From the NCBI RefSeq assembly GCF_000512895.1, contig NZ_CP007033.1, positions 1,909,001-1,973,000 of the forward strand: DNA of 64,000 bases. Reading direction: 5' to 3'. Positions 1 to 64,000 of this stretch are shown piece by piece. Within the stretch, counting starts at the first letter, position 1, and every line of letters begins with the position of its first letter. The notes below the pieces were generated by a model, which saw only the letters and a list, made by a program, of their open reading frames with translations, had not been told where the DNA came from and ran no database searches. This DNA comes from Dehalobacter restrictus DSM 9455. GTDB taxonomy: Bacteria > Bacillota > Desulfitobacteriia > Desulfitobacteriales > Syntrophobotulaceae. The translations under genes and the position numbers were made by a program.

Positions 1-1006
1 TTTGAACCGTGACCTCAGGCCGGATGATATCCTGTGAAAAATAACGCTGGGATGGCGACAAATCTCCGGGAATATAGGTATCCTTCAGACTTGCCAAATG
101 AACGTGCAGTATTTTCGAAATTCCGCTTTCCACCATACTCCCGATCCAATAGTAGATATGATGTTTCCGGCAAAGCTCAATCATCTGCCTGACATAAAAC
201 AAGCCGCCAACCCGGCCGGTCTTGATGTTCAAGGCGCGACAGGCTTTTAATTCGATCGCCTTCTCCAGGTCAGCTACACTTAAAATGCTTTCATCCAGAC
301 AGACAGGCGTCTGCATTTCTGCCTGAAGTTTCTGATAGTCCGTCAGTTCCGCTTCAGCCAAAGGTTCCTCCAAACACAGCAAACCAAGACCGTCTATTTT
401 CATCAATTCGGGAATGTGCTCGGAGCGAAAGCTTCTGTTGGCATCCGCGAGCAGCTTGAGATAGGGATAGGCAGTTCTGATCATGTTGAGTTTGGCAAAA
501 CCGTCCTGCGGTTTGATCTTTATTTTAAAACGGACGTAACCTTCCTGCAGGTACTGTTCAATCTGTTTTAACAGGCCGGCGTTATCCAGATCTCCCAGAA
601 CCATACCCGCCTCAATCTGCGTATTGGTCTCCTCCAGAAACACAGCCGCCATGACAGGGATATGCTGACGCCTTGCGTACACGTCCAGCAACGCATTTTC
701 AACCCCTGCGCCTGTCATCGGATAAGCTCTGTCCAGCCAGGCATGAATGTCGAAAGGATGCACAGTCTCTTCCTGCAGCAGCCGCGGAAGATAAGTTTCC
801 AGCAGAAGATGTTTGGCATCAGCAAGCGTTTCCGAAGTATAAAAAGGATCAGAGAAAGCGACAACTTCCCCATAGCCGGTATTCCCAAATTCGTCTGTGA
901 TTTTAAGAATGATCGTTTCCCGACAGTTCAGCCTGGTCTGAGATGTTTTAAAGGTAAATTTCAAAGGCATGTCTAAAAGGAATAGCTCTGCTTTTTTTAT
1001 GATCAT
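1..1006 (-). CDS. menC: o-succinylbenzoate synthase, 3' end beyond window
   Basis: Enolase-superfamily enzyme that dehydrates SHCHC to o-succinylbenzoate in menaquinone synthesis. My reading of the minus strand gives about 335 residues that stay open to the window edge, so the C-terminus is missing. Family landmarks are visible in order: KIKIKP (the KxK acid/base lysine), DANRSF (metal-binding Asp), LCLEEP (metal-binding Glu), VCLDES (metal-binding Asp) and NIKTGRVGG (second catalytic Lys). The start ATG at 1006 follows a GGAGGAGGAG ribosome binding site and overlaps the menE stop as ATGA, so the two are translationally coupled. It is the last visible gene of the men operon. Dipeptide epimerases share the fold, but the operon makes MenC the clear choice. 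Confidence 0.93.
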   Translation of the reverse strand, partial: MIIKKAELFLLDMPLKFTFKTSQTRLNCRETIILKITDEFGNTGYGEVVAFSDPFYTSETLADAKHLLLETYLPRLLQEETVHPFDIHAWLDRAYPMTGAGVENALLDVYARRQHIPVMAAVFLEETNTQIEAGMVLGDLDNAGLLKQIEQYLQEGYVRFKIKIKPQDGFAKLNMIRTAYPYLKLLADANRSFRSEHIPELMKIDGLGLLCLEEPLAEAELTDYQKLQAEMQTPVCLDESILSVADLEKAIELKACRALNIKTGRVGGLFYVRQMIELCRKHHIYYWIGSMVESGISKILHVHLASLKDTYIPGDLSPSQRYFSQDIIRPEVTVQ

Positions 1007-2451
1007 GGGTCTCCTCCTCCAGCCAGCATATCTTCCAGCGCCTTGTGACGGATCTTTCCTGTGGTATTCCGGGGAAGTTCAGCCAAAAAAATGATCTCGC
1101 TGGGAAGTTTATAGCGGGCAAGTCTCGGAGACAGATAGTCCCTGATCTCTTCTTCGTTTAACGAAGATACTGCAAATAAGACAGGTACCTGTCCCCACTT
1201 AGGATCTTTTCTTCCGATGACAGTGCATTCTTTGATCCCAGGGTGTGCGTAGAGTATATTTTCGATTTCCCGCGGATAAATATTTTCCCCGCCTGAAATG
1301 ATCATATTTTTGCGACGATCGAGAATATACAGGAAACCGTCCGGATCCAAATAACCGATATCTTCCGTAGGGAAAAATCCGAAGATCGTTTCCCGGCCAA
1401 GATATCCGTCCATAACCATGGGACTCTGAATCAGGACTTCGCCGCTGCCGTCAGACCCTGGATTTTTGATCAGAATTTCCACTGAATCCAGTGGAAGTCC
1501 AACTGAATCAAGCTTATCCGGGTATTGGAGAACGGAAAAGGTTGCCGATTGGCTGGTGGTTTCCGTCATACCGTACGTTTTATAGATAGGGATCTGCCTA
1601 ACCATACATTTTTCAACCAAGGGTCGGGGTATGAACTCCCCCCCTATAAGCACCACTCTCAAGCAATGCCTGTCAATCCGGTCAATGATTCTGTTCAGCA
1701 TGGTCGGAACAACCGACAGCATATTGACTTTTCCTTCCTGAACCAGGCTTAACGTTTCCTCTTCCCGAAAGCTTTCCAGCAAGGTTACCGCAGTCCCGTT
1801 GTATAAACTGCGCAGTAGAATCGTTAAGGCGCTGATATGATACAACGGCAGAATCATCAGCCAGTTATCTTCTTCTGTAACTCCGAGGCTTTTTTGAGAA
1901 GCCTTAACATGGGCAGCAAACTGTTTCCAGCGCAGCGGAACAGATTTGAATTCCCCAGTCGTGGCGCTCGTATTCATAATGACTGCAATTTGTTCCGGGT
2001 TAAAATCCGCCGCCGGATCAAATTCTCTGCATGCTTCCGAATCATCTTGTTCTGCAGCATCAGCCTTTACATCATCCGTAACATCATCCCCAACTACATC
2101 CGAAAATGACTTCACTTCGGCCGGAAATGACTGGCTGAAATTCACGGCGGCCAGACCATTCTGGGCCAAAACCAGCTGAATATCCAGGGTTTTTACTTGT
2201 TTGCCGATTTCTTCCGCAGTTAAACGTGTATTCAGCATCAATACTTCTTTTTGAAGCAACTGTAAGGCCAGAAAAAACAAGACCGTTTGTTCAGAATTAT
2301 TCGAAAGGAGCGCTACCCTTTTTTGTTTTTTGACATGCGGCAAAAGCCTTACCGAAAGTAAGCTTACGCGTTCGGACACGTCCCGAAACGTCAGGTCGTT
2401 GATAAATTTCTTATCCGGTTTTTCAAGGGCTTGTCTTTTTAACCAGTTCAT
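1003..2451 (-). CDS. menE: o-succinylbenzoate-CoA ligase
   Basis: ANL-superfamily adenylating enzyme (482 aa) that activates o-succinylbenzoate to OSB-CoA. Visible motifs: the phosphate-binding loop as NTSATTGEFKSV, which departs from the usual SGTTGxPK; KTYGMTETTS (motif A5); ILDRRKNMIISGGENIYP (hinge and A8); and the C-terminal LPRNTTGKIRH, whose lysine is the adenylation lysine. Length is normal for MenE. It lies between menB and menC and overlaps the menC start by 4 bases. The region upstream of the ATG at 2451 has only a weak purine-rich ribosome binding site. Residues about 125-145 hold an acidic, Asp-rich insertion. Confidence 0.95.
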   Translation of the reverse strand: MNWLKRQALEKPDKKFINDLTFRDVSERVSLLSVRLLPHVKKQKRVALLSNNSEQTVLFFLALQLLQKEVLMLNTRLTAEEIGKQVKTLDIQLVLAQNGLAAVNFSQSFPAEVKSFSDVVGDDVTDDVKADAAEQDDSEACREFDPAADFNPEQIAVIMNTSATTGEFKSVPLRWKQFAAHVKASQKSLGVTEEDNWLMILPLYHISALTILLRSLYNGTAVTLLESFREEETLSLVQEGKVNMLSVVPTMLNRIIDRIDRHCLRVVLIGGEFIPRPLVEKCMVRQIPIYKTYGMTETTSQSATFSVLQYPDKLDSVGLPLDSVEILIKNPGSDGSGEVLIQSPMVMDGYLGRETIFGFFPTEDIGYLDPDGFLYILDRRKNMIISGGENIYPREIENILYAHPGIKECTVIGRKDPKWGQVPVLFAVSSLNEEEIRDYLSPRLARYKLPSEIIFLAELPRNTTGKIRHKALEDMLAGGGDP

Positions 2452-2543
2452 CTTAATTCATACTCTCTATTAAATCCTTAATTCCATCCATACAGATCGT
2501 GTATTACATTATTTGGGGTAGGTCTTCGTAATATCCTGCCGGA

Positions 2544-3386
2544 TCAGGGGAATTTCGGGAACTTTTTGAAATCGGGCTCGCGTTTTTCTTTAAAAGCGTC
2601 TCTGCCCTCTTTAGCTTCGTCTGTGGTATAGAACAACAGTGTTGCATCCCCAGCCAGCTGCTGCAGTCCGGCGAGACCGTCTGTATCTGCATTGAAAGCT
2701 GCTTTCAGGAAGCGAAGGGCAGTCGGCGAATGCTGCAGGATTTCCTGCGCCCATTTCACGGTCTCCTTTTCAAGCTGCTCAAACGGGACGACTGTATTAA
2801 CGAGTCCCATCTCCAGGGCTTCCTTAGCCGTATATTGACGGCAGAGATACCAGATCTCACGGGCTTTCTTCTGGCCGATGATGCGAGCCAGATAGCCTGC
2901 ACCGTAGCCGGCGTCAAAAGAGCCGACCTTTGGTCCGGTCTGGCCGAATTTGGCGTTCTCTGATGCGATCGTCAAATCGCAGACAATATGCAGAACATGG
3001 CCGCCGCCAATCGCAAACCCGTTGACCATCGCGATCACCGGTTTAGGAATGATGCGGATTAAACGCTGCAGATCCAGCACATTTAGACGCGGGATCTGAT
3101 CGTCACCGACATAACCGCCATGGCCACGCACCTTTTGGTCACCGCCGGAGCAGAATGCTTCTTTTTCCTGGCCCTGACCGTGATTAGCACCGGTCAAAAT
3201 AATCACTCCTATATTTTCATCCTCCCGGGCAATCGAAAAAGCATCAATCAGTTCCATAATCGTTTTGGGGCGGAAAGCATTGCGGACTTCCGGGCGGTTG
3301 ATGGTAATCTTGGCGATTCCGCTGTATTCCTCATAAATAATATCCTCATAGCTGCGGCTGAGTTTTTCCCACGGAAATGTGCTCAT
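2544..3386 (-). CDS. menB: 1,4-dihydroxy-2-naphthoyl-CoA synthase
   Basis: Crotonase-fold enzyme (280 aa) that closes the second ring, converting OSB-CoA to DHNA-CoA. Evidence: [14 protein letters not shown] near the N-terminus, the FCSGGDQK oxyanion segment, [13 protein letters not shown] and the [20 protein letters not shown] block that is diagnostic for MenB within the crotonases. The C-terminus ends in the usual REPDFKKF-type tail. The ATG at 3386 has a GGGAGG ribosome binding site. It sits fourth in the operon after menH, and 92 bases separate it from menE. Confidence 0.97.
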
Positions 3387-3426
3387 TGAATAACCTCCCT
3401 ATAATACGTATTCTTTTTCTCCGGGC

Positions 3427-4278
3427 TCATATTCTTTTTCCCGAATTCTTATTACGTCTTTCCGTATTTTCATCTAAAGCATCAACGCTTAGGAACTCGC
3501 TAACGACCGCCCGAAAAGTCTGCGGGTCTTCCAGATGCGTATTATGCCCTACTCCGGAAATGGTCTGCCGGATGATCCTGGCATTTAAATGACTGAACTC
3601 TCGGCTGATTTTCTGGTATTTTGGATCAAGTTCACCGCTGACAAAGAGGACGGGCATCGTCAATTCGGCCACCCGATCTTTCAAGCAAGGAAACGTTCCC
3701 TGACCGCTCGCCAGTAGTGTATTGGCAAGCGCATATGGTTCATTTTGCAGGCGGCGCTGCCTGATTTTCGCTCGGACTTTCTCGGGAAGACGGGCTTGTG
3801 TTTTGAAAAGTTCCAAACCTGACCAATAGCTTTCAAACCATTCAATCCCGTTCTGCCGAATATCTTCGGCCAGTACGGCATCATCTCTGCGCCGTTTCTC
3901 CCTGCTTAGCTCACCGTATTCCCCATAGGAAGCGCTTTCCATGATAAGTTTAGCAATTTCCCGGGGATATTGTAAAGCATAGGCCAGCGCAATCCGGCCG
4001 CCCATGGAATACCCTATCACGCTGTACTGCACCAGCTCTAACTGCTGTATCAGATCATGCAGCGTTTCCAGCAGCGTGGGAAGTCCGTACGGCTGAAGGG
4101 CAGACGGTTTTTCAGTACTGCCGTGCCCGGTCAGATCCACCAGGATCAACCGGAAGCCGGAAAGATCAATTTCGTCCCAGGTACCGAGGTTCTCTGAAAA
4201 TCCGTGCAAACAGACAACCGGCTTCCCGGTTCCCCGTACTTCAAAGTGAATGTTTAGACCATTTGCGGTGATCATCAT
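3427..4278 (-). CDS. menH: SHCHC synthase, alpha/beta hydrolase
   Basis: Alpha/beta-hydrolase-fold enzyme (283 aa) expected to eliminate pyruvate from SEPHCHC to give SHCHC. Evidence: HGFSENLGTWDEI oxyanion region, nucleophile elbow GYSMGG at about residues 94-99, an acid region GELDPKYQ and a catalytic-His segment GVGHNTHLEDP. After the catalytic histidine there is a hydrophilic tail rich in Asn, Arg and Lys that is not needed for the fold. Two ATG codons in a row (4278 and 4275) make the exact start uncertain by one residue. It begins 15 bases after the menD stop. Generic hydrolases of this fold are hard to tell apart; the operon position decides the call. Confidence 0.92.
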   Translation of the reverse strand: MMITANGLNIHFEVRGTGKPVVCLHGFSENLGTWDEIDLSGFRLILVDLTGHGSTEKPSALQPYGLPTLLETLHDLIQQLELVQYSVIGYSMGGRIALAYALQYPREIAKLIMESASYGEYGELSREKRRRDDAVLAEDIRQNGIEWFESYWSGLELFKTQARLPEKVRAKIRQRRLQNEPYALANTLLASGQGTFPCLKDRVAELTMPVLFVSGELDPKYQKISREFSHLNARIIRQTISGVGHNTHLEDPQTFRAVVSEFLSVDALDENTERRNKNSGKRI

Positions 4279-4293
4279 TTCCTATCATCCATC

Positions 4294-6024
4294 TTAGTCA
4301 TTTTCTGACGGCAGCCGGGTATATTTGTCATGCAGTTCCTTGCTTAACTCCAGATCTATTTTTACTTCAATAAGCTTGATGCCTTGTGTGTTCTGAGCTG
4401 TTTGGAAACTGAGCTCAAATTCTTCATAATTTTTCGGTTCAAAGTAGGCGATGCCATACAAAGAAGTTAATGCAGAAAAATCCAAGCCCGGGGGGGTTAA
4501 GAACAGCGTTTCAAAATATTTTCCCCGGCTCTGGGGCAAGTACCTGAAGATCCCCCCGCCATTGTTATTGAACAATAGGATGGTCAGATCCAACGGGTGA
4601 TTCTTGGCGATCTGAAGCCCGTTTAAATCATGGAAAAGCGCAATGTCTCCGGTCAGCAGCACCGTCGGTTTACCGGCAGCCGCTATACCAAGGGCTGTAG
4701 AAACCATGCCGTCGATTCCATTAGCGCCTCTGTTTCCAAGTACCTTCAGATTTTGCGCGCGGGCCTCCAGAAAATCATCAACATCGCGGACGGCCATACT
4801 GTTGGCTGCAAGAATCCTGGATTCTTGAGGCAGAAGATCTTGAAGCCTTTGAATCAAGGCCCCTTCAAACAGTCCTTTTTCCTGTCTGGCTTGTCTTAGC
4901 TGCACCCGCATTCTTTGTTGGTAAATGAGCCACCTATCCAAATATTCCCGGCTGCTGTTTTCGGTTTTGACCGACGCTGCAAAAAGTTTAGGTGAAGCCA
5001 GTACATAATGATTCGTGGAAAGTGCCGGGTTACGATAGTCAAATACTGCATCGGCCTGGACAAATAATGCGTCCTGATGCCGGGCCAAATACTGCTGAAG
5101 GCTTTTCGACACAGGTGTCTGTCCAAACTGGATGACATATTCCGGTTTTAATTCGTCTTTGACAGCATCATCTTTTAGAAATGCCTGGTAGCTGTCCAGA
5201 ATGACTCCACTTGAGAAGCCGCGGAAATTGGACAGCGGATCGGCAAGTACAGGCGCTTTCAAACGTGCCGCTAGGGCCAGTACCTCTGTATGATAGTCGG
5301 CATACGCGTCACCGCCGCAAACAATGATTCCGTTTTTATTGCTGAATGCTGCATCAAATTTCGGATGAACTTCCAAAGGCTCGGCAGGATGCGGATACGA
5401 AGACGGGTCGTTGAGGCTGAAAGGTTCTCGGTGAAGTCTAAAAGCATCTCTGTGGCGGCCTGCTGTAAAATCAAGTTTGCTTAAATCCGGCACCAATGGT
5501 TCACGCAGCGGGATATTCACGTGGGACACGCCAAAGCTTCCCGTTATGGCGCTGCCGTAAGCTTTTTGCATAACTGTCCTGGCATAGCGGTACATCCGCT
5601 CATCTTCTTCGGGTAATGCCAGTTCCTCAAAAAAACTTGCATACTCTCCGTAAATCCTGGTCTGATCAATGGTTTGAGGCGCTCCGACCTGACGCAGTTC
5701 GGGCGGCCGGTCGGCCGTCAGGACAATCAGCGGAACCCTGGAATATTTGGCTTCTACCAGAGCTGGCAAATAGTGCGCTGCAGCAGATCCTGATGTACAA
5801 ACCAGCACGACGGGTCTCTGCATCTCTTTGGCTGCCCCGAGTGCAAAGAAGGCTGCGCAACGTTCGTCAATACTGACATAGATCTCAAATTGATGTTCAC
5901 TGAATAAAATTGCCAGCGGGGTAGAACGCGATCCCGGGCTGATCACAACTTCCCTTACGCCCAGTTGGTACAATTCATCCACCAGGGCCGCTATGTAATT
6001 CGTTGCTGCAAAAGAATCGGTCAT
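4294..6024 (-). CDS. menD: SEPHCHC synthase (ThDP enzyme)
   Basis: Thiamine-diphosphate enzyme (576 aa) that joins 2-oxoglutarate and isochorismate. Evidence: [14 protein letters not shown] at the N-terminus, the [15 protein letters not shown] and [11 protein letters not shown] blocks typical of MenD, and the ThDP-binding segment [14 protein letters not shown] with NNNGGGIF downstream, the GDG-to-GDI change being characteristic of MenD. The ATG at 6024 has a GGTGAGG ribosome binding site. It follows menF by 107 bases and precedes menH. Confidence 0.97.
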
Positions 6025-6131
6025 CGTCGTACTATCCTCACCTTCATGTCCAACATATTTCAGATCCCAAGCTTAAAGATTTCCAAAGTTGGAATCATAA
6101 GATTCCAGGATTGGATTTAAGGACATGGGGG

Positions 6132-7319
6132 TCAGGGTACCAGGCCCTCCAGAATCGTCCTTAATTTATCGTTCGTCTCGATGTATTCCTCCAGACAATC
6201 GGATCCTTCCACGATCCCGCATCCCGTATACGCATAGACCATATTGTCCTGAATAAGGGCCGACCGGATACCGGCCACAAAAATGCCATTACCGTTCTGA
6301 TCCATGATTCCCAGGGGGGCCGCATACATCCCCCGCTCGTGTTTTTCCTCTCTGGCAATAATGTCAAGGGCAGGTCCGACCGGATTGCCGCCAAGGGCTG
6401 GCGTCGGATGCAGACGGGTGACCCAGTCGGTTAAAAGACTGCGGTCTTTTGCCCCAAGACGGGTTTTTAGATGATAAAGGTTTTTCAGGGTCAGAATCCT
6501 TGTCTCGTCGATCCATACCTCAGCGCAGTATTTTTTCATCACATCGGCTATGGTATCCCGCACAATTCGATGCTCATGCAGGTTTTTAGGGTCGTTTAGC
6601 AGGATCTCCATTTGAGTCCCCTCATCAATGGCGTTACGGGGAATTGTGCCCGCCAGGGCATAACTGATAATTTCATCGTCCGCTTTCTGGACCAGGATTT
6701 CCGGCGTAGCACCCAGAAAAGTCCGTCCTTCCTTCGCATACGCAAAAACAAAGCTGTCCGGGTTTTTTTCCCGGAGGCTCTTGAGTACGCTCTCAACATG
6801 AACCGTCGTGGCACAACTGATTTTCACTTCTCTGGAAATAACCACTTTATCTACGTTTTTTAAGGATATTTCCTGTTTGACATTGGTGAATAATTCCTGC
6901 CACTGCGGGTAATCATCATCAGCGATCGTATAGGTATGGCGGACAGACTTTGTCTCCCTGTCCTCTAACCCACAAATTTCTTCCTTCGGCGCCTGCTCGG
7001 GATAGTATAAAAGCTGCTTGCCGTCCTTTTCAACATAATAGTACTTGAAAGCAATGGTTTCATTGCCAAGTCCGGCCCATTTGGGATCACGGACCGACTG
7101 AAAAAAGGTTCTGGCAGAAAACACTAGGTCGTAATTCTGATAACTTTCTCCTTCAGCAAAGGTTCTCCAGCGTATTGCCCCGATGATCAGTTCACCGGTC
7201 AAGGGATTGTAAAAGAAAAGACGATCCTGTTTGTCAAAATGAGTCCAAAAAGCCAAAGGATTTTCCAATTTCATTTCTTTTTTTAGATACTTCAATTTTT
7301 TCCGTCTCCGCTTGTACAA
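6132..7319 (-). CDS. menF: isochorismate synthase
   Basis: Chorismate-utilising enzyme (395 aa) that makes isochorismate, the first committed step of the menaquinone branch. Evidence: KVVISREVKI, FLGATPEILV, ALAGTIPRN, HPTPALGGNPVGPAL and GCGIVEGSDCLEEYIETNDKL, the C-terminal Mg- and chorismate-binding block of the TrpE/MenF/EntC family. It is first in the men operon. The open frame begins with TTG at 7319, with AGGAAA about 8 bases upstream; an internal ATG at about residue 16 is an alternative start. Other family members (salicylate or anthranilate synthase) are unlikely because menD follows. Confidence 0.95.
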   Translation of the reverse strand: MYKRRRKKLKYLKKEMKLENPLAFWTHFDKQDRLFFYNPLTGELIIGAIRWRTFAEGESYQNYDLVFSARTFFQSVRDPKWAGLGNETIAFKYYYVEKDGKQLLYYPEQAPKEEICGLEDRETKSVRHTYTIADDDYPQWQELFTNVKQEISLKNVDKVVISREVKISCATTVHVESVLKSLREKNPDSFVFAYAKEGRTFLGATPEILVQKADDEIISYALAGTIPRNAIDEGTQMEILLNDPKNLHEHRIVRDTIADVMKKYCAEVWIDETRILTLKNLYHLKTRLGAKDRSLLTDWVTRLHPTPALGGNPVGPALDIIAREEKHERGMYAAPLGIMDQNGNGIFVAGIRSALIQDNMVYAYTGCGIVEGSDCLEEYIETNDKLRTILEGLVP

Positions 7320-7449
7320 AATTAATTTCCTATAGTATTATCCTACATTTTCGGCGATATATATACTATTTTATCAAAAGGAGGAAAATTTTTCACGTAA
7401 TCCGCAGTTTTTTTATAAAAAACCATGTTTACCCCATAAATTAAAAAAT

Positions 7450-7504
7450 TTTTTGATATAATAAACAGCCCTAATCCGATGGAAGCTCGGACCAAGGCTG
7501 TTTA
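7450..7504 (-). terminator. intrinsic terminator after icd
   Basis: An 8-bp stem, aaacagcc / ggctgttt (7463-7470 with 7496-7503), encloses a 25-base loop. On the minus strand it is followed by TTTATTATAT. It lies about 50 bases past the icd stop and upstream of menF, so it most likely separates the two units. Confidence 0.7.
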
Positions 7505-7553
7505 ATCATCCAGTCATTTCATTCAGTTAATCGCTCAACATTATGTGCACGAT

Positions 7554-8765
7554 TTACCCACGGATTCTGTCCAGGGTCTTTTTGGTTTCAAGTAGGAATC
7601 CGTCCGTGCTGACAACCGTCTTTTCAGGAAGATCGGAAATCAGGGCCAGGTCTTTGGTCATAATTCCTGCTTCGATTGTCTGCAGGGAAGCGGCTTCCAA
7701 CTGATCTGCAAACTCGATCAGATCTTTCAGTCCGTCGATTTCGCCGCGTTTTCTTAATGCTCCGGTCCAGGCAAACAGGGTAGCCATCGCATTCGTCGAG
7801 GTTTCTTCGCCTTTAAGATGCTTGTAATAGTGACGGGTTACTGTCCCGTGTGCTGCCTCATATTCATAGCAGCCATCGGGAGATACCAGAACCGATGTCA
7901 TCATGGCCAGACTTCCGAAAGCTGTCGCGATCATATCGGACATCACGTCCCCGTCATAGTTTTTACATGCCCAGATATATCCGCCCTCGGAACGGATAAC
8001 ACGGGCCACTGCATCGTCAATCAGCGTGTAGAAGTACTCAATATCCGCATCGGCAAATTTCTGCTTGTATTCCGCATCAAAGATTTCCTGGAAAATATCC
8101 TTGAAGGTATGATCGTACAGTTTGGAAATCGTGTCTTTGGTCGCAAACCATAGATCCTGCTTGACATCGAGCGCATAGTTAAAGCAGGAACGCGCAAAAC
8201 TCTCAATGGATTTGTCGACATTATGCATTCCCATAATGACGCCTTTGCCAGCAAAGTCAAAAATCGTCTGGCGGTTCACTTCACCGGTTTCACTGGTGAA
8301 AACGAGTTCCGCCTTTCCAGCTCCCGGAACTTTGTATTCGACATTGCGGTAAACATCACCATAAGCATGACGGGCAATCGTGATCGGTTTCTTCCAGGCA
8401 GAGACCATTGGAGTGATGCCTTTCACAACAATCGGCGCCCGTAAAACCGTTCCATCCAGAATCGCTCGGATGGTGCCATTCGGACTCTTCCACATTTCTT
8501 TCAGATTGTACTCTTCAACCCTTTGGGCATTCGGCGTAATGGTAGCGCACTTTACGGCAACGCCATATTTCTTGTTGGCCATAGCGGCATCGATCGTAAC
8601 CTGGTCATTCGTCTGATCCCGGTATTCCAGGCCAAGATCGTAATACTCAGTTTTTAAATCGATATAGGGCAGAAGCAAGATTTCTTTAATAGATTTCCAG
8701 ATGATTCTGGTCATCTCATCGCCATCCATCTCTACCAGTGGGACGTTCATTTGGATTTTCTGCAT
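7554..8765 (-). CDS. icd: NADP-dependent isocitrate dehydrogenase, eukaryotic type
   Basis: Oxidative decarboxylation of isocitrate to 2-oxoglutarate (403 aa). The N-terminal [13 protein letters not shown], the substrate loop [17 protein letters not shown] and the late [17 protein letters not shown] block are typical of the homodimeric, roughly 400-residue subfamily shared by mitochondria and many Clostridia, not of the E. coli-type enzyme. The ATG at 8765 follows a strong AAGGAGGAC ribosome binding site. It is transcribed alone, with a terminator behind it. The product feeds glutamate synthesis and, through 2-oxoglutarate, MenD. Confidence 0.96.
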
Positions 8766-8912
8766 TTTGTCCTCCTTAATATATCTAAAAATGTCTAAAA
8801 TCGAAAGCTTTTGTCAATGACATAATTTCGACTGCTATTATACTATAAAATATCGAATTGATATACAAGCAAACACAAAGAATAATACAGAATTCATTTC
8901 TGCCATCTTCTA

Positions 8913-10184
8913 TTACTCTTGTCTTTCCGGCTCAATCCGGGTTTTATTTCCAAGCAGGAAAAACCCCTGAATAAACAGCAACACACCAGTTACGATCAGC
9001 ATCCACTCTATTTTAATTACATCAGCTAAAGGACCGAACACCAGCATCCCAAGCGGCATCATGGAACTTGATATCATAGTCAGAACACCGAATACCCTGC
9101 CTAGAAAATCCCCTTCCACTTTTTCTTGCAGCAGAACCATTGCCGGGACATTGAAGATGGGCATGGCGACCCCGATCAGGAACATAAAAAGAAGGTAAAT
9201 CCAAAAAACCGGAACAACCCCAAGCGCGAGGGTACATACCCCAATCATTAACGCTGCCACGGTCATCGTGTTGACCCGGTTTTTGAGGCCTCCCCAGGAT
9301 GCCATCCCGAGTCCGCCGATAACCATGCCAAGCGAAAACGCAACTTCAATTGCAGTCAGCCGCCAGACATCATTACCGAAACTGCGTGTAACCTGAAGCG
9401 GGGTTAAAAATGCAGAAGGCGCTGCCAGGAAAAAGAAAACAGCTGTAAATAGAAAGAAAATTTTCAAAAATGGATGGTTAAGAACATACCGGATCCCTTC
9501 TCTCAGATCACCGAAGTAACTGACGGTTTGCTTCTGCAAGGCTTTGGCATGGGCAGCTACCCTCAGGAATACAAACAATACCATCACAGCAATGGCAGCT
9601 GTGACCACATCAATAAAAAAGATTGTTTCAATTGCAGCTATGGCTAACAATGCTCCGCTGATCATCGGTGATACCAGCATGACCAGCGACTGAATACTGC
9701 CGTTGATGCCGTTGACCTTGGTCAGCTTATCCTGCGGAACAAGCTGAGGTAAAAATGCACCTACAGCTGGCGTCTGAACAGCTGTTCCAAACGCACGCAG
9801 GGCAGCCATCACAAACAGAAGCCAGACGGTTTTGTAGCCCAGCAAAAAAAGAATGGCCAGAATAAGGGTAACTGCCGCAATGAGCGTGTCCGACAGCATG
9901 ATCAGGTTTTTACGGTTATAACGGTCAGCCCAGACTCCGGCAAACGGAGAAAGCAAAAATGTCGGCAAAAATCCGCAGATGATATAAACCGTCATCATCA
10001 CACCGGACTGCGTGCTTAAGGTGATGTACCACATCATCGCGTACTGAACCAGCGATGTCCCAAAGAGTGAGAGCGTCTGGCTTGCTATAAACAGAACAGT
10101 GTCTGTCTTCCAATTCGATCCGTTTGGCAATTCCGTTATGCTTGGCGTATTTTTTAGGTCAGGCATAGCAGTAATTTCTCCCAT
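8913..10184 (-). CDS. MFS exporter, MefA/MFS_3-like
   Basis: Twelve-helix major-facilitator permease (423 aa). The first half shows the loop FAGVWADRYNRKNLIMLSD, the MFS signature between helices 2 and 3, and the sequence resembles macrolide or siderophore exporters of the MefA/EntS group. The substrate cannot be read from sequence. The frame opens at 10184, but GGGAGAAA lies just before a second ATG at 10166, which may be the true start. It is a single gene, divergent from the rsgA unit. Confidence 0.85.
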   Translation of the reverse strand: MGEITAMPDLKNTPSITELPNGSNWKTDTVLFIASQTLSLFGTSLVQYAMMWYITLSTQSGVMMTVYIICGFLPTFLLSPFAGVWADRYNRKNLIMLSDTLIAAVTLILAILFLLGYKTVWLLFVMAALRAFGTAVQTPAVGAFLPQLVPQDKLTKVNGINGSIQSLVMLVSPMISGALLAIAAIETIFFIDVVTAAIAVMVLFVFLRVAAHAKALQKQTVSYFGDLREGIRYVLNHPFLKIFFLFTAVFFFLAAPSAFLTPLQVTRSFGNDVWRLTAIEVAFSLGMVIGGLGMASWGGLKNRVNTMTVAALMIGVCTLALGVVPVFWIYLLFMFLIGVAMPIFNVPAMVLLQEKVEGDFLGRVFGVLTMISSSMMPLGMLVFGPLADVIKIEWMLIVTGVLLFIQGFFLLGNKTRIEPERQE

Positions 10185-10296
10185 CTATTGATACTTTTTT
10201 CTAAACGTTTCTCAGAATAAACCTGATCTTTTGACATCAAGGATAACACGAATACGATTATCCTTGATACACATTTTCCTCTGGTGATTGGCATTA

Positions 10297-10305
10297 TGGT
10301 ATAAT
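10297..10305 (+). promoter_or_regulatory. extended -10 promoter element
   Basis: TGGTATAAT is a perfect extended -10 (TGnTATAAT) 45 bases before a short leader ORF and about 170 bases before rsgA. No convincing -35 was found, as is usual for extended -10 promoters. Confidence 0.5.
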
Positions 10306-10350
10306 TATACTGTATTTCAACATTTACTTTAAACCAAAGGAGTATTTTTT

Positions 10351-10416
10351 ATGATGAAGTTCTATCTCACTTACGAGCCCCTTGTCCTCTGTCGGGAGGG
10401 CAAACAGGTTTACTAA
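10351..10416 (+). CDS. 21-residue leader ORF upstream of rsgA
   Basis: ATG at 10351 with AAAGGAG about 8 bases upstream encodes MMKFYLTYEPLVLCREGKQVY. Its 3' end lies inside a hairpin: GGAGGG at 10395-10400 pairs with CCCTCC at 10424-10429, with a further inner stem acaggttt / aaacttgt. The position between promoter and rsgA suggests a leader peptide or a spurious small frame. No family is recognised. Coding is supported only by the ribosome binding site and placement. Confidence 0.35.
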   Translation: MMKFYLTYEPLVLCREGKQVY

Positions 10417-10476
10417 ACTTGTACCCTCCAAAAGATTTTCTAACATGACTTGAGATGAATAATTTTGGAGGATGAA

Positions 10477-11553
10477 ATGAATAACAACTTTTTAGCTGCC
10501 TACGGGCTGAACGATCGTTTTGCACAAGAAGCAACTTTATATCAGGGTTTATATTTAGCAAGGGTCATTGAACAGTATCGGGATTTTTATCATGTGATCG
10601 CTGAAAATGGCGAGCTTCAGGCTGAGGTATCCGGCAAGTTTATTTTTAACGCCAGAAACAACGCAGATTTTCCGACCGTCGGGGATTGGGTCATGATTGA
10701 CCGCTTAAACGAGCATTCCGGCAACGCGATCATTCACCAGGTGCTTCGCCGCCAAAGTGTCTTTGAGCGGAAAGCTGCAGGAACAACCCATGCTGTCCAG
10801 ATTGTCGCGGCCAATATTGATGTCGTATTTATCTGCATGTCCCTAAACTACGATTTTAACGTGCGCAGGCTGGAACGCTACCTTACCATTGCTTTCAACA
10901 GCATGGCAACTCCGGTCATTGTTCTGACCAAGGCTGACCTCTGCACGGATTTAGACAGAAAGCTTCAAAAGATTTCGGATGTCTGTGCCGGCACAGACGT
11001 CATTGTCTGTTCAAGTATGACAGAAAACGGTTACCGGGATATTTTAACCTATATTGCCAATGGTAAAACAGTTGCCCTTATCGGTTCTTCCGGCGTCGGA
11101 AAATCGACCCTGATTAACCGCCTGCTGGGCCAGGAAGTGTTAGCTACCCGGGAGATCCGTGATGACGACAGAGGTCGGCATACAACGACCAGCCGCCAGC
11201 TGTTGCAGCTTCCTAACGGAGGCCTTGTCATTGATACGCCAGGGATGCGGGAGCTGCAGATTGAATCCGGTGATCTGGCCCAAACCTTTGATGATATTGC
11301 GGAATTTGCCCACAAGTGCAGATTCAAAGATTGCTCCCACACCACGGAACCAGGATGTGCGGTACGCAAAGCGATTGAAAATGGTGAACTGCTGCAAGAC
11401 CGGGTAAACAGCTATCAGAAACTGCAAAAAGAGCTTGCTTACGAAGGTTTAAATTCGCGGCAGCTTGAGCAGGAAAAAATCAAAAACATGTTCGGCAGCA
11501 AAGGCGAAATGAAGCAGGCCATGCGCCAGATCAAAAATAAGAAACAAAGATAG
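10477..11553 (+). CDS. rsgA: ribosome small-subunit-dependent GTPase A
   Basis: Circularly permuted GTPase (358 aa from the chosen start) that matures the 30S subunit. Order of domains: N-terminal OB fold, then permuted GTPase motifs G4 (LTKADL), G1 (GSSGVGKSTLINRL), G2/G3 (TTTSRQ, DTPGMRE), then a C-terminal zinc knuckle CRFKDCSHTTEPGCAV with Cys-x4-Cys-x-His-x5-Cys spacing. The open frame begins at TTG 10465, but GGAGGA at 10467-10472 is a ribosome binding site for ATG 10477, so I use the latter. Confidence 0.96.
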   Translation: MNNNFLAAYGLNDRFAQEATLYQGLYLARVIEQYRDFYHVIAENGELQAEVSGKFIFNARNNADFPTVGDWVMIDRLNEHSGNAIIHQVLRRQSVFERKAAGTTHAVQIVAANIDVVFICMSLNYDFNVRRLERYLTIAFNSMATPVIVLTKADLCTDLDRKLQKISDVCAGTDVIVCSSMTENGYRDILTYIANGKTVALIGSSGVGKSTLINRLLGQEVLATREIRDDDRGRHTTTSRQLLQLPNGGLVIDTPGMRELQIESGDLAQTFDDIAEFAHKCRFKDCSHTTEPGCAVRKAIENGELLQDRVNSYQKLQKELAYEGLNSRQLEQEKIKNMFGSKGEMKQAMRQIKNKKQR

Positions 11554-11633
11554 TACGAACCCCAGTAAATTGATTTCTAAATCCCGTTAAAAAAGATCCG
11601 GAACTTTACCTCGGGAAAGCCGAAATACAAGTT

Positions 11634-11680
11634 GACTTTAGCTGATTGGTTTTTTTCCATTCAGCTAAAGTCTTTTTCTT
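11634..11680 (+). terminator. intrinsic terminator after rsgA
   Basis: GACTTTAGCTGA pairs with TCAGCTAAAGTC (12-bp perfect stem, 11634-11645 with 11661-11672), followed by TCTTTTTCTTTC. This is a classical Rho-independent terminator on the plus strand, about 80 bases past rsgA. Confidence 0.85.
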
Positions 11681-11702
11681 TCTATAGCGCTTTTTCACGT
11701 TT

Positions 11703-14540
11703 TTATAGCGCTTTAAATTCGTAGGTAACTTGATCACCTAGAACGGTAACAATCAGCTTATTGGCCTGTTTGCCTGCTGCGGAAGTGTTGAAGCCCGCAC
11801 AGGAAATGTATCGTACTCCCCTGTCCAGCTGAACTTGATCCGTGGAGCCCGGATAAAAGACATAGACATTTTTGCCGGTCTCCTTGTGGTAATCCGCTAA
11901 AGTATCCTTAAGTAAAGCAGCTTCTTTGGCATTAACAAATGAACCAGGGGCACAGTCCATGGATACAAAGATTTGATCGCCTTTGCTGCTGTTTAATTCT
12001 TTGAACAGCGAGGTCCATTGCGCCGGGTCAGTTCTCCGGAGCCCGCCTTTGCAGCAATCAAGCTGAATGAAAGTACTGTTCTTGTAATGAAAGGTTTTAT
12101 ACCCGCTGCCAGTTTTCATAGCAGGTTTGGTCACTCCTCCGGCTAATTTGGCAGCGTTTGCTCCGGTGTAAATGGCAAGATCCATATTTTTATTGATAAA
12201 CGTATTCAGTTGCATCAAGCTTTGTTGTTTGGATTTGCTGCTGGGCTGCACACTGCTTCCAAACACCGCAAACCTGAAATTGCTTGATCCCGCAGAGAAC
12301 GTTGCCGCCCGGTTGGCCTTATCCGTAAGTACAGTATTTTGGGGTATCTTGGCAGTATCAATGGCAGGATGATTGCTCACGCTTGCCGTAAGCTCATCCC
12401 AATAAATCACTCCGCCGCTATTGGAAGGATCCGTGTTCCGGACGTAGAGTCTTGTCAAATAGCGCGGGGAATTGATACTTCCAAGAGACGTGCTGACCTG
12501 TCTCCATCCATTCCAGCTCATATCCGCTGAAAATTGGACCTGATGCTTTTTACCGTTGGCATCAATAATTTCTCCCATGAGTTTATTGGTATTCTCCAGA
12601 GAATTATAAACCCAAACAGCAAGGCCTGACGTATTGGCGTTAAGCGGAACCCCTTTGTTTCCAAAAAGGATGGATGCCTCACCAGGGTCCTCCGTATAAA
12701 GAAAATCATACATCAGTTCTCCGGATGTTTGACCTGCATAAACCTGCCCGCTGCTGATCCGGTAAGAACCCCTGACATTTTCCGAGCTTGCTGAGAATGT
12801 CCCAAAGCTGTCTTCAAAAGCATATTTATTTTCCGCATTTTCCGAAGATACGGCAACCGCACAGTAGGCATGAGCATTGCCGACGGAAGCCTCGATATAG
12901 CCTATACCTGCGTTCTGAGCCTGGAAGACACCATTAAGACAATCTCCGATGCCGATGCTGCCGTATACCTTCCACTGAATATCTTCCGGCTGAATCCGAG
13001 CTGTAAATCCCTCCAGACTGCAGCCTGTAACCTGTATCGTCTGGCTTTGCCCTGACGGCAACTTGCTTTCATTGGTACTCAGAATAAGTCTTGCAGGGGC
13101 GCTTAAAGAGCAAATATCCAACTCAGCCGTCAAATCCCCTACCTTTGCGGTGACTTTTCCATCCCCCACGGAAGTCGGACGAAGCGTACTTCCTGTAAAC
13201 GTGCCTTTGATACCGCTGACTCCCCACTTCACATCCTCAGGGTCAATGTCCACCGGGTTCGCGTATTGGTCTACTCCTTTAAGTGTAAAACTTCTCGAAG
13301 TATTGACAAAAACATTTGGACTTTCGGTTTCAATGATTAATCTTGAAAGTGTTCCGGCAGGAGCCAAAGAAAAAATCCCGATGGCGTTCGCAACCGGCCT
13401 TAATGTTCCCTCTGAAGGGACATTGGCAACCTGGAGCTGCTTTGTCCCAGGGGTTCGGGCTACCATAGTCGTTGACCCGCCTCCGTCAAGTATCATGGCA
13501 TTGTAAGCGCCCAGCTGCAGCATCAGTTCTGCTGACTCTTTTTGGGTAAGACCGATACTGTTGTCCTGTCTTCCGTCCACAGTAACCAGAATCAGTTGTT
13601 TGCCGTCCTGCGTACTTCCTGCGAGCGTGCGGGGATTACTCTGATTAAAGCTGCTAACATTATATGAGAATTTATCGGGTATCTGACCGTCTCTAACCAG
13701 AATAGAAGCTCCGGTGACTGACATTTGAAGGCCGGACCAGTCCGGGGTCGAGTTTAGGCTTAGGGAAGCTTGTCCGCCAATTTGCAGACTTTGCACCAGT
13801 TCTGCTGCTTGTTCTCCCCTGGAGATGATTACAAAGCCATTAGTAGGAATCGCTGCGGCTGACTGAGCCTGACGCACCTCCACAACCCGGCCGTCAGATA
13901 CAAGAACTTCAACCAGGTCAGGATAGGCAGCCGAAGCCCCTAGTGTGGAAGCCCCCCATTTCTTATCAAGAACGGTAATATCGGTATAATTCCGACGGCT
14001 GGGCTGGTTGTACTGAGAAACAACAAACGGCGCAAAATCAGGGCCAATCAATTGAAGCTCATTTTTCCAATAGTCAATACTCAATTCGCCGTAATTGCTT
14101 AAGCTTAAAGAAGCCATTTCATTTTTATTTTGATTATACCAGCCGGCTGTCGACAACAAGCTGCCATCTTGAACGATTGGTCCGTCGGCATAGCCGGTTC
14201 CCGCATTTATTGCATTGAAAAAACTGGCATTCACCGCTGCCACAGCGTTATCTTGTTGAGCTAGAGCGGGAACAGTGACGAGTTTTTCTGTGATCTGATC
14301 GTTTGTCAATGTATCAATTCTTATATTAGGATTCGTCGTATCGATTCGTAAAACATTAATGTTTAACCAGCCGTTCAAAGTGAATCTCGATATATTCTCC
14401 AAAGTTGCCCCAGCAGTAATCGTTTGCAGGGTGCTTGATTGGTAAAGCGCAGCCGGCAAGGCTGCTGCTTCACTTGAAAGCGTTGCGACGAATAACATCA
14501 TGGCGATAACAACGGATAATGCTTTTTTAAATTGAATCAT
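11703..14540 (-). CDS. secreted phosphodiester-glycosidase-like protein with Ig-like domains
   Basis: Large exported protein (945 aa). A signal peptide (residues 1-28: KK, then a hydrophobic run ending in SSEAAALPAA) precedes an N-terminal domain at about 50-390 resembling the phosphodiester glycosidase / NAGPA family, with VAAVNASFFNA, VDGRQDNSIGLT and the conserved MILDGGGSTTM. Two bacterial Ig-like stretches follow (about 395-555), then a beta-rich, carbohydrate-binding-like segment (about 580-710), then a C-terminal region (about 740-945) with FRFAVFGSS and YVFYPG that resembles a degraded metallophosphatase-like domain. Likely acts on envelope or extracellular glycans; the substrate is unknown. 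It precedes the glycosylation genes and is transcribed away from rsgA. Confidence 0.8.
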   Translation of the reverse strand: MIQFKKALSVVIAMMLFVATLSSEAAALPAALYQSSTLQTITAGATLENISRFTLNGWLNINVLRIDTTNPNIRIDTLTNDQITEKLVTVPALAQQDNAVAAVNASFFNAINAGTGYADGPIVQDGSLLSTAGWYNQNKNEMASLSLSNYGELSIDYWKNELQLIGPDFAPFVVSQYNQPSRRNYTDITVLDKKWGASTLGASAAYPDLVEVLVSDGRVVEVRQAQSAAAIPTNGFVIISRGEQAAELVQSLQIGGQASLSLNSTPDWSGLQMSVTGASILVRDGQIPDKFSYNVSSFNQSNPRTLAGSTQDGKQLILVTVDGRQDNSIGLTQKESAELMLQLGAYNAMILDGGGSTTMVARTPGTKQLQVANVPSEGTLRPVANAIGIFSLAPAGTLSRLIIETESPNVFVNTSRSFTLKGVDQYANPVDIDPEDVKWGVSGIKGTFTGSTLRPTSVGDGKVTAKVGDLTAELDICSLSAPARLILSTNESKLPSGQSQTIQVTGCSLEGFTARIQPEDIQWKVYGSIGIGDCLNGVFQAQNAGIGYIEASVGNAHAYCAVAVSSENAENKYAFEDSFGTFSASSENVRGSYRISSGQVYAGQTSGELMYDFLYTEDPGEASILFGNKGVPLNANTSGLAVWVYNSLENTNKLMGEIIDANGKKHQVQFSADMSWNGWRQVSTSLGSINSPRYLTRLYVRNTDPSNSGGVIYWDELTASVSNHPAIDTAKIPQNTVLTDKANRAATFSAGSSNFRFAVFGSSVQPSSKSKQQSLMQLNTFINKNMDLAIYTGANAAKLAGGVTKPAMKTGSGYKTFHYKNSTFIQLDCCKGGLRRTDPAQWTSLFKELNSSKGDQIFVSMDCAPGSFVNAKEAALLKDTLADYHKETGKNVYVFYPGSTDQVQLDRGVRYISCAGFNTSAAGKQANKLIVTVLGDQVTYEFKAL

Positions 14541-14682
14541 GATTATTTGTTTGTCTCCTCTTTCCGTCTAATATTTCTGTCTATACACAACAAAAATTTG
14601 GAATTTCTTCCAACTTATTTTAAGTATACACCTTTGCCTGCTGTTTTATCTACCTTTTTTACATAGTTTTTCAGAGCACGAC

Positions 14683-15561
14683 CTATAAAAATAATGAAAC
14701 TGCAATACAGAACAGTTCATGCCCCTGGTGCTGAGACTGCAGCCGTGCTATCATTCCCATCATCTGATCGAGGGATCCGCTATCAGGCCTGTTCGATATT
14801 TTTGATAAAGCGTTCAGGTCCGATTCCATTTTTTGATACGTTTCCCTCGAAAAAAGTGAAACTGGCTTGAGTCCTGCCTCTTCCAGAAGCAGGGTCAGAT
14901 TCGTAGCATTATAATGAAACAGGTGATCCCTTTCCATAAAAAGCGGGGAATAAGGTCCGTAAACCGCGTTGGTGAATGAATCCCTGTTTGGAATGCTGAA
15001 AAATATTTTCCCATCCGGTTTTAACAAACCGGATATTTCTTTGAGGAATCCCACCGGATCAGCCATATGCTCCAGAACATGCCAGAACACAATTGCCTCA
15101 AATTTTTTATTTTGTTCCAATACGCCAGTCTGCCATACATGATTAATCATTTGAATTCCGAATCGTTCATCAGCAAATATACATGCCTTTTCAGACGGTT
15201 CTACACCCGTGGCCTTCCATCCCGCATTTTTAGCCATGAAAATAAATTCGCCTGTACCGGAACCGATTTCCAGAAGGTCACCTTTATGGGGGCAAAACAC
15301 TTCCAGCAGCAAAATATTAAAACTTGCATGCTGCAGAAAAGTATCCTGGATGTACCGCTGGCGCATCATGATCCAGCTGTCGTCATACGTTGCGTCAATC
15401 AGACCGTCTGGGCTGCTGCCCTGTATGATCAAAGCAACGTGCTCGTTCATAATTAAGTCGCATTTCAGGCAATGAATCAGTCTGAATCCGCTGTATTCAA
15501 AAAAAACTTCCAATTTACATCCTTCACATATAGGGCATTTTTCTATTTTGATACCTTCCAT
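14683..15561 (-). CDS. class I SAM methyltransferase with N-terminal zinc ribbon
   Basis: A zinc-ribbon-like start (CPICEGC ... CLKC, about residues 10-35) is followed by a Rossmann methyltransferase domain: LLEIGSGTGEFIFMAK is the SAM-binding motif I, and WHVLEHMADPVGFLKEI is motif IV with the post-motif. This architecture (Methyltransf_23 type) is common among enzymes that methylate sugars or lipids in surface-glycan clusters. The frame opens at TTG 15585, but GGGAGAA sits before ATG 15561 (reading MEGIKIEK), which I prefer. It lies next to glycosyltransferases and is probably co-transcribed with the gene at 15601. Confidence 0.82.
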   Translation of the reverse strand: MEGIKIEKCPICEGCKLEVFFEYSGFRLIHCLKCDLIMNEHVALIIQGSSPDGLIDATYDDSWIMMRQRYIQDTFLQHASFNILLLEVFCPHKGDLLEIGSGTGEFIFMAKNAGWKATGVEPSEKACIFADERFGIQMINHVWQTGVLEQNKKFEAIVFWHVLEHMADPVGFLKEISGLLKPDGKIFFSIPNRDSFTNAVYGPYSPLFMERDHLFHYNATNLTLLLEEAGLKPVSLFSRETYQKMESDLNALSKISNRPDSGSLDQMMGMIARLQSQHQGHELFCIAVSLFL

Positions 15562-15600
15562 CACGATATTCGGTTCTCCCAACAAGTGTATTTGATATAA

Positions 15601-17181
15601 CTAGCGCAATGGACTGTCTTCCCATTCGACCAGTCTGGGGTTCGGGTCAAGGATAGACTCATACTGTTCTTTCCAGCCATAACGCGATTCAGGATCAAGC
15701 TGCAAATACCGCAGGTACTTCGCCAAACGGTCTTTCGGGTCCGCCCAGCCCAGATGTTTGATCCTCAGATCGCCTAAAGCATAGGAAAGCATTGTAATAT
15801 TTTTGGGAAACCTCCCGCAGTGCAGGGGGATTTCATTCCACTCGGCTTGAAAATCCGGCCTGTACCTGATCAAGAAAGGCCGATAAATGGAATGGGCTTG
15901 CCAGTACTTATCTTCCCTGTAATGATTGTCATCCCAGAAATCATATAAACGGAAAAAATAAAGGTCCACATCAGGATTACAGATTAAATCCTGGACTTTC
16001 TCCTTAAATTTACGTTCGAACATTTCGTCTGCATCCAGGTTTAGGATCCATTCCGGATTTGTCCGGACCGTTTCTTCCCACTGCTGTTTTCTAAGTTCCA
16101 CTTCATTTTGAAATCTTGATACCGGGTTCTGAATGATCTGATACGGAATCCCCCGAAGTATCTTTCGGCAAAGATCGACACTGTTGTCCGTACTGCCGTC
16201 ATCAATAATGACAGCTTCATCTATATAGTGCCTGTGTTCTTCCAGCACTTTTTCCAGATAGCGATTTGCTTCATTTTTCATAATCATTGACAGCGTTAAT
16301 TTCGGTCTATGAACACTTAAATATTTTTTATTTGTTCTCTCTTTTATTTCTAGTCTACCTTTATCGACGTCGCACTTTTTCTTAAAATCACTTACACCTT
16401 CCAATGCTGATTCCCGGTAAATATGATAAGCAGGATAATGCGTATCCACAAACAAGTCTAACCCTAGCGCCTTGACCCGAATGCAGAAATGGCGGTCTTC
16501 TCCCCATAAAGTCAAATTTTCTATTTCCCTGAAACAGATTCCTTGAAGCAGGGCTTTTCTGCTCATCAGTGTGCATGCTCCGAGACCTCCTACTTCGTAA
16601 ACGCCGGGGACTTTCAATTGATTGAGAAAAGCCTGCTGCCTCTTCATTTGTTCCTCCGGGGTCAGGCTCTCCCCCCTGGGCCTGCGAACCATATCATAGC
16701 TGTCATACAGCCACACATTGGGCAGCTCCGGAGTTTCCGGATACCACGTCGTCCAGAAGATTTCAGAAATAATATTTTTGCCGGTTCCAATCAGGTGGGT
16801 GATGGTTCGAGGATAAAGAAGCAAATCCGAATCAACTAAAAACAAATAATCGTAAGAACCTTCAATCGCTTTTTGAATCATAAAATCTTTAAACTTAGCA
16901 ACCTTCCATATCAGGTGCTCTTTCCAGTAATGGGTTGCGTCATCACATACGTAGGTTTCAGGATTCTTTTCTTTGTCCACGGATTGATACAGTCTGACCG
17001 GTTTGTTTTGGGCGAAAAGCAGCAGCTGCCGGCTGGACTCTTCCTCATGATTATCATCAACAAAAATATACTCGATGCATACATCTTCCTGTTCCAGTCT
17101 GGTCAGCGAATCAAGGAATTCTCGTAAGATATTGGATTTTTGGCAGACAGGGCTTCCCAGCAGAATCTTTTTCTTCTCCAT
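15601..17181 (-). CDS. bifunctional GT2-type glycosyltransferase
   Basis: Two glycosyltransferase modules in one 526-residue protein. The first (residues 1-270) has KKILLGSPVCQKS, EYIFVDDNHEE and LFLVDSDLLLYP, resembling Anp1-like or GT2 enzymes that elongate protein-bound glycans. The second (about 290-526) has LSMIMKNEANRYL, AVIIDDGSTDNS and LNLDADEMFE, a normal GT-A fold with DxD-like motifs. ATG 17181 has an AGGAGT site. Acceptors are unknown; the neighbouring FliB-like methylase, DNRLRE protein and other GT2 enzymes suggest glycosylation of a surface protein. Confidence 0.85.
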   Translation of the reverse strand: MEKKKILLGSPVCQKSNILREFLDSLTRLEQEDVCIEYIFVDDNHEEESSRQLLLFAQNKPVRLYQSVDKEKNPETYVCDDATHYWKEHLIWKVAKFKDFMIQKAIEGSYDYLFLVDSDLLLYPRTITHLIGTGKNIISEIFWTTWYPETPELPNVWLYDSYDMVRRPRGESLTPEEQMKRQQAFLNQLKVPGVYEVGGLGACTLMSRKALLQGICFREIENLTLWGEDRHFCIRVKALGLDLFVDTHYPAYHIYRESALEGVSDFKKKCDVDKGRLEIKERTNKKYLSVHRPKLTLSMIMKNEANRYLEKVLEEHRHYIDEAVIIDDGSTDNSVDLCRKILRGIPYQIIQNPVSRFQNEVELRKQQWEETVRTNPEWILNLDADEMFERKFKEKVQDLICNPDVDLYFFRLYDFWDDNHYREDKYWQAHSIYRPFLIRYRPDFQAEWNEIPLHCGRFPKNITMLSYALGDLRIKHLGWADPKDRLAKYLRYLQLDPESRYGWKEQYESILDPNPRLVEWEDSPLR

Positions 17182-17265
17182 TATTTTGACTCCTGATTAT
17201 AGATTGCCGATGCCTAAAGTGCGTTGGTTTATTTTGTATATCATCATCTTTGTATATCATCATCT

Positions 17266-18354
17266 TTAATTTTTACTGACGACGCTACCCAGTAAAGTTT
17301 CAAAATATTTTTGATTATGCAGAACCAGCTTGTCATCCGGCTTATACTCACCGGCCTTCTTGTTATAGCGGATGGCCTCCGCCAAGTTACCGGATTTGAA
17401 GTAACAGGCGCAAAGCTCCATACACGGAATATAACCGTAACAATCATGGACGACAGACCCCCAGCTTTCTTCCGGCTTTTTTATCGTGGCTGCCAGCTCA
17501 TACCAGAATATTGCTTTGGGATAATCCTCCGCAGTTTTATACAAATGACCGATCTGGCAGCAGACTTCCGCCCTGGGAAGATCGTGCTCCATACTTCGCA
17601 GCAACGCTTTAAGCGCATTTATCCGGTCATTTTTGCTCAAATAGCAGTTGCTCATATCGATGCTGGCATCAATATAATTAGATAAAAGCCCTCCCTCGGT
17701 ATCGAGGAATTTGTCGTAGTATTGAATGGCTTCGTCAATTCTGCTGTTAATATAAAGCTCCCGTGCGTAATAAAAACAATTTCTGTCGCTTAAGATCCGG
17801 CCTTCGGAAATAATCTTTTCAAAGATCTCCAGATTTCTTGCGGTCTTCCGTTCAACTTTTTTATGGGTCACACAAATGTCCGAGTTGATAATGTTTCCTT
17901 CAATTTTTATATATTCGTGAATCGGGTCTTGCCAAGTATAATTCATCGACCTTTTCAGGAGTCTTTCCCGAAAAAAAGTACAGACAGCATTCCCTTTATC
18001 ATCAACGCCAAGGTTGTATCTCATCATCACAATATCCACTTGCGGATTCAGGGTCTCTTTCAGCTGCCGGAGCTTATTTCCGTCATCCTCCAGCAGCACA
18101 TCATCCGCATCCAGCCAGAGAATATAGTCCTGGGTAGCTTGGGCAAAAGAAAAATTCCTGGCTGCTGCAAAATCATCTATCCACGCAAAATCATAGACCT
18201 TGGCTTGATAACGGGCAGCAATCATTTTGGTTTGGTCCGTCGAACCAGTATCCACAATAATCATTTCATCGGGTATATCTCTGACACTTTCAAGGCATCT
18301 TCCGAGCGTCTTTTCCTCATTTTTTACAATCATGCACAGGCTAATTGTGACCAT
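17266..18354 (-). CDS. GT2 glycosyltransferase with C-terminal TPR repeats (copy 1)
   Basis: A 362-residue protein. Residues 1-110 form a GT-A domain: MVTISLCMIVKNEEKTL, MIIVDTGSTDQT and YILWLDADDVL (DxD metal motif). Residues about 200-350 hold tetratricopeptide-like helices: FYYARELYINSRIDEAIQYY, ICQIGHLYKTAEDYPKAIFWYE and CACYFKSGNLAEAIRYNKKA. It is closely related along its whole length to the gene at 19481-20581, with the same motif order. ATG 18354 follows AAGGAGAAA. Likely transfers a sugar to a protein acceptor held by the TPR part; that role is inferred. Confidence 0.87.
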   Translation of the reverse strand: MVTISLCMIVKNEEKTLGRCLESVRDIPDEMIIVDTGSTDQTKMIAARYQAKVYDFAWIDDFAAARNFSFAQATQDYILWLDADDVLLEDDGNKLRQLKETLNPQVDIVMMRYNLGVDDKGNAVCTFFRERLLKRSMNYTWQDPIHEYIKIEGNIINSDICVTHKKVERKTARNLEIFEKIISEGRILSDRNCFYYARELYINSRIDEAIQYYDKFLDTEGGLLSNYIDASIDMSNCYLSKNDRINALKALLRSMEHDLPRAEVCCQIGHLYKTAEDYPKAIFWYELAATIKKPEESWGSVVHDCYGYIPCMELCACYFKSGNLAEAIRYNKKAGEYKPDDKLVLHNQKYFETLLGSVVSKN

Positions 18355-18497
18355 TTCTTTCTCCTTGAACTATATCAAATTCACAATTCATACTATGTGA
18401 ATCGAGCAAGTCTGGTGAATCTCGATGCGCAATCCGCGGACAAGCAGAATACTATATAACGTAGAAAAACCTCGTTCAAAAAGGAAAGGTGATAGAA

Positions 18498-19514
18498 TTG
18501 ATTCACACATTTTACGCGGCAGCCGATGCCTATATAACCAGTCTTACTCCAACGGCAAATAATGGAAAGACAGGTACAATGTATACAGGCCTGGATCCGT
18601 ATTCCGGTTCAATCTACAGAAACTTGCTAAAGTTTGACCTCGCCATGCTTGAACCCAATATTACCATCCAGAAAGCGGTACTCCGGCTTTATCTGACTAC
18701 CCGTTATCAAGCAGGCGCGCCGCAGCAGCTGGATATTTATCGTTTAACCAATGCCTTTGAAGAAACTGCTGTAACCTGGGATAATGCTCCCGGATCCATT
18801 TTAACTCCTGATTATACGCTGGTTGATGATAACAACCCTAATGGCTATATCGATATCACCATGACCGATCTGGTGAAAGACTGGTATATTACACCCGCCG
18901 CCAATTATGGCATTATGCTTCAAACTACAGAGCTTACAAATTCCCTTTTGGCTTTCAGGACAAGAGAATATGCCGAAAGTGCCATGTGGCCTATGCTGAT
19001 TATCGAGTATTCCCTGACCCATACCGTCATTTACACCAGTCCTGTCATCGGTGACTTCTCCTATTTATCCACAAGCTTTGTTTTAGAAGGGCATGCCTTA
19101 GAAACAGCTTATACAATCACCTATGAGTCATCGGCCCCCACAGCAGGTCTTGCTATCGTGGAGCAAAGCCAGGATGATGATACTTGGGCCCAGTCATCCT
19201 CTATTAGTTTGGACCCTGGAGAGACCAGAACAATGAATGTTTCTACACCTATGGTCTATGAAAGGCTGTCATTTGTAAATGCTGCAAGCGCCGCTATGAC
19301 GGATACCGTCGGCAGTACAATTGATGTCAATAGCAATATTAATAATTCCAATGAAACTGCTTTACGTTACGAATCATCGAATACGCTTCTTCCTATTGAC
19401 CCTGATACCGGGGTCATGACGCTAGCAGTTGCGGATACGACGACAATTATCATAACCGCCAAATACCTCGATAACTTCAACTACTTTAGCTTTGAAGTAA
19501 TTGCAGCCCCTTGA
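18498..19514 (+). CDS. DNRLRE-domain surface protein
   Basis: About 338 residues. The N-terminal 165 residues match the DNRLRE / CBM96-like beta-sandwich: ADAYITSLTPTANNGKT, NLLKFDLAML, VLRLYLTTRY, VTWDNAPGS and MLQTTELTNSLLAFRTRE. The C-terminal half is a Thr/Ser-rich beta domain that I do not recognise with certainty. The frame opens at GTG 18489, but AAAGGTGA is better spaced for TTG 18498 (MIHTFYAAAD). There is no signal peptide, so secretion would be non-classical or it may be a spore or appendage protein. It is flanked on both sides by minus-strand GT2-TPR genes and overlaps the 3' end of one by 34 bases. It is a plausible glycosylation substrate (inference). Confidence 0.75.
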   Translation: MIHTFYAAADAYITSLTPTANNGKTGTMYTGLDPYSGSIYRNLLKFDLAMLEPNITIQKAVLRLYLTTRYQAGAPQQLDIYRLTNAFEETAVTWDNAPGSILTPDYTLVDDNNPNGYIDITMTDLVKDWYITPAANYGIMLQTTELTNSLLAFRTREYAESAMWPMLIIEYSLTHTVIYTSPVIGDFSYLSTSFVLEGHALETAYTITYESSAPTAGLAIVEQSQDDDTWAQSSSISLDPGETRTMNVSTPMVYERLSFVNAASAAMTDTVGSTIDVNSNINNSNETALRYESSNTLLPIDPDTGVMTLAVADTTTIIITAKYLDNFNYFSFEVIAAP

Positions 19515-20581
19515 TAGCCAAGACTACTAAATAACTTGCGGTTGAATACGACTCCCGGATTATCCGGTTTGTATTGAGCCGCTTTTTCATTGTATTTTTG
19601 TGCTTCTTCCATATCCCCGATCCTGTAATAACAGTAACATAGCTGAATGCTCGGGATAAAACCCCAGAAATCATACAGGACGGTATTCCAGCTGATGTCA
19701 GGCTTTTTGAGGGTAAGCGCCAACTCGTACCAGCCGATTGCCTTCGGGTATTCTTCTTTTTCCAAATATAAGTTTCCGATATAGCACAGTGTCTCGGCGC
19801 GCATACTGCCGTATTCGAAACTCCGGATCAATATCCGGAGCGCTTTTTCCCATTCCTGAGCCCGATGATAGCAATCGGCAAGGTCCAGACAAGCCAGTAT
19901 CGCATAGTTTTCAAACATATTTTCACTGTCCAAATAGCGCTTGTATTGCTCAGCGGCCTCCTCATAGCGGCTGTTGATATACAGTTCCCTCGCATAATAG
20001 TACAGGTCCCTGGCGTTGATTTTGCTGCTTTGTCTTATGAGTTTTTCCAAGATCTTTAAGTTTCGGTCGCTTGTACCGCGTTCTTTACAATGCGTAATGC
20101 AGATTTCAGTATGAAGAATATTGCCGCTGAACTCAATACACTCATGAATTGGATTGCACCATTTGAAACCGGCACTTCTGTTAACCAGCCGTTCCCTGTA
20201 AAAGGTGTCGGTCTCATGCCCCTTTTCATCCCTGCCAACATTGTATTTCATCATCACAACATCAAAGAACAGCGGTATTTCCAGCTTCAATTCCATAAGA
20301 AGTTGACGGTCCTCTTCCAAAATTACATCATCAGCATCCAGCCACAGGATATAGTCCATCTGAGCCATGGAAAAAGAATAGTTCCTGGCCGCAGCAAAAT
20401 CATCAATCCACGTAAAATCAAAAATCTTTGTGGTGAATTCTGCTGCAATTTCCTTGGTTCGGTCAACAGAACCGGTATCCACAATGATAATCTCATCGAC
20501 AATGTCCCTAATCCCCGTCAGACATCTTTCCAGTGTCAGTTCCTCATCCCGGACAATCATACATAAACTGATCGTAATCAT
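19481..20581 (-). CDS. GT2 glycosyltransferase with C-terminal TPR repeats (copy 2)
   Basis: A 366-residue paralogue of the protein at 17266-18354: MITISLCMIVRDEELTLERC, IIIVDTGSVDRT and YILWLDADDVIL in the GT-A domain, then TPR-like DLYYYARELYINSRYEEAAE, LCYIGNLYLEKEEYPKAIGW and LCYCYYRIGDMEEAQKY. ATG 20581 follows GGAGAGAG. The 3' ends of this gene and the DNRLRE gene overlap by 34 bases tail to tail. Two paralogues flanking one structural gene point to a local duplication around the probable substrate. Confidence 0.87.
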   Translation of the reverse strand: MITISLCMIVRDEELTLERCLTGIRDIVDEIIIVDTGSVDRTKEIAAEFTTKIFDFTWIDDFAAARNYSFSMAQMDYILWLDADDVILEEDRQLLMELKLEIPLFFDVVMMKYNVGRDEKGHETDTFYRERLVNRSAGFKWCNPIHECIEFSGNILHTEICITHCKERGTSDRNLKILEKLIRQSSKINARDLYYYARELYINSRYEEAAEQYKRYLDSENMFENYAILACLDLADCYHRAQEWEKALRILIRSFEYGSMRAETLCYIGNLYLEKEEYPKAIGWYELALTLKKPDISWNTVLYDFWGFIPSIQLCYCYYRIGDMEEAQKYNEKAAQYKPDNPGVVFNRKLFSSLGYQGAAITSKLK

Positions 20582-20729
20582 TGCGCTCTCTCCGGTGCTT
20601 TATCATTTTTCTTTGCTATATTTTTATGTTGCGGAAATTGTTATGTGCAGTCTCAACCCGGAATATGGTTACATAGGATAGTAATATGAATATAGGGATA
20701 TGAATATAAACCGCGATGAGGTGCATTCC

Positions 20730-21974
20730 ATGACCGAAGCAAAAAGAAAGGTTTTGTCCCCTTCCTATCTGAAAACCTTCAACTGTATTGCCTCAGCCTG
20801 TGAAAATTCTTGCTGCATAGGGTTTAACATTCGAATCGATCCTGAAACCTTCAGTAAATACAAGGTGGAAAATGATCCGGTAATCCGCAAGTTATTTGAA
20901 GAAAATATTTATATCATCCGCAGTTCGACAGCAAAACAGGATTATATCACCATCAATCCAACCAAAGATTATCGTTGTCCTTTCCTCACGGAAGAAAAAC
21001 TGTGCTTCCTGCAATGCCGGAAAGGAGAACAGTACTTATCCGAGATCTGTGCTTCCTTTCCGTGTATCGGCAATATTTTTAACGGTGTCCTGGAAAAATC
21101 AGCGACTCTAGCTTGTCCGGAGGCGGCGCGTCTGGCTCTGTTACAGACTGAGGCGATGGATTTAATCGAAGTTGAAGAGCCCGATGATACCCGAAATTTT
21201 GTTTACAATTTGCTGAACACCGAAGACGAAATATTTCAGAATAAACCTGCGAAGCACCTGTCTGAACTCAGAGAATTCACTTGGAGCATCCTGAAAGACA
21301 GAAGATACCATTTAGATGACAGAGTTGTCTTTCTTGGGGCCTTTATGGAAGAGGTTGACCGGCTGGAAAAAGTGTCTGCTGTTGATAGAATCCCGGATCT
21401 CATTTTGAGCTACACAGCTCTTTTTACAGATGCTTCAGCAATGAAGGATATAACAACCATTCCTGTTTCTCCGGTCCCACGTATTTCCCTGTTTCTACCT
21501 CCTGCGATCCGTGTGATTCTTCCCTCGATTGAATCAGACCGGTATCTACGTTGTTTCAGTAAATTCTTAGAAGGAATTCGTTTTTATGCCTCAACAAGTT
21601 ATACCCAAGTTGGTAAATGCTATGAAGAAGCCTACCAAAGGTATTACTCCCCTTTTATGCGTGAACATGACTATATCCTGGAAAACTACCTCTTAAATTA
21701 CGTTTTTATAAAGCTGTTCCCTTATGACTTGAATGGGAATTCAGTTTATTACAGTTACTTGCTTCTGGCAGTCAATTATGCCTTGCTCAAAATGCAGCTC
21801 GTTGGAATATCGGCTTATCAGCAGGAACTGACCGTTGATACTGCCATCATGGTGATTCAATCCTATACAAAGGCTGTCGAACATAAATACCCGATTCTCC
21901 ATAACCTGATTCAAGCGCTGAAACAAAACCATTTGGATTCTCTCGCCCATATCACAGTTTTCGTCAAGGATTAA
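20730..21974 (+). CDS. fliB: FliB-like flagellin lysine-N-methylase
   Basis: About 414 residues from ATG 20730, which has GAGGTG 6 bases upstream; the frame itself opens at 20700. Cys-rich N-terminus of the FliB family: FNCIASACENSCCIGFNI, then YRCPFLTEEKLCFLQ and YLSEICASFPC, which would coordinate metal or a Fe-S cluster. FliB methylates surface-exposed lysines of flagellin in enterics. No flagellin or motility gene is present in this window. Its place beside glycosyltransferases and a DNRLRE protein suggests that it methylates another surface protein; that is inference. Confidence 0.88.
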   Translation: MTEAKRKVLSPSYLKTFNCIASACENSCCIGFNIRIDPETFSKYKVENDPVIRKLFEENIYIIRSSTAKQDYITINPTKDYRCPFLTEEKLCFLQCRKGEQYLSEICASFPCIGNIFNGVLEKSATLACPEAARLALLQTEAMDLIEVEEPDDTRNFVYNLLNTEDEIFQNKPAKHLSELREFTWSILKDRRYHLDDRVVFLGAFMEEVDRLEKVSAVDRIPDLILSYTALFTDASAMKDITTIPVSPVPRISLFLPPAIRVILPSIESDRYLRCFSKFLEGIRFYASTSYTQVGKCYEEAYQRYYSPFMREHDYILENYLLNYVFIKLFPYDLNGNSVYYSYLLLAVNYALLKMQLVGISAYQQELTVDTAIMVIQSYTKAVEHKYPILHNLIQALKQNHLDSLAHITVFVKD

Positions 21975-22061
21975 GGCAAAGACACTTTCGAATAGCGAGA
22001 AGCTCACCCTGAAATAATACAGGCGGGCTTCTCTAACGCTCATCTTATACCTATTTGACAA

Positions 22062-23453
22062 TCAGGGATCAAGAGGCTGTTGCAGGGGTAGATAATTACT
22101 GCTGAAAAGTGGGTCTACAATTTGGTCACTGACCACAGTAGGTGTTGTTCTTGACCAAATAAATACCTTCCCTGGGGTCGCGCCGGATACTTCAATTTCT
22201 ATCTGGGTGTTGGGCAATTTTTGATTGAAGAAAATGCTTGTCGTGCAGTAAGGTGGCAAGGTAACCGTTGATTTGAAAGTTGGACTGAGAAGTGTCTTGG
22301 GACAGACATCTACATTAAAGACCGAAACATTTATAGGCCCGATAGTGGATGCACTGTTGTTCATGACTTTAACATCCAGGATATTCCCTACACTGGCATT
22401 ACTGAGTTTGAACGGTCCTGAAGTCTGGGCGTTGGCAGCACCTAGACTTGCTTCTATCGCTGCTACTTCAGATTTTATTTCCAGCAAACCAAAGGTGGGA
22501 CTCAAGACAGCGTTTTGGATCTGGAAGATTTCCGTTTTAATTTCTGCTAAGCCAAATGTTGGACTGAACACTGCCCCTTCGATTGCGGCTACTTCGGACT
22601 TAATCTCCTGCAGACTGAAAGTCGATCCTACGATACTCGTGAAAATACCTTCAACCAGTGTTCCGATACTGAAGACTTCCGTCTTGATCTCTGCCAACCC
22701 AAATGTTGGACTGAACACTGCCCCTTCGATTGCGGCTACTTCGGATTTTATCTCCTGCAGCCCAAACGTTGCTCCCATCATGCTCGTGAAAATGCCTTCA
22801 ACCAGCGTGCCAATACTGAAGACTTCCGTCTTGATCTCTGCCAACCCAAACGTCGGACTGTCTAGCTTATTTTCGATATTCTCAACCGCGAATTCAATAA
22901 TCTGAACTTCGGACTTAATCTCCTGCAATCCAAAAAATGGATGATTCACTGCTTTTTCTATCGAAAATATCTCTGTTTTGATTTCTGCAAGCCCAAATGT
23001 CGGGCTTTCCAACAGTTTTAGGATTTTCCTACAATCAGGCCAATGCTTGGGACAGCAGCCTTTTTTCTTGCAGAAAAATTTAAACGAACTGCCAAAGAAA
23101 AACAAGACGCCTACCGCAGTTACGCTTATTTTCAGATTTCTTACGATTACAATCTTTTTTCTACCTACCTGATCTTTGGGACTGGTTTGATTGTCCACCT
23201 TGCTCTTGTGAAGAATTTTTATTGTCGCCCCACCTAAGAAGAGTCCCGACAATACACCAATACATATGATTGTTGTATTCACAGCTTGTTTAATTGTAGC
23301 AAAACGTGCGTATAGCCCGGACTCAGCTGCATATCCAGTTTCTGTTTGATTATTACGCAATTCATCTTGGATTATCTGCAAGTGACATAAGAAATTTGCC
23401 AAAGATATTTTATCCAATATCTTTTTACCATTTTCGTAGTCATCAGACACCAC
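22062..23453 (-). CDS. membrane protein with tandem FGLxEIKxE repeats
   Basis: A 463-residue protein I cannot assign to a family. Two hydrophobic segments (about 60-80 and 109-127) are followed by a Cys/Lys-rich bridge (CKKKGCCPKHWPDC). Residues about 149-350 carry eight copies of a roughly 20-residue unit, FGLxEIKxEvxxIexAV, alternating between an AEIKTE form and a QEIKSE form. The C-terminal 110 residues look like a beta-sandwich (LDVKVMNNSASTIGPINVSV). The repeat should form amphipathic helices, possibly a coiled stalk displaying the C-terminal domain. The start is GTG 23453 or 23450 after AAAGGAGG. It converges on fliB. Confidence 0.65.
   Translation of the reverse strand: MVSDDYENGKKILDKISLANFLCHLQIIQDELRNNQTETGYAAESGLYARFATIKQAVNTTIICIGVLSGLFLGGATIKILHKSKVDNQTSPKDQVGRKKIVIVRNLKISVTAVGVLFFFGSSFKFFCKKKGCCPKHWPDCRKILKLLESPTFGLAEIKTEIFSIEKAVNHPFFGLQEIKSEVQIIEFAVENIENKLDSPTFGLAEIKTEVFSIGTLVEGIFTSMMGATFGLQEIKSEVAAIEGAVFSPTFGLAEIKTEVFSIGTLVEGIFTSIVGSTFSLQEIKSEVAAIEGAVFSPTFGLAEIKTEIFQIQNAVLSPTFGLLEIKSEVAAIEASLGAANAQTSGPFKLSNASVGNILDVKVMNNSASTIGPINVSVFNVDVCPKTLLSPTFKSTVTLPPYCTTSIFFNQKLPNTQIEIEVSGATPGKVFIWSRTTPTVVSDQIVDPLFSSNYLPLQQPLDP
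22561..23007 (-). repeat. 147-bp in-frame tandem repeat inside the stalk gene
   Basis: The string ggactgaaca recurs at 22561 and 22708, with its diverged form (ggactgtcta) at 22855: exactly 147 bases (49 codons) apart each time. The units encode SPTFGLAEIKTEV plus a linker and a QEIKSE unit. Units 22561-22707 and 22708-22854 are nearly identical in DNA, which indicates recent expansion; more diverged half-units lie outwards to about 23007. Confidence 0.85.
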
Positions 23454-23669
23454 AATACCTCCTTTGTATTTCTAACATTATCCAATTTTAGTACGTGCTT
23501 ATTAATATGATTTTGGGAAATTTGTTGTGAAGAAAAACAAGCATTTTTTCTAAATAATGCAGATATCTTAAACAAGCTCAACCCATTTTTCATACAATAT
23601 GCTGTAATAGCTCCTAAAACATGCTCCAGAAGTATTTGGAACAAGATATGGAAAGAGGAAGGGAAGACA

Positions 23670-24569
23670 ATGATTCCACCTTTCATCAGTTATATTACAT
23701 TTAACCGCTTAGGCCTGACCGCGAGAAATCTTGATTCGATCCTTGATTCTTCAGAAGAATTTGAAATGCACATCATCGACAGCAATTCCAGGGATGATAC
23801 CTGGGAATATTTAAGATCCCTTCAGGACCCGCGCATTCAATCAGTAACCAGGCTTCCTCTAAACTGCGGACCCATTTATCCCCTGAACTTGAATCTTTCC
23901 AGAAGAAAACCGGAACAATATTTTTTTACCATTGACAGTGATGTTTTTATGATCAGCAAGAAATGGATCTCACGTTTTATGGAGGTTTTTGAGACGTTTC
24001 CTGAGGCAGGTCTTCTGGGCGTTAAAAGAGGAAGACCTTACCCTCTGTATTACCCTCCGGTTATTCCCAGAGTTAAAGACAATATTCATTATTTACAATT
24101 AGAAAACGGTCATATTGACGCTCCGCTCGACTTTGTTCCAGGCTGCTGCCAAGCGTTAAGACCGGAATTAATCAATCAGATCGGTTATTGGAACGAAGAA
24201 TGCTGTTATGGTGATTCCGAACTATCTGCGCGGATCTGTTGTTATACTGATTTGAAGGCAGGTTTTATCGATACCGTTGAAATTGAGATGACGCAGTCCA
24301 TTAACTGCGCCGAATGTCAGGCTGAAAGATGGTGCAGCTTGAATCATCCGATAGACACCTGTTTCGATATCTGGCGCAGACATTATATTAATAGAGCTGC
24401 CGCCGCAAAATTCCGGCCAAACTTTCTCAAGGTATTCCAGGAACTTAAGCAAGGAAAAAGGTCAGCCTATTCAGCCTCAATGTCCGATCCCGAGTCAACC
24501 CAAAAAAACCTGTATCATCAAAACTGGGCAATGGAAAATATCAGATATTATATTCAAAATTCCAATTAA
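23670..24569 (+). CDS. GT2 family glycosyltransferase
   Basis: A 299-residue GT-A enzyme: FISYITFNRLGLTARNLDSI, MHIIDSNSRDDTW and FFTIDSDVFMISKKW (DxD), then FVPGCCQALRPELI and YWNEECCYGDSELSARIC (acceptor-side and catalytic Asp/Glu region). The C-terminal third is unusually Cys- and Trp-rich (INCAECQAERWCSLNHPIDTC). ATG 23670 follows GAAGGGAAG. It is the plus-strand member of the glycosylation block and is divergent from the repeat-stalk gene. Confidence 0.85.
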   Translation: MIPPFISYITFNRLGLTARNLDSILDSSEEFEMHIIDSNSRDDTWEYLRSLQDPRIQSVTRLPLNCGPIYPLNLNLSRRKPEQYFFTIDSDVFMISKKWISRFMEVFETFPEAGLLGVKRGRPYPLYYPPVIPRVKDNIHYLQLENGHIDAPLDFVPGCCQALRPELINQIGYWNEECCYGDSELSARICCYTDLKAGFIDTVEIEMTQSINCAECQAERWCSLNHPIDTCFDIWRRHYINRAAAAKFRPNFLKVFQELKQGKRSAYSASMSDPESTQKNLYHQNWAMENIRYYIQNSN

Positions 24570-24595
24570 AGCAAGAAATGAAAAGAATTATGCAA

Positions 24596-24633
24596 CAAAA
24601 AAGCACCTTTCCGCCATAGGAAAGATGCTCTTA
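24596..24633 (-). terminator. intrinsic terminator after mscL
   Basis: On the minus strand GCATCTTTCC pairs with GGAAAGGTGC (one G-U pair) around a 6-base loop and is followed by TTTTTTGTTGC. It lies between the convergent mscL and GT2 genes. Confidence 0.75.
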
Positions 24634-24687
24634 ACCATTCGATTCGTTGTTCGCAGCTTCATTTTATGTTGATGACATATGCCAAAA

Positions 24688-25092
24688 TTACCTGGATTTC
24701 AGGATATCCCTTATCTCCGTAAGCAGGATTTCCTCTTTAGAAGGTTCCGGAGGTGATTCGGGAGCGAGCGGCTCTTCTTCTTTCTTTCTCCTTAATTTCA
24801 TCAGCACTTTCAGCATAAAGAAGATGGCCAGTGAAATAATCAGAAAATCAACAATCGATTGAATGAATGCGCCATACCTGATCGCCGCTTCCGGTACACT
24901 GTCTGTCGCTTCCGTAATGACAATTTTCAGATTAGCAAAATTAATCCTTCCGAGCAAGAATCCGATAACCGGCATCAGTATATCATTAACCAGAGACGTG
25001 ACAATCTTCCCGAAGGCACCGCCAATAATTACAGCTACCGCCAAATCGACAATGTTACCTTTCATGATGAGCTGTTTGAATTCATTAACCAT
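24688..25092 (-). CDS. mscL: large-conductance mechanosensitive channel
   Basis: A 134-residue MscL from ATG 25092. FKQLIMKGNIVDLAVAVIIG is the N-terminal amphipathic helix plus TM1, with GGAFGKIVTSLVNDILMPVI continuing TM1; TM2 is FLIISLAIFFMLKVLMKL, and the charged C-terminal bundle ends in EILLTEIRDILKS. The open frame extends upstream to 25167, but GGGGAGTGATCC sits directly before ATG 25092. Emergency osmotic release valve in the cytoplasmic membrane. Confidence 0.97.
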   Translation of the reverse strand: MVNEFKQLIMKGNIVDLAVAVIIGGAFGKIVTSLVNDILMPVIGFLLGRINFANLKIVITEATDSVPEAAIRYGAFIQSIVDFLIISLAIFFMLKVLMKLRRKKEEEPLAPESPPEPSKEEILLTEIRDILKSR

Positions 25093-25177
25093 CGGATCAC
25101 TCCCCTCTTTTACCATTATAATCAAACAAACTGTCTTGCACAACGGCGTCTCGCCGCTCCTTGTCATCCAAATAATA

Positions 25178-27349
25178 TTATTCCCAATGTTCCAACAAAC
25201 GCTGCACTGTACTGATCAATCCGGTCAGATCAGTAGAATGTTGTATATAGTTTACTTGCTGGTTCCCACTGTACAGTATTGCTTCATCCGTTTCTTTAAC
25301 CATCGATGGCGGCTGTATTGATGTCACAAGCAGCAGGATCCTGGAATCAGGCCAATGTGTGCAGCATTCAGCAATTAATGCTGACGTCTTCGGGCCGTCC
25401 TCCCCATCCGGTGATTCGGCAATAACGACTTTGGGATAAATTTCAAAGGAACCCATTTCATCGGAACCTTGTAGCGCCCTTTTCAGACCCGAAATCGTTG
25501 TCACTTTTACCCCAGTGCTCAAAAGGGCCTGCTCCAACGGATAATTAAATAAATTATCTTCCAGTGCGATCAGTACGTCGGTCTCACTGTTTTTTTTGTT
25601 TGCCGCCGGGGGGAAACTCATTGAAAAGACAGCGCCACCCTCTTCCCTGTTAAAAGCCGTAATTTCACCGCCATGATTATGTACGATGGCCCGAACAATT
25701 GGAAGTCCAAGGCCGGTTCCCCTTTCTTTCGTGGTAAAAAACGGACGGAATAAATTTTTCATGGCTTCCGGCGTTAGTCCCGGCCCGTTGTCTATGACAT
25801 TGATACAAACCTGATTGCCGGGTTCTTCCAGCCGAATGATTACTCTTCCCCCGGCGTCTGCAGCCTGGACTGCATTTCGTACCAGATTCAGCATGACCTG
25901 CGTTAATTGTCCCGGATCAGCTGCCACTGGTGAGACCTTCCCTGTTTCCAGAATAATATCTGACTTTGTGCCCATAGCTTCTCCTTGAAACAGCGGCATC
26001 AGTTCCTGGAGAAAAGCAACCGGGTCAATCGGTTCGGCTTCAATGTTGGATGGTTTTCCAAGCAGCAAAAATTCATTCAATAAACGGGTGACCCTGTCAA
26101 GTTCCCGCAAAACCAGGTCTTTATAATTGCGTGTTAGTTCAGGATCTTTCTTGCGGCCCATGAGCTGTAGAAGCCCGCTTGCCGCACTGATTGGATTACG
26201 CAGTTCATGCGCCAGGACGCCCACCATCTTTGCAGTCGCCTCAAAACGCTCAGCCTGACGGGCACTCTCCTGCCAGTGGTAATAATCCGTCCGATCCTCC
26301 AACAGCAGCAGCCAGCCTCTGACTGTCGTTTCTTCCAGCAGTGGAGATACCTGCCAGTCAACGCGGCAAATGTCGGAATCACTGTACTTATCCGGGAAAG
26401 AATCCATTTGCCCGCCAACCGGGATAACGGTATTGGAACGGATATAACCCAGCCACGGTCCCGGCCAATCAGCGAGCGGGCTTCCGAGCAGGTCAACATT
26501 TGCACCATTCATCAATTGCTCTGCCTGTCTGTTTGCATAGATAATTCGATAATGACGGTCAATCATAACAACTGCACTGCCAACCGCACCCAAAAGTACA
26601 TCCAGCTGTTTTTTGAGCAGCCGGCATAAACAAACCCCATCAAAAGCAATTATACACTCTTCAGCCATTAGAGGGAGCAGAAATTCCGCCCGGCTGAAAT
26701 CACGAGGCTGTAAAACGCCTAGCTCTCCGTGTAAATTACCTTGGTTGATTTCAAAGATCGTTGTTTCAAAAGAATATCTGTTTAAACGGGCAGCCTCTAC
26801 CGCACGCTCATCTCCTTTGATCAGTAAGGCAGAGAATCCTGAGTCTGCATACTCTAGCCAGCTCCCCTCTGCATCAAGCAGGATAATCAGGGCATTTAAA
26901 ATAAGCTCAAGCAATTGATCCTGAACATTTTCTTCTCCGTGACAAAGAGATATAACAGTATGGTTCAATTTACGCAGCGCAGATAATTCAACAGTCCGTA
27001 TCTCTCCGCTAAGTCCGGCCAGCGCATTCTGGAAGCTACTGAGCATATCCGCAGCTAAACGGGCCCGGTCAGCCACGGAAAAATTTGATTTTCCCTGCCG
27101 GCAGGAAGAGCACTCCACTGCATCCAGAAAGAAACCATAATTCAATGGCCAGCGAACAGGTTGCCGGCTGAAAGGTTCATACGTCTGATGACAAATGGGG
27201 CAGGACTCAGGCCTTTTCGTTAATAACGTGCCATCTTCAGATACAATCATCAATTTCAAATGTAAGCCTGTTCCGATACATTCCAAAAAAATGTTCCAGC
27301 GTTCCGACTTGATCATTTCGGCTGCCTCAATCCACTCGGACACGGTCAT
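25178..27349 (-). CDS. PAS-domain sensor histidine kinase with degenerate receiver-like tail
   Basis: A 723-residue soluble-looking kinase. The N-terminus has a CPICHQ ... CSSCRQ pair (about 50-53 and 80-83) that may bind metal. A GAF-like region (about 150-245) is followed by a PAS domain (about 250-355: VVMIDRHYRIIYANRQAEQ), HisKA with LAHELRNPISAASG (phospho-acceptor His), and HATPase_c with LNLVRNAVQAA (N box), DNGPGLTPEA (G1) and GTGLGLPIVRAI (G2). The last 120 residues have receiver-like spacing but lack the usual phospho-Asp context. ATG 27349 follows AAAGGAGG. It is divergent from the response regulator at 27535, its likely partner. Confidence 0.9.
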   Translation of the reverse strand: MTVSEWIEAAEMIKSERWNIFLECIGTGLHLKLMIVSEDGTLLTKRPESCPICHQTYEPFSRQPVRWPLNYGFFLDAVECSSCRQGKSNFSVADRARLAADMLSSFQNALAGLSGEIRTVELSALRKLNHTVISLCHGEENVQDQLLELILNALIILLDAEGSWLEYADSGFSALLIKGDERAVEAARLNRYSFETTIFEINQGNLHGELGVLQPRDFSRAEFLLPLMAEECIIAFDGVCLCRLLKKQLDVLLGAVGSAVVMIDRHYRIIYANRQAEQLMNGANVDLLGSPLADWPGPWLGYIRSNTVIPVGGQMDSFPDKYSDSDICRVDWQVSPLLEETTVRGWLLLLEDRTDYYHWQESARQAERFEATAKMVGVLAHELRNPISAASGLLQLMGRKKDPELTRNYKDLVLRELDRVTRLLNEFLLLGKPSNIEAEPIDPVAFLQELMPLFQGEAMGTKSDIILETGKVSPVAADPGQLTQVMLNLVRNAVQAADAGGRVIIRLEEPGNQVCINVIDNGPGLTPEAMKNLFRPFFTTKERGTGLGLPIVRAIVHNHGGEITAFNREEGGAVFSMSFPPAANKKNSETDVLIALEDNLFNYPLEQALLSTGVKVTTISGLKRALQGSDEMGSFEIYPKVVIAESPDGEDGPKTSALIAECCTHWPDSRILLLVTSIQPPSMVKETDEAILYSGNQQVNYIQHSTDLTGLISTVQRLLEHWE

Positions 27350-27534
27350 GGTCCTCCTTTGCCTATCCTATCTGTACATAAGCAAATTCGACCAGAATTG
27401 ATGATTTCCTTCCAGATATTACACTATTTTTTCCATGTAAGTCTGATTAAGGAAACACGACTCGACACTATTCGCTCAATCCCGGTGTTATACTGAAATT
27501 AGTCCTAATCCATATTAATTTGGAGGATTGACAC

Positions 27535-27969
27535 ATGAATAAAATATTGGTCGTTGAAGATAACCCCGTTATTGGAATGGTTATTCAAACCGTGTTAACC
27601 GATGAAGGACATCAGGTTGAAGTGCGGAAAAGCGCCATGGAAGGTCTGTACCTGATGTACACCGGTTTTATTCCTGATTTAGTCCTTACTGATTTGATCA
27701 TGAGAGAAATGGATGGCAGAGATCTTATCCAAAAAATGCGTAATGACAAAAAGCTTTGCAGTATTCCTGCAGTCATTATTACGGCTTCAATCCCTAATGC
27801 AGAAAATTTGCCTGATAAAGATCAATTCCAGGGTTTGCTAAGTAAGCCCTTTGACCTGGAAGATTTGGTCAAAACCGTTGACAGGCTGGTCAATCATCAA
27901 ACACTTGCAGCCAATAACACTGCACTTCAGGCTTCGACATCTGTCGCACCGGCGCCTGTCGCAGTATAA
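27535..27969 (+). CDS. single-domain response regulator
   Basis: A 144-residue receiver: KILVVEDNPVIG (acidic pocket), LVLTDLIMREMDG (phospho-Asp), VIITASI (switch Thr/Ala) and LLSKPFDLEDL (Lys). There is no output domain, only a short Ala/Pro-rich tail (ASTSVAPAPVAV). It has GGAGGATTGACAC before the ATG. CheY- or Spo0F-like proteins act through protein contacts or phosphorelay; pairing with the divergent kinase is likely. Confidence 0.92.
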   Translation: MNKILVVEDNPVIGMVIQTVLTDEGHQVEVRKSAMEGLYLMYTGFIPDLVLTDLIMREMDGRDLIQKMRNDKKLCSIPAVIITASIPNAENLPDKDQFQGLLSKPFDLEDLVKTVDRLVNHQTLAANNTALQASTSVAPAPVAV

Positions 27970-27974
27970 GCTTC

Positions 27975-28889
27975 TTAGGAAGCAGCGGAATCGCTTCTCT
28001 TTTTGGTTTGTTTTGCTTTATTTCTTTCAAGATACAGTTCATCCAGATATTTTTCAAACTTGTCCCCAAGATTCGGGGATTCCAGTGCAAATTCAACCGT
28101 CGCCTTTAAGTAGCCAAGCTTATCGCCTGCATCGTACCGTTTTCCTTCTAAGAGGCAAGCGTATACTTGTTCATGTTTGCTTTGCGCCCGCAGCGCATCT
28201 GTAAGCTGGATTTCCCCTCCTGCCCCAGCCGGGATTTTTTCAAGATATTCAAATATTGAAGCGTTGATCAAATACCTGCCCATAATAGCGAGCCTGGAAG
28301 GAGCGATCAACGCAGATGGTTTTTCAACCAAGTCTTTAACTTCCCAGACATTTCCCCAGTTATCCTGCGGATCGACAATCCCGTATTTATGTACCTCACT
28401 ATGCGGTACTTCCTGAATGCCGATCACGGTCGAAGATGTCTCTAAGGCAACATCTATCAACTGTTTGATTGCCGGCACCTTGGACTTGATAATATCATCT
28501 CCTAGCAGGACTGCAAACGGATCCTTGCCCACAAAAGACCTGGCGCAAGAAATCGCATGTCCCAGCCCCAATGCTTCATTCTGCCTGATATAGTGAATGT
28601 TGGCTAAAGAGGAGAGATTCTTTATTTTTTCCAGGATTTCCAATTGACCATTCTTCTCCAGATGAGCTTCCAATTCAGGTGAGCGGTCATAGTAATCGAC
28701 AATGGACCCTTTTCCTCTGCCGATAATAATCAAGATATCTTCGATTCCGGAAGCAATCGCCTCATCTACAATATATTGAATGGTCGGCTTGTCAACAATC
28801 GGCAGCATCTCTTTCGGCAAAGATTTCGTCGCTGGCAGAAATCTGGTCCCCAGTCCTGCTGCAGGAATTACGGCTTTTGTAACTTTCAT
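27975..28889 (-). CDS. galU: UTP-glucose-1-phosphate uridylyltransferase
   Basis: 304 residues from ATG 28889, preceded by GGAGG at 8 bases; the open frame continues to 28925. The nucleotidyltransferase signature AAGLGTRFLPATKSLPKEML is at the N-terminus, followed by FAVLLGDDII, YGIVDP, VKDLVEKP and GKRYDAGDKLGYL. It makes UDP-glucose, the substrate of the UDP-glucose dehydrogenase at 50538-51856. It converges on the response regulator with only 5 bases between the stops. Confidence 0.96.
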   Translation of the reverse strand: MKVTKAVIPAAGLGTRFLPATKSLPKEMLPIVDKPTIQYIVDEAIASGIEDILIIIGRGKGSIVDYYDRSPELEAHLEKNGQLEILEKIKNLSSLANIHYIRQNEALGLGHAISCARSFVGKDPFAVLLGDDIIKSKVPAIKQLIDVALETSSTVIGIQEVPHSEVHKYGIVDPQDNWGNVWEVKDLVEKPSALIAPSRLAIMGRYLINASIFEYLEKIPAGAGGEIQLTDALRAQSKHEQVYACLLEGKRYDAGDKLGYLKATVEFALESPNLGDKFEKYLDELYLERNKAKQTKKRSDSAAS

Positions 28890-29134
28890 GGATGAAACCT
28901 CCAAATATAAAAATAAAAATATCATTTATATACGTGAATTGGAAAATTAAATTCCAGTCCAGCCAAACCCTAACTGGAACTTACCATTGCAAAGATAGTG
29001 CTGGAAATTACTCTTCCAAATACCTCGTCAACCGGTTGAAACCAACCAATGGTTATCTTAAAATATAGTTACTTTACTTCCGCGTAGGATAGGGCAACAC
29101 TGAGGAGTGACCCGAGCGGCGCGGAAGGTTTGCG

Positions 29135-29177
29135 GGAAGGCAGCCCATATCGTGCTGTCTTTTTTTGCTGCCTTTCC
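29135..29177 (+). other. terminator-like hairpin with alternative pairing
   Basis: GGCAGC at 29139-29144 can pair with GCTGTC at 29154-29159, which is followed by seven T. Alternatively GGAAGGCAGC at 29135-29144 pairs with GCTGCCTTTCC at 29167-29177, swallowing the T run. The region is GC-rich relative to its surroundings. It may be a transcriptional barrier at the end of a mobile element or part of a structured RNA; function unknown. Confidence 0.4.
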
Positions 29178-29243
29178 GGAAACAAAAGCGATAAACCTCG
29201 GGGTCAAGGGGCAGAGCCCCTTGGGTTATACTTGAGATTCAGC

Positions 29244-30606
29244 AGCATTCCGGATGGTGTTCTTTACCAGGGAGGATTATCATCATGGCAAAGAATACTC
29301 ATTTAACATTGGATGAAAGGATCTCTATCCAGTCCTTAGTATCAGCCGGAGCAAAATTCACTGCTATTGGAGCGGAATTAGGAAAAGATCCGTCTACTAT
29401 ATCAAAGGAAATCCGCAATCACTACAAGGTAGCGGAGAAGGCTTCATTTAATCCCTGTATGCATCGTAAGGCTTGTAAGCATCATTCAGACTTATGTCGG
29501 GCATGCAGACAACGTTGGAGCAAAGATTGCCGCAAATGTGATTATGAAAAATGTCACACTATCTGCCCTGACTTTAAAGAACTTATCTGTCTTAAACTGA
29601 GAAAGCCTCCATATGTCTGCAATGGCTGTAATGAACGCCACAGCTGCAAGCTTCGCCGACATCTCTATGATGCTAAGTATGCTCAGGCTGAGTATGAATC
29701 TGTCCGCAGCGAAAGCAGACAAGGCTTTGCAATCACTTCGGATGAGCTTGCCAGAATAGATAGGATTGTCTCTCCGCTGGTCAAGCAGGGACAGTCTGTT
29801 CATCAGATCTGTGTCAATAATGGTGACGCGATCATGCTCGATGAAAAGACAATCTATAACTACATTGATGCAGGACTCCTTTCTGTCGGAAATATTGACC
29901 TTCCAAGGAAGGTAAGGTACAGAGTACGAAAGAAGAAAAAACCTGTGAAGGTCGATAAGCAGTGTCATAAGGGCAGAACCTATGATGATTTTCTTGAATA
30001 CATGGAAGCCAACCGAGATATAGCTGTTGTTGAGATGGACTCGGTTGAAGGCCGTAAGGGTGGCAAAGTATTCATGACGCTGTATTTCAGAAACTGTAGC
30101 CTGATGCTGACGTTCATTCGCGATGCCAATACGGCTAGAACCGTCACTGACAAGATTAACTATTTGTATGAGACTTTGGGACACGATGCATTTGTTAAGC
30201 TGTTCCCAGTAATACTTACAGACCGTGGAAGTGAGTTTACGGATCCGTTATCCATTGAATTCACGGAAGACAAGGTTCGCCGTACACATGTGTTTTACTG
30301 CGATCCACAGCGCTCTGATCAGAAAGGAGGCATCGAGGTTACCCATGAATTCATCAGAAGAGTCCTGCCGAAAGGCACTTCCTTTGACAGCCTAGATCAA
30401 GCAGATGTCTCTCTAATGATGAGCCATATCAATTCATACAAAAGAAAAAAGCTGGGCAACCAGTCCGCCAACCAGTTGTTCAGCCTTTTCAATGGGGGAG
30501 ATATCTTGCCTATGCTTGTCATACAAGACATCCCTGCTAATGAAATTAATCTAACACCATTGCTGCTGAAGAAATAACAACAGACAGAACACCATCCGGG
30601 CTTTGT
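29244..30606 (+). mobile_element. IS30-family insertion sequence
   Basis: Terminal inverted repeats GCATTCCGGATGGTGTTCT (left, from about 29245) and AGAACACCATCCGGGCTTTG (right, 30587-30606) bracket one transposase gene. The copy looks intact: full-length frame, ribosome binding site GGGAGG and both ends present. Exact outer ends and target duplication could not be fixed because it sits in degenerate sequence. Confidence 0.8.
29285..30577 (+). CDS. IS30-family transposase
   Basis: 430 residues. N-terminal helix-turn-helix typical of IS30 (HLTLDERISIQSLVSAGAKF ... DPSTISKEIRNH), then a Cys-rich insertion (about 58-120, with many CxxC pairs such as CRACRQ and CNGCNERHSC) that could bind zinc, then the DDE integrase core: VVEMDSVEGRKG (first Asp), PVILTDRGSEF (second Asp) and a late Glu in GGIEVTHEFIRRVLPKGTSF. 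The Cys-rich segment marks the IS30 branch frequent in Firmicutes. Confidence 0.93.
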   Translation: MAKNTHLTLDERISIQSLVSAGAKFTAIGAELGKDPSTISKEIRNHYKVAEKASFNPCMHRKACKHHSDLCRACRQRWSKDCRKCDYEKCHTICPDFKELICLKLRKPPYVCNGCNERHSCKLRRHLYDAKYAQAEYESVRSESRQGFAITSDELARIDRIVSPLVKQGQSVHQICVNNGDAIMLDEKTIYNYIDAGLLSVGNIDLPRKVRYRVRKKKKPVKVDKQCHKGRTYDDFLEYMEANRDIAVVEMDSVEGRKGGKVFMTLYFRNCSLMLTFIRDANTARTVTDKINYLYETLGHDAFVKLFPVILTDRGSEFTDPLSIEFTEDKVRRTHVFYCDPQRSDQKGGIEVTHEFIRRVLPKGTSFDSLDQADVSLMMSHINSYKRKKLGNQSANQLFSLFNGGDILPMLVIQDIPANEINLTPLLLKK

Positions 30607-31193
30607 AGAATAATACCCGATCGGGGGTGGAATTTAATTTTGCGAAAAAAGCGAGTTAAATTCGACCTCCGCTTGGTGTGCGTCAATTTTGAGCTGAGTG
30701 TTCGATTAATGTAATGCTATCACGGCTGGTGCCGGTTATGCAATCTATTTGGTTTAGTAACTTCCGGTTTGGAATCGTAAATTCCGGAAAATCGCGGATT
30801 TTTAGATGACTAGAATTTACTCTTGCAACAGGTGTGCTGAACTAGAATTTACAAATGCAAACTGGAAGTCAGGTTTCCAATTCACCTATCATTTATATAT
30901 TCAAGCTAAATTTCGAGTTATATACTTATAATGCCATAAATTAATAAATATTTCCAGATATTTATATTCTTAACATAAATGTTGGTCAAACTTCACATCC
31001 GTATCAAAAGTCGTTAAAGTTAGTTTTAGGAGTGCTGCAAAAGGCTTTAAGGCGTTCAAGACTTCTACGGAGCCAGGATAAATTGTGCATGAAATGTCTT
31101 CCTGTAATCATCCACTGATGAATGCCAAGCTACCGAACGGTTATTGAAGAGATTTTATCGCTTTCCTGAAAAGGGTTTAGCTGCCGGTCATTT

Positions 31194-32945
31194 TTATTCT
31201 TCTTTATGATCCTCCTCTTGTCGTAAATATTTTAATTTTGATTCAACGAAGACATTTCCGTTATCTATCTTCAAAATCCGCGAACACATCTTTAATGCCG
31301 TCTGACGATGGGTAATGAGCAGACAAGTGCTCCTGCTGCTAAAATTTTGAATAGCCTTGAGTACTTCCAACTCTGTTTCCATGTCCAGGGCAGACGTCGC
31401 TTCGTCCAGAATCATCACAGGGGCTTTTTTTAAGAAGGCCCTGGCAATCGCGATTCGTTGCGCTTGTCCCTCGGAAAGACCATGCCCGTCCTCTCCGATG
31501 ACCGTATTGACTCCATGCGGCAGCTCTTGGATAAAGTCCAAAGCACATGCAGCCTGAAGGGCAGTTTCCATCTCTTCCGCCGTCGCACTGAGTTTGCCGC
31601 TCCGCAGGTTGTCGGCAATGGTCCCACTGAACAATGTATTTCCTTGCGGAACATAGGTAATCCAATCCCGGGTCACAGCAGTAATTTCATATTTCCGACC
31701 GATCGCATCTGTAAAATAGACCTCGCCATCCGAAGGTCTGACCAAAGCCAGCAGAAGCCTGATCAACGTCGTTTTTCCGACCCCCGAAGACCCTACCAAG
31801 GCTACCATCTCACCGGGTGCTATATCCACCGAAATCTTATCCAAGACCGGTTTTTCTTTCTCATCTGAATAATAGAAGCTAACCTGACGGAAACGAATAC
31901 CGACATCCTTCTCTTGCGGGACCTGCCCTTCCCGCCTCTCCATTTGGATCTTTTCCAGTTCCTGCAGTCGCTCCGTTGACGCCAGCATCGCGATGATTTG
32001 CGGAAAGGCCCTGGCCAAGCTGACAAAAGGCCCTTGAACTTGCTGAACCAATGTCAGAAAAGCAGTCAATGTCCCATAGGAGATTGCCTTTTGAGACAAA
32101 CGGACGATCCCCCAGCCAAACGCAACCAGGTAACCTGTCCAATATCCCAGCGAAATGATCGTATTGGCAGATAAGGTCGTCTTGTTTCTCTGAATCACCC
32201 ACTTCATACGGTTTTGATGCAATCCCTGCAAGGTATCTGTATTTCTGTTTTCCAACCGAAACGCTTTCGTAATGATGAAATTTTGGATGGCTTCCTGAAT
32301 AAACGAGCGGTAGATACTCTCCGATTCCTGCACTTTATGATTCAAGTTCTTCATCTTTCGGCCCCAGATCCGGCTGAACAACACGGTCGAAGGTCCCAGT
32401 ATGAACGCAATTACTGCCAATCGCGGCTCATAATAAAGCAAGGTTACAAAAGAACCCACTAACTGCACGCCTAATGCCACAATACCCGGGATCACACTAA
32501 TAATACAACTGGAGATGTTATTGACATCACTTGTCAACCGTGTCATCAGATCCCCGCTATGATAGTTCGAAAGCGGCAGCCATTCTGTCACCATCATCCT
32601 TTTGAAAAAACGCTGCCTCAGGGCGTTGGAAAAGCCTTCGCTGACGCGTACAGAAAGCAGTGACCCGGCAATCGATAACATGATATTAAGAAGTATCGCA
32701 CCGCCTAAAGCAGCACCGGCCATACCGGCATAAGCCAGTTCTCCTGCAATCGCGTAGTCAATCATATGCTTGGAGAGTATGGCGTTTGCAACACCGAAAA
32801 GTGCCCCTGTCGAAGTAATCAGCAGAATGACGATGAGCCTGGGAAGAAAGGGGAGAACATCCGGTTTTATCCAGCGAACAAAAACTATTCCTTTTTTAAT
32901 TTCATCTTGAATAATCATTCTTTTCTCCTGATATTTTGGGAACAT
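31194..32945 (-). CDS. ABC exporter, fused permease and ATPase
   Basis: A 583-residue half-transporter: six TM helices in residues 1-320 and a nucleotide-binding domain at about 345-575 with Walker A VGSSGVGKTTL, Q-loop YVPQGN, signature LSEGQAQRIAIARAF, Walker B VMILDEATSALD and H-loop LLITHRQ. There is no N-terminal C39 peptidase, so any leader removal would need a separate protease such as the S26 enzyme at 35175. It lies at the edge of the RiPP-type locus, divergent from a c-di-GMP-controlled gene; export of the modified peptide is plausible but not shown. Confidence 0.9.
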   Translation of the reverse strand: MFPKYQEKRMIIQDEIKKGIVFVRWIKPDVLPFLPRLIVILLITSTGALFGVANAILSKHMIDYAIAGELAYAGMAGAALGGAILLNIMLSIAGSLLSVRVSEGFSNALRQRFFKRMMVTEWLPLSNYHSGDLMTRLTSDVNNISSCIISVIPGIVALGVQLVGSFVTLLYYEPRLAVIAFILGPSTVLFSRIWGRKMKNLNHKVQESESIYRSFIQEAIQNFIITKAFRLENRNTDTLQGLHQNRMKWVIQRNKTTLSANTIISLGYWTGYLVAFGWGIVRLSQKAISYGTLTAFLTLVQQVQGPFVSLARAFPQIIAMLASTERLQELEKIQMERREGQVPQEKDVGIRFRQVSFYYSDEKEKPVLDKISVDIAPGEMVALVGSSGVGKTTLIRLLLALVRPSDGEVYFTDAIGRKYEITAVTRDWITYVPQGNTLFSGTIADNLRSGKLSATAEEMETALQAACALDFIQELPHGVNTVIGEDGHGLSEGQAQRIAIARAFLKKAPVMILDEATSALDMETELEVLKAIQNFSSRSTCLLITHRQTALKMCSRILKIDNGNVFVESKLKYLRQEEDHKEE

Positions 32946-33211
32946 ACTATTATAGTGCCATAGTTCCGTTAAAATTTCTACTTGATAATTCTTTTTATGT
33001 AATATTCGCTAAGATATTATCTTTTTTTAAATAGGACAAAATCCCAATACCCTAGTCCGTTTATCCTATTGAATTTTGTCATTCGGCTTGATATAGTAAC
33101 TTTAAGTAAGTTTATTACAAAAAATACATAAATTTAACAAAATAACGTAAATTATCGCGTTATTTTCCAACTGGGAATAAAATAGGAGATGAAAGGAATG
33201 ATCTACAAAAC

Positions 33212-33296
33212 ATTTGCTCAAGGCAAAACAGTCGAAAGGCTGTGGCGCAAAGCTAAAGGGTCTAAGGGGATTCCCTATGACAGCCAGTTGCCAAAT
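33212..33296 (+). promoter_or_regulatory. c-di-GMP-I (GEMM) riboswitch aptamer
   Basis: Recognisable GEMM-I core in order: P1 strand atttg, GGCAAAACAG, the tetraloop stem CAGTCGAAAGGCTG, GGCGCAAAGCTA (conserved GCAAAGC), GGGTCTAAGGGG, then ATGACAGCCAGTTGCC and the P1 closing strand caaat. It lies 120 bases before the ATG of the secreted protein at 33416 and is followed by its own terminator, so it is probably a transcriptional switch responding to cyclic di-GMP. Confidence 0.9.
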
Positions 33297-33356
33297 TAGT
33301 TTTTATATAGTCATCTGTTTTTTCAGCTAGAATGAATATAAAAAAACTAAGCTGGC

Positions 33357-33390
33357 GGCAGCTGGGGAACCAGTTGCTTTTTGTATTTTT
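33357..33390 (+). terminator. riboswitch expression-platform terminator
   Basis: GGCAGCTGG (33357-33365), loop GGAA, CCAGTTGCT (33370-33378), then TTTTGTATTTTT. The aptamer's 3' strand CCAGTTGCC (33284-33292) is almost identical to the terminator's 3' arm, so GGCAGCTGG can pair with either one. That is the layout of a mutually exclusive terminator/antiterminator. It ends 26 bases before the ATG. Confidence 0.75.
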
Positions 33391-33415
33391 ATCTAGTTTG
33401 GAAAGGAAGAGACCA

Positions 33416-35122
33416 ATGATTAAGAAACGTATCACAAAAATCGCCGCTGGAATCTTCAGCTTCACACTTATTGTGAACACGTGCTTCGCTGTTCATACCG
33501 ACAAAATGGTTTCTGCTGCGACTACAGTTAAAGATGTAACCCCCCAGGTGGAATTACTGGGAAACCCGTTCAACAAAGCTACTTTTGCCAAGAATGTCTG
33601 GGACATGCAGGTCTATAACAACCGTATTTATCTCGCCCATGGTGATTTTAATACGAACGCCGGTCCGATCCCGGTCATCTACTATGAGCCATCCGCCCAA
33701 AAATTCATCACGCAATATACCGTTGATGAAGAGGAAATCGCCCAATATAAAGTACTGGACGGCAAACTCTACATCCCTGGCACCGATTCACGGGGAGATT
33801 GGAACAATGGCAATTTCTATACCCTTGAAGATAATGACCAATGGCTCAAAAACGCAACCATTCCGAATGCACTTCATGTTTTCGACATGGCACTCTATAA
33901 CGGTCAGCTTTATGCAGCCTGCGGAACCAGTAAAACAGGTTGGGGCGAAGTTCTTGTCTCCAATGATATGGGGAAAACTTGGACCAGCCGGGTTCCTCTT
34001 GGCTTTACATTTTATGGTTCCTGGGCCACTTCCCTCTTTGAGTTGAATCAAACACTGTATGCTTCAGGAAAGATGATGTACATGAAGCCAACTTCGATCA
34101 CGACATCATACACCAAGTATGTCTCAATGCTTGGAATCACTGACAGCAGCTCCGCTAGACAGATCTATTCAACCAATTTCGCCAATGGCCTCACTTCGTC
34201 CTACGTCTACTATATGAAAAAACCTACAACCTTCCAAAATAAACTTGTATATCTAAATAACCGGATCACCACCTCTCACTGGCTTCCCGATTCTATGTAT
34301 ATTGCCAAAAGCATCAATGAATCCACAAAGGTGATATTCCCTGAGACTTCGGCTGTCCCTGCAGATCTGCTCATCAGAGGCAACAGTCTGTATGCGTTAA
34401 CCAATGTGAAAAATTCTGCCGGCAATTACACGAGTGTCGTCTACCAAACCACCGATCTTCAAACTTGGGACGAAGTATTCCGTTTTAATACAGACACCTT
34501 TGTCAGATCCTTTGAAGAAATGAATGGCGACTTTTACTTCGGTCTAGGCTGCGATTCCGCAACTGTGGCCGCTTCTACAGGCAATATCCTTAAGGTAGCT
34601 AGTTCTGCCTATCAGGACATCCCCCTAATTCCCGTAACCAACAATCCCTCAGCGAGTGAATTAACACCATCAACCGCTGAACTCACACAAACCATTCCTG
34701 CATCGGCTACAGCCCCTATTATTGTGGACAATACCGACAGCAGCTTTATGAGCAATTCCACTTGGACCATCTCTACACAATCCATCGGCTATTACGGCAG
34801 CAACATTCTTAATGACGGTACCGTCGGAGCCGATCAAGGCAAATGGGCCATGTGGGTTCCGACAATAACCGAGTCAGGAAACTATCAACTCTATATGAGA
34901 TGGACAGCAGATTCCACCAGGCCAGCTGCCGCCCCCCTCGAGATTAAATACAACGGTGGCATGGATACGAGCAAAACGGTCAATCAACAGGAAAGCAACG
35001 GTACCTGGGTCCTCATCGGCACCTATGCTTTATCCGCAGGAAGTGATCAATACATCAAGATACTCTGCTCTTCCCCAGGATATACTGCCGCTGATGCTGT
35101 AAAATTAGAAAAAGTGAACTGA
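33416..35122 (+). CDS. secreted propeller-like protein with golvesin-type C-terminal domain
   Basis: 568 residues from ATG 33416, preceded by AAAGGAAGAG; the frame opens at 33332. Signal peptide MIKKRITKIAAGIFSF plus a hydrophobic run, cleavage near VSAATT. Residues about 45-400 repeat motifs such as YNNRIYLAHGDF, YNGQLYAACGTS and GNSLYALTNV, as in beta-propeller or sialidase-like folds. The last 130 residues (IIVDNTDSSF ... YQLYMRWTADS ... AADAVKLEKVN) match the golvesin / xanthan-lyase-associated carbohydrate-binding domain. Expression should respond to c-di-GMP through the upstream riboswitch. Likely binds or cuts exopolysaccharide; no catalytic residues can be named. Confidence 0.8.
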   Translation: MIKKRITKIAAGIFSFTLIVNTCFAVHTDKMVSAATTVKDVTPQVELLGNPFNKATFAKNVWDMQVYNNRIYLAHGDFNTNAGPIPVIYYEPSAQKFITQYTVDEEEIAQYKVLDGKLYIPGTDSRGDWNNGNFYTLEDNDQWLKNATIPNALHVFDMALYNGQLYAACGTSKTGWGEVLVSNDMGKTWTSRVPLGFTFYGSWATSLFELNQTLYASGKMMYMKPTSITTSYTKYVSMLGITDSSSARQIYSTNFANGLTSSYVYYMKKPTTFQNKLVYLNNRITTSHWLPDSMYIAKSINESTKVIFPETSAVPADLLIRGNSLYALTNVKNSAGNYTSVVYQTTDLQTWDEVFRFNTDTFVRSFEEMNGDFYFGLGCDSATVAASTGNILKVASSAYQDIPLIPVTNNPSASELTPSTAELTQTIPASATAPIIVDNTDSSFMSNSTWTISTQSIGYYGSNILNDGTVGADQGKWAMWVPTITESGNYQLYMRWTADSTRPAAAPLEIKYNGGMDTSKTVNQQESNGTWVLIGTYALSAGSDQYIKILCSSPGYTAADAVKLEKVN

Positions 35123-35138
35123 TTTCAAGGAAATGAAT

Positions 35139-35181
35139 AATATAGACAAGCTTCGAGAAAAGCCCGAGGCTTGTCTATATT
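35139..35181. terminator. bidirectional terminator between convergent genes
   Basis: TATAGACAAGC at 35141-35151 pairs with GCTTGTCTATA at 35169-35179, extended by CTCG-type pairs near the loop, with A/T-rich flanks on both sides. It serves the plus-strand secreted protein and the minus-strand S26 peptidase gene, whose stop codon lies inside the stem. Confidence 0.75.
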
Positions 35182-35633
35182 AATTTACGGATTTTCCGGT
35201 ACACTTTCATGATGAAGTATCGGCAAGGCCTGAGAATCAGCCAAATATGAACCAGTGTCTTCAGCCTAAGATCAGAGCAAGGAATACGTTTGTCTTTCCG
35301 CCATATTGCGGGAACGACAGCGATGATTTGTTCCGGATACAGCGGACCTTCAATCCATTGCTGGGCATCCCCTACCATGAAAAAATGGTCTTTCTTCTTT
35401 TTAAGAACCCGATGCATGACATAATAGCTATTCATTCTGCGGATCAGGACAATATCTCCTCTTTTAATCTGGTCGAAGCTGCCCTGGGAGAATTCCACAC
35501 TATCGATTGCATCCCGCAAAAACGGAACCATGCTGCTGCCGGATACGGGAAGTCTGACATCCTGTCCCTGGCTGAGGAGATCCGAGACTACAGGAAACAA
35601 GCCATTGGCTTTCACTTTTTTCACTTGATGCAC
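35175..35633 (-). CDS. S24/S26-family peptidase of the RiPP-type locus
   Basis: 152 residues. SGSSMVPFL places the nucleophile at about Ser34, RGDIVLIRR follows, and YYVMHRVLKK places a histidine at about residue 74 where bacterial type-I signal peptidases have lysine. The protein therefore looks like the Ser-His SipW/ER type. MVGDAQQW matches the family's GD motif. A C-terminal hydrophobic, basic helix (VHIWLILRPCRYFIMKVYRKI) could anchor it to the membrane. GTG start at 35633 inside the end of the kinase gene (13-base overlap). Candidate leader peptidase for the small peptides upstream; this is inferred. Confidence 0.8.
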   Translation of the reverse strand: MHQVKKVKANGLFPVVSDLLSQGQDVRLPVSGSSMVPFLRDAIDSVEFSQGSFDQIKRGDIVLIRRMNSYYVMHRVLKKKKDHFFMVGDAQQWIEGPLYPEQIIAVVPAIWRKDKRIPCSDLRLKTLVHIWLILRPCRYFIMKVYRKIRKLI

Positions 35634-36514
35634 TGATATACCAACTCCACCGCCTCTTGATCCGGTCTGCAGCGCAGCAAATACACCGGTACGGAAGAGA
35701 CTATTTTCTCAAAGATACGCATCGCCTCGTTCATATGTTCCTGATCAAAAAACGGCAGGAAAGCTCTTGGCATGAACTGAATGATCGCCTCCCTGAGGTC
35801 CATCCTACGAATAGAATTCTCGGCTGCTTGTTCCAGAATAATCACTGCTGACAAGGGTGCAGAATCATTCGTATTAATATTTGATGACCCGCTCCAAGGG
35901 GTTCCATAGACAATCACATGGTCTTCCATAATCCGCACAGCAGGATTGTCATCGTTCAACACAAGCACATTCTCCTTATGTTCCTGCCAAAGCCTGGACT
36001 GTGTAGACTTCCCCGTTCCGGACGGCGCTGTAAACATGATTGCTTTATCCTGCCACTTTATCGCAGAAGCATGAATTACCAGTCCTTGTTGTTTTAACAA
36101 GGCATGCCTGAAGACAATCCCCATTAGGGTAAATGCTGTATGGCGCAGCTTCATTCGGACATAGGATTCTTCCAGCTCATTTTTTTCTTGAATTGCTGCA
36201 CAGGTTAGCCCAACATTTCGCCACGCGGCATCAATATCCAACAGTACAAGGATTTCCTCCACAGAGCCATATTTCCTTGTATAAAAATAAAACCCGGCTG
36301 CATTCGGTTTTTTAATACATTTATAACCGGAGCTCTCGTCAGAGAAATTTTCCCCTTGCGGCAAATCAATTTGTTCACTGGTTTGATAGGTAAAGCATAA
36401 ATCAGCGGCCTGAGGTTCCGACACATTGTAGTCAATTAGCCCTTCGAACAGCTCAGCGGGGGTGCTTTCATCCATGTGAATGACGAGTCCTGCGACTTGA
36501 TACTTGGGCAACAA
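35621..36514 (-). CDS. HprK-like kinase of the RiPP-type locus
   Basis: About 297 residues. The C-terminal half has the HPr-kinase P-loop FTAPSGTGKSTQSRLW (about 163-178), preceded by VIHASAIKW and followed by VLNDDNPAVR and YGTPWSG. The N-terminal half is a typical variable domain. Proteins of this fold act as peptide kinases in some lasso-peptide clusters. The frame opens at GTG 36520, but AAAGGAG overlaps that codon and suits TTG 36514. A second, ruined copy lies at 39167-42319. It follows the precursor-like peptides and overlaps the S26 gene. Confidence 0.82.
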   Translation of the reverse strand: MLPKYQVAGLVIHMDESTPAELFEGLIDYNVSEPQAADLCFTYQTSEQIDLPQGENFSDESSGYKCIKKPNAAGFYFYTRKYGSVEEILVLLDIDAAWRNVGLTCAAIQEKNELEESYVRMKLRHTAFTLMGIVFRHALLKQQGLVIHASAIKWQDKAIMFTAPSGTGKSTQSRLWQEHKENVLVLNDDNPAVRIMEDHVIVYGTPWSGSSNINTNDSAPLSAVIILEQAAENSIRRMDLREAIIQFMPRAFLPFFDQEHMNEAMRIFEKIVSSVPVYLLRCRPDQEAVELVYQCIK

Positions 36515-36552
36515 AAACACTCCTTTTGCAGGTATACCTTTTTAAACAACAG

Positions 36553-36593
36553 GATCGAAAAACAGAATAGCACATCCGTCAAAGGACATGCTA
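36553..36593 (-). terminator. attenuator between precursor peptides and kinase
   Basis: On the minus strand TAGCATGTCC pairs with GGATGTGCTA around TTTGAC (36568-36593), with two G-U pairs that would be mismatches on the other strand, and is followed by TTCTGTTTTTCG. The structure therefore belongs to the minus-strand RNA. It would let precursor transcripts exceed downstream enzyme transcripts, a common arrangement in RiPP operons. Confidence 0.6.
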
Positions 36594-36621
36594 TACGTAC
36601 TTCCATTTGGTACTGCTCGGC

Positions 36622-36762
36622 TTATGCATTCGTTCTAGGCTGTACACCGTCAATAATACAGATACCTACGTAATCACATACAGAACCTTGCTGCACTACA
36701 GCAAACTCATCTTCAGAAGAGAGCTGTACAAATTCAAATTCTGGCTTATTATACTGTTTCAA
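36622..36762 (-). CDS. precursor-like peptide 2 (46 aa)
   Basis: TTG at 36762 preceded by AGAGGTGAT. The peptide opens MKQYNKPEFEFVQLSSEDEF, then AVVQQGSVCDYVGICIIDGV and QPRTNA. The first 21 residues match the leaders of the peptides at 36801 and 42414 (MKxYxKPxxxxxxLxxE), while the rest differs apart from a CxxxGxC motif shared with peptide 1 (Cys29, Cys35). Placement after a radical SAM/PqqD pair supports a RiPP precursor: leader about 1-21, core about 22-46. The product is unknown. Confidence 0.75.
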   Translation of the reverse strand: MKQYNKPEFEFVQLSSEDEFAVVQQGSVCDYVGICIIDGVQPRTNA

Positions 36763-36800
36763 TATAATCACCTCTTAACATTGTAAATAATCAAAAAATC

Positions 36801-36977
36801 CTATTCTTGGTTGTTAGCAGTAAAAACCTTTCCGCCATAAGTAAATGTACAGAATGGCACATTATCCGGGCAAGACCCGGTCGTTGTACATTGCTGGCTT
36901 CCTACTCCCACAGCTGCAAAGCTTTCTTCAACACGTAATGAAATAAAATGAAACTCGGGTTTAAAATAACACTTCAT
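36801..36977 (-). CDS. precursor-like peptide 1 (58 aa)
   Basis: ATG 36977 follows GAAGAAGG. The leader reads MKCYFKPEFHFISLRVEESF, then AAVGVGSQQCTTTGSCPDNV and PFCTFTYGGKVFTANNQE. Core cysteines are at 30, 36 and 43, the first two in CxxxGxC as in peptide 2. A sigma-A-type promoter lies just upstream (37015-37043), so it can be expressed apart from the enzyme genes. Cys-rich cores next to radical SAM/SPASM enzymes are the usual substrates for thioether (sactipeptide or ranthipeptide) formation; that chemistry is inferred here. Confidence 0.8.
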   Translation of the reverse strand: MKCYFKPEFHFISLRVEESFAAVGVGSQQCTTTGSCPDNVPFCTFTYGGKVFTANNQE

Positions 36978-37014
36978 CCTTCTTCACCCCATTCAAATAA
37001 TAACCTATGAAAGG

Positions 37015-37043
37015 AGTATACTCGCAGATTCCAGTTTTTTCAA
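37015..37043 (-). promoter_or_regulatory. sigma-A-type promoter of the precursor genes
   Basis: On the minus strand TTGAAA (37038-37043) and TATACT (37015-37020) are separated by exactly 17 bases. Transcription would begin near 37008, about 30 bases before peptide 1. It sits in the gap between the radical SAM gene and peptide 1. Confidence 0.65.
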
Positions 37044-37082
37044 GTCCTATTTTTTGTATATTTATAGAAACAATTAGTGAAC

Positions 37083-38216
37083 TCAGTTGTTTTTTTGGTT
37101 ATTATAGTCTGTCCTTCTTTTCGCCAGTTCACAGAGATACGGCGCTGGCTTGTCATAGCTTCCGGTTTCCTGATACAGTCTTCCAGGGCAGTGTTCACAT
37201 AGTACTTGATATTCGCATTCCTTGCACGCCTTGCAGACCGGGATCTGGGCACACTTTTGTTTCAACTCCACCCAGGCATTTTGAAATCCGGAGATAAGCG
37301 GATACACTTTGGGTTCCCCCATGATCCCGCAGGGAGCCATGCTGCCATCCCAATTCACCCAGCCGGTACAAGATCCGGACATACATTGAAAGGCAAAATT
37401 TTCATCAGTCTGGGCCTTTGATGCAAGGATTTCCCGCATTGCCTCAGCGACAGCATCATCGTTTGGATTCACGGTTTTTTCCGTTTCCCCGATGATTTCG
37501 TTGTCAAAGCCGATCTTTCCTCTCTCCGTCATATGGATTTCAAAATTCAGCAATTCTTCCGGAGAAAGGCGGCATTCGCAAGAAGCAGTATTACAGCCTT
37601 CACGCACCGGCGCGATATAATTGACCACGCCCAGAACGCATTTCCTCTTCAGGGCAAAATTATGGATCTCGTCAAAGTCCGCTCTATTATATTGTGTAAC
37701 CGTGGTTTTGATCTCCGTAGGGATCCCTTTGTCCATTAACAGATCAACAGCCCGCGTCGCCCGGTCATATCCATCGGCAAATCCAGTTACTTTCTTGTAG
37801 GTATCACGGGAAGCACCATACAACGTAATACTCACAAGTTTCGGCGGAATTCTGGAAAGCCAATTGACAAATTCCGGCGTAATCAGTGTTCCGTTGGTGA
37901 ATATTTTAATGATTAAACCCAAGTTCATCAATTTTTCATACAACTCTTTAAAATCCTTGCGTAACAGCACCTCTCCGCCGGTCAGCGTAAGAAACAGCAG
38001 TCCGGCATCTCGGGCCTCTTCAGCCAATCGAACCCATTGTTCTGTTGTTAACTCTTTTGCTTTGGCCTGTTTATCATTCGCGGCATAACGCACATAGCAC
38101 ATCTTACATTGCAAGTTGCACCTTGCTGTCAGCTCAAAGGAAGAAGCAATAAACTCTTTTCTTTTTTTGCTCTCCAATGCCAAATTGAGATAGAGCTCAT
38201 TCCAAGTTTTTGCCAT
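37083..38216 (-). CDS. radical SAM/SPASM peptide maturase
   Basis: 377 residues. Cys33, Cys37 and Cys40 in TARCNLQCKMCY bind the 4Fe-4S cluster that cleaves SAM; LTLTGGEVLL is the GGE motif. The C-terminal SPASM domain carries many further cysteines: CMSGSCTGWVNWDGSMAPCG and CKACKECEYQVLCEHCPG, enough for auxiliary clusters. ATG 38216 follows AAGGAGA. It is directly downstream of the PqqD-like gene and upstream of two short precursor-like genes. Expected to modify their cores; the bond it forms cannot be told from sequence. Sulfatase-maturing enzymes share SPASM but no sulfatase is present. Confidence 0.88.
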   Translation of the reverse strand: MAKTWNELYLNLALESKKRKEFIASSFELTARCNLQCKMCYVRYAANDKQAKAKELTTEQWVRLAEEARDAGLLFLTLTGGEVLLRKDFKELYEKLMNLGLIIKIFTNGTLITPEFVNWLSRIPPKLVSITLYGASRDTYKKVTGFADGYDRATRAVDLLMDKGIPTEIKTTVTQYNRADFDEIHNFALKRKCVLGVVNYIAPVREGCNTASCECRLSPEELLNFEIHMTERGKIGFDNEIIGETEKTVNPNDDAVAEAMREILASKAQTDENFAFQCMSGSCTGWVNWDGSMAPCGIMGEPKVYPLISGFQNAWVELKQKCAQIPVCKACKECEYQVLCEHCPGRLYQETGSYDKPAPYLCELAKRRTDYNNQKNN

Positions 38217-38249
38217 CAGACAGAAATCTCCTTATCAGCGTTCACTTTA

Positions 38250-38516
38250 CTACGCTTCAATCAATCCTTTATCTTTAATGCTTTGGATAAATTCCTGAAT
38301 ATCCTTCTTGGCGATATCTTCGTCAACGCTGTATTCCGCCATCAAAACCTGAAGAAGCTCTTCCTCGGTTGTACCCTCTTTCAACTTCCCCCACAGAAGC
38401 GCGCCGCTTTCACTGAGTGTCATAATGCCATTAAATTCAACAACGCGCTCACCCAGTGGCACAACAACCCATTGACCGGCTACTTCGCGTAATAAGAATC
38501 CCTCTTTTAATTTCAA
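38250..38516 (-). CDS. PqqD-like precursor-recognition protein
   Basis: 88 residues: LKEGFLLREVAGQWVVVP, VEFNGIMTLSESGALLWGKL and a C-terminal helix pair with DIQEFIQSIKDKGLI, the winged-helix fold (RRE) of PqqD/LasB1 proteins that bind RiPP leaders and hand them to the modifying enzyme. Start TTG 38516 after GAGGAG. It lies 33 bases ahead of the radical SAM gene. The conserved KPEF-type leader of the small peptides is its probable ligand. Confidence 0.9.
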   Translation of the reverse strand: MKLKEGFLLREVAGQWVVVPLGERVVEFNGIMTLSESGALLWGKLKEGTTEEELLQVLMAEYSVDEDIAKKDIQEFIQSIKDKGLIEA

Positions 38517-38597
38517 TTACTATCACTCCTCATATACGCATAATAACTAAATATTACCATATAGAATTAAAAAAACATACAATTATTTTTAAAAATT

Positions 38598-39122
38598 TCA
38601 TTTATTTCTCTGTTCCAGTTCCCAGATCCGTCTTTTCAACTTTTTAATATAATGAACTATTCCAAATAAAAGCGTGACAAGTAGAACACCCGTCAAAACC
38701 CCCGCAGTATCGATGCAAATATCCAGGATCCGCGACGTGCGCATCGCAGAGAATCTTTGATGATATTCATCAATGATCCCGAAAAGCGGGGATAGCAATA
38801 CCGAAAACACAGCTGCCGGCACAACACGGTTAAAAGCGATATTCAGCATGATGCACATAACGGTGCCAATGAGTGCATATTCAATAAAATGAGCTGCCTT
38901 TCTGAGCAGTTGATTAAAGGTGACTTTCCAAAACATATCTCCTCTGTCCAGATCAAAATACCGATCCAGCCAATCAATCATCTGGTCAGCGATCCTGATG
39001 CTTAAATGATTCGACTGCGTTCCTGTCTGACTGCTTAGCTTCCATGAAAGGAAGACTAGAAACACAAGCACAATAAACAAGCCAACTGTCCCAATTATTC
39101 TTCTTATGATGCTGCTTTTCAT
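38598..39122 (-). CDS. VanZ-like membrane protein
   Basis: 174 residues with four hydrophobic segments (about 8-26, 65-85, 90-112 and 130-155). VTFNQLLRKAAHFIEYALIG and FGIIDEYHQRF are the VanZ motifs (K-x2-H-F-x-E-Y and DE-x-H-Q). VanZ proteins give low-level glycopeptide or lipopeptide tolerance and are also found beside RiPP genes, where they may protect the producer. ATG 39122 follows GAGGTAAC. Probably heads the PqqD-radical SAM unit. Confidence 0.85.
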   Translation of the reverse strand: MKSSIIRRIIGTVGLFIVLVFLVFLSWKLSSQTGTQSNHLSIRIADQMIDWLDRYFDLDRGDMFWKVTFNQLLRKAAHFIEYALIGTVMCIMLNIAFNRVVPAAVFSVLLSPLFGIIDEYHQRFSAMRTSRILDICIDTAGVLTGVLLVTLLFGIVHYIKKLKRRIWELEQRNK

Positions 39123-39791
39123 TTGTTACCTCAACCATATACTGTTCAAAATATATCCTTGTCACCTTAATGGACCAGACAATGCTGCAACATCTCCACT
39201 GCCTCCCTGTCAGGACGGCATTTCAGACTGTATACGCCTACACCTGAAAGTACCTCAGACAACGTATGTAAGCACATTGCCATGATGCTTTGATCATAAT
39301 ACGGCAAAAAACACCGCGGGGTGATCTTGGCTGCAGCCTGTGCTACGGGGATCCGTGTAATCTGATTTTCCGGAGCCTGCTCCAGTAAGACGATGGCTTG
39401 CAAAGGCGCAGATCCATTGAAATAAAGTGTTTTCGATCCGCTCCAACCGTGTTTAAAAAGCAAACGATTGTGAAATAAAATCTCCATTATGAAGCCGGAC
39501 ACAATCGGATTAATCATCTGTTCATTACCCGCATACGTTATCTCATCCCGGCTCCAGTCCGCATTCGCATCAGCTCTCGCAATCACTTTTCCGGTCGTAT
39601 CGTCCGTCAAATAAATGGAGGTAGGGTAATGTGAATGGTAATATAAAGCATACCGATTTACGCCAATGAAAGCATACAGGTTTCTGCCACAAAGCATACA
39701 ACTTTTCGCCAACAACCATACAACTTAAATCAAAAGACGCTACCGGACTTTTGTTAGAATAGATCTAGCAAAGAAGTCAGGAGCGGATGGG

Positions 39792-41306
39792 ATGAAAGGA
39801 TTTAAGATGTATAAAGAGATACAGCAACTTAAGGAAATTGGATTCACTCGGTCTCGGGCAGCGAAGCAGCTGAACATAAATCGAGAAACCGTAACACGGT
39901 ATTGGAACATGACAGCGGATGAATTTGCTAAACAGCTATATAGCATTTCCCGGGAAATGCTACTTTCGAAATATGAGGAAATTATCACCGGTTGGTTACG
40001 CCAATATCCAACGATGACAGCCGCACAAGTATGCGATTGGCTCAAGGAGCATTACAAAGAGGATATCAAAGAACGTACTGTCAGCCGTTATGTCAAAGGG
40101 TTACGAGAGGAATATAATCTAAAAAAATCAAATCATCCCAGGGATTATGAGGCTGTAGAAGAGCTCCCAATGGGGCAGCAGTTGCAGGTGGACTTTGGTG
40201 AGAAGTGGATGCAATCCATTGGTGGAGGGCGTGTGAAGATTCGTTTTGCAGCCTTCGTATTGGCTCATGCACGGTACAAATGGGCCTTCTTTCAAACCCG
40301 ACCATTCACAACAAACGATCTAGTTTCAAACTGCCATGAGTGCTTTAGATATATGGGTGGAATGCCGCTAGAACTGGTATTTGATCAGGATAGCATCGTC
40401 AGCGTTTCAGAAAACTATGGAGATATCATTCATACTTTTGAGTTTGAGAAGTTCCGGCAAGAATGCAATTTAAAAGTATATCTCTGCCGTGCAGCTGATC
40501 CGGAAAGTAAGGGCAAGATTGAGAATGTGGTTAAATTCATCAAGTATAATTTCCTTGAAAACAGACTGTTTGCTGACGAGGAAGTTCTCAACAGTTCATT
40601 TCTGAATTGGTTGGATAGAACCGGCAATGCGAAAATTCACGGCACTACTAAAAAGGTACCGGCCAAAGTGTTTGAGGATGAACGTGAACACCTTATACCC
40701 CTGCTGGACATCCGCTCAAACAGTGATGTACCCATCTACAGAAACGTCCGCAAAGATAATACCATCGTCTACGACAGCAATCGGTACTCTTTACCTCTTG
40801 GTACATACAACAACCAAAAAGAAGTCAGCATTGAGGCTAAGAGTGGAAAATTAACAATTATGACCGTATTCGGTGAGTTCATCTATGAACATCCAATCTC
40901 AACCGGCAGAGGTCAATTAATCAAAAGCACCAGTCATTCCAGAGACGTTACAGACTCCGTGGATGAAGCTCAAAACACCGTTGATGAGCTACTGCTGTTC
41001 AAAGCAACAGATTTTCTGAAAACTATTCGAACGGAAAAGGCTCGTTATGCCCGTGATCAGTTCAGGCTGCTACAAACATTATGCGATAAATATAGGATTG
41101 ATGAAGTACTAAATGCCATCAAATATTGTGAGGTGAGCAAACTCTTCGGAATAACTTATGTAAAGGATTTTTTAGAGCACAGTGTCAAACCAAAACAAGT
41201 AATCGTCCTCAATACTATTCCGGTTAGCAATAGCAAATACCATGTAACCACTGAGAAACGCTCCCTGGATGTTTATGCAAAGGCAGGTGGCATCCATCAT
41301 GAATGA
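39792..41306 (+). CDS. istA: IS21-family transposase IstA
   Basis: 504 residues: N-terminal helix-turn-helix [21 protein letters not shown], then a DDE catalytic core with [11 protein letters not shown] (first Asp), [10 protein letters not shown] (second Asp) and [19 protein letters not shown] (Glu), then a C-terminal beta-barrel-like region with [13 protein letters not shown] 39792 follows AGGAGCGGATGGG. It appears intact. Confidence 0.95.
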
Positions 41307-42039
41307 ACGGATTGAGCGTGTCAATGCATTAGTTTCAGGACTGCATTTGCCCGCTGTCGATATAGAAAGGCTTTATGCTAAAAAGAACAATCTTACACCG
41401 CTAGAAAGCATCGAAGTTTTTCTTACCGAGCAGCAACGTCTTAGGACGGAAAAGCAAAATCTCATTCGTAGAAGAAGAGCCAATCTACCCGCCGAAAAAA
41501 CATTGGAAACTTTCGACTTCGGATTTCAACGCAGCGTGTCCAAAGAGCAGATGCTAAGGCTATTCGACATGACCTGGGTAGAGCAAGCTTTCAACATTTG
41601 TTTCTTGGGACCACCTGGTATTGGAAAATCGCATTTGGCCTTATCCTTAGCGGTACAAGCTTTAAACCTGGGTTATGCCGCTGCTTTCACTACCTTAGAT
41701 GAACTCATGATTACCCTGAAAACCTCGCAAATCTCGACAGCCAGTAATAGACGAATCAAAATACTAAACTCAGCAGCCCTGGTTATTATTGATGAGGTTG
41801 GCTTTATGCCACTTTCTACAACAGAAGCAAATTTGTTCTTCGGCTTCGTCTCCTCTATGTCCGAGAAAACATCATTGATCATTACCTCAAATAAGGGTTT
41901 TGATGAATGGGCTGACTTTTTAGGTGATGCTACAATTACAACAGCGATTTTAGACAGACTTATCCACCACTGCGAGATAATAAACATGACAGGCAACAGC
42001 TACAGACTCCAACACAGGAAGACTATTACCCAGTTATAA
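41299..42039 (+). CDS. istB: IS21 helper ATPase IstB
   Basis: About 246 residues from ATG 41299, which overlaps the istA stop by 8 bases. AAA+ motifs: Walker [17 protein letters not shown], Walker [14 protein letters not shown] and sensor [14 protein letters not shown]. The length is normal for IstB, which directs IstA to target DNA. Confidence 0.95.
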
Positions 42040-42413
42040 AATGTTGTATGGTTTGTGGCGAAAAGTTGCTGGTTTTACTTGACTGCTTACAGGTAATCAC
42101 CATCAGAAATACAAACCCATTTGGCGCGGTCATCTACAAGGATCTTCCCTTGAGGAACTGCAATGCAATTACTTGCTCTTGTCACAATCTCCAGGTCGAT
42201 GAATTCCGGGTATTATTTTACTGCAAATGCTTCGAGTATCCGAAACCTTCCCGCCGCTCCGAAGCTACTCGGATCGTCAGCCCGGCAATTTGATAGTAAT
42301 AATAATTAATAACGATCAACCCTTCTCAAGGAAATGAACCTGCCTAATATTGACAGGTCCAATAAATCATACCATATTTTCGCAAGCTGTACTATCCCTT
42401 TTACGCGTTTTTC

Positions 42414-42578
42414 TTAATGCCTGCCTCTACCATTACCTTTGCCCCAGCCATTGTGATTACCGTTATTCCCCAGATCAGAAGGTACTGGTATTTCAATTGT
42501 TGTCGATGCTGTGCAGGCCAGGCTTTCTTCCGCTCTTAATTCAATGTACTCCAAACTTGGTTTTACATACGCTTTCAT
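42414..42578 (-). CDS. precursor-like peptide 3 (54 aa)
   Basis: ATG 42578 (or the adjoining ATG 42581) after AGAGAAG. It reads MKAYVKPSLEYIELRAEESL, then ACTASTTIEIPVPSDLGNNG and NHNGWGKGNGRGRH. The leader matches peptides 1 and 2, but the core is different: one Cys, then a Gly/Asn/His-rich, Arg-ending tail without CxxxGxC. A c-di-GMP riboswitch aptamer lies 56 bases upstream on the same strand. The kinase gene downstream is the broken one. May be a substrate of the same maturase or an orphan of a decayed second module. Confidence 0.72.
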   Translation of the reverse strand: MKAYVKPSLEYIELRAEESLACTASTTIEIPVPSDLGNNGNHNGWGKGNGRGRH

Positions 42579-42636
42579 CATTCTTCTCTGTTTTTAAATA
42601 TTTTTAATTTAATATTTTTCTATGGGAAATAAAAAA

Positions 42637-42727
42637 ACTTCATTTTTGGTAGCTGGCTGCCATTTTACAGGCCCTCTAGCTTTGCGTCCCTGCTTTTCAA
42701 CAGGTTTGCCATTATCAGTAATAAGTT
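42637..42727 (-). promoter_or_regulatory. c-di-GMP-I riboswitch before precursor peptide 3
   Basis: Minus-strand order: AACTTATTACTGATAATGG, CAAACCTGTTGAAAAGCAGG, GACGCAAAGCTAGAGGGCCT, then ATGGCAGCCAGCTACC and the closing strand AAGTT followed by seven T. It is about 95% identical to the two tandem aptamers at 44865-45060. It begins 17 bases after the hydrolase stop and ends 56 bases before peptide 3, so it is placed to control that gene. The P1 stem followed by a U run may itself terminate. Confidence 0.88.
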
Positions 42728-42737
42728 CTACCCATAA

Positions 42738-44104
42738 TTATCTTTAATTTCTAAGAGAATACACATTACCATTTGTTGCTTTCGCTACACTGGTAACCAA
42801 AGCATAAGGTTCATCCTTTTCATTCACTAGTCCGTAATTTGTATCTAGCTTATAAGATTTTGTTAATCCTTCAGCCGGAGGATCAACCCACATGAAAAAT
42901 TCAGAACCGACAAGAAATGGCATATTGAATAATGCTTTTTGATATATTTCATAAGCTTTTGCTCTCTCCGTCTGCGTATCTACTCGCATCCCAGCCCCTA
43001 CGGTACACGGGAGTCCGCTATCATACGCCGGAAAAGACCATTCGCTTATCATTATTGGCTGCTTTGCTTTATTGTAAATCTGTGCAAATATCTCACTGAG
43101 CTCAACGTTCTGATAAACACCATTCACTTTTATTTGGTCATAAGCTGTTTCCGCTTGCAGGTCAACTTTTCCATAGTAATTAAACGTACTTATATCCGTA
43201 TAATTTCTGCCGATACCCCATACCAAATCATAACATTTCTCAGTTCCGCATGCATTTCTGCTGCCTAATATCATATGGTTTTTATCGTATTTCTTTATTG
43301 CCCCTGTTGTTATCGTATAATATTTTTCTATAATCGCTTTTTCAAAGTCTGTTTTATCCGTATTGATGGCCAACTGGTTCTTTCCGGTAAATAAGGTCAT
43401 TTTTCCAAGTGTCTCGAATGAAGGATAATCTGTCCCCCAAGCCTTGTTCAAACTACTAATATTTCCATATCTATTTTGCAGCCAGTTGATCAAGGCAATC
43501 TTTGCCGTATGGGTTTTATCTTTTTTTATGACCAAGTCCGTAAGTCCGTATGTCGTATCAAAACTTTGGCCCCACCAGGAAAGTTCGTTATCCAGATAAT
43601 AGCCGAAAAGCCATGGGTCATTCTGATCTTCTTGGATCACCTTTCTAGCTAAGTCATCACAATAGTACTCAAATTTTGGACTGAAAACATTCGGAAAACA
43701 ATGATTGCTTGCGTCCAATCCGTATATTACATAATCTTCTCCGTATTTAGAAAAACTGCTCCCGAATCCAAATGATACCGTATGCGCTAGTCCACGATAC
43801 CTCAAAGACGGTGCTGAATCTATTCCCAGAAGATTAAATCCCCAACTGTTTAACCGCTCCGCAGTATTTTCTGCCCATTCTTCCTCAGAACCATAGATGC
43901 TTTTTACATTCTGTTCATAAGGGGAATAACCCAATGCCTCTGAGTAAATTCCTTTATATGTCATTCTCTGTGTTCCGACGGCAATAAATCCATTCCCATT
44001 AGGCGCAATCACCCACCATTTATCCCCTATTTTTTGGGTATGAAAAAATCCCGTTTTTTTACCGCTTATCGTCGTATCTGTTTCGATTTTAAGCTCAGGA
44101 TATG
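42738..44104. repeat. 1.37-kb duplicated segment, copy A
   Basis: Collinear with 46273-47639 at a constant offset of 3535 bases; all stretches compared are identical, including synonymous positions and the antisense frame. It starts just past the stop codon and ends abruptly at the TATCC codon pair that begins the shared YPELKIET protein segment. Confidence 0.95.
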
Positions 44105-44840
44105 AGCTAACTGCATTAACTTCATAAACTTTTTTATTTATTGTGCATTTTGCGTTATCGTACTTTGTTTCTACGGCCGCACTTGTCAGAGCAGGAATTC
44201 CTTTCTTTGTACAATTCTCCGAAGAAAAAATATATTCTTTCTCCCATATTTTTTTACCATCTAACTCGCATACTACCCCTGTAATTGATTTATTATTTAA
44301 ACTTATCTTGAGCACATACGGCTGGTTATATTTCCACTCAATTCCATCTCCTACGTATGAACCAACTTTTAGTTTTGTCTCCCCATAATCTTGCACACAC
44401 CATTGCCCATTAAACATTTCTTGAAGTTCAATATAATGCATTTCATTTTTAGCCTCAGGCCCTTCAACAAGTGCTAACGACCAATAATTATTATTGTCTG
44501 AATAAACTGATATCCCCGCCGACTTATACTTATCCCCTTGCGATACTTGAATAGTAACTTCAGATTCAAAAGTCAAATCAGTCCCAACGGTAGAATCATA
44601 TTTAGCAAAGCTCTTTTTCAATGAATTATTTTCGAAACAACCATTATTTACTTCCCAAGATATATCGTCAGTGATCCACTGAGGGCTACCATCACTTCCA
44701 GCAACGTAGGCGGAGAAATCATCCTGCAATCTTTGACTGCTTACACTGGGTTCACTTCCAGCTAGTGTTGTTGGTGCCACTAAAACTAATATTAGGCTTA
44801 TCGTGATTAACATTTTGATTGTTTTTCTTAAAATGTACAT
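42744..44840 (-). CDS. secreted chimeric glycoside hydrolase with N-terminal concanavalin-like domain
   Basis: 698 residues. Signal peptide about 1-28. Residues about 38-235 form a LamG/concanavalin-like domain (DDFSAYVAGSDGSPQWITDD, WSLALVEGPEAK, HYIELQEMFNGQW) closely similar to that of the protein at 45123. Residues 247-698 are a TIM-barrel hydrolase of clan-A type: YYLDNELSWWG gives the probable acid/base Glu419, PIMISEWSFPA the probable nucleophile Glu600. The hydrolase part is identical to residues 83-534 of the protein at 46279. Two tandem c-di-GMP aptamers precede it, the nearer ending about 10 bases before the GGAGAGGG site. Substrate unknown; agarase- or beta-galactosidase-like enzymes are the nearest in style. 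Confidence 0.85.
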   Translation of the reverse strand: MYILRKTIKMLITISLILVLVAPTTLAGSEPSVSSQRLQDDFSAYVAGSDGSPQWITDDISWEVNNGCFENNSLKKSFAKYDSTVGTDLTFESEVTIQVSQGDKYKSAGISVYSDNNNYWSLALVEGPEAKNEMHYIELQEMFNGQWCVQDYGETKLKVGSYVGDGIEWKYNQPYVLKISLNNKSITGVVCELDGKKIWEKEYIFSSENCTKKGIPALTSAAVETKYDNAKCTINKKVYEVNAVSSYPELKIETDTTISGKKTGFFHTQKIGDKWWVIAPNGNGFIAVGTQRMTYKGIYSEALGYSPYEQNVKSIYGSEEEWAENTAERLNSWGFNLLGIDSAPSLRYRGLAHTVSFGFGSSFSKYGEDYVIYGLDASNHCFPNVFSPKFEYYCDDLARKVIQEDQNDPWLFGYYLDNELSWWGQSFDTTYGLTDLVIKKDKTHTAKIALINWLQNRYGNISSLNKAWGTDYPSFETLGKMTLFTGKNQLAINTDKTDFEKAIIEKYYTITTGAIKKYDKNHMILGSRNACGTEKCYDLVWGIGRNYTDISTFNYYGKVDLQAETAYDQIKVNGVYQNVELSEIFAQIYNKAKQPIMISEWSFPAYDSGLPCTVGAGMRVDTQTERAKAYEIYQKALFNMPFLVGSEFFMWVDPPAEGLTKSYKLDTNYGLVNEKDEPYALVTSVAKATNGNVYSLRN

Positions 44841-44864
44841 ATTCTGTCCCTCTCCAAAACAAAA

Positions 44865-44955
44865 AACTTATTTTTGGTAACTGGCTGCCATTTTACAGGC
44901 CCTATAGCTTTGCGTCCCTGCTTTTCAACAGGTTTGCCATTGTCAGTAATAAGTT
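44865..44955 (-). promoter_or_regulatory. c-di-GMP-I riboswitch, proximal tandem copy
   Basis: GEMM-I core on the minus strand: AACTTATTACTGACAATGG, CAAACCTGTTGAAAAGCAGG, GACGCAAAGCTATAGGGCCT, then ATGGCAGCCAGTTACC and AATAAGTT, which pairs perfectly with the opening AACTTATT. The U run TTTTTTG and the ribosome binding site follow directly, so control could be by termination at P1 or by occlusion of translation. Confidence 0.92.
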
Positions 44956-44969
44956 AGACAAAAACAAAA

Positions 44970-45060
44970 AACTTAATTTTGGTAACTGGCTGCCATTTTA
45001 CAGGCCCTCTAGCTTTGCGTCCCTGCTTTTCAACAGGTTTGCCATTGTCAGTAATAAGTT
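44970..45060 (-). promoter_or_regulatory. c-di-GMP-I riboswitch, distal tandem copy
   Basis: Second full aptamer, 14 bases upstream of the proximal copy and differing from it by only a few bases (GCTAGAGGGCCT instead of GCTATAGGGCCT; AATTAAGTT at P1). Tandem aptamers of one class usually give a steeper or two-input-like response. Confidence 0.92.
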
Positions 45061-45084
45061 TTTGTCCGATATTCATTTAATTAA

Positions 45085-45113
45085 TAACTATCATATCTTC
45101 ATTATTTAGTCAA
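45085..45113 (-). promoter_or_regulatory. possible promoter of the tandem-riboswitch transcript
   Basis: TTGACT at 45108-45113 and TAGTTA at 45085-45090 are separated by 17 bases on the minus strand, about 25 bases before the distal aptamer. The -10 is poor, but position and the -35 fit. Confidence 0.4.
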
Positions 45114-45122
45114 TAGTGTTTT

Positions 45123-46211
45123 TTATATTTTTTCTTTTGTCCTAATATATCTAAAAATAAGTAAAGCAATGATTCCAACAATTAAAACGTATAAACCCAC
45201 GAATAAATATACGCTAAACGAAGTAACTGTCACTTTACAAGTATCTGATATACTCTTATCTTCTGTACTAACCCTTATGAAAACTGTTCCTGGAGATAAG
45301 CCTTTGACCACTCCATCATTAACTGAGGCTATTTGCGGGTTATCTGACGTCCAATTTATTGTTTTATTAGAAGCGTTTGTAGGTATAATTAACGCTTCTA
45401 ACTTCCGGGTCTGACCGACCTTGATAAATAACTCCTCGGGACTTATTTTAATATTTGTCACCTTTATGTCGTCCAAACTTGTATTTGGATTCTCATCAGC
45501 GACAGTTTTTGTAATATTCACCTTAACATTATCAAATTGCGCTTCAAAGGCAGCTGTCGTTAGCGAGGGGATACCTGTTTTAACACAATTATCAGGTTTA
45601 AATAGATATTTTGTTTTCCAAATCAAAGAGCCATCCAATTCATATACAGCACCCGTAATACTCAATTCATTTAGAGTTATTTTTAATCGATAAGGGTGAT
45701 TATAGTCCCAATGTAAGCCACCTGGCTGCAAAGTTCCTGTTTCTAATTTTGTATCTCCCCTTGACTCGGCACACCATTTGCCATTAATCATTTCCTCAAG
45801 TTCTACATAGTGAGTATTCTTGTCCGGTGCCTCAACTAAGGCTAAATGCCAGTAATTCTCATGATCTGTATAGACAGCTATTCCTGCAATTTTATACTTA
45901 TCACCATTAGAAGATTTGATCATCACTTCCGATTCGAAGGATACTTCAGCGCCAGTTGGCGAGTTGAGCAATGCAAAGCTTTTCTTCACCAAGTCATTCT
46001 TAAAATAACCGTCATTAATTACCCATGAAAACCCATTGGTCACCCAATTAGGCATTCCATCACTTCCAGTTGCATATCCAGAAAAATCGTCGTCATATAC
46101 AAATACCGTATTATTTGACGCATCATCCAGTCCGGCCAAGGAGGCCGAACTGAAGGTTAACAGTATCTGAGATACCGTCAATAATACTGCCAGTGCCTTT
46201 TTCAGAATCAC
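45123..46211 (-). CDS. surface protein: concanavalin-like domain, Ig-like domain, C-terminal membrane anchor
   Basis: 362 residues. Signal peptide 1-27; concanavalin/LamG-like domain about 37-240 (YDDDFSGYATGSDGMPNWVT, WHLALVEAPDKNTHYVELEE) homologous to the N-terminus of the hydrolase at 42744; BIG_2 Ig-like domain about 250-330 (NIKISPEELFIKVGQTRKLE, ASVNDGVVKGLSPGTVFIRV); TM helix about 335-357 (VYLFVGLYVLIVGIIALLIF) and a basic tail RYIRTKEKI. GTG start. Probably a wall-proximal carbohydrate-binding protein. It lies between the two hydrolase copies. Confidence 0.82.
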   Translation of the reverse strand: MILKKALAVLLTVSQILLTFSSASLAGLDDASNNTVFVYDDDFSGYATGSDGMPNWVTNGFSWVINDGYFKNDLVKKSFALLNSPTGAEVSFESEVMIKSSNGDKYKIAGIAVYTDHENYWHLALVEAPDKNTHYVELEEMINGKWCAESRGDTKLETGTLQPGGLHWDYNHPYRLKITLNELSITGAVYELDGSLIWKTKYLFKPDNCVKTGIPSLTTAAFEAQFDNVKVNITKTVADENPNTSLDDIKVTNIKISPEELFIKVGQTRKLEALIIPTNASNKTINWTSDNPQIASVNDGVVKGLSPGTVFIRVSTEDKSISDTCKVTVTSFSVYLFVGLYVLIVGIIALLIFRYIRTKEKI

Positions 46212-46272
46212 AATCCTATCGCTTTCCTTTCTAAATATACGATTGGTTTACGAAGACCATCATAATTATGAT

Positions 46273-47639
46273 TTATCTTTAATTTCTAAGAGAATACACA
46301 TTACCATTTGTTGCTTTCGCTACACTGGTAACCAAAGCATAAGGTTCATCCTTTTCATTCACTAGTCCGTAATTTGTATCTAGCTTATAAGATTTTGTTA
46401 ATCCTTCAGCCGGAGGATCAACCCACATGAAAAATTCAGAACCGACAAGAAATGGCATATTGAATAATGCTTTTTGATATATTTCATAAGCTTTTGCTCT
46501 CTCCGTCTGCGTATCTACTCGCATCCCAGCCCCTACGGTACACGGGAGTCCGCTATCATACGCCGGAAAAGACCATTCGCTTATCATTATTGGCTGCTTT
46601 GCTTTATTGTAAATCTGTGCAAATATCTCACTGAGCTCAACGTTCTGATAAACACCATTCACTTTTATTTGGTCATAAGCTGTTTCCGCTTGCAGGTCAA
46701 CTTTTCCATAGTAATTAAACGTACTTATATCCGTATAATTTCTGCCGATACCCCATACCAAATCATAACATTTCTCAGTTCCGCATGCATTTCTGCTGCC
46801 TAATATCATATGGTTTTTATCGTATTTCTTTATTGCCCCTGTTGTTATCGTATAATATTTTTCTATAATCGCTTTTTCAAAGTCTGTTTTATCCGTATTG
46901 ATGGCCAACTGGTTCTTTCCGGTAAATAAGGTCATTTTTCCAAGTGTCTCGAATGAAGGATAATCTGTCCCCCAAGCCTTGTTCAAACTACTAATATTTC
47001 CATATCTATTTTGCAGCCAGTTGATCAAGGCAATCTTTGCCGTATGGGTTTTATCTTTTTTTATGACCAAGTCCGTAAGTCCGTATGTCGTATCAAAACT
47101 TTGGCCCCACCAGGAAAGTTCGTTATCCAGATAATAGCCGAAAAGCCATGGGTCATTCTGATCTTCTTGGATCACCTTTCTAGCTAAGTCATCACAATAG
47201 TACTCAAATTTTGGACTGAAAACATTCGGAAAACAATGATTGCTTGCGTCCAATCCGTATATTACATAATCTTCTCCGTATTTAGAAAAACTGCTCCCGA
47301 ATCCAAATGATACCGTATGCGCTAGTCCACGATACCTCAAAGACGGTGCTGAATCTATTCCCAGAAGATTAAATCCCCAACTGTTTAACCGCTCCGCAGT
47401 ATTTTCTGCCCATTCTTCCTCAGAACCATAGATGCTTTTTACATTCTGTTCATAAGGGGAATAACCCAATGCCTCTGAGTAAATTCCTTTATATGTCATT
47501 CTCTGTGTTCCGACGGCAATAAATCCATTCCCATTAGGCGCAATCACCCACCATTTATCCCCTATTTTTTGGGTATGAAAAAATCCCGTTTTTTTACCGC
47601 TTATCGTCGTATCTGTTTCGATTTTAAGCTCAGGATATG
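46273..47639. repeat. 1.37-kb duplicated segment, copy B
   Basis: Partner of 42738-44104 (offset 3535). Same orientation; sequence identical wherever compared. The intervening 2.2 kb holds the tandem riboswitches and the anchored surface protein. Confidence 0.95.
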
Positions 47640-47883
47640 CACGTATTAAAATGGGTTCTTCGTCTCTGTATGCCAAAGCAACTATATCAATCTCTATAGT
47701 TATTTCAGATTTAACCGAAACATCAGGCTCTGATTTTAATACAGAAGAGCAAAGAAGATCGTTTTGCGAATCGTATATTATTTTTGCTGAATTTTGTTCA
47801 CTAAATCCAAAGGCAGGAAAACCTGTGGAAAAAATAAGAAAGAACAACAATAAATAAAATATTTTTTTTGTTAAAATCTTCAA
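46279..47883 (-). CDS. secreted glycoside hydrolase, single-domain version
   Basis: 534 residues. Signal peptide 1-27 (MKILTKKIFYLLLFFLIFST ...), a short unique linker (about 30-82), then the clan-A-type hydrolase domain 83-534 with LDNELSWW (Glu255) and ISEWSFPA (Glu436). Identical from residue 83 to the catalytic part of the protein at 42744 but without its concanavalin-like domain and without a riboswitch in front. Start TTG 47883 with AAGGGGA. Probably the parent copy, since its N-terminus is simple and continuous. Confidence 0.84.
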   Translation of the reverse strand: MKILTKKIFYLLLFFLIFSTGFPAFGFSEQNSAKIIYDSQNDLLCSSVLKSEPDVSVKSEITIEIDIVALAYRDEEPILIRAYPELKIETDTTISGKKTGFFHTQKIGDKWWVIAPNGNGFIAVGTQRMTYKGIYSEALGYSPYEQNVKSIYGSEEEWAENTAERLNSWGFNLLGIDSAPSLRYRGLAHTVSFGFGSSFSKYGEDYVIYGLDASNHCFPNVFSPKFEYYCDDLARKVIQEDQNDPWLFGYYLDNELSWWGQSFDTTYGLTDLVIKKDKTHTAKIALINWLQNRYGNISSLNKAWGTDYPSFETLGKMTLFTGKNQLAINTDKTDFEKAIIEKYYTITTGAIKKYDKNHMILGSRNACGTEKCYDLVWGIGRNYTDISTFNYYGKVDLQAETAYDQIKVNGVYQNVELSEIFAQIYNKAKQPIMISEWSFPAYDSGLPCTVGAGMRVDTQTERAKAYEIYQKALFNMPFLVGSEFFMWVDPPAEGLTKSYKLDTNYGLVNEKDEPYALVTSVAKATNGNVYSLRN

Positions 47884-47971
47884 AATATAATCCCCTTACT
47901 TTATAAAAAAATCTCAAATATAAGAAATATGATATAATATAAAAGAGATATTTTGTCATCGGAGGAAAATA

Positions 47972-49075
47972 ATGAAAAGTGTGTATAATCTGCTTCTTCA
48001 TCTGCTAAGAGTATTTATTAACGGTGAAATACCAGATAAGGAATTACTTGCCTCCGTTGATGGCGTTGAACTTTATAATCAAGCCAGACTACAAGGTGTT
48101 TCTTCATTTCTGTTTGAGACTGTTTATCAACATAATGATTTGTTAAAAATCGATCACAATGTATTGACTCATTGGAAAGAGAAAACGGTTGTGACTGCCG
48201 CACGTCAGTTGATGATGCTTCCAACGATAGAAACAATCTTTAATCTTTTTGAGACCAATGGCATAACAGCTATATCACTTAAAGGACTTGTCTTTAAGGA
48301 ACAATATGCTCGGCCTGAACTACGTTCGATGAATGATCTAGATGTATTAATCAACGAAAAACAGATGAATCAATGCATAGAAGCGATGACTTCTCTAGGT
48401 TATAAGCCGAATGAACTAAATTACAATGATCCTGATCATATGCATATCGATATGATAAAAGCGGGTACATTCGCCGTTGAGCTTCACCGAACCCTTTGGC
48501 ATCCCAAATATATGCAAAAAATCGACAACAGCGACTGGGTAGATCATATCTGGAAAGACAAGCGTCTTCAAACGGTAGCCGGATTCCAATTTTATTGCTT
48601 ATCTCCGGAGGATGAATTGATCAATGCTGTTATTCACACAGCAAGGCATTTAAAACACTCTAATGCAAATCTTCGTCTTCTATCAGATTTCGTTCTATTT
48701 TTTAATTCTTACCGCAATCAAATTGATATAAACTACATTGAACAAACCTTAAAGTCAATGGCAATCTTGGATTTCTACTATTATTTAATGGATACATGCC
48801 GATTATACTTAGGATTACATCTTCCTGATAACTATCAATTAAATTCGACCAAGAATTCAGTGATAATCATTCAGAATATCATGAACAAAGAGGAAATGAT
48901 TATAAGCAGCGATAGAGATCAAGAAAAAAAAATTAATGGTTATCAGTATTTGCTCCAAAAGATAAAACTTGTTATCTCCAACAGCTCCATATACAATAAG
49001 CTCTTAAAAATCGTTCATCCTTTACGATCAAAAGCACGTTTTCTACGGAAAATCGGACTACATTTTCGGTATTAA
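47972..49075 (+). CDS. nucleotidyltransferase-fold protein of PqqD/RiPP-type loci
   Basis: 367 residues of the Nucleotidyltransf_5 type: GITAISLKGLVFKEQYA, then RSMNDLDVLINEKQM, whose Asp pair is the metal-binding site, and FAVELHRTLWHPKY. Family members are frequent next to PqqD, HprK-like kinase and lasso-peptide genes, where some modify the peptide. ATG 47972 follows GGAGGAAAATA. It stands alone on the plus strand and overlaps the 3' end of the tyrosine kinase gene by 4 bases. Its link to the peptide locus is by family association. Confidence 0.8.
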   Translation: MKSVYNLLLHLLRVFINGEIPDKELLASVDGVELYNQARLQGVSSFLFETVYQHNDLLKIDHNVLTHWKEKTVVTAARQLMMLPTIETIFNLFETNGITAISLKGLVFKEQYARPELRSMNDLDVLINEKQMNQCIEAMTSLGYKPNELNYNDPDHMHIDMIKAGTFAVELHRTLWHPKYMQKIDNSDWVDHIWKDKRLQTVAGFQFYCLSPEDELINAVIHTARHLKHSNANLRLLSDFVLFFNSYRNQIDINYIEQTLKSMAILDFYYYLMDTCRLYLGLHLPDNYQLNSTKNSVIIIQNIMNKEEMIISSDRDQEKKINGYQYLLQKIKLVISNSSIYNKLLKIVHPLRSKARFLRKIGLHFRY

Positions 49076-49824
49076 ACCTTTGCTGTATCCTTAGATATTC
49101 CCTTATTTAATGACCTAAATTGCTTTTTTGCCTTTTTCAAAAATCGATTGGAATTAAAGAAATAATTATAAGAGCTGTAGTATCTTTTATAATCACGCTT
49201 CTTGACTTTATTCAGAACAATCCCGATCAACTTGGCATTAATGCCATGCAATTGTTCTTTGGCCCGTTGCAGACTTTTTTTCGAAGTGAATCCCGCTTTT
49301 ACAATCAGCATAGTTGCATCTGCTTTTGACGCGACTATTGCTCCGTCAAAAACGCTTTCTAGCGCCGGCGTATCGAAAATTATATAGTCATACTCAATTT
49401 TTACTTGCTCGAATAACTTCTGAAAGCGTACTGCACACAACTTTTCGATCGGATTCGAACAGTCTGTTCCACAGGATAAATAGGTTAGGTTTGGAATATT
49501 CGTGTTGCTGATTACCTCCTCTAGTCGACCTCTCCCCTCAAGATAATCTGACAAGCCTAACTGCGCTTCAGCATTCAACCTCTTTGCAGCCGTCGGTTTA
49601 CGCATGTCTGCATCAACGAAAAGCACCCTCCACCCAGAGCGTGCAATGGATATCGAAAGACTAATCGCAAGCGAAGTTTTTCCTTCTTCTGGCTTGCAAC
49701 TCAATAAAGCAAACGTTTTACTTCTTCCATTATTGTTAATGAGAAGACCGGCTGTAAGCATTTCATAAGCGTCCCTGACCGCATTATTATCATTATCATA
49801 CACATTAAAAGTCTTTATCTGCAT
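49072..49824 (-). CDS. CpsD/YwqD-type tyrosine kinase
   Basis: 250 residues. Walker A SCKPEEGKTSLA (Lys-Thr-Ser where most have Lys-Ser), Walker A' VLFVDADMRKP and Walker B YIIFDTPAL. A C-terminal tyrosine cluster, RDYKRYYSSYNYFF, is the expected autophosphorylation site. BY-kinases of Firmicutes work with a separate Wzz-type activator, here the next gene upstream. It ends the polysaccharide operon and controls polymer length and export. Confidence 0.93.
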   Translation of the reverse strand: MQIKTFNVYDNDNNAVRDAYEMLTAGLLINNNGRSKTFALLSCKPEEGKTSLAISLSISIARSGWRVLFVDADMRKPTAAKRLNAEAQLGLSDYLEGRGRLEEVISNTNIPNLTYLSCGTDCSNPIEKLCAVRFQKLFEQVKIEYDYIIFDTPALESVFDGAIVASKADATMLIVKAGFTSKKSLQRAKEQLHGINAKLIGIVLNKVKKRDYKRYYSSYNYFFNSNRFLKKAKKQFRSLNKGISKDTAKV

Positions 49825-49841
49825 AATATTACTTCTCCTCT

Positions 49842-50513
49842 TTATTGAAGATCATGCTCGGGTATAATCCCAATGACACGAACCCCGATATTATTTTCAA
49901 TATCTTCAACTGAACGGATGGTTGTATCAAAATATTCCAACAAATAAATAATTCCCAAGGAAAAAACTTCTCCTGCAACGATCCATAGAATCATTTTTAT
50001 AATGCCGTTATCCGGGATTGGCGTATTAGAAACCTGAGCTTTATCCAATATCCCGATAAAATCACTATTTGTGATTTCTTTAACTTTTGACGAAAATACT
50101 TCTCCCATTACATTCGCGATTGATGCAGCCATTATCGCATCATATGCAGTCACTCTGATTTTTAATAAACCCGAGTCTTCGTTGATTGATAAATTCGCCA
50201 TTGAGGAAATTGTGCCCGCAGATAGACTATATTGATCCAGCTTCCTAGCGGCTTCAGCAGCTACAGAGCGGCTATAAAAAATCCCGGAATATTGTTTAAG
50301 AAATTCCTTCCCCATCGTGATGTCAGAATAACTCAAAGACTCACCTGCCGTCACTCTATCACGATTGAGAACATATAGCGTTGTATCTGCGTTATACGTT
50401 GGAGATGATAAGAAAATATGAAAAAACCATCCCATTCCTCCAAATAAAACCGCAGAAACAACGCATAACCACCACTTGCGACTGATTGAATCGATGATTC
50501 TTCTAATTTCCAC
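49842..50513 (-). CDS. Wzz/CpsC-type chain-length regulator
   Basis: 223 residues with TM1 (WWLCVVSAVLFGGMGWFFHIF) and TM2 (MILWIVAGEVFSLGIIYLL) flanking an extracytoplasmic coiled domain; YNADTTLYVLN and QVSNTPIPDN are family-like, the latter the Pro-rich motif before TM2. The short cytoplasmic tail would activate the kinase at 49072. ATG 50513 after AAGGAAG. Confidence 0.9.
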   Translation of the reverse strand: MEIRRIIDSISRKWWLCVVSAVLFGGMGWFFHIFLSSPTYNADTTLYVLNRDRVTAGESLSYSDITMGKEFLKQYSGIFYSRSVAAEAARKLDQYSLSAGTISSMANLSINEDSGLLKIRVTAYDAIMAASIANVMGEVFSSKVKEITNSDFIGILDKAQVSNTPIPDNGIIKMILWIVAGEVFSLGIIYLLEYFDTTIRSVEDIENNIGVRVIGIIPEHDLQ

Positions 50514-50537
50514 GTATATCTTCCTTTCAATAACGTA

Positions 50538-51856
50538 TTATTTTCCGACTCCGTCATATATAAAACCTATCGTTTCAAGCTCATTCCTGTCATAAATATT
50601 TCTGAAATCAAAGAAATAATTGCCGTTCATTTTACTTTTCATCTTAGCTAAGTCCATACTCCGAAACTGGTTCCATTCCGTAAGCAGGACAACAGCCTGA
50701 GCATCTGCTATAGCTGCATATTCATTCTCGGCATAATCAAGATCCAAATTCAGAAATGCAACTTTTTTGGCGTTCTCCATTGCAATCGGATCATAAACAG
50801 AAAGACGTGCCCCTCTTTTATGCAACTCATGAATTATCGTAATTGAAGGAGCCTCCCGCATATCATCGGTCCCTGGCTTAAAAGCAAGTCCTAAGACGGC
50901 AATCCGCTTGCCTTGAATATCCCCCATTTTTGTGATGATTTTATCAACCATGCGTAACTTTTGAGATTGGTTCGCAATAATTACAGCATCTACAATTGAA
51001 ATATCAACGCCAAACTCTCTTCCAATATGCACTAACGCCTTTGTATCTTTTGGAAAACAACTGCCCCCGTATCCCGGACCTGCATGCAAAAAAACTTTCC
51101 GATTCGCTTATCCAATCCCATCGCCCTTGAAACATGCTGCACATTTCCCCCTGCAGCCTCACATAGACGAGATATCTCATTAATAAAAGTGATCTTTGTG
51201 GCAAGGAAGGCATTTGAAGCGTATTTAATAATTTCTGCTGTTTCGATATTGGTGAGAACAAAAGGGTGATTATTGAGATAAAGGACTCTATAAACATCAC
51301 GCATGATCTCTTCAGCCTTTACATGATCTGATCCAATGACAATCCTTTCTGGATGCATGAAATCATTGACCGCTGCTCCCTCTCTAAGAAACTCAGGGTT
51401 AGAAACAACATCATAATCGATGTTGAGCTTACGTTTTTCTAAAACTTCTTTTATCGTCTGTTTTACTAATTTCCCAGTTCCTACTGGCACGGTGGACTTA
51501 TTCACAATAACCTTGTAGCAATTCATGTTTTCTGCAATTTTCCTTGCAGCTGCTAGAACATAATCTAAATCTGCGGATCCATCATCCTGAGGCGGTGTCC
51601 CGACTGCAATAAAAACAACATCCGACACATCCACAGCCATTGAATAATGGGTGGTAAAATCCAATCTGCCTGCATAATAATTCTTCGTCACAAGATCTTG
51701 AAGACCCGGTTCATAGATTGGAATGATCCCCTTCTTTAATGTCTCTATCTTATTTTCGTCAATATCCACACAGATCACACTATGTCCAAACTCAGATAAG
51801 CAGGCTCCTGTTACCAAGCCAACATACCCTGTGCCAATAACTGCTATTTTACTCAT
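50538..51856 (-). pseudogene. ugd: UDP-glucose 6-dehydrogenase, frameshifted
   Basis: Two overlapping frames make one enzyme of about 440 residues. The 5' part (51032-51856) has the NAD-binding start KIAVIGTGYVGLVTGACL and VNKSTVPVGTG; the 3' part (50538-51089) has AGPGYGGSCFPKD with the catalytic Cys, then RIAVLGLAFKPGTDDMREAP. The frame is lost in a run of seven A on the plus strand (51088-51094). One extra base would give RIGKFFLHAGPGYGG, matching the family. Either a true lesion, a phase-variable tract or a sequencing error. It makes UDP-glucuronate for the epimerase next door. Confidence 0.88.
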
Positions 51857-51994
51857 ATTATTTAATTCTCCTCACTGAAGCAACAGATATTGTGATTATA
51901 GCTCATTTTGAATCTTTTTTCTATCTGATTATTTTTTTCTAGATAAGTCAGATCAAACTAATGCCTATTAAAATTAATACTTGATCATTCTACA

Positions 51995-52978
51995 CTAATA
52001 ACGATAATACCAACTAACGAATTTCTTAATACCTTCTGAAAACATCGTAGTTGGTTGATAACCAAGCAGTTGTTTTGACTTCATAATATCGGCATATGTA
52101 TTTTTAACATCTCCCGGTTGATCCGGCAAGCTATCTAGCTGTGCTTTTTTTTGCAGATTTTTTTCTAATTCTTGAACCATTTCACTTAATGAAATGGTTT
52201 TTGATTCGCCTAAATTAAAAATTCCATACCGTGTTTCTTTGTGATTAACCCAATCTAATGCCTTAAGAATGCCATCGACAATATCATCTATATAGGTATA
52301 ATCTCGCTGTGTTGTCCCATCTCCATAAAACGGAACTGGTTTACCTGATGTGATTAGATTTGTAAACTTATGAATTGCTAAATCAGGTCGCTGACGCGGG
52401 CCGTATACCGTAAAGAATCTCAAACAAGCAACACTCAGATTATACAGATGGTGATAAGTATAACACAATAGTTCACCGGCTTTTTTGGTGGCAGCATACG
52501 GTGATATCGGCTGGTCAACTGAGTCATCCTCTGAAAAGGGTACTTTCTCATTATTGCCGTAAACAGATGACGAAGAAGCAAAAATAAAGCGTTTAATCCG
52601 ATACTCTCTGAGGCACTCCAGAATATTCATTGTCCCATTGATATTAACATTCACATAAAGCTCAGGATTTTGTATTGAAGGCCGTACCCCGGCATAAGCC
52701 GCTAAATGTATCACAGATTGAAACTGGTAATTCTGAAATACCTTCATAAGAAAAGACTGATCTCGAATATCCCCCTTTTCAACGATAAATCTTTCTTTAG
52801 GGATTAATTTCTCATTACAACTTTTTCTTATTTCATAAATATTTCGCTCTTTAATTGTAGGATCATAAAAGTCATTAAAACTATCAATGGCAACAACTGT
52901 TTTCCCTTCTTCTAGCAACCTTTCACATAGATGTGATCCAATAAAACCGGCCCCCCCGGTTACAAGTATTATTTCCAT
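51995..52978 (-). CDS. UDP-glucuronate 4-epimerase-like NAD-dependent epimerase
   Basis: 327 residues, extended SDR fold: ILVTGGAGFIGSHLCERLL (NAD-binding), FASSSSVYGNNEKVPFSE, SPYAATKKAGELLCYTY (YxxxK catalytic pair), RFFTVYGPRQRPDLA. SFNDFYDPTIKERN near the N-terminus is typical of UDP-glucuronate epimerases. It follows ugd, so UDP-GalA is the probable product. ATG 52978 follows GGAGATAGG. Confidence 0.88.
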   Translation of the reverse strand: MEIILVTGGAGFIGSHLCERLLEEGKTVVAIDSFNDFYDPTIKERNIYEIRKSCNEKLIPKERFIVEKGDIRDQSFLMKVFQNYQFQSVIHLAAYAGVRPSIQNPELYVNVNINGTMNILECLREYRIKRFIFASSSSVYGNNEKVPFSEDDSVDQPISPYAATKKAGELLCYTYHHLYNLSVACLRFFTVYGPRQRPDLAIHKFTNLITSGKPVPFYGDGTTQRDYTYIDDIVDGILKALDWVNHKETRYGIFNLGESKTISLSEMVQELEKNLQKKAQLDSLPDQPGDVKNTYADIMKSKQLLGYQPTTMFSEGIKKFVSWYYRY

Positions 52979-53000
52979 AGCCTATCTCCTTCAGATTAAT

Positions 53001-54458
53001 TCATGATTCCGCTGATTGATTACGTCCCAAAAATAGGTTTATTGTTTTCCTTATGAATGTTCTTTCGGGGATTAATCCAATGAAGTAAAAAACACAGCAA
53101 AATAAAGCCCCAACGATCTGTGCCATCATTGTATCATATGGAATCAGCCAAACATACACAACATAACCCGCTGCCATTAAGCCGCTGGCAGCAAATATCC
53201 ACCTCAAATTCTGAATAGTCTGAACAAATGAGATTGCAAGATATTTTTTCCCATAATAAAAATGCGCCGGGGCTTGAAGGAGCTTCACTATCGAACGAAC
53301 AGCAACAAATGTCAGTAATCCATAAGGTGCCGAGATAATTATCGCTGGAAGCAAAATACACATATTTGTGCATATCACAATTACATTGAGCTGAGGTTTG
53401 CCCTTCGCTCTGTAACCTATCCCGTTAACGCCATAAACCAGCGAGATCGCACTGACAAACCCCCATATACGAATGATATCTCCTGCTCCATTCCACTTGC
53501 TGCCAAATACAATGGCTGCTACCGTTTCGCCAAAAAATAAAAAACCTATCCCCAACGGAAAAGCAATCATACAAATAATCTTATTGGCATTTTGAAAAAA
53601 ACTGCGAAAAGCCGCCTCATCGCTTTGCAATCTTGAGAGTGTACTGAACAGAACTGGCAATATTGCACTTAGCAGCAGGTTTACCAATACATTAACTAAG
53701 TTTGTTGATGTCCGGTATAGTCCAAGCGCGGACGCAGTCATCACCGCGCCGACAACAATTTGATCCGCCCAAGCAGCGAGCCACAAAGCAAACGTCTCAG
53801 CCATATTGAACAGACTGAAACCTATCATTTCTTTAAATAGCTTAAGTTCCCAGAACAATCGCGGTTTCCAGGGTGATCTTATCCATACTACAACCGTATT
53901 GGCTAAGGAACCAAATAACGCTCCCGCAACCAACGCCCAGTAGCTTATCCCTGTATACGCCAACGGAATTGAAACCAGCGCCGGGATTAGCGTCGTTGTC
54001 AGCCGAATATAAAAAAGGATTTTAAAGTTTAATGCTCTCTGAATCAATCCAGTCTGTATTGAGTTCAAACTATTGAGAATAATTTGTATCGCCATTATCC
54101 GTATGACCATGACGGACTCCGGAATTCCGAATAACAGGGATAACGGTCCTGCCAGCACAAAAATAAGCACATATAGTATTATTGCGACAAACATATTTGC
54201 TAGAAAACCTACCGAAGCTGCTTTGGATAGTTTTTTTTCATCATAATCTTTCTGAATCAATGCATTTTGAAATCCTAAATCACTAATCATCTGCGTAAAA
54301 CTGACAACAATCGTCGCTACAGAAACCACACCATAATCTTCAGGGGTCAATACTCTGGCAAGCAAGATTAATGAAACAGGGGTTATCGCCCTTGAAGATA
54401 TTTCTGCTATGGTAGACCATTTCGATGCGGATGCGACCTGTTTATATAGATTTGCCAT
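53001..54458 (-). CDS. Wzx-type polysaccharide flippase
   Basis: 485 residues with about 14 predicted TM helices; N-terminal ASKWSTIAEISSRAITPVSL and LARVLTPEDYGVVSVATIVV are characteristic of PST-family repeat-unit flippases (TuaB/WzxC-like). It starts 1 base before the wzy stop. Carries lipid-linked repeat units across the membrane. Confidence 0.9.
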   Translation of the reverse strand: MANLYKQVASASKWSTIAEISSRAITPVSLILLARVLTPEDYGVVSVATIVVSFTQMISDLGFQNALIQKDYDEKKLSKAASVGFLANMFVAIILYVLIFVLAGPLSLLFGIPESVMVIRIMAIQIILNSLNSIQTGLIQRALNFKILFYIRLTTTLIPALVSIPLAYTGISYWALVAGALFGSLANTVVVWIRSPWKPRLFWELKLFKEMIGFSLFNMAETFALWLAAWADQIVVGAVMTASALGLYRTSTNLVNVLVNLLLSAILPVLFSTLSRLQSDEAAFRSFFQNANKIICMIAFPLGIGFLFFGETVAAIVFGSKWNGAGDIIRIWGFVSAISLVYGVNGIGYRAKGKPQLNVIVICTNMCILLPAIIISAPYGLLTFVAVRSIVKLLQAPAHFYYGKKYLAISFVQTIQNLRWIFAASGLMAAGYVVYVWLIPYDTMMAQIVGALFCCVFYFIGLIPERTFIRKTINLFLGRNQSAES

Positions 54459-55712
54459 CTATGCTCCTTCGTATAATTTAATAAAAGCAGCGGTTACCGC
54501 AAATAAGACATAGGTAACTGGAAACATGTAGGAAACAAAACTAATATCCGTAATCAAGGTTACCATAATTAAAATGATCAATAGGATGCTTAAGTTCTTT
54601 GATTCATCATCGCTTTTTTTATAAATCGAATATAACCCTTTCAGAAGCCAAATCGGTAAAGCATAATATACCACCAAACCTGTTACCCCCATGTCGGCTA
54701 ACAGTTCAATATAATTATTATGCGCATACTTCCCGTATGCCACGGTATTGATATAAGGGAAAGTATAATAGCCATGCCCGGAGAAAGGCGCAGACAAAAA
54801 CTGCTCCCATCCTTCAGAAATAAACATTTGCCTTTCAAACGTTGACGCATCTATGGAACCCTGACCTGTCAGCGAATTAATCATTCCTTCAAACCGGTAT
54901 CCAACAACCGTATAAAACAACGGGATATCCATTAAGGCATTGTAAAGAATCAATATCAAAATGGCGATGATGAAAGCTTTTAACAGTTTCACTACAAAAC
55001 TGCTTTTAAGATCTAAGATGAACAAAGAAGCTATTGACAGCAGCAAAAACAACAATGCTCTTTTTGATCCTGTAAAAAGTATGTAAATGAGAATTGGAAT
55101 CAAAAAAAGACAATACAGAAAATTCTTTCTTTTGTATAGCAAGAATGCTCCAAAAACAAAAGCGATCGCATACATTCCGCCAAGAACGTTTGGATTATCC
55201 CCTAACGTCTCCGGCATTCGGTTTACCCATGTGTATGATAAGCTTCCGGATAATGTCCATCCATAGGTGTTAACTAAGAAAACGGCAGCGCTCACTCCGG
55301 CTATTATTGCTGTGAGACCTAAAACCCTGTACAGATTTTGTTTTGATCGTATTGCTTCAAAGATAAGCAAACTGGCAATAATATTTTTTTGATCAGCAAC
55401 CAACTGCCAGAAAGAACTTGAGAATAAAGTCCCGGCTCTCAATGTGAAAACAATTGAGACAAGAAGAAAGGCACCCCACCAGACATGGTATCCGCTTAAT
55501 TTATAGTTCCAGTTTCCTTTTCGTAATACAATATATAAGACTATACCGACAAAAAACATTATTTTCGCAAGTTTGGCAATTGTCGTCGAGTATAAGCTTA
55601 AGTGAGCATAAAGATTGATCAGATATAACGAAACGCTCGCTATGGCTAAATAGTTTAATAATAATTCTTTTTTCGTCTCAATACTTTGTTGCTCTATAAA
55701 CAAAGATTCCAT
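54459..55712 (-). CDS. Wzy/O-antigen-ligase-like polymerase
   Basis: 417 residues, about 11-12 TM helices with a large loop near residues 270-335 (GYRFEGMINSLTGQGSIDAS, FLSAPFSGHGYYTFPY, YGKYAHNNYIELLADMGVTG), the Wzy_C signature in which NNYIELLAD-type motifs are shared by O-antigen ligases and polymerases. With Wzx and Wzz in the operon it is most likely the repeat-unit polymerase. Confidence 0.88.
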   Translation of the reverse strand: MESLFIEQQSIETKKELLLNYLAIASVSLYLINLYAHLSLYSTTIAKLAKIMFFVGIVLYIVLRKGNWNYKLSGYHVWWGAFLLVSIVFTLRAGTLFSSSFWQLVADQKNIIASLLIFEAIRSKQNLYRVLGLTAIIAGVSAAVFLVNTYGWTLSGSLSYTWVNRMPETLGDNPNVLGGMYAIAFVFGAFLLYKRKNFLYCLFLIPILIYILFTGSKRALLFLLLSIASLFILDLKSSFVVKLLKAFIIAILILILYNALMDIPLFYTVVGYRFEGMINSLTGQGSIDASTFERQMFISEGWEQFLSAPFSGHGYYTFPYINTVAYGKYAHNNYIELLADMGVTGLVVYYALPIWLLKGLYSIYKKSDDESKNLSILLIILIMVTLITDISFVSYMFPVTYVLFAVTAAFIKLYEGA

Positions 55713-55733
55713 TCCCCTTTGTTTTCCTCGAAA

Positions 55734-56828
55734 TTATCTTTCAACAAAACCTTCGATATATTGTTCCCACATCAAAGTAATTTTTTCTGGGGCTAACTGT
55801 TGAAGGATTTTTCGCGCTTCGTGTGCCATTTTTTCTGCGGCAACCGGATTCTCCAGTATATCACGCATGGCGAGCGCCAACTCCTGAATATCATCAACTG
55901 GTGCCAATAAGCCGTTTTCTCCATGGTTGATCAAAAATTCCGGCCCCCCGCATGGGCAGTTAGTAGAAACAACAGGCATCCCAACGGCCATCGCCTCAAT
56001 CAAAGCATTCGGCATTCCTTCAAAGTTTGAAGATAAGACAAACAAAGCGGCATCTCTTATTCTATGCGGTACATCCGCCTCCGCCCCCGGCATGAATATT
56101 CGGTTTGTCAAGTTAAGCTTTGTAATCTCAGCTTCCAGCTCAGGCCGGTCCGGCCCTTCTCCGTAAATAACCAAATGATACTCGGGGTAGTCTGAGGCAA
56201 GTAAAGCAAACGCCCGAAATAACAGTTTATAATTTTTTTGTTTATCATCCAGTCTCCCTACTGACACAATGTCTTTACGGCGTTCCCCAGAATAAGGAGT
56301 CGGAATATTTTCTGCTGCGACAGGATTCGGAATTACAGCAGCCTGACTTTGTATCGAAGTTGAAAAGAACGCCTTTGCTTCCTCCGTCTGAAAGACATAC
56401 CCCTTGGCCGAACAATACAATATTTTTCTTCGGATGCGGAGCGTTTTTTTGAAAGGATATATCTTTGGGTCGTTGCGCTCTGACACAACAACCGGAAACC
56501 GACAACCAAACAGAGCCGGCAATAGAATGCAATTGCATTCAACACCAAAAGATACAACAACGTCAGGATGAACTTTATTGATGATCTTTCGGATATTTAA
56601 CATCCTCTGTATTTTTGAAAAGCTGTTATTAGAAGCAAGACCTGCATCAATACAAATGATTCTGGGATCTAAACCATCCGTATATGTTTCTTCCCTGCCA
56701 GTAAGTATTCCGTTTAAAAGCAAAATATATATCTGATTCCCTTTCTTCGTCATTTCATTGGCGATTGAGATCAGAACACGCTCTGCTCCACTAAACCGAA
56801 GTGAACCAATTACAAATGCAACCTTCAT
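55734..56828 (-). CDS. GT4 family glycosyltransferase
   Basis: 364 residues, GT-B fold: VAFVIGSLRFSGAERVLISI (N-terminal glycine loop), VSVGRLDDKQKNYKLLFRAF, LVIYGEGPDRPELEAEI and the late LSSNFEGMPNALIEAMAVGM (E-x7-E). Retaining transferase adding a sugar to the lipid-linked repeat unit. ATG 56828. Confidence 0.92.
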   Translation of the reverse strand: MKVAFVIGSLRFSGAERVLISIANEMTKKGNQIYILLLNGILTGREETYTDGLDPRIICIDAGLASNNSFSKIQRMLNIRKIINKVHPDVVVSFGVECNCILLPALFGCRFPVVVSERNDPKIYPFKKTLRIRRKILYCSAKGYVFQTEEAKAFFSTSIQSQAAVIPNPVAAENIPTPYSGERRKDIVSVGRLDDKQKNYKLLFRAFALLASDYPEYHLVIYGEGPDRPELEAEITKLNLTNRIFMPGAEADVPHRIRDAALFVLSSNFEGMPNALIEAMAVGMPVVSTNCPCGGPEFLINHGENGLLAPVDDIQELALAMRDILENPVAAEKMAHEARKILQQLAPEKITLMWEQYIEGFVER

Positions 56829-56892
56829 TTATTTTCTCCAATCAGTCTAAGCTTTTCATTTAAAACACTGCCCCGATAATACTTTATTTCCC

Positions 56893-56923
56893 AAACGTAA
56901 CACCTTTTATAGGTGTTACGTTT
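56893..56923. repeat. perfect 13-bp inverted repeat in an AT-rich gap
   Basis: AAACGTAACACCT / AGGTGTTACGTTT around TTTAT. The 306-base gap 56829-57134 has no gene and is very AT-rich. The palindrome has no U run on either strand, so it may be an operator or processing site rather than a simple terminator. Confidence 0.6.
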
Positions 56924-57134
56924 CATCTAATCCAAAAATTTTCTTCAAAAACAATACTTATTTGCATATATATTAAAAATGATAATTTAGAAATAAATCA
57001 TTTAACAAATCTTAAATGATGCCCCAATGATTTTAAAAAATTAGCATATTTATTGTTTAATAATATCAATCTGTAACTATCTGTAATACCAGTGCTCAAT
57101 TATATCCAACTAATGTGTTTTGAAATATACTACC

Positions 57135-58352
57135 TTATTGATTGATAAGATCGTAAATTCGTTTTCCCTGAATGATATTATTCTTGTTTGCCATGACAAA
57201 ATTTCTTGCCCTGATACCGAACTCTAGAAGTTTTTCCTTTGGCATAGAACATACTTCGACTATTTTTTCCGCCATCCCCTTCGCAGTTTCATTTTCAATA
57301 AAAAAGATATAATCAACGTACTCTTCTGGAATCCCAGGTAACATATTCATAATCGTAGGCGTTCCTGACAAGAGATACTCCATAATCTTAGAAGGAAACG
57401 AATATTTTGTATAAGCTTCTTCTCCTCCCCTCGGATTAATTAATACTGTGGCCTCTCTTTGAAGTTTTAAAGCTTCATCCCTGCTTACTTGGCCAAAAAA
57501 CTTTATTCTTTTATCTAATGCTGCCAGGTGTAAAATATCTTCTTTCGCTTCACCCTCTCCACATATCCATAGACTATAAGAGGGATTGGTTATTAGAGAA
57601 AAAGCATCCAATAACTGCATTATGCCGTAAGCTTTAAAAAGAGTTCCTGTGTATAATATTATCTTCTGTTTATCAATAAGGTTGCAGCTTTCTGTTGTTT
57701 TTAAATCCTTAGTATTAACCATCCCTTCAACAACAATCCATGGCTTATTACCAACCCTAATTGGTTCGGCCATATACTTAGTAAGCAGTACAAAAGAATC
57801 AATATATTTGAGAAAGATGTTCATAAACAGTCTGTCAGCCTTTTTCAAAAGCCTTAAGATAACATTTACTTTCTCGTTAAGCATCATAAATTCTGGAAGA
57901 TCCGGAGCAATTAGACATAGGTGAATACTTTTATTTATCACTTTTCCTATCGCACAAGCAAAAATTAATGGAGAGTGCATGGAATAGATAATGATCGCTT
58001 TCTTCTTTTGTTTTTTTAAATTGGCCCACCGTACTACTTTTTTGGCTAAAGAAATTGCTTTCCATATATGTTTAATTACGAATATATTTAAGAAGCCAAT
58101 ACTCTCATCCTTAGAATAGGAACTGTGTCTAAGTTCAAATGATCTAAAATATATGTCCTTATATAGACGTGGATATGAACCAACAAAAGGAGCATTAAGA
58201 ATATCTACATGGGTATCATTAGCTTCCTCTAAACCAAAAATTACATTCCATTGCAAAGCATTTGCCGCGAATTGTACTGTACCTCGACTCTTAGCTAGAA
58301 TTTCATCTTGCATCTCGCTTGGAAAAACTCCGCCAACAAATAATATATCCAC
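57135..58352 (-). CDS. GT4-like glycosyltransferase
   Basis: 405 residues, GT-B type: MDILFVGGVFPSEMQDEI at the start, KQKIILYTGTLFKAYGIMQL in the second domain, LWICGEGEAKEDILHLAAL, and a truncated-looking late motif RGGEEAYTKYSFPSKIMEYL. More AT-rich than its neighbours and followed by an AT-rich gap, hinting at separate acquisition. Ends 35 bases from capG. Confidence 0.85.
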   Translation of the reverse strand: MDILFVGGVFPSEMQDEILAKSRGTVQFAANALQWNVIFGLEEANDTHVDILNAPFVGSYPRLYKDIYFRSFELRHSSYSKDESIGFLNIFVIKHIWKAISLAKKVVRWANLKKQKKKAIIIYSMHSPLIFACAIGKVINKSIHLCLIAPDLPEFMMLNEKVNVILRLLKKADRLFMNIFLKYIDSFVLLTKYMAEPIRVGNKPWIVVEGMVNTKDLKTTESCNLIDKQKIILYTGTLFKAYGIMQLLDAFSLITNPSYSLWICGEGEAKEDILHLAALDKRIKFFGQVSRDEALKLQREATVLINPRGGEEAYTKYSFPSKIMEYLLSGTPTIMNMLPGIPEEYVDYIFFIENETAKGMAEKIVEVCSMPKEKLLEFGIRARNFVMANKNNIIQGKRIYDLINQ

Positions 58353-58387
58353 CTTACCCTCCGTCCATTTTTCAGTAAATTATTACT

Positions 58388-59515
58388 CTAGATTTTTCTC
58401 CAAATGAATTGATCAATAATTTTTGAGTAGCTCTGTATAATTTTTACTACCTTCACAGATATATTTTCATCAACATAGTCAGGTGCTAATACTGTCTGTT
58501 CATTATTTTCCTGCATTGCTTTGGCGAGTTCAATCGACTGTTCAATATCTTTACTGTTAATTCCTCCAATGATGACTGTCCCTTTATCCAATACTTCCGG
58601 CCTTTCAGTCGAAGTTCTTAGCAAGATACCTGCAAATCCTAAAATGGCACTTTCTTCCGAAAGTGTACCACTGTCGGAAAGTACACAGAAAGAATTCTTT
58701 TGTAATTTATTATACGCAAGAAATCCAAATGGTTTGACGCACCTGACCTGAGGATGAAATACAAAATTTCTTTGTTCAATAAACTTCTTACTCCGCGGAT
58801 GTGTTGAGTAAATGACCGGCATTCCGTATCGCTCAGCGATATTATTTAGCGCTGTCATTAAAGATAAGAAGTTTTGTTCTTGGTCAATATTTTCTTCTCT
58901 GTGAGCAGAAACTAAAATATACTTTCCTGCTTCAAGATTAAGTTCTTCGAGCACTCTGCTCGCGTCAATTCTTGCCATATGTTCCTGCAACACTTCCTGC
59001 ATTGGGGAACCTGTTACAAATATGTGGTCTTTCCTAAATCCTTCAGACAGGAGATATCGGCGAGAATGTTCCGTATACGTCAGATTAATATCTGATATAT
59101 GATCGACAATTTTCCGGTTAATCTCTTCCGGTACGTTCTGATCGAAACACCGGTTGCCAGCTTCCATATGAAAAATCGGCACTTTCAGCCTCTTCGCGGA
59201 GATTGCCGACAGCGCTGAGTTCGTATCCCCTAGTATCAAGAGCGCGTCAGGTATTTCTTTCTGTAGTACCCCGTAAGACTTGGCAATGATATTTCCCATC
59301 GTCTCTCCAAGGTCTTTGCCGACACTATCTAAGTAATAATTTGGTTCTCTCAAACCAAGATCCTCAAAGAATACCCGGTTAAGCGTATAGTCCCAGTTTT
59401 GTCCGGTATGAACAAGAATGTGGTCGAAATAACGGTCACAGGCTTTAATCACTGCAGACAAACGGATTATTTCAGGACGAGTACCGAGAATTGTCATTAC
59501 TTTAAGTTTTGACAT
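58388..59515 (-). CDS. capG: UDP-N-acetylglucosamine 2-epimerase-like (CapG)
   Basis: 375 residues of the non-hydrolysing WecB/MnaA fold: KVMTILGTRPEIIRLSAVIK, DHILVHTGQNWDYTLNRVFF, HMEAGNRCFDQNVPEEINR, LVSAHREENIDQEQN, LSDSGTLSEESAILGF. In capE-capF-capG sets this enzyme performs the last step to UDP-L-FucNAc, not the GlcNAc/ManNAc reaction. It directly follows capF. Confidence 0.88.
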   Translation of the reverse strand: MSKLKVMTILGTRPEIIRLSAVIKACDRYFDHILVHTGQNWDYTLNRVFFEDLGLREPNYYLDSVGKDLGETMGNIIAKSYGVLQKEIPDALLILGDTNSALSAISAKRLKVPIFHMEAGNRCFDQNVPEEINRKIVDHISDINLTYTEHSRRYLLSEGFRKDHIFVTGSPMQEVLQEHMARIDASRVLEELNLEAGKYILVSAHREENIDQEQNFLSLMTALNNIAERYGMPVIYSTHPRSKKFIEQRNFVFHPQVRCVKPFGFLAYNKLQKNSFCVLSDSGTLSEESAILGFAGILLRTSTERPEVLDKGTVIIGGINSKDIEQSIELAKAMQENNEQTVLAPDYVDENISVKVVKIIQSYSKIIDQFIWRKI

Positions 59516-59520
59516 TGATG

Positions 59521-60633
59521 TTAAACCTCCAAATAAAACGTATCTGGTTTTTCAGCATTAAAAATTTCATCCGCCCAAAAAAGGGTGATAACGTCGGTCT
59601 TTCCCAAATTTTCGATAGAATGTGTATAGCCGGTTGGAATATCCAATACCTGAAGTTTATCCCCAGATACGCTGTACTCAATGACTTTTGTGCCGTTTAT
59701 TTCCCTAAACCTGATCAATGCATCTCCCTCGATCACAAGAAACTTTTCCACTTTTGAATGATGCCAGTGGTTTCCCCTGGTAATACCGGGTTTAGTACGA
59801 GAAATAAAGATCTGGCCCATAGCCGGCGATTTGATGAACTCAGCCAGCCATCCCCGTTGATCATATTTCATCTCTAAATCATAACTGAACCCATTTTCAG
59901 GAAAATAAGAAAGATAGGTCGCATATAAAAAACGCTCAAACTCACCTTCAAAATTCGGCATGACTAGCGAACTCCGGCTTTCTTGAAAAGCCTCCAATGT
60001 ATTGGCTATCTGATGCAGGGTTATGCTGAATGTTCTAGTCACAAAGCAGAAACCATTATCCATTCTTGATTCACTGCCGTTAAAAGCATGAATAAACTCT
60101 TGAACCACGTCGTCAATATAAACAAGGGATAACACAGTTTCCGGGTTATTAATCTGTATCGGCAGTCCACGAGATATATTATAGCACCAAGTCGCTATCA
60201 CAGAGTTATAATTGGGCCGGCACCATTTGCCGAAAACATTAGGCAGACGGTATATATACACTGGATTTCCTGTCTCTCTCGCATAATCTTCAAGCAAGCT
60301 CTCAGCGTTCTTCTTGCTTTGACCGTAAGGATTATCTATCTCGGCTTGAATCGATGATGTCATCAGCACTGGAACTTTTTTATTGTTTTCCCGCAACATC
60401 GTCAGTAGCAGTTCAGTGAAACCGCTATTACCTTTTTCGAATTCACCGACTTCCAAGGGTCTGTTTACACCGGCCAAATGAAAAACAAAATCAGCCCTTC
60501 GGCAAAAGTCCTTCAGCTCATTCACCGAATTGTCGATGTCATACTTTAATATCTCCATATTTGTATCAAGTGTGGCAATTAAATTTTTGCCGATAAAACC
60601 GTTAGCACCGGTAACCAAAACTGTTCTCTTCAT
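59521..60633 (-). CDS. capF: CapF-like bifunctional reductase with cupin domain
   Basis: 370 residues: N-terminal SDR (RTVLVTGANGFIGKNLIATL; NPYGQSKKNAESLLEDYAR with YxxxK) and a C-terminal cupin about 245-370 (GITRGNHWHHSKVEKFLVIE, GYTHSIENLGKTDVITLFWA, metal-binding His). This fusion is the hallmark of CapF/WbjC, which epimerises and reduces the CapE product on the way to UDP-L-FucNAc. Confidence 0.93.
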   Translation of the reverse strand: MKRTVLVTGANGFIGKNLIATLDTNMEILKYDIDNSVNELKDFCRRADFVFHLAGVNRPLEVGEFEKGNSGFTELLLTMLRENNKKVPVLMTSSIQAEIDNPYGQSKKNAESLLEDYARETGNPVYIYRLPNVFGKWCRPNYNSVIATWCYNISRGLPIQINNPETVLSLVYIDDVVQEFIHAFNGSESRMDNGFCFVTRTFSITLHQIANTLEAFQESRSSLVMPNFEGEFERFLYATYLSYFPENGFSYDLEMKYDQRGWLAEFIKSPAMGQIFISRTKPGITRGNHWHHSKVEKFLVIEGDALIRFREINGTKVIEYSVSGDKLQVLDIPTGYTHSIENLGKTDVITLFWADEIFNAEKPDTFYLEV

Positions 60634-60639
60634 TGCTTC

Positions 60640-61653
60640 CTACCGCTCCTTTAATTCACCTTGGATATAGTCGAGACTAAGTAACAGTTCCTTTACACCA
60701 GTGATATCCAGCCGCCGAGTATTGTGAGAGTTATACTCCTCAGTGGTGCTAAGTCTTTCATCTCCTGATTCAAAGTATTGATCATAATTTAAGGTTCGAG
60801 TATCTGCCGGGACTCTGTAGTATTCTCCCAAATCTTCAGTCTTCGCCATTTCTTCACGGGAGAGTAGCGTTTCATAAAGCTTTTCCCCATGCCTTGTTCC
60901 GATTATCTTAACCGCATTTTCCGCCTGAAAAATTTCCTTTATTCCCTGGACAAGGTCGGCAATCGTTGAAGCTGGGGCTTTCTGGATAAAAAGATCACCC
61001 TGTTTAGCATTTTTAAAAGCAAAAAGAACAAGTTCCACCGCATCATCAATTGACATCAAGTAACGGGTCATATAGGGATCGGTAACCGTCAATGTCTGCC
61101 CTGATTTTATCTGCTGTATAAAAAGAGGAATGACAGAGCCCCGCGAAGCCATGACATTTCCGTAACGTGTACCGCAAATAATCGTCTTGGTAGGATCAAC
61201 AGTCCGTGATTTAGCTACCATGATTTTTTCCATCATTGCCTTAGAAATACCCATTGCATTGATCGGATAAACTGCTTTATCCGTTGACAAACAGATAACT
61301 TTTTTGACACCAAAGGCGACCGCGGCATTTAAAACATTTTCCGTTCCGACTACATTTGTCTTCACAGCTTCCATTGGAAAAAACTCACAGGAAGGTACCT
61401 GTTTGAGAGCCGCCGCATGGAAAATATAATCTACTCCATGCATTGCAGCCGCAACACTCTGATAATCCCTGACATCCCCGATAAAGAACTTGACTTTATC
61501 ATTTTTAAGCTCTTTTCTCATGTCGTCCTGTTTCTTTTCATCACGGGAAAAAATTCGAATTTCTTCAATATCTGTGTTTAAAAATCTTTTTAATACGGCG
61601 TTTCCAAACGAACCTGTTCCGCCAGTAATTAATAATATTTTGCCTTTAAACAT
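60640..61653 (-). CDS. capE: CapE-like UDP-GlcNAc 4,6-dehydratase/5-epimerase
   Basis: 337 residues: KILLITGGTGSFGNAVLKRF, RIFSRDEKKQDDMRKEL, YIFHAAALKQVPSCEFFPME, STDKAVYPINAMGISKAMME (catalytic Lys with Met-rather-than-Tyr context of the FlaA1/CapE group), ICGTRYGNVMASRGSVIPLF. First enzyme of the FucNAc branch. Its start overlaps the end of the GT4 gene by 8 bases. Confidence 0.93.
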   Translation of the reverse strand: MFKGKILLITGGTGSFGNAVLKRFLNTDIEEIRIFSRDEKKQDDMRKELKNDKVKFFIGDVRDYQSVAAAMHGVDYIFHAAALKQVPSCEFFPMEAVKTNVVGTENVLNAAVAFGVKKVICLSTDKAVYPINAMGISKAMMEKIMVAKSRTVDPTKTIICGTRYGNVMASRGSVIPLFIQQIKSGQTLTVTDPYMTRYLMSIDDAVELVLFAFKNAKQGDLFIQKAPASTIADLVQGIKEIFQAENAVKIIGTRHGEKLYETLLSREEMAKTEDLGEYYRVPADTRTLNYDQYFESGDERLSTTEEYNSHNTRRLDITGVKELLLSLDYIQGELKER

Positions 61654-62863
61654 GATTGTTCTCTCCTATAAAATGTTCTAAAATTGTGTCTCTGACTTTG
61701 TCAACAGAAAAATGCTTCACCGCAAACTCATAACCTGCCATACCTACCTTGTCCCTTAACTCTTTATCCTCGCATAATAAACTAAAATTCCGGTTATAGG
61801 CTTCTAGCTCACCGGTAACAGAACAGAATCCTCCTCCAGCCTCTTCCATCATGTCCATCAGGTCATTTCCAGAATTTACAGAAGCTAATACGGGCAATTT
61901 GGAACACCAATAGCCCATCAGTTTACCCGGAATATTTTGCACAGTTAAATTTCTGTTCAAGTTAATTAATCCAATATCACATTGCCTTACAAGGTCAGGA
62001 TAATATTGGGGATCAATAAAGTCTTTGAATATTACATTTCCATAATTTTTATATGCTTCTTTCAGTCCCCGGCTTTCACTGCCTGAACCAACAATCAAAA
62101 ACACAGCATCTTTTCTCTCTCGGTTTACTTTTATTAATTCAAATAGAAAGCTCAGTTCCTGATATTTGCCAATATTCCCTGCATAAAGGCATATTATTTT
62201 ATCACCCAAACCAAACTCACTGCGAAAATCTCTTGCAATCTGTTTCCGATATGGAGAAAAGTCTATCCAGTTGTATAATAATTCAACTTTTTCGTTGTTC
62301 AAGCCTTGCATTTGGCAGACAGACATTAAATCGCTTTGGGATTGAACTCCAATAAAGTCGGATACTTGATATAATTGTTTTTCCATTCTTTCAAAATAAC
62401 TAAAAACAAGACCTTGTTTTATTGCCCCTACATCTTTGGCGCACTGTGGAAATACATCCCTCAAAACCAGATAGACTTTTGATCCATATCTCTTTTTCAT
62501 CCTCTTAACTGTTCTCTCGAGTGTTATCGGTGGAGAATAAGAAATGATGATATCCGGCTTAACACTCCTTAAATACTTACAATAACCGAAATACAGTAAA
62601 TAGGGCAATAATACTTCACTTAGTCCTCTACGAATCATTCCAACATCTTTCTTCTTAAAATTCTTAACTCTAAGTACTTTAACTCCATCTTCTTCCCTAA
62701 TTGGTAAATCATTCTTCATCAAATGCACATTTGATTCTTTCAATGTTAAGACAAACACATCAATATCTTTTTTTTTGAAACTTTGAGCTAAATCTCTTAA
62801 CAAAACTGCAGATGAATTTGCATTGGGTATATAAACATCGGTTATTATTAAGATGTTCATCAA
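61646..62863 (-). CDS. GT4 glycosyltransferase, WbuB/WbjE-like
   Basis: 405 residues, GT-B: NILIITDVYIPNANSSAVLL at the N-terminus, IICLYAGNIGKYQELSFLFE, FLIVGSGSESRGLKEAY and NIPGKLMGYWCSKLPVLASV as the late donor-site motif. In known FucNAc polymers a gene of this type beside capE-capF-capG transfers FucNAc; here that is inferred from context. Confidence 0.88.
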   Translation of the reverse strand: MMNILIITDVYIPNANSSAVLLRDLAQSFKKKDIDVFVLTLKESNVHLMKNDLPIREEDGVKVLRVKNFKKKDVGMIRRGLSEVLLPYLLYFGYCKYLRSVKPDIIISYSPPITLERTVKRMKKRYGSKVYLVLRDVFPQCAKDVGAIKQGLVFSYFERMEKQLYQVSDFIGVQSQSDLMSVCQMQGLNNEKVELLYNWIDFSPYRKQIARDFRSEFGLGDKIICLYAGNIGKYQELSFLFELIKVNRERKDAVFLIVGSGSESRGLKEAYKNYGNVIFKDFIDPQYYPDLVRQCDIGLINLNRNLTVQNIPGKLMGYWCSKLPVLASVNSGNDLMDMMEEAGGGFCSVTGELEAYNRNFSLLCEDKELRDKVGMAGYEFAVKHFSVDKVRDTILEHFIGENNHV

Positions 62864-62905
62864 TGACTCCTTGATTATTGAATTTATACAATAGGTAAAA
62901 ATTGC

Positions 62906-64000
62906 TTAATACGCAGACTCTCTCCGAATAACAAGCAATACTGTTTTAAAAAGTATTGATATATCCAGCCATATAGACCATTTATCAATATACTGGGTAT
63001 CCAGCGCGACGATTTGTTCAAAATCTGTGATACTACTTCGGCCATTTATCTGCCAATTCCCAGTAATTCCAGGCTTTATACTTATTCGGCGCCAGTGCTC
63101 TGTATCATATTGAGCGACCTCATCCAAAGTCGGAGGTCTAGTCCCTACGAGACTCATGTCCCCCTTAAGAACATTAAAGAACTGTGGTAATTCATCCAAG
63201 CTCGTCTTGCGCAAAAATGCACCAACCTTGGTAATCCTGGGATCTTCTTTAATCTTAAAAAACAGTCCGTTTTGATATTCATTTTTATCCCGAAGCTCTT
63301 TCTTCTTCTCCTCAGCATCCACACACATTGTTCTAAACTTATAACAATAAAATATCCGACCATAGCGTCCAACTCTTTTTTGTTTAAACAGAATTGGACC
63401 TGATGAATCCATTTTTATCGCAGGTACTATATAAATAGCAATTATCAGTGTCAGAATGATACCTACGATCGCACCCAAGATATCCATAATGCGCTTTATC
63501 GCTTTGGAAACAGGATTTAAAGTCACCGTATGGAAAGTAAGCAATGGCATTGGCCCCAGCATTGAGCTATGTACTCTGGCAAATTTTAAATTGTAATTAA
63601 GAATACTTTGAACCGTAATTCCCATGCTTAGACATGTAGATATATAAGGTTCTACTTCTTGAGTGTATTCATTAGGCAGTGCAAAAACGATTAAATCAAC
63701 CATTTGCTTTTTGAGTATATCTTCAAAAGTATTTTTATCAATTTTCCCCAACGATTGAATATTATGATCAATGGTTCTATCATCAAATGATACGACACCG
63801 ATAATATTATAACGTATATGGGTTTTATTGAGGTACTTATTAAACAATTCATAGGTTTCAGGTGAACAAACTAAAATCATTCTGTTTTGTTCATTATATT
63901 TACTTTTTCCAATTAGTGGACTAATAAAAAATCTATCCAAAAGCATAACTATCAGACACAGCAGAAGAAAACATCCAATAAATATTCTGCTTGTGCTTGT
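62906..64000 (-). CDS. polyprenyl-phosphate sugar-1-phosphate transferase, 5' end beyond window
   Basis: Initiating transferase of the WcaJ/CpsE type. Visible: TM helices, a CoA-binding-like middle domain (MILVCSPETYELFNKYL), a TM segment (ILGAIVGIILTLIIAIYIV) and the catalytic C-terminal domain with PILFKQKRVGRYGRIFYCYK, FRTMCVDAEEKKKE, LRKTSLDELPQFFNVLKGDM, LVGTRPPT and IKPGITGNWQINGR. The reading frame stays open 18 codons past the ATG at 63946 to the edge (hydrophobic residues), so the true start lies outside. Confidence 0.93.
   Translation of the reverse strand, partial: TSTSRIFIGCFLLLCLIVMLLDRFFISPLIGKSKYNEQNRMILVCSPETYELFNKYLNKTHIRYNIIGVVSFDDRTIDHNIQSLGKIDKNTFEDILKKQMVDLIVFALPNEYTQEVEPYISTCLSMGITVQSILNYNLKFARVHSSMLGPMPLLTFHTVTLNPVSKAIKRIMDILGAIVGIILTLIIAIYIVPAIKMDSSGPILFKQKRVGRYGRIFYCYKFRTMCVDAEEKKKELRDKNEYQNGLFFKIKEDPRITKVGAFLRKTSLDELPQFFNVLKGDMSLVGTRPPTLDEVAQYDTEHWRRISIKPGITGNWQINGRSSITDFEQIVALDTQYIDKWSIWLDISILFKTVLLVIRRESAY

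Follow-up and report, generated by a model that had tools for sequence, protein, structure and literature searches.

A candidate LPP-like RiPP cassette with a radical SAM arm in Dehalobacter restrictus

The 64-kb stretch of DNA analysed here (the window) carries, among exopolysaccharide genes of Dehalobacter restrictus PER-K23, a cassette that we interpret, with a probability of roughly 80%, as an LPP-like RiPP cassette with a radical SAM arm, in which a radical SAM/SPASM enzyme additionally modifies the CxxxGxC cores of a phosphorylated RiPP family. The chassis (RRE, HprK-like kinase, SpI-like peptidase, NTP transferase and MsbA-like exporter) is already known: it is that of the Linear Polyphosphorylated Peptide (LPP) system, lppAKBSDN of Paenibacillus alginolyticus, published in May 2026, for which phosphorylation and leader cleavage were shown by experiment (PMC13381572). 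On our interpretation, this new phosphopeptide RiPP pathway would also exist in strict anaerobes, an organohalide-respiring bacterium among them, and would gain a radical SAM branch.

We found three short frames, P1, P2 and P3 (Table 1), that share the leader Y-x-K-P-x6-L-x2-E-[ED]-x-[FL]-A, as a preliminary description of this DNA had reported. All three lie on the minus strand; translation of the plus strand at the same coordinates yielded no matching peptides. The pattern was found three times in the window against about 0.0002 expected, and gave no match in 302 kb of background loci. The precursor relatives are under purifying selection, with dN/dS of 0.05-0.20 in four orthologous pairs, and these values together with the leader count rule out a chance or non-coding origin of P1-P3. 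The leader had also been called unfamiliar, and indeed we found no model of it in either Pfam or NCBIfam; a leader profile matched no peptide in the PDB, LppA included. The signature provides a search handle for small genes that are unmodelled in the Pfam and NCBIfam libraries.

Table 1. Features of the cassette and its surroundings, in window coordinates.
Feature	Position	Strand	Remarks
MsbA-like ABC exporter, without peptidase domain	31194..32945	minus	TIGR02203 E 1.6e-89
S26 signal-peptidase-like putative leader peptidase	35175..35633	minus	Ser34/His74/Asp89
HprK1, intact HprK-like kinase, B module	35621..36520	minus	model pLDDT 92.8
P1, B2-type precursor	36762-36622	minus	TTG start after AGAGGTG; core CDYVGIC; leader HMM E 1.1e-10; LKQYNKPEFEFVQLSSEDEFAVVQQGSVCDYVGICIIDGVQPRTNA
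P2, B1-type precursor	36977-36801	minus	ATG start; core CTTTGSC; leader HMM E 2.2e-13; MKCYFKPEFHFISLRVEESFAAVGVGSQQCTTTGSCPDNVPFCTFTYGGKVFTANNQE
Radical SAM/SPASM enzyme	37083..38216	minus	CX3CX2C = C33, C37, C40; Pfam E 1e-24
PqqD-family RRE, predicted leader-binding protein	38250..38516	minus	Pfam PqqD 1.9e-16
VanZ-family protein	38598..39122	minus	PF04892 1e-15; syntenic in closest relative, L045 7655-8170
HprK2 3' remnant, A-module kinase	39167..39650	minus	P-loop region deleted; tblastn with G006 and G037 HprK2
IS21-type element	39699..42068	plus	istA 39792-41306, istB 41269-42039; between HprK2 remnants
HprK2 5' remnant	42093..42330	minus	frame broken; tblastn and three-frame reading
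P3, A-type precursor	42578-42414	minus	ATG start; His/Gly/basic tail, without CxxxGxC; leader HMM E 1.2e-15; MKAYVKPSLEYIELRAEESLACTASTTIEIPVPSDLGNNGNHNGWGKGNGRGRH
NTP_transf_5 nucleotidyltransferase, LppN-like family	47972..49075	plus	PF14907 9e-53; near cassette

Beyond the leader, CxxxGxC occurs in P1 and P2 only, as had been described. The cores had also been said to diverge completely: this is true between subtypes, but within a subtype the cores of different species remain similar, with 87% and 80% amino-acid identity. P2 matches a frame at 9797-9979 of the related locus L045 (phmmer, E 8e-14), and A-type orthologues of P3 occur in L045, L013, L046, L072 and L073. LPP processing comprises polyphosphorylation of core Ser and a leader cleavage coupled to phosphorylation; in the leader alignment, nearly all precursors carry a candidate serine for it 3-6 residues past [FL]A, at +3/+4 in the relatives and at +6 in P1 and P2.

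Homologous short frames lie beside orthologous enzymes in Desulfosporosinus, in a family-level relative and in more distant Bacillota, and this conservation supports the earlier reading of a constant leader and a variable core as a RiPP precursor family. Among 83 genomes of the class, the leader profile gave 22 matches in 8 genomes, all within cassettes of the same kind; in the whole D. restrictus genome it gave four, all in its two cassettes, the second of which is likewise a radical SAM cassette. The radical SAM enzyme was found at E 1e-60 in only 7 of the 83 genomes, a patchy distribution. A 2014 survey of RiPPs in anaerobes leaves Dehalobacter unmentioned, and a literature search on HPr kinase with PqqD and radical SAM, or on SynChlorMet, found no paper.

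The enzymes said to surround the short frames are all present: the radical SAM enzyme, the PqqD-like protein, the HprK-like kinase, an S26/S24-like peptidase and the ABC exporter. In alignment, the radical SAM enzyme has seven further invariant cysteines (278, 296, 331, 334, 340, 343 and 362). In Foldseek, its AlphaFold model (pLDDT 86.6) came closest to two peptide maturases, SkfB (6efn) and SuiB (5v1q); PqqE and anSME were also among the best matches. With the sactipeptide, ranthipeptide and streptide SPASM maturases it shares the radical SAM fold, CX3CX2C and the SPASM cysteines; the locus also combines a radical SAM/SPASM maturase with a Cys-bearing core, as sactipeptide and ranthipeptide gene sets do. 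Unlike SkfB and SuiB, the enzyme has no fused RRE domain, and the discrete RRE of the cassette would be used jointly with the kinase pathway.

The remaining genes resemble those of the LPP system. The RRE profile matches LppB (crystal structure 9x8z, E 7.9e-5), PbaB1 (9x90), TbiB1 and TfuB1. D72 and F76 are invariant; they correspond to D70 and F74 of LppB, the D-x3-F by which that protein holds the Tyr and Pro of the leader. The HprK1 model matches PEPCK and HprK/P in Foldseek (1kkl, E 6e-6), its P-loop is intact, and G169, K170, T172, D190 and H149 are invariant, so that fold and P-loop agree with the LPP kinase. The peptidase shares the Ser/His/Asp triad of the SpI-like (SipW-type) LPP enzyme, invariant in an alignment of 15 homologues; its best NCBIfam match is TIGR02228, archaeal signal peptidase (E 1.3e-5), and its profile found only weak SEC11 matches in the PDB, at Ser and His. 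Single HprK and S26 sequences gave nothing meaningful against the PDB by phmmer. The MsbA model was the top NCBIfam match of the exporter, below the equivalog cutoff, and matches of the kinase, peptidase and exporter to named families all fell below curated cutoffs. As in the LPP locus, an NTP transferase and an MsbA-like exporter are present, and both recur in relatives: the NTP transferase adjoins the cassette in L013, L046, L072 and L073, and the exporter adjoins the peptidase in L045, L013, L046 and L073 and lies in the next region but one in L072. In the window, an opposite-strand gene parts the exporter from the operon. Also shared with the LPP system are the polysaccharide setting, the lack of a macrolactam cyclase, and a YxxP leader followed by a variable core with a serine shortly past the leader.

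Several points weigh against the interpretation: the patchy distribution, the sub-cutoff matches of kinase, peptidase and exporter, the parted exporter, the varying serine spacing and the departure from the LPP leader. Of the LPP precursor consensus (YxxPxVLxHQxIxFETxxS / Px9Fx[T/A]) only YxxP is present in the leader here, YxKPx6LxxEEx[FL]A: alignment places F/L 13 residues past P rather than 10, and HQ and FET are absent. In addition, the cassette has two precursor classes, two kinase clades, CxxxGxC precursors and a radical SAM/SPASM enzyme, which is nowhere mentioned in the text of the LPP paper (PMC13381572). By analogy with LPP biochemistry (PMC13381572), the RRE would grip the Tyr-x-x-Pro of the leader, HprK1 would phosphorylate the serine past [FL]A, and the S26 protease would cut the leader off at or just past the conserved Ala. 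The radical SAM enzyme would modify the cores of P1 and P2, a Cys-based (thioether) crosslink being the likeliest change, and the exporter would secrete the product.

Two modules can be distinguished within this arrangement. The B precursors P1 and P2 adjoin the radical SAM enzyme and one kinase clade, whereas A precursors such as P3 pair with a separate kinase clade and occur without the radical SAM enzyme too. At least two core cysteines were found in 14/14 precursors adjacent to a radical SAM gene, in contrast to 0/12 others (Fisher 1e-7, related loci counted as independent). In Desulfosporosinus L072 and L073, which have no radical SAM gene, the A precursors, kinase, RRE, peptidase and exporter are kept and B precursors are absent. 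Because the class of P3 is found without the enzyme in other genomes, the three peptides are not equivalent, and only P1 and P2 are likely radical SAM substrates. The preliminary description had derived leader binding by PqqD, radical modification, possible phosphorylation, leader cleavage and export from this set of enzymes; P3 probably belongs to a kinase-only branch.

These data bear on whether the radical SAM enzyme acts on the peptides at all. It might instead act elsewhere in the exopolysaccharide locus, leaving phosphorylation and leader cleavage as the only processing; once exported, CxxxGxC would then form a disulfide or a metal site. In favour of this, no such enzyme is needed to complete the LPP gene set (PMC13381572; also L072 and L073), and the best NCBIfam matches of the enzyme, all below cutoff, include small-molecule enzymes such as AhbD. 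We consider this explanation unlikely, given the perfect association of multi-Cys cores with radical SAM adjacency, the position of the B precursors directly 3' of the gene in the window, L045, L013 and L046, and the peptide maturases as nearest folds. Sister loci with and without the enzyme differ in their Cys-core precursors and so form a naturally paired control; with the radical SAM branch, this makes substrate assignment, modification order and kinase/precursor pairing directly testable. More tentatively, the cassette may represent a hybrid RiPP class, in which one core bears both a radical SAM crosslink at CxxxGxC and kinase-added phosphate on neighbouring Ser; one RRE, one leader protease and one exporter would serve both precursor/kinase modules, and the NTP transferase would then attach the phosphopeptide, at the cell surface, to a moiety linked to a nucleotide or to polysaccharide.

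Two other known systems were compared. SynChlorMet (NCBIfam ScmC-F) also brings together HprK-like, PqqD-like and radical SAM/SPASM proteins, but ScmC/D/E/F scores lie far under the NCBIfam cutoffs (ScmC 26.9 vs 125 bits), ruling out membership. Paeninodin-type lasso clusters share an RRE, an exopolysaccharide neighbourhood, an HprK-like kinase and an NTP transferase (PMC13381572); the PqqD protein matches lasso RREs, and L073 has a lasso cyclase and B2 beside its A module. Nevertheless, descent from such a cluster by cyclase loss is highly improbable and was already disfavoured. ORF reading, with Pfam on the cassette genes, revealed no Asn-synthase-type macrolactam cyclase or B2 in the cassette region, which rules out lasso membership, and among sister cassettes only L073 has them, with a second RRE and kinase of their own. 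Moreover, paeninodin leaders typically carry WxxP, whereas the leader here carries YxxP.

Finally, HprK2, the kinase gene beside P3, has become a pseudogene with an IS21 element inside it; the inverted repeats of the element (39699-39724 / 42043-42068) are 26 nt long and 92% complementary. The element parts P3 from the rest of the cassette. With the A-branch kinase dead in this strain, P3 would therefore rely on HprK1 or be orphaned. The preliminary description was silent on the element, on the broken HprK2 and on core conservation within subtypes. The insertion and kinase loss could mark the whole cassette as a decaying, non-functional relic: a UDP-glucose dehydrogenase close by looks frameshifted, and neither the cassette nor its radical SAM enzyme was found in the other four Dehalobacter genomes. 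We regard such general decay as quite improbable, as the radical SAM enzyme, RRE, HprK1, S26 peptidase, ABC exporter and three precursors are intact, catalytic residues are kept, and the same genome holds the second radical SAM cassette.

The preliminary description had proposed three short precursor frames with a common leader. We found that all three are real ORFs on the minus strand and that the leader pattern was correct: Y-x-K-P-x6-L-x2-E-[ED]-x-[FL]-A occurs three times in the 64 kb, against 0.0002 matches expected from composition, and not once in 302 kb of unrelated loci. Four pairs of orthologous precursors, taken from Desulfosporosinus genomes, gave dN/dS values of 0.05, 0.14, 0.19 and 0.20, which indicates that the precursor frames are genes whose cores are conserved within each subtype. 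When we searched 83 genomes of the class (E 0.001) with a profile built from 23 leaders, 8 genomes gave 22 matches, most of them members of the training set, and the other 75 gave none. All 22 lie within cassettes; the only four in the D. restrictus genome are the three in the window and one in a second cassette.

Features of the window cassette in transcription order, followed by neighbouring and related features
Feature	Position	Strand	Remark
P3	42414-42578	-	A-type precursor
HprK2		-	broken kinase gene, with IS21
IS21 ends	39699-39724; 42043-42068
VanZ		-
RRE		-	PqqD-family leader binder
rSAM		-	radical SAM/SPASM enzyme
P2	36801-36977	-	B-type precursor
P1	36622-36762	-	B-type precursor
HprK1		-	intact kinase
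S26 peptidase		-
Golvesin-C-domain protein	33332-35122	+
MsbA-like exporter			past S26 peptidase, beyond golvesin-domain gene
Glycoside-hydrolase-like genes	42744-44840; 46279-47883		first PF02449
UDP-glucose dehydrogenase	50538-51856
Second cassette (L044)	G000:C1:1968000-1987900
Golvesin-C-domain paralogue	L044 6301-7395
Lasso-type genes	L073 5028-8702		Desulfosporosinus

The closest relative, L045 in genome G006, has the same gene order without the IS and the golvesin gene, and the Desulfosporosinus loci L013 and L046 have closely similar orders. In the window, the gene for the A-side kinase, HprK2, is no longer in frame and lacks the P-loop region.

The precursors fall into two types. A-type precursors occupy the upstream position and in most cases carry [IV]ELRxEESLA..., whereas B-type precursors directly follow the rSAM gene and carry S-x(0-2)-C-x3-G-x-C. 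At least two core cysteines were present in 14/14 rSAM-adjacent precursors but in 0/12 others (P 1e-7, which overstates the independent evidence because the loci are related; precursors of gut loci L016, L018, L020-L022 and L069 were left out of this count). The contrast is seen inside individual loci as well as in comparisons of sister loci. L072 and L073 have A-type precursors with RRE, kinase, peptidase and exporter, and lack both the rSAM enzyme and a Cys-rich precursor. Kinases adjacent to A-type precursors group apart from those adjacent to B-type ones, each set in its own clade (100/100 and 93/95). The association of multi-cysteine cores with rSAM adjacency supports a putative modification of CxxxGxC by the rSAM enzyme. 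Thioethers are a common product of such enzymes, and a thioether is the candidate product here.

The rSAM enzyme has CX3CX2C and seven further cysteines, all invariant, and its model (pLDDT 86.6) is closest to the solved folds of SkfB, SuiB, PqqE and anSME. The kinase model (pLDDT 92.8) resembles PEPCK and HprK/P, with GK-T, Asp190 and His149 invariant. Ser34, His74 and Asp89 are invariant in the S26 peptidase, whose dyad is of the ER/SipW type, not Ser-Lys. The RRE profile matches the structures of TbiB1, TfuB1, PbaB1 and LppB, and D72 and F76 of the RRE align to LppB D70 and F74, the two residues that grip Tyr and Pro in the YxxP motif.

LppB belongs to the Linear Polyphosphorylated Peptide (LPP) system, in which it binds YxxP, the kinase LppK phosphorylates core Ser3 one to four times, and the peptidase LppS cuts the leader presented by LppB, poorly if the core is unphosphorylated (PMC13381572). 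The window cassette has each of the parts for binding, phosphorylation and leader cleavage. By sequence comparison, the [FL]-to-Ser spacing is five residues in most A-type peptides, as in LPP (F-3 to S3), but four in B-type relatives and seven in P1 and P2. From these parts and spacings we infer that the cassette peptides may undergo leader binding, phosphorylation, cleavage and export. The cassette contains the gene set that defines an LPP, but its precursors do not match the LPP precursor consensus, and 'radical' appears nowhere in the text of PMC13381572, whose supplementary data may include some of these loci. We therefore conclude that the cassette is LPP-like with an rSAM arm, and is not an LPP.

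The second cassette lies ~24-30 kb from the first, ~2.7-6.9 kb past the window end, and contains an RRE, rSAM, S26, two kinases, an A-type precursor and a differently led, rSAM-adjacent Cys precursor (MKKEYTKPMLDAKEYAQFESVFADCNKGNAGVGCIDNVTDWTPTGSSYAAFGEQKGPK). The CNKGN...C core of the latter recurs in the distant loci L070 and L071 (two genomes, same phylum). The gut Bacillota loci L016, L018, L020, L021, L022 and L069 form a broader sister group: they have a related rSAM and kinase and, in most cases, an RRE, and their precursors are longer and have a different leader, MKxxYxKP or a variant, with several cysteines in the stretches read. The other four Dehalobacter genomes searched gave no rSAM, kinase or leader match at the thresholds used, and this patchy distribution is consistent with horizontal transfer or loss.

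Close to their cassettes, the window, L013, L046, L072 and L073 carry NTP_transf_5 genes. The A-module genes of L073 have as neighbours a lasso cyclase (PF00733) and B2 (PF13471), together with an additional RRE and an additional HprK. An exopolysaccharide region adjoins the window cassette (Wzz PF02706, a ParA/BY-kinase-like ATPase and UDP-glucose dehydrogenase); the dehydrogenase gene is apparently frameshifted into two overlapping ORFs and is intact in L045 (439 aa). Beside P3, two glycoside-hydrolase-like genes have a seemingly identical 3' portion, which looks like a recent duplication. Finally, a golvesin-C-domain protein stands beside each D. restrictus cassette, possibly as a surface partner or a passenger.
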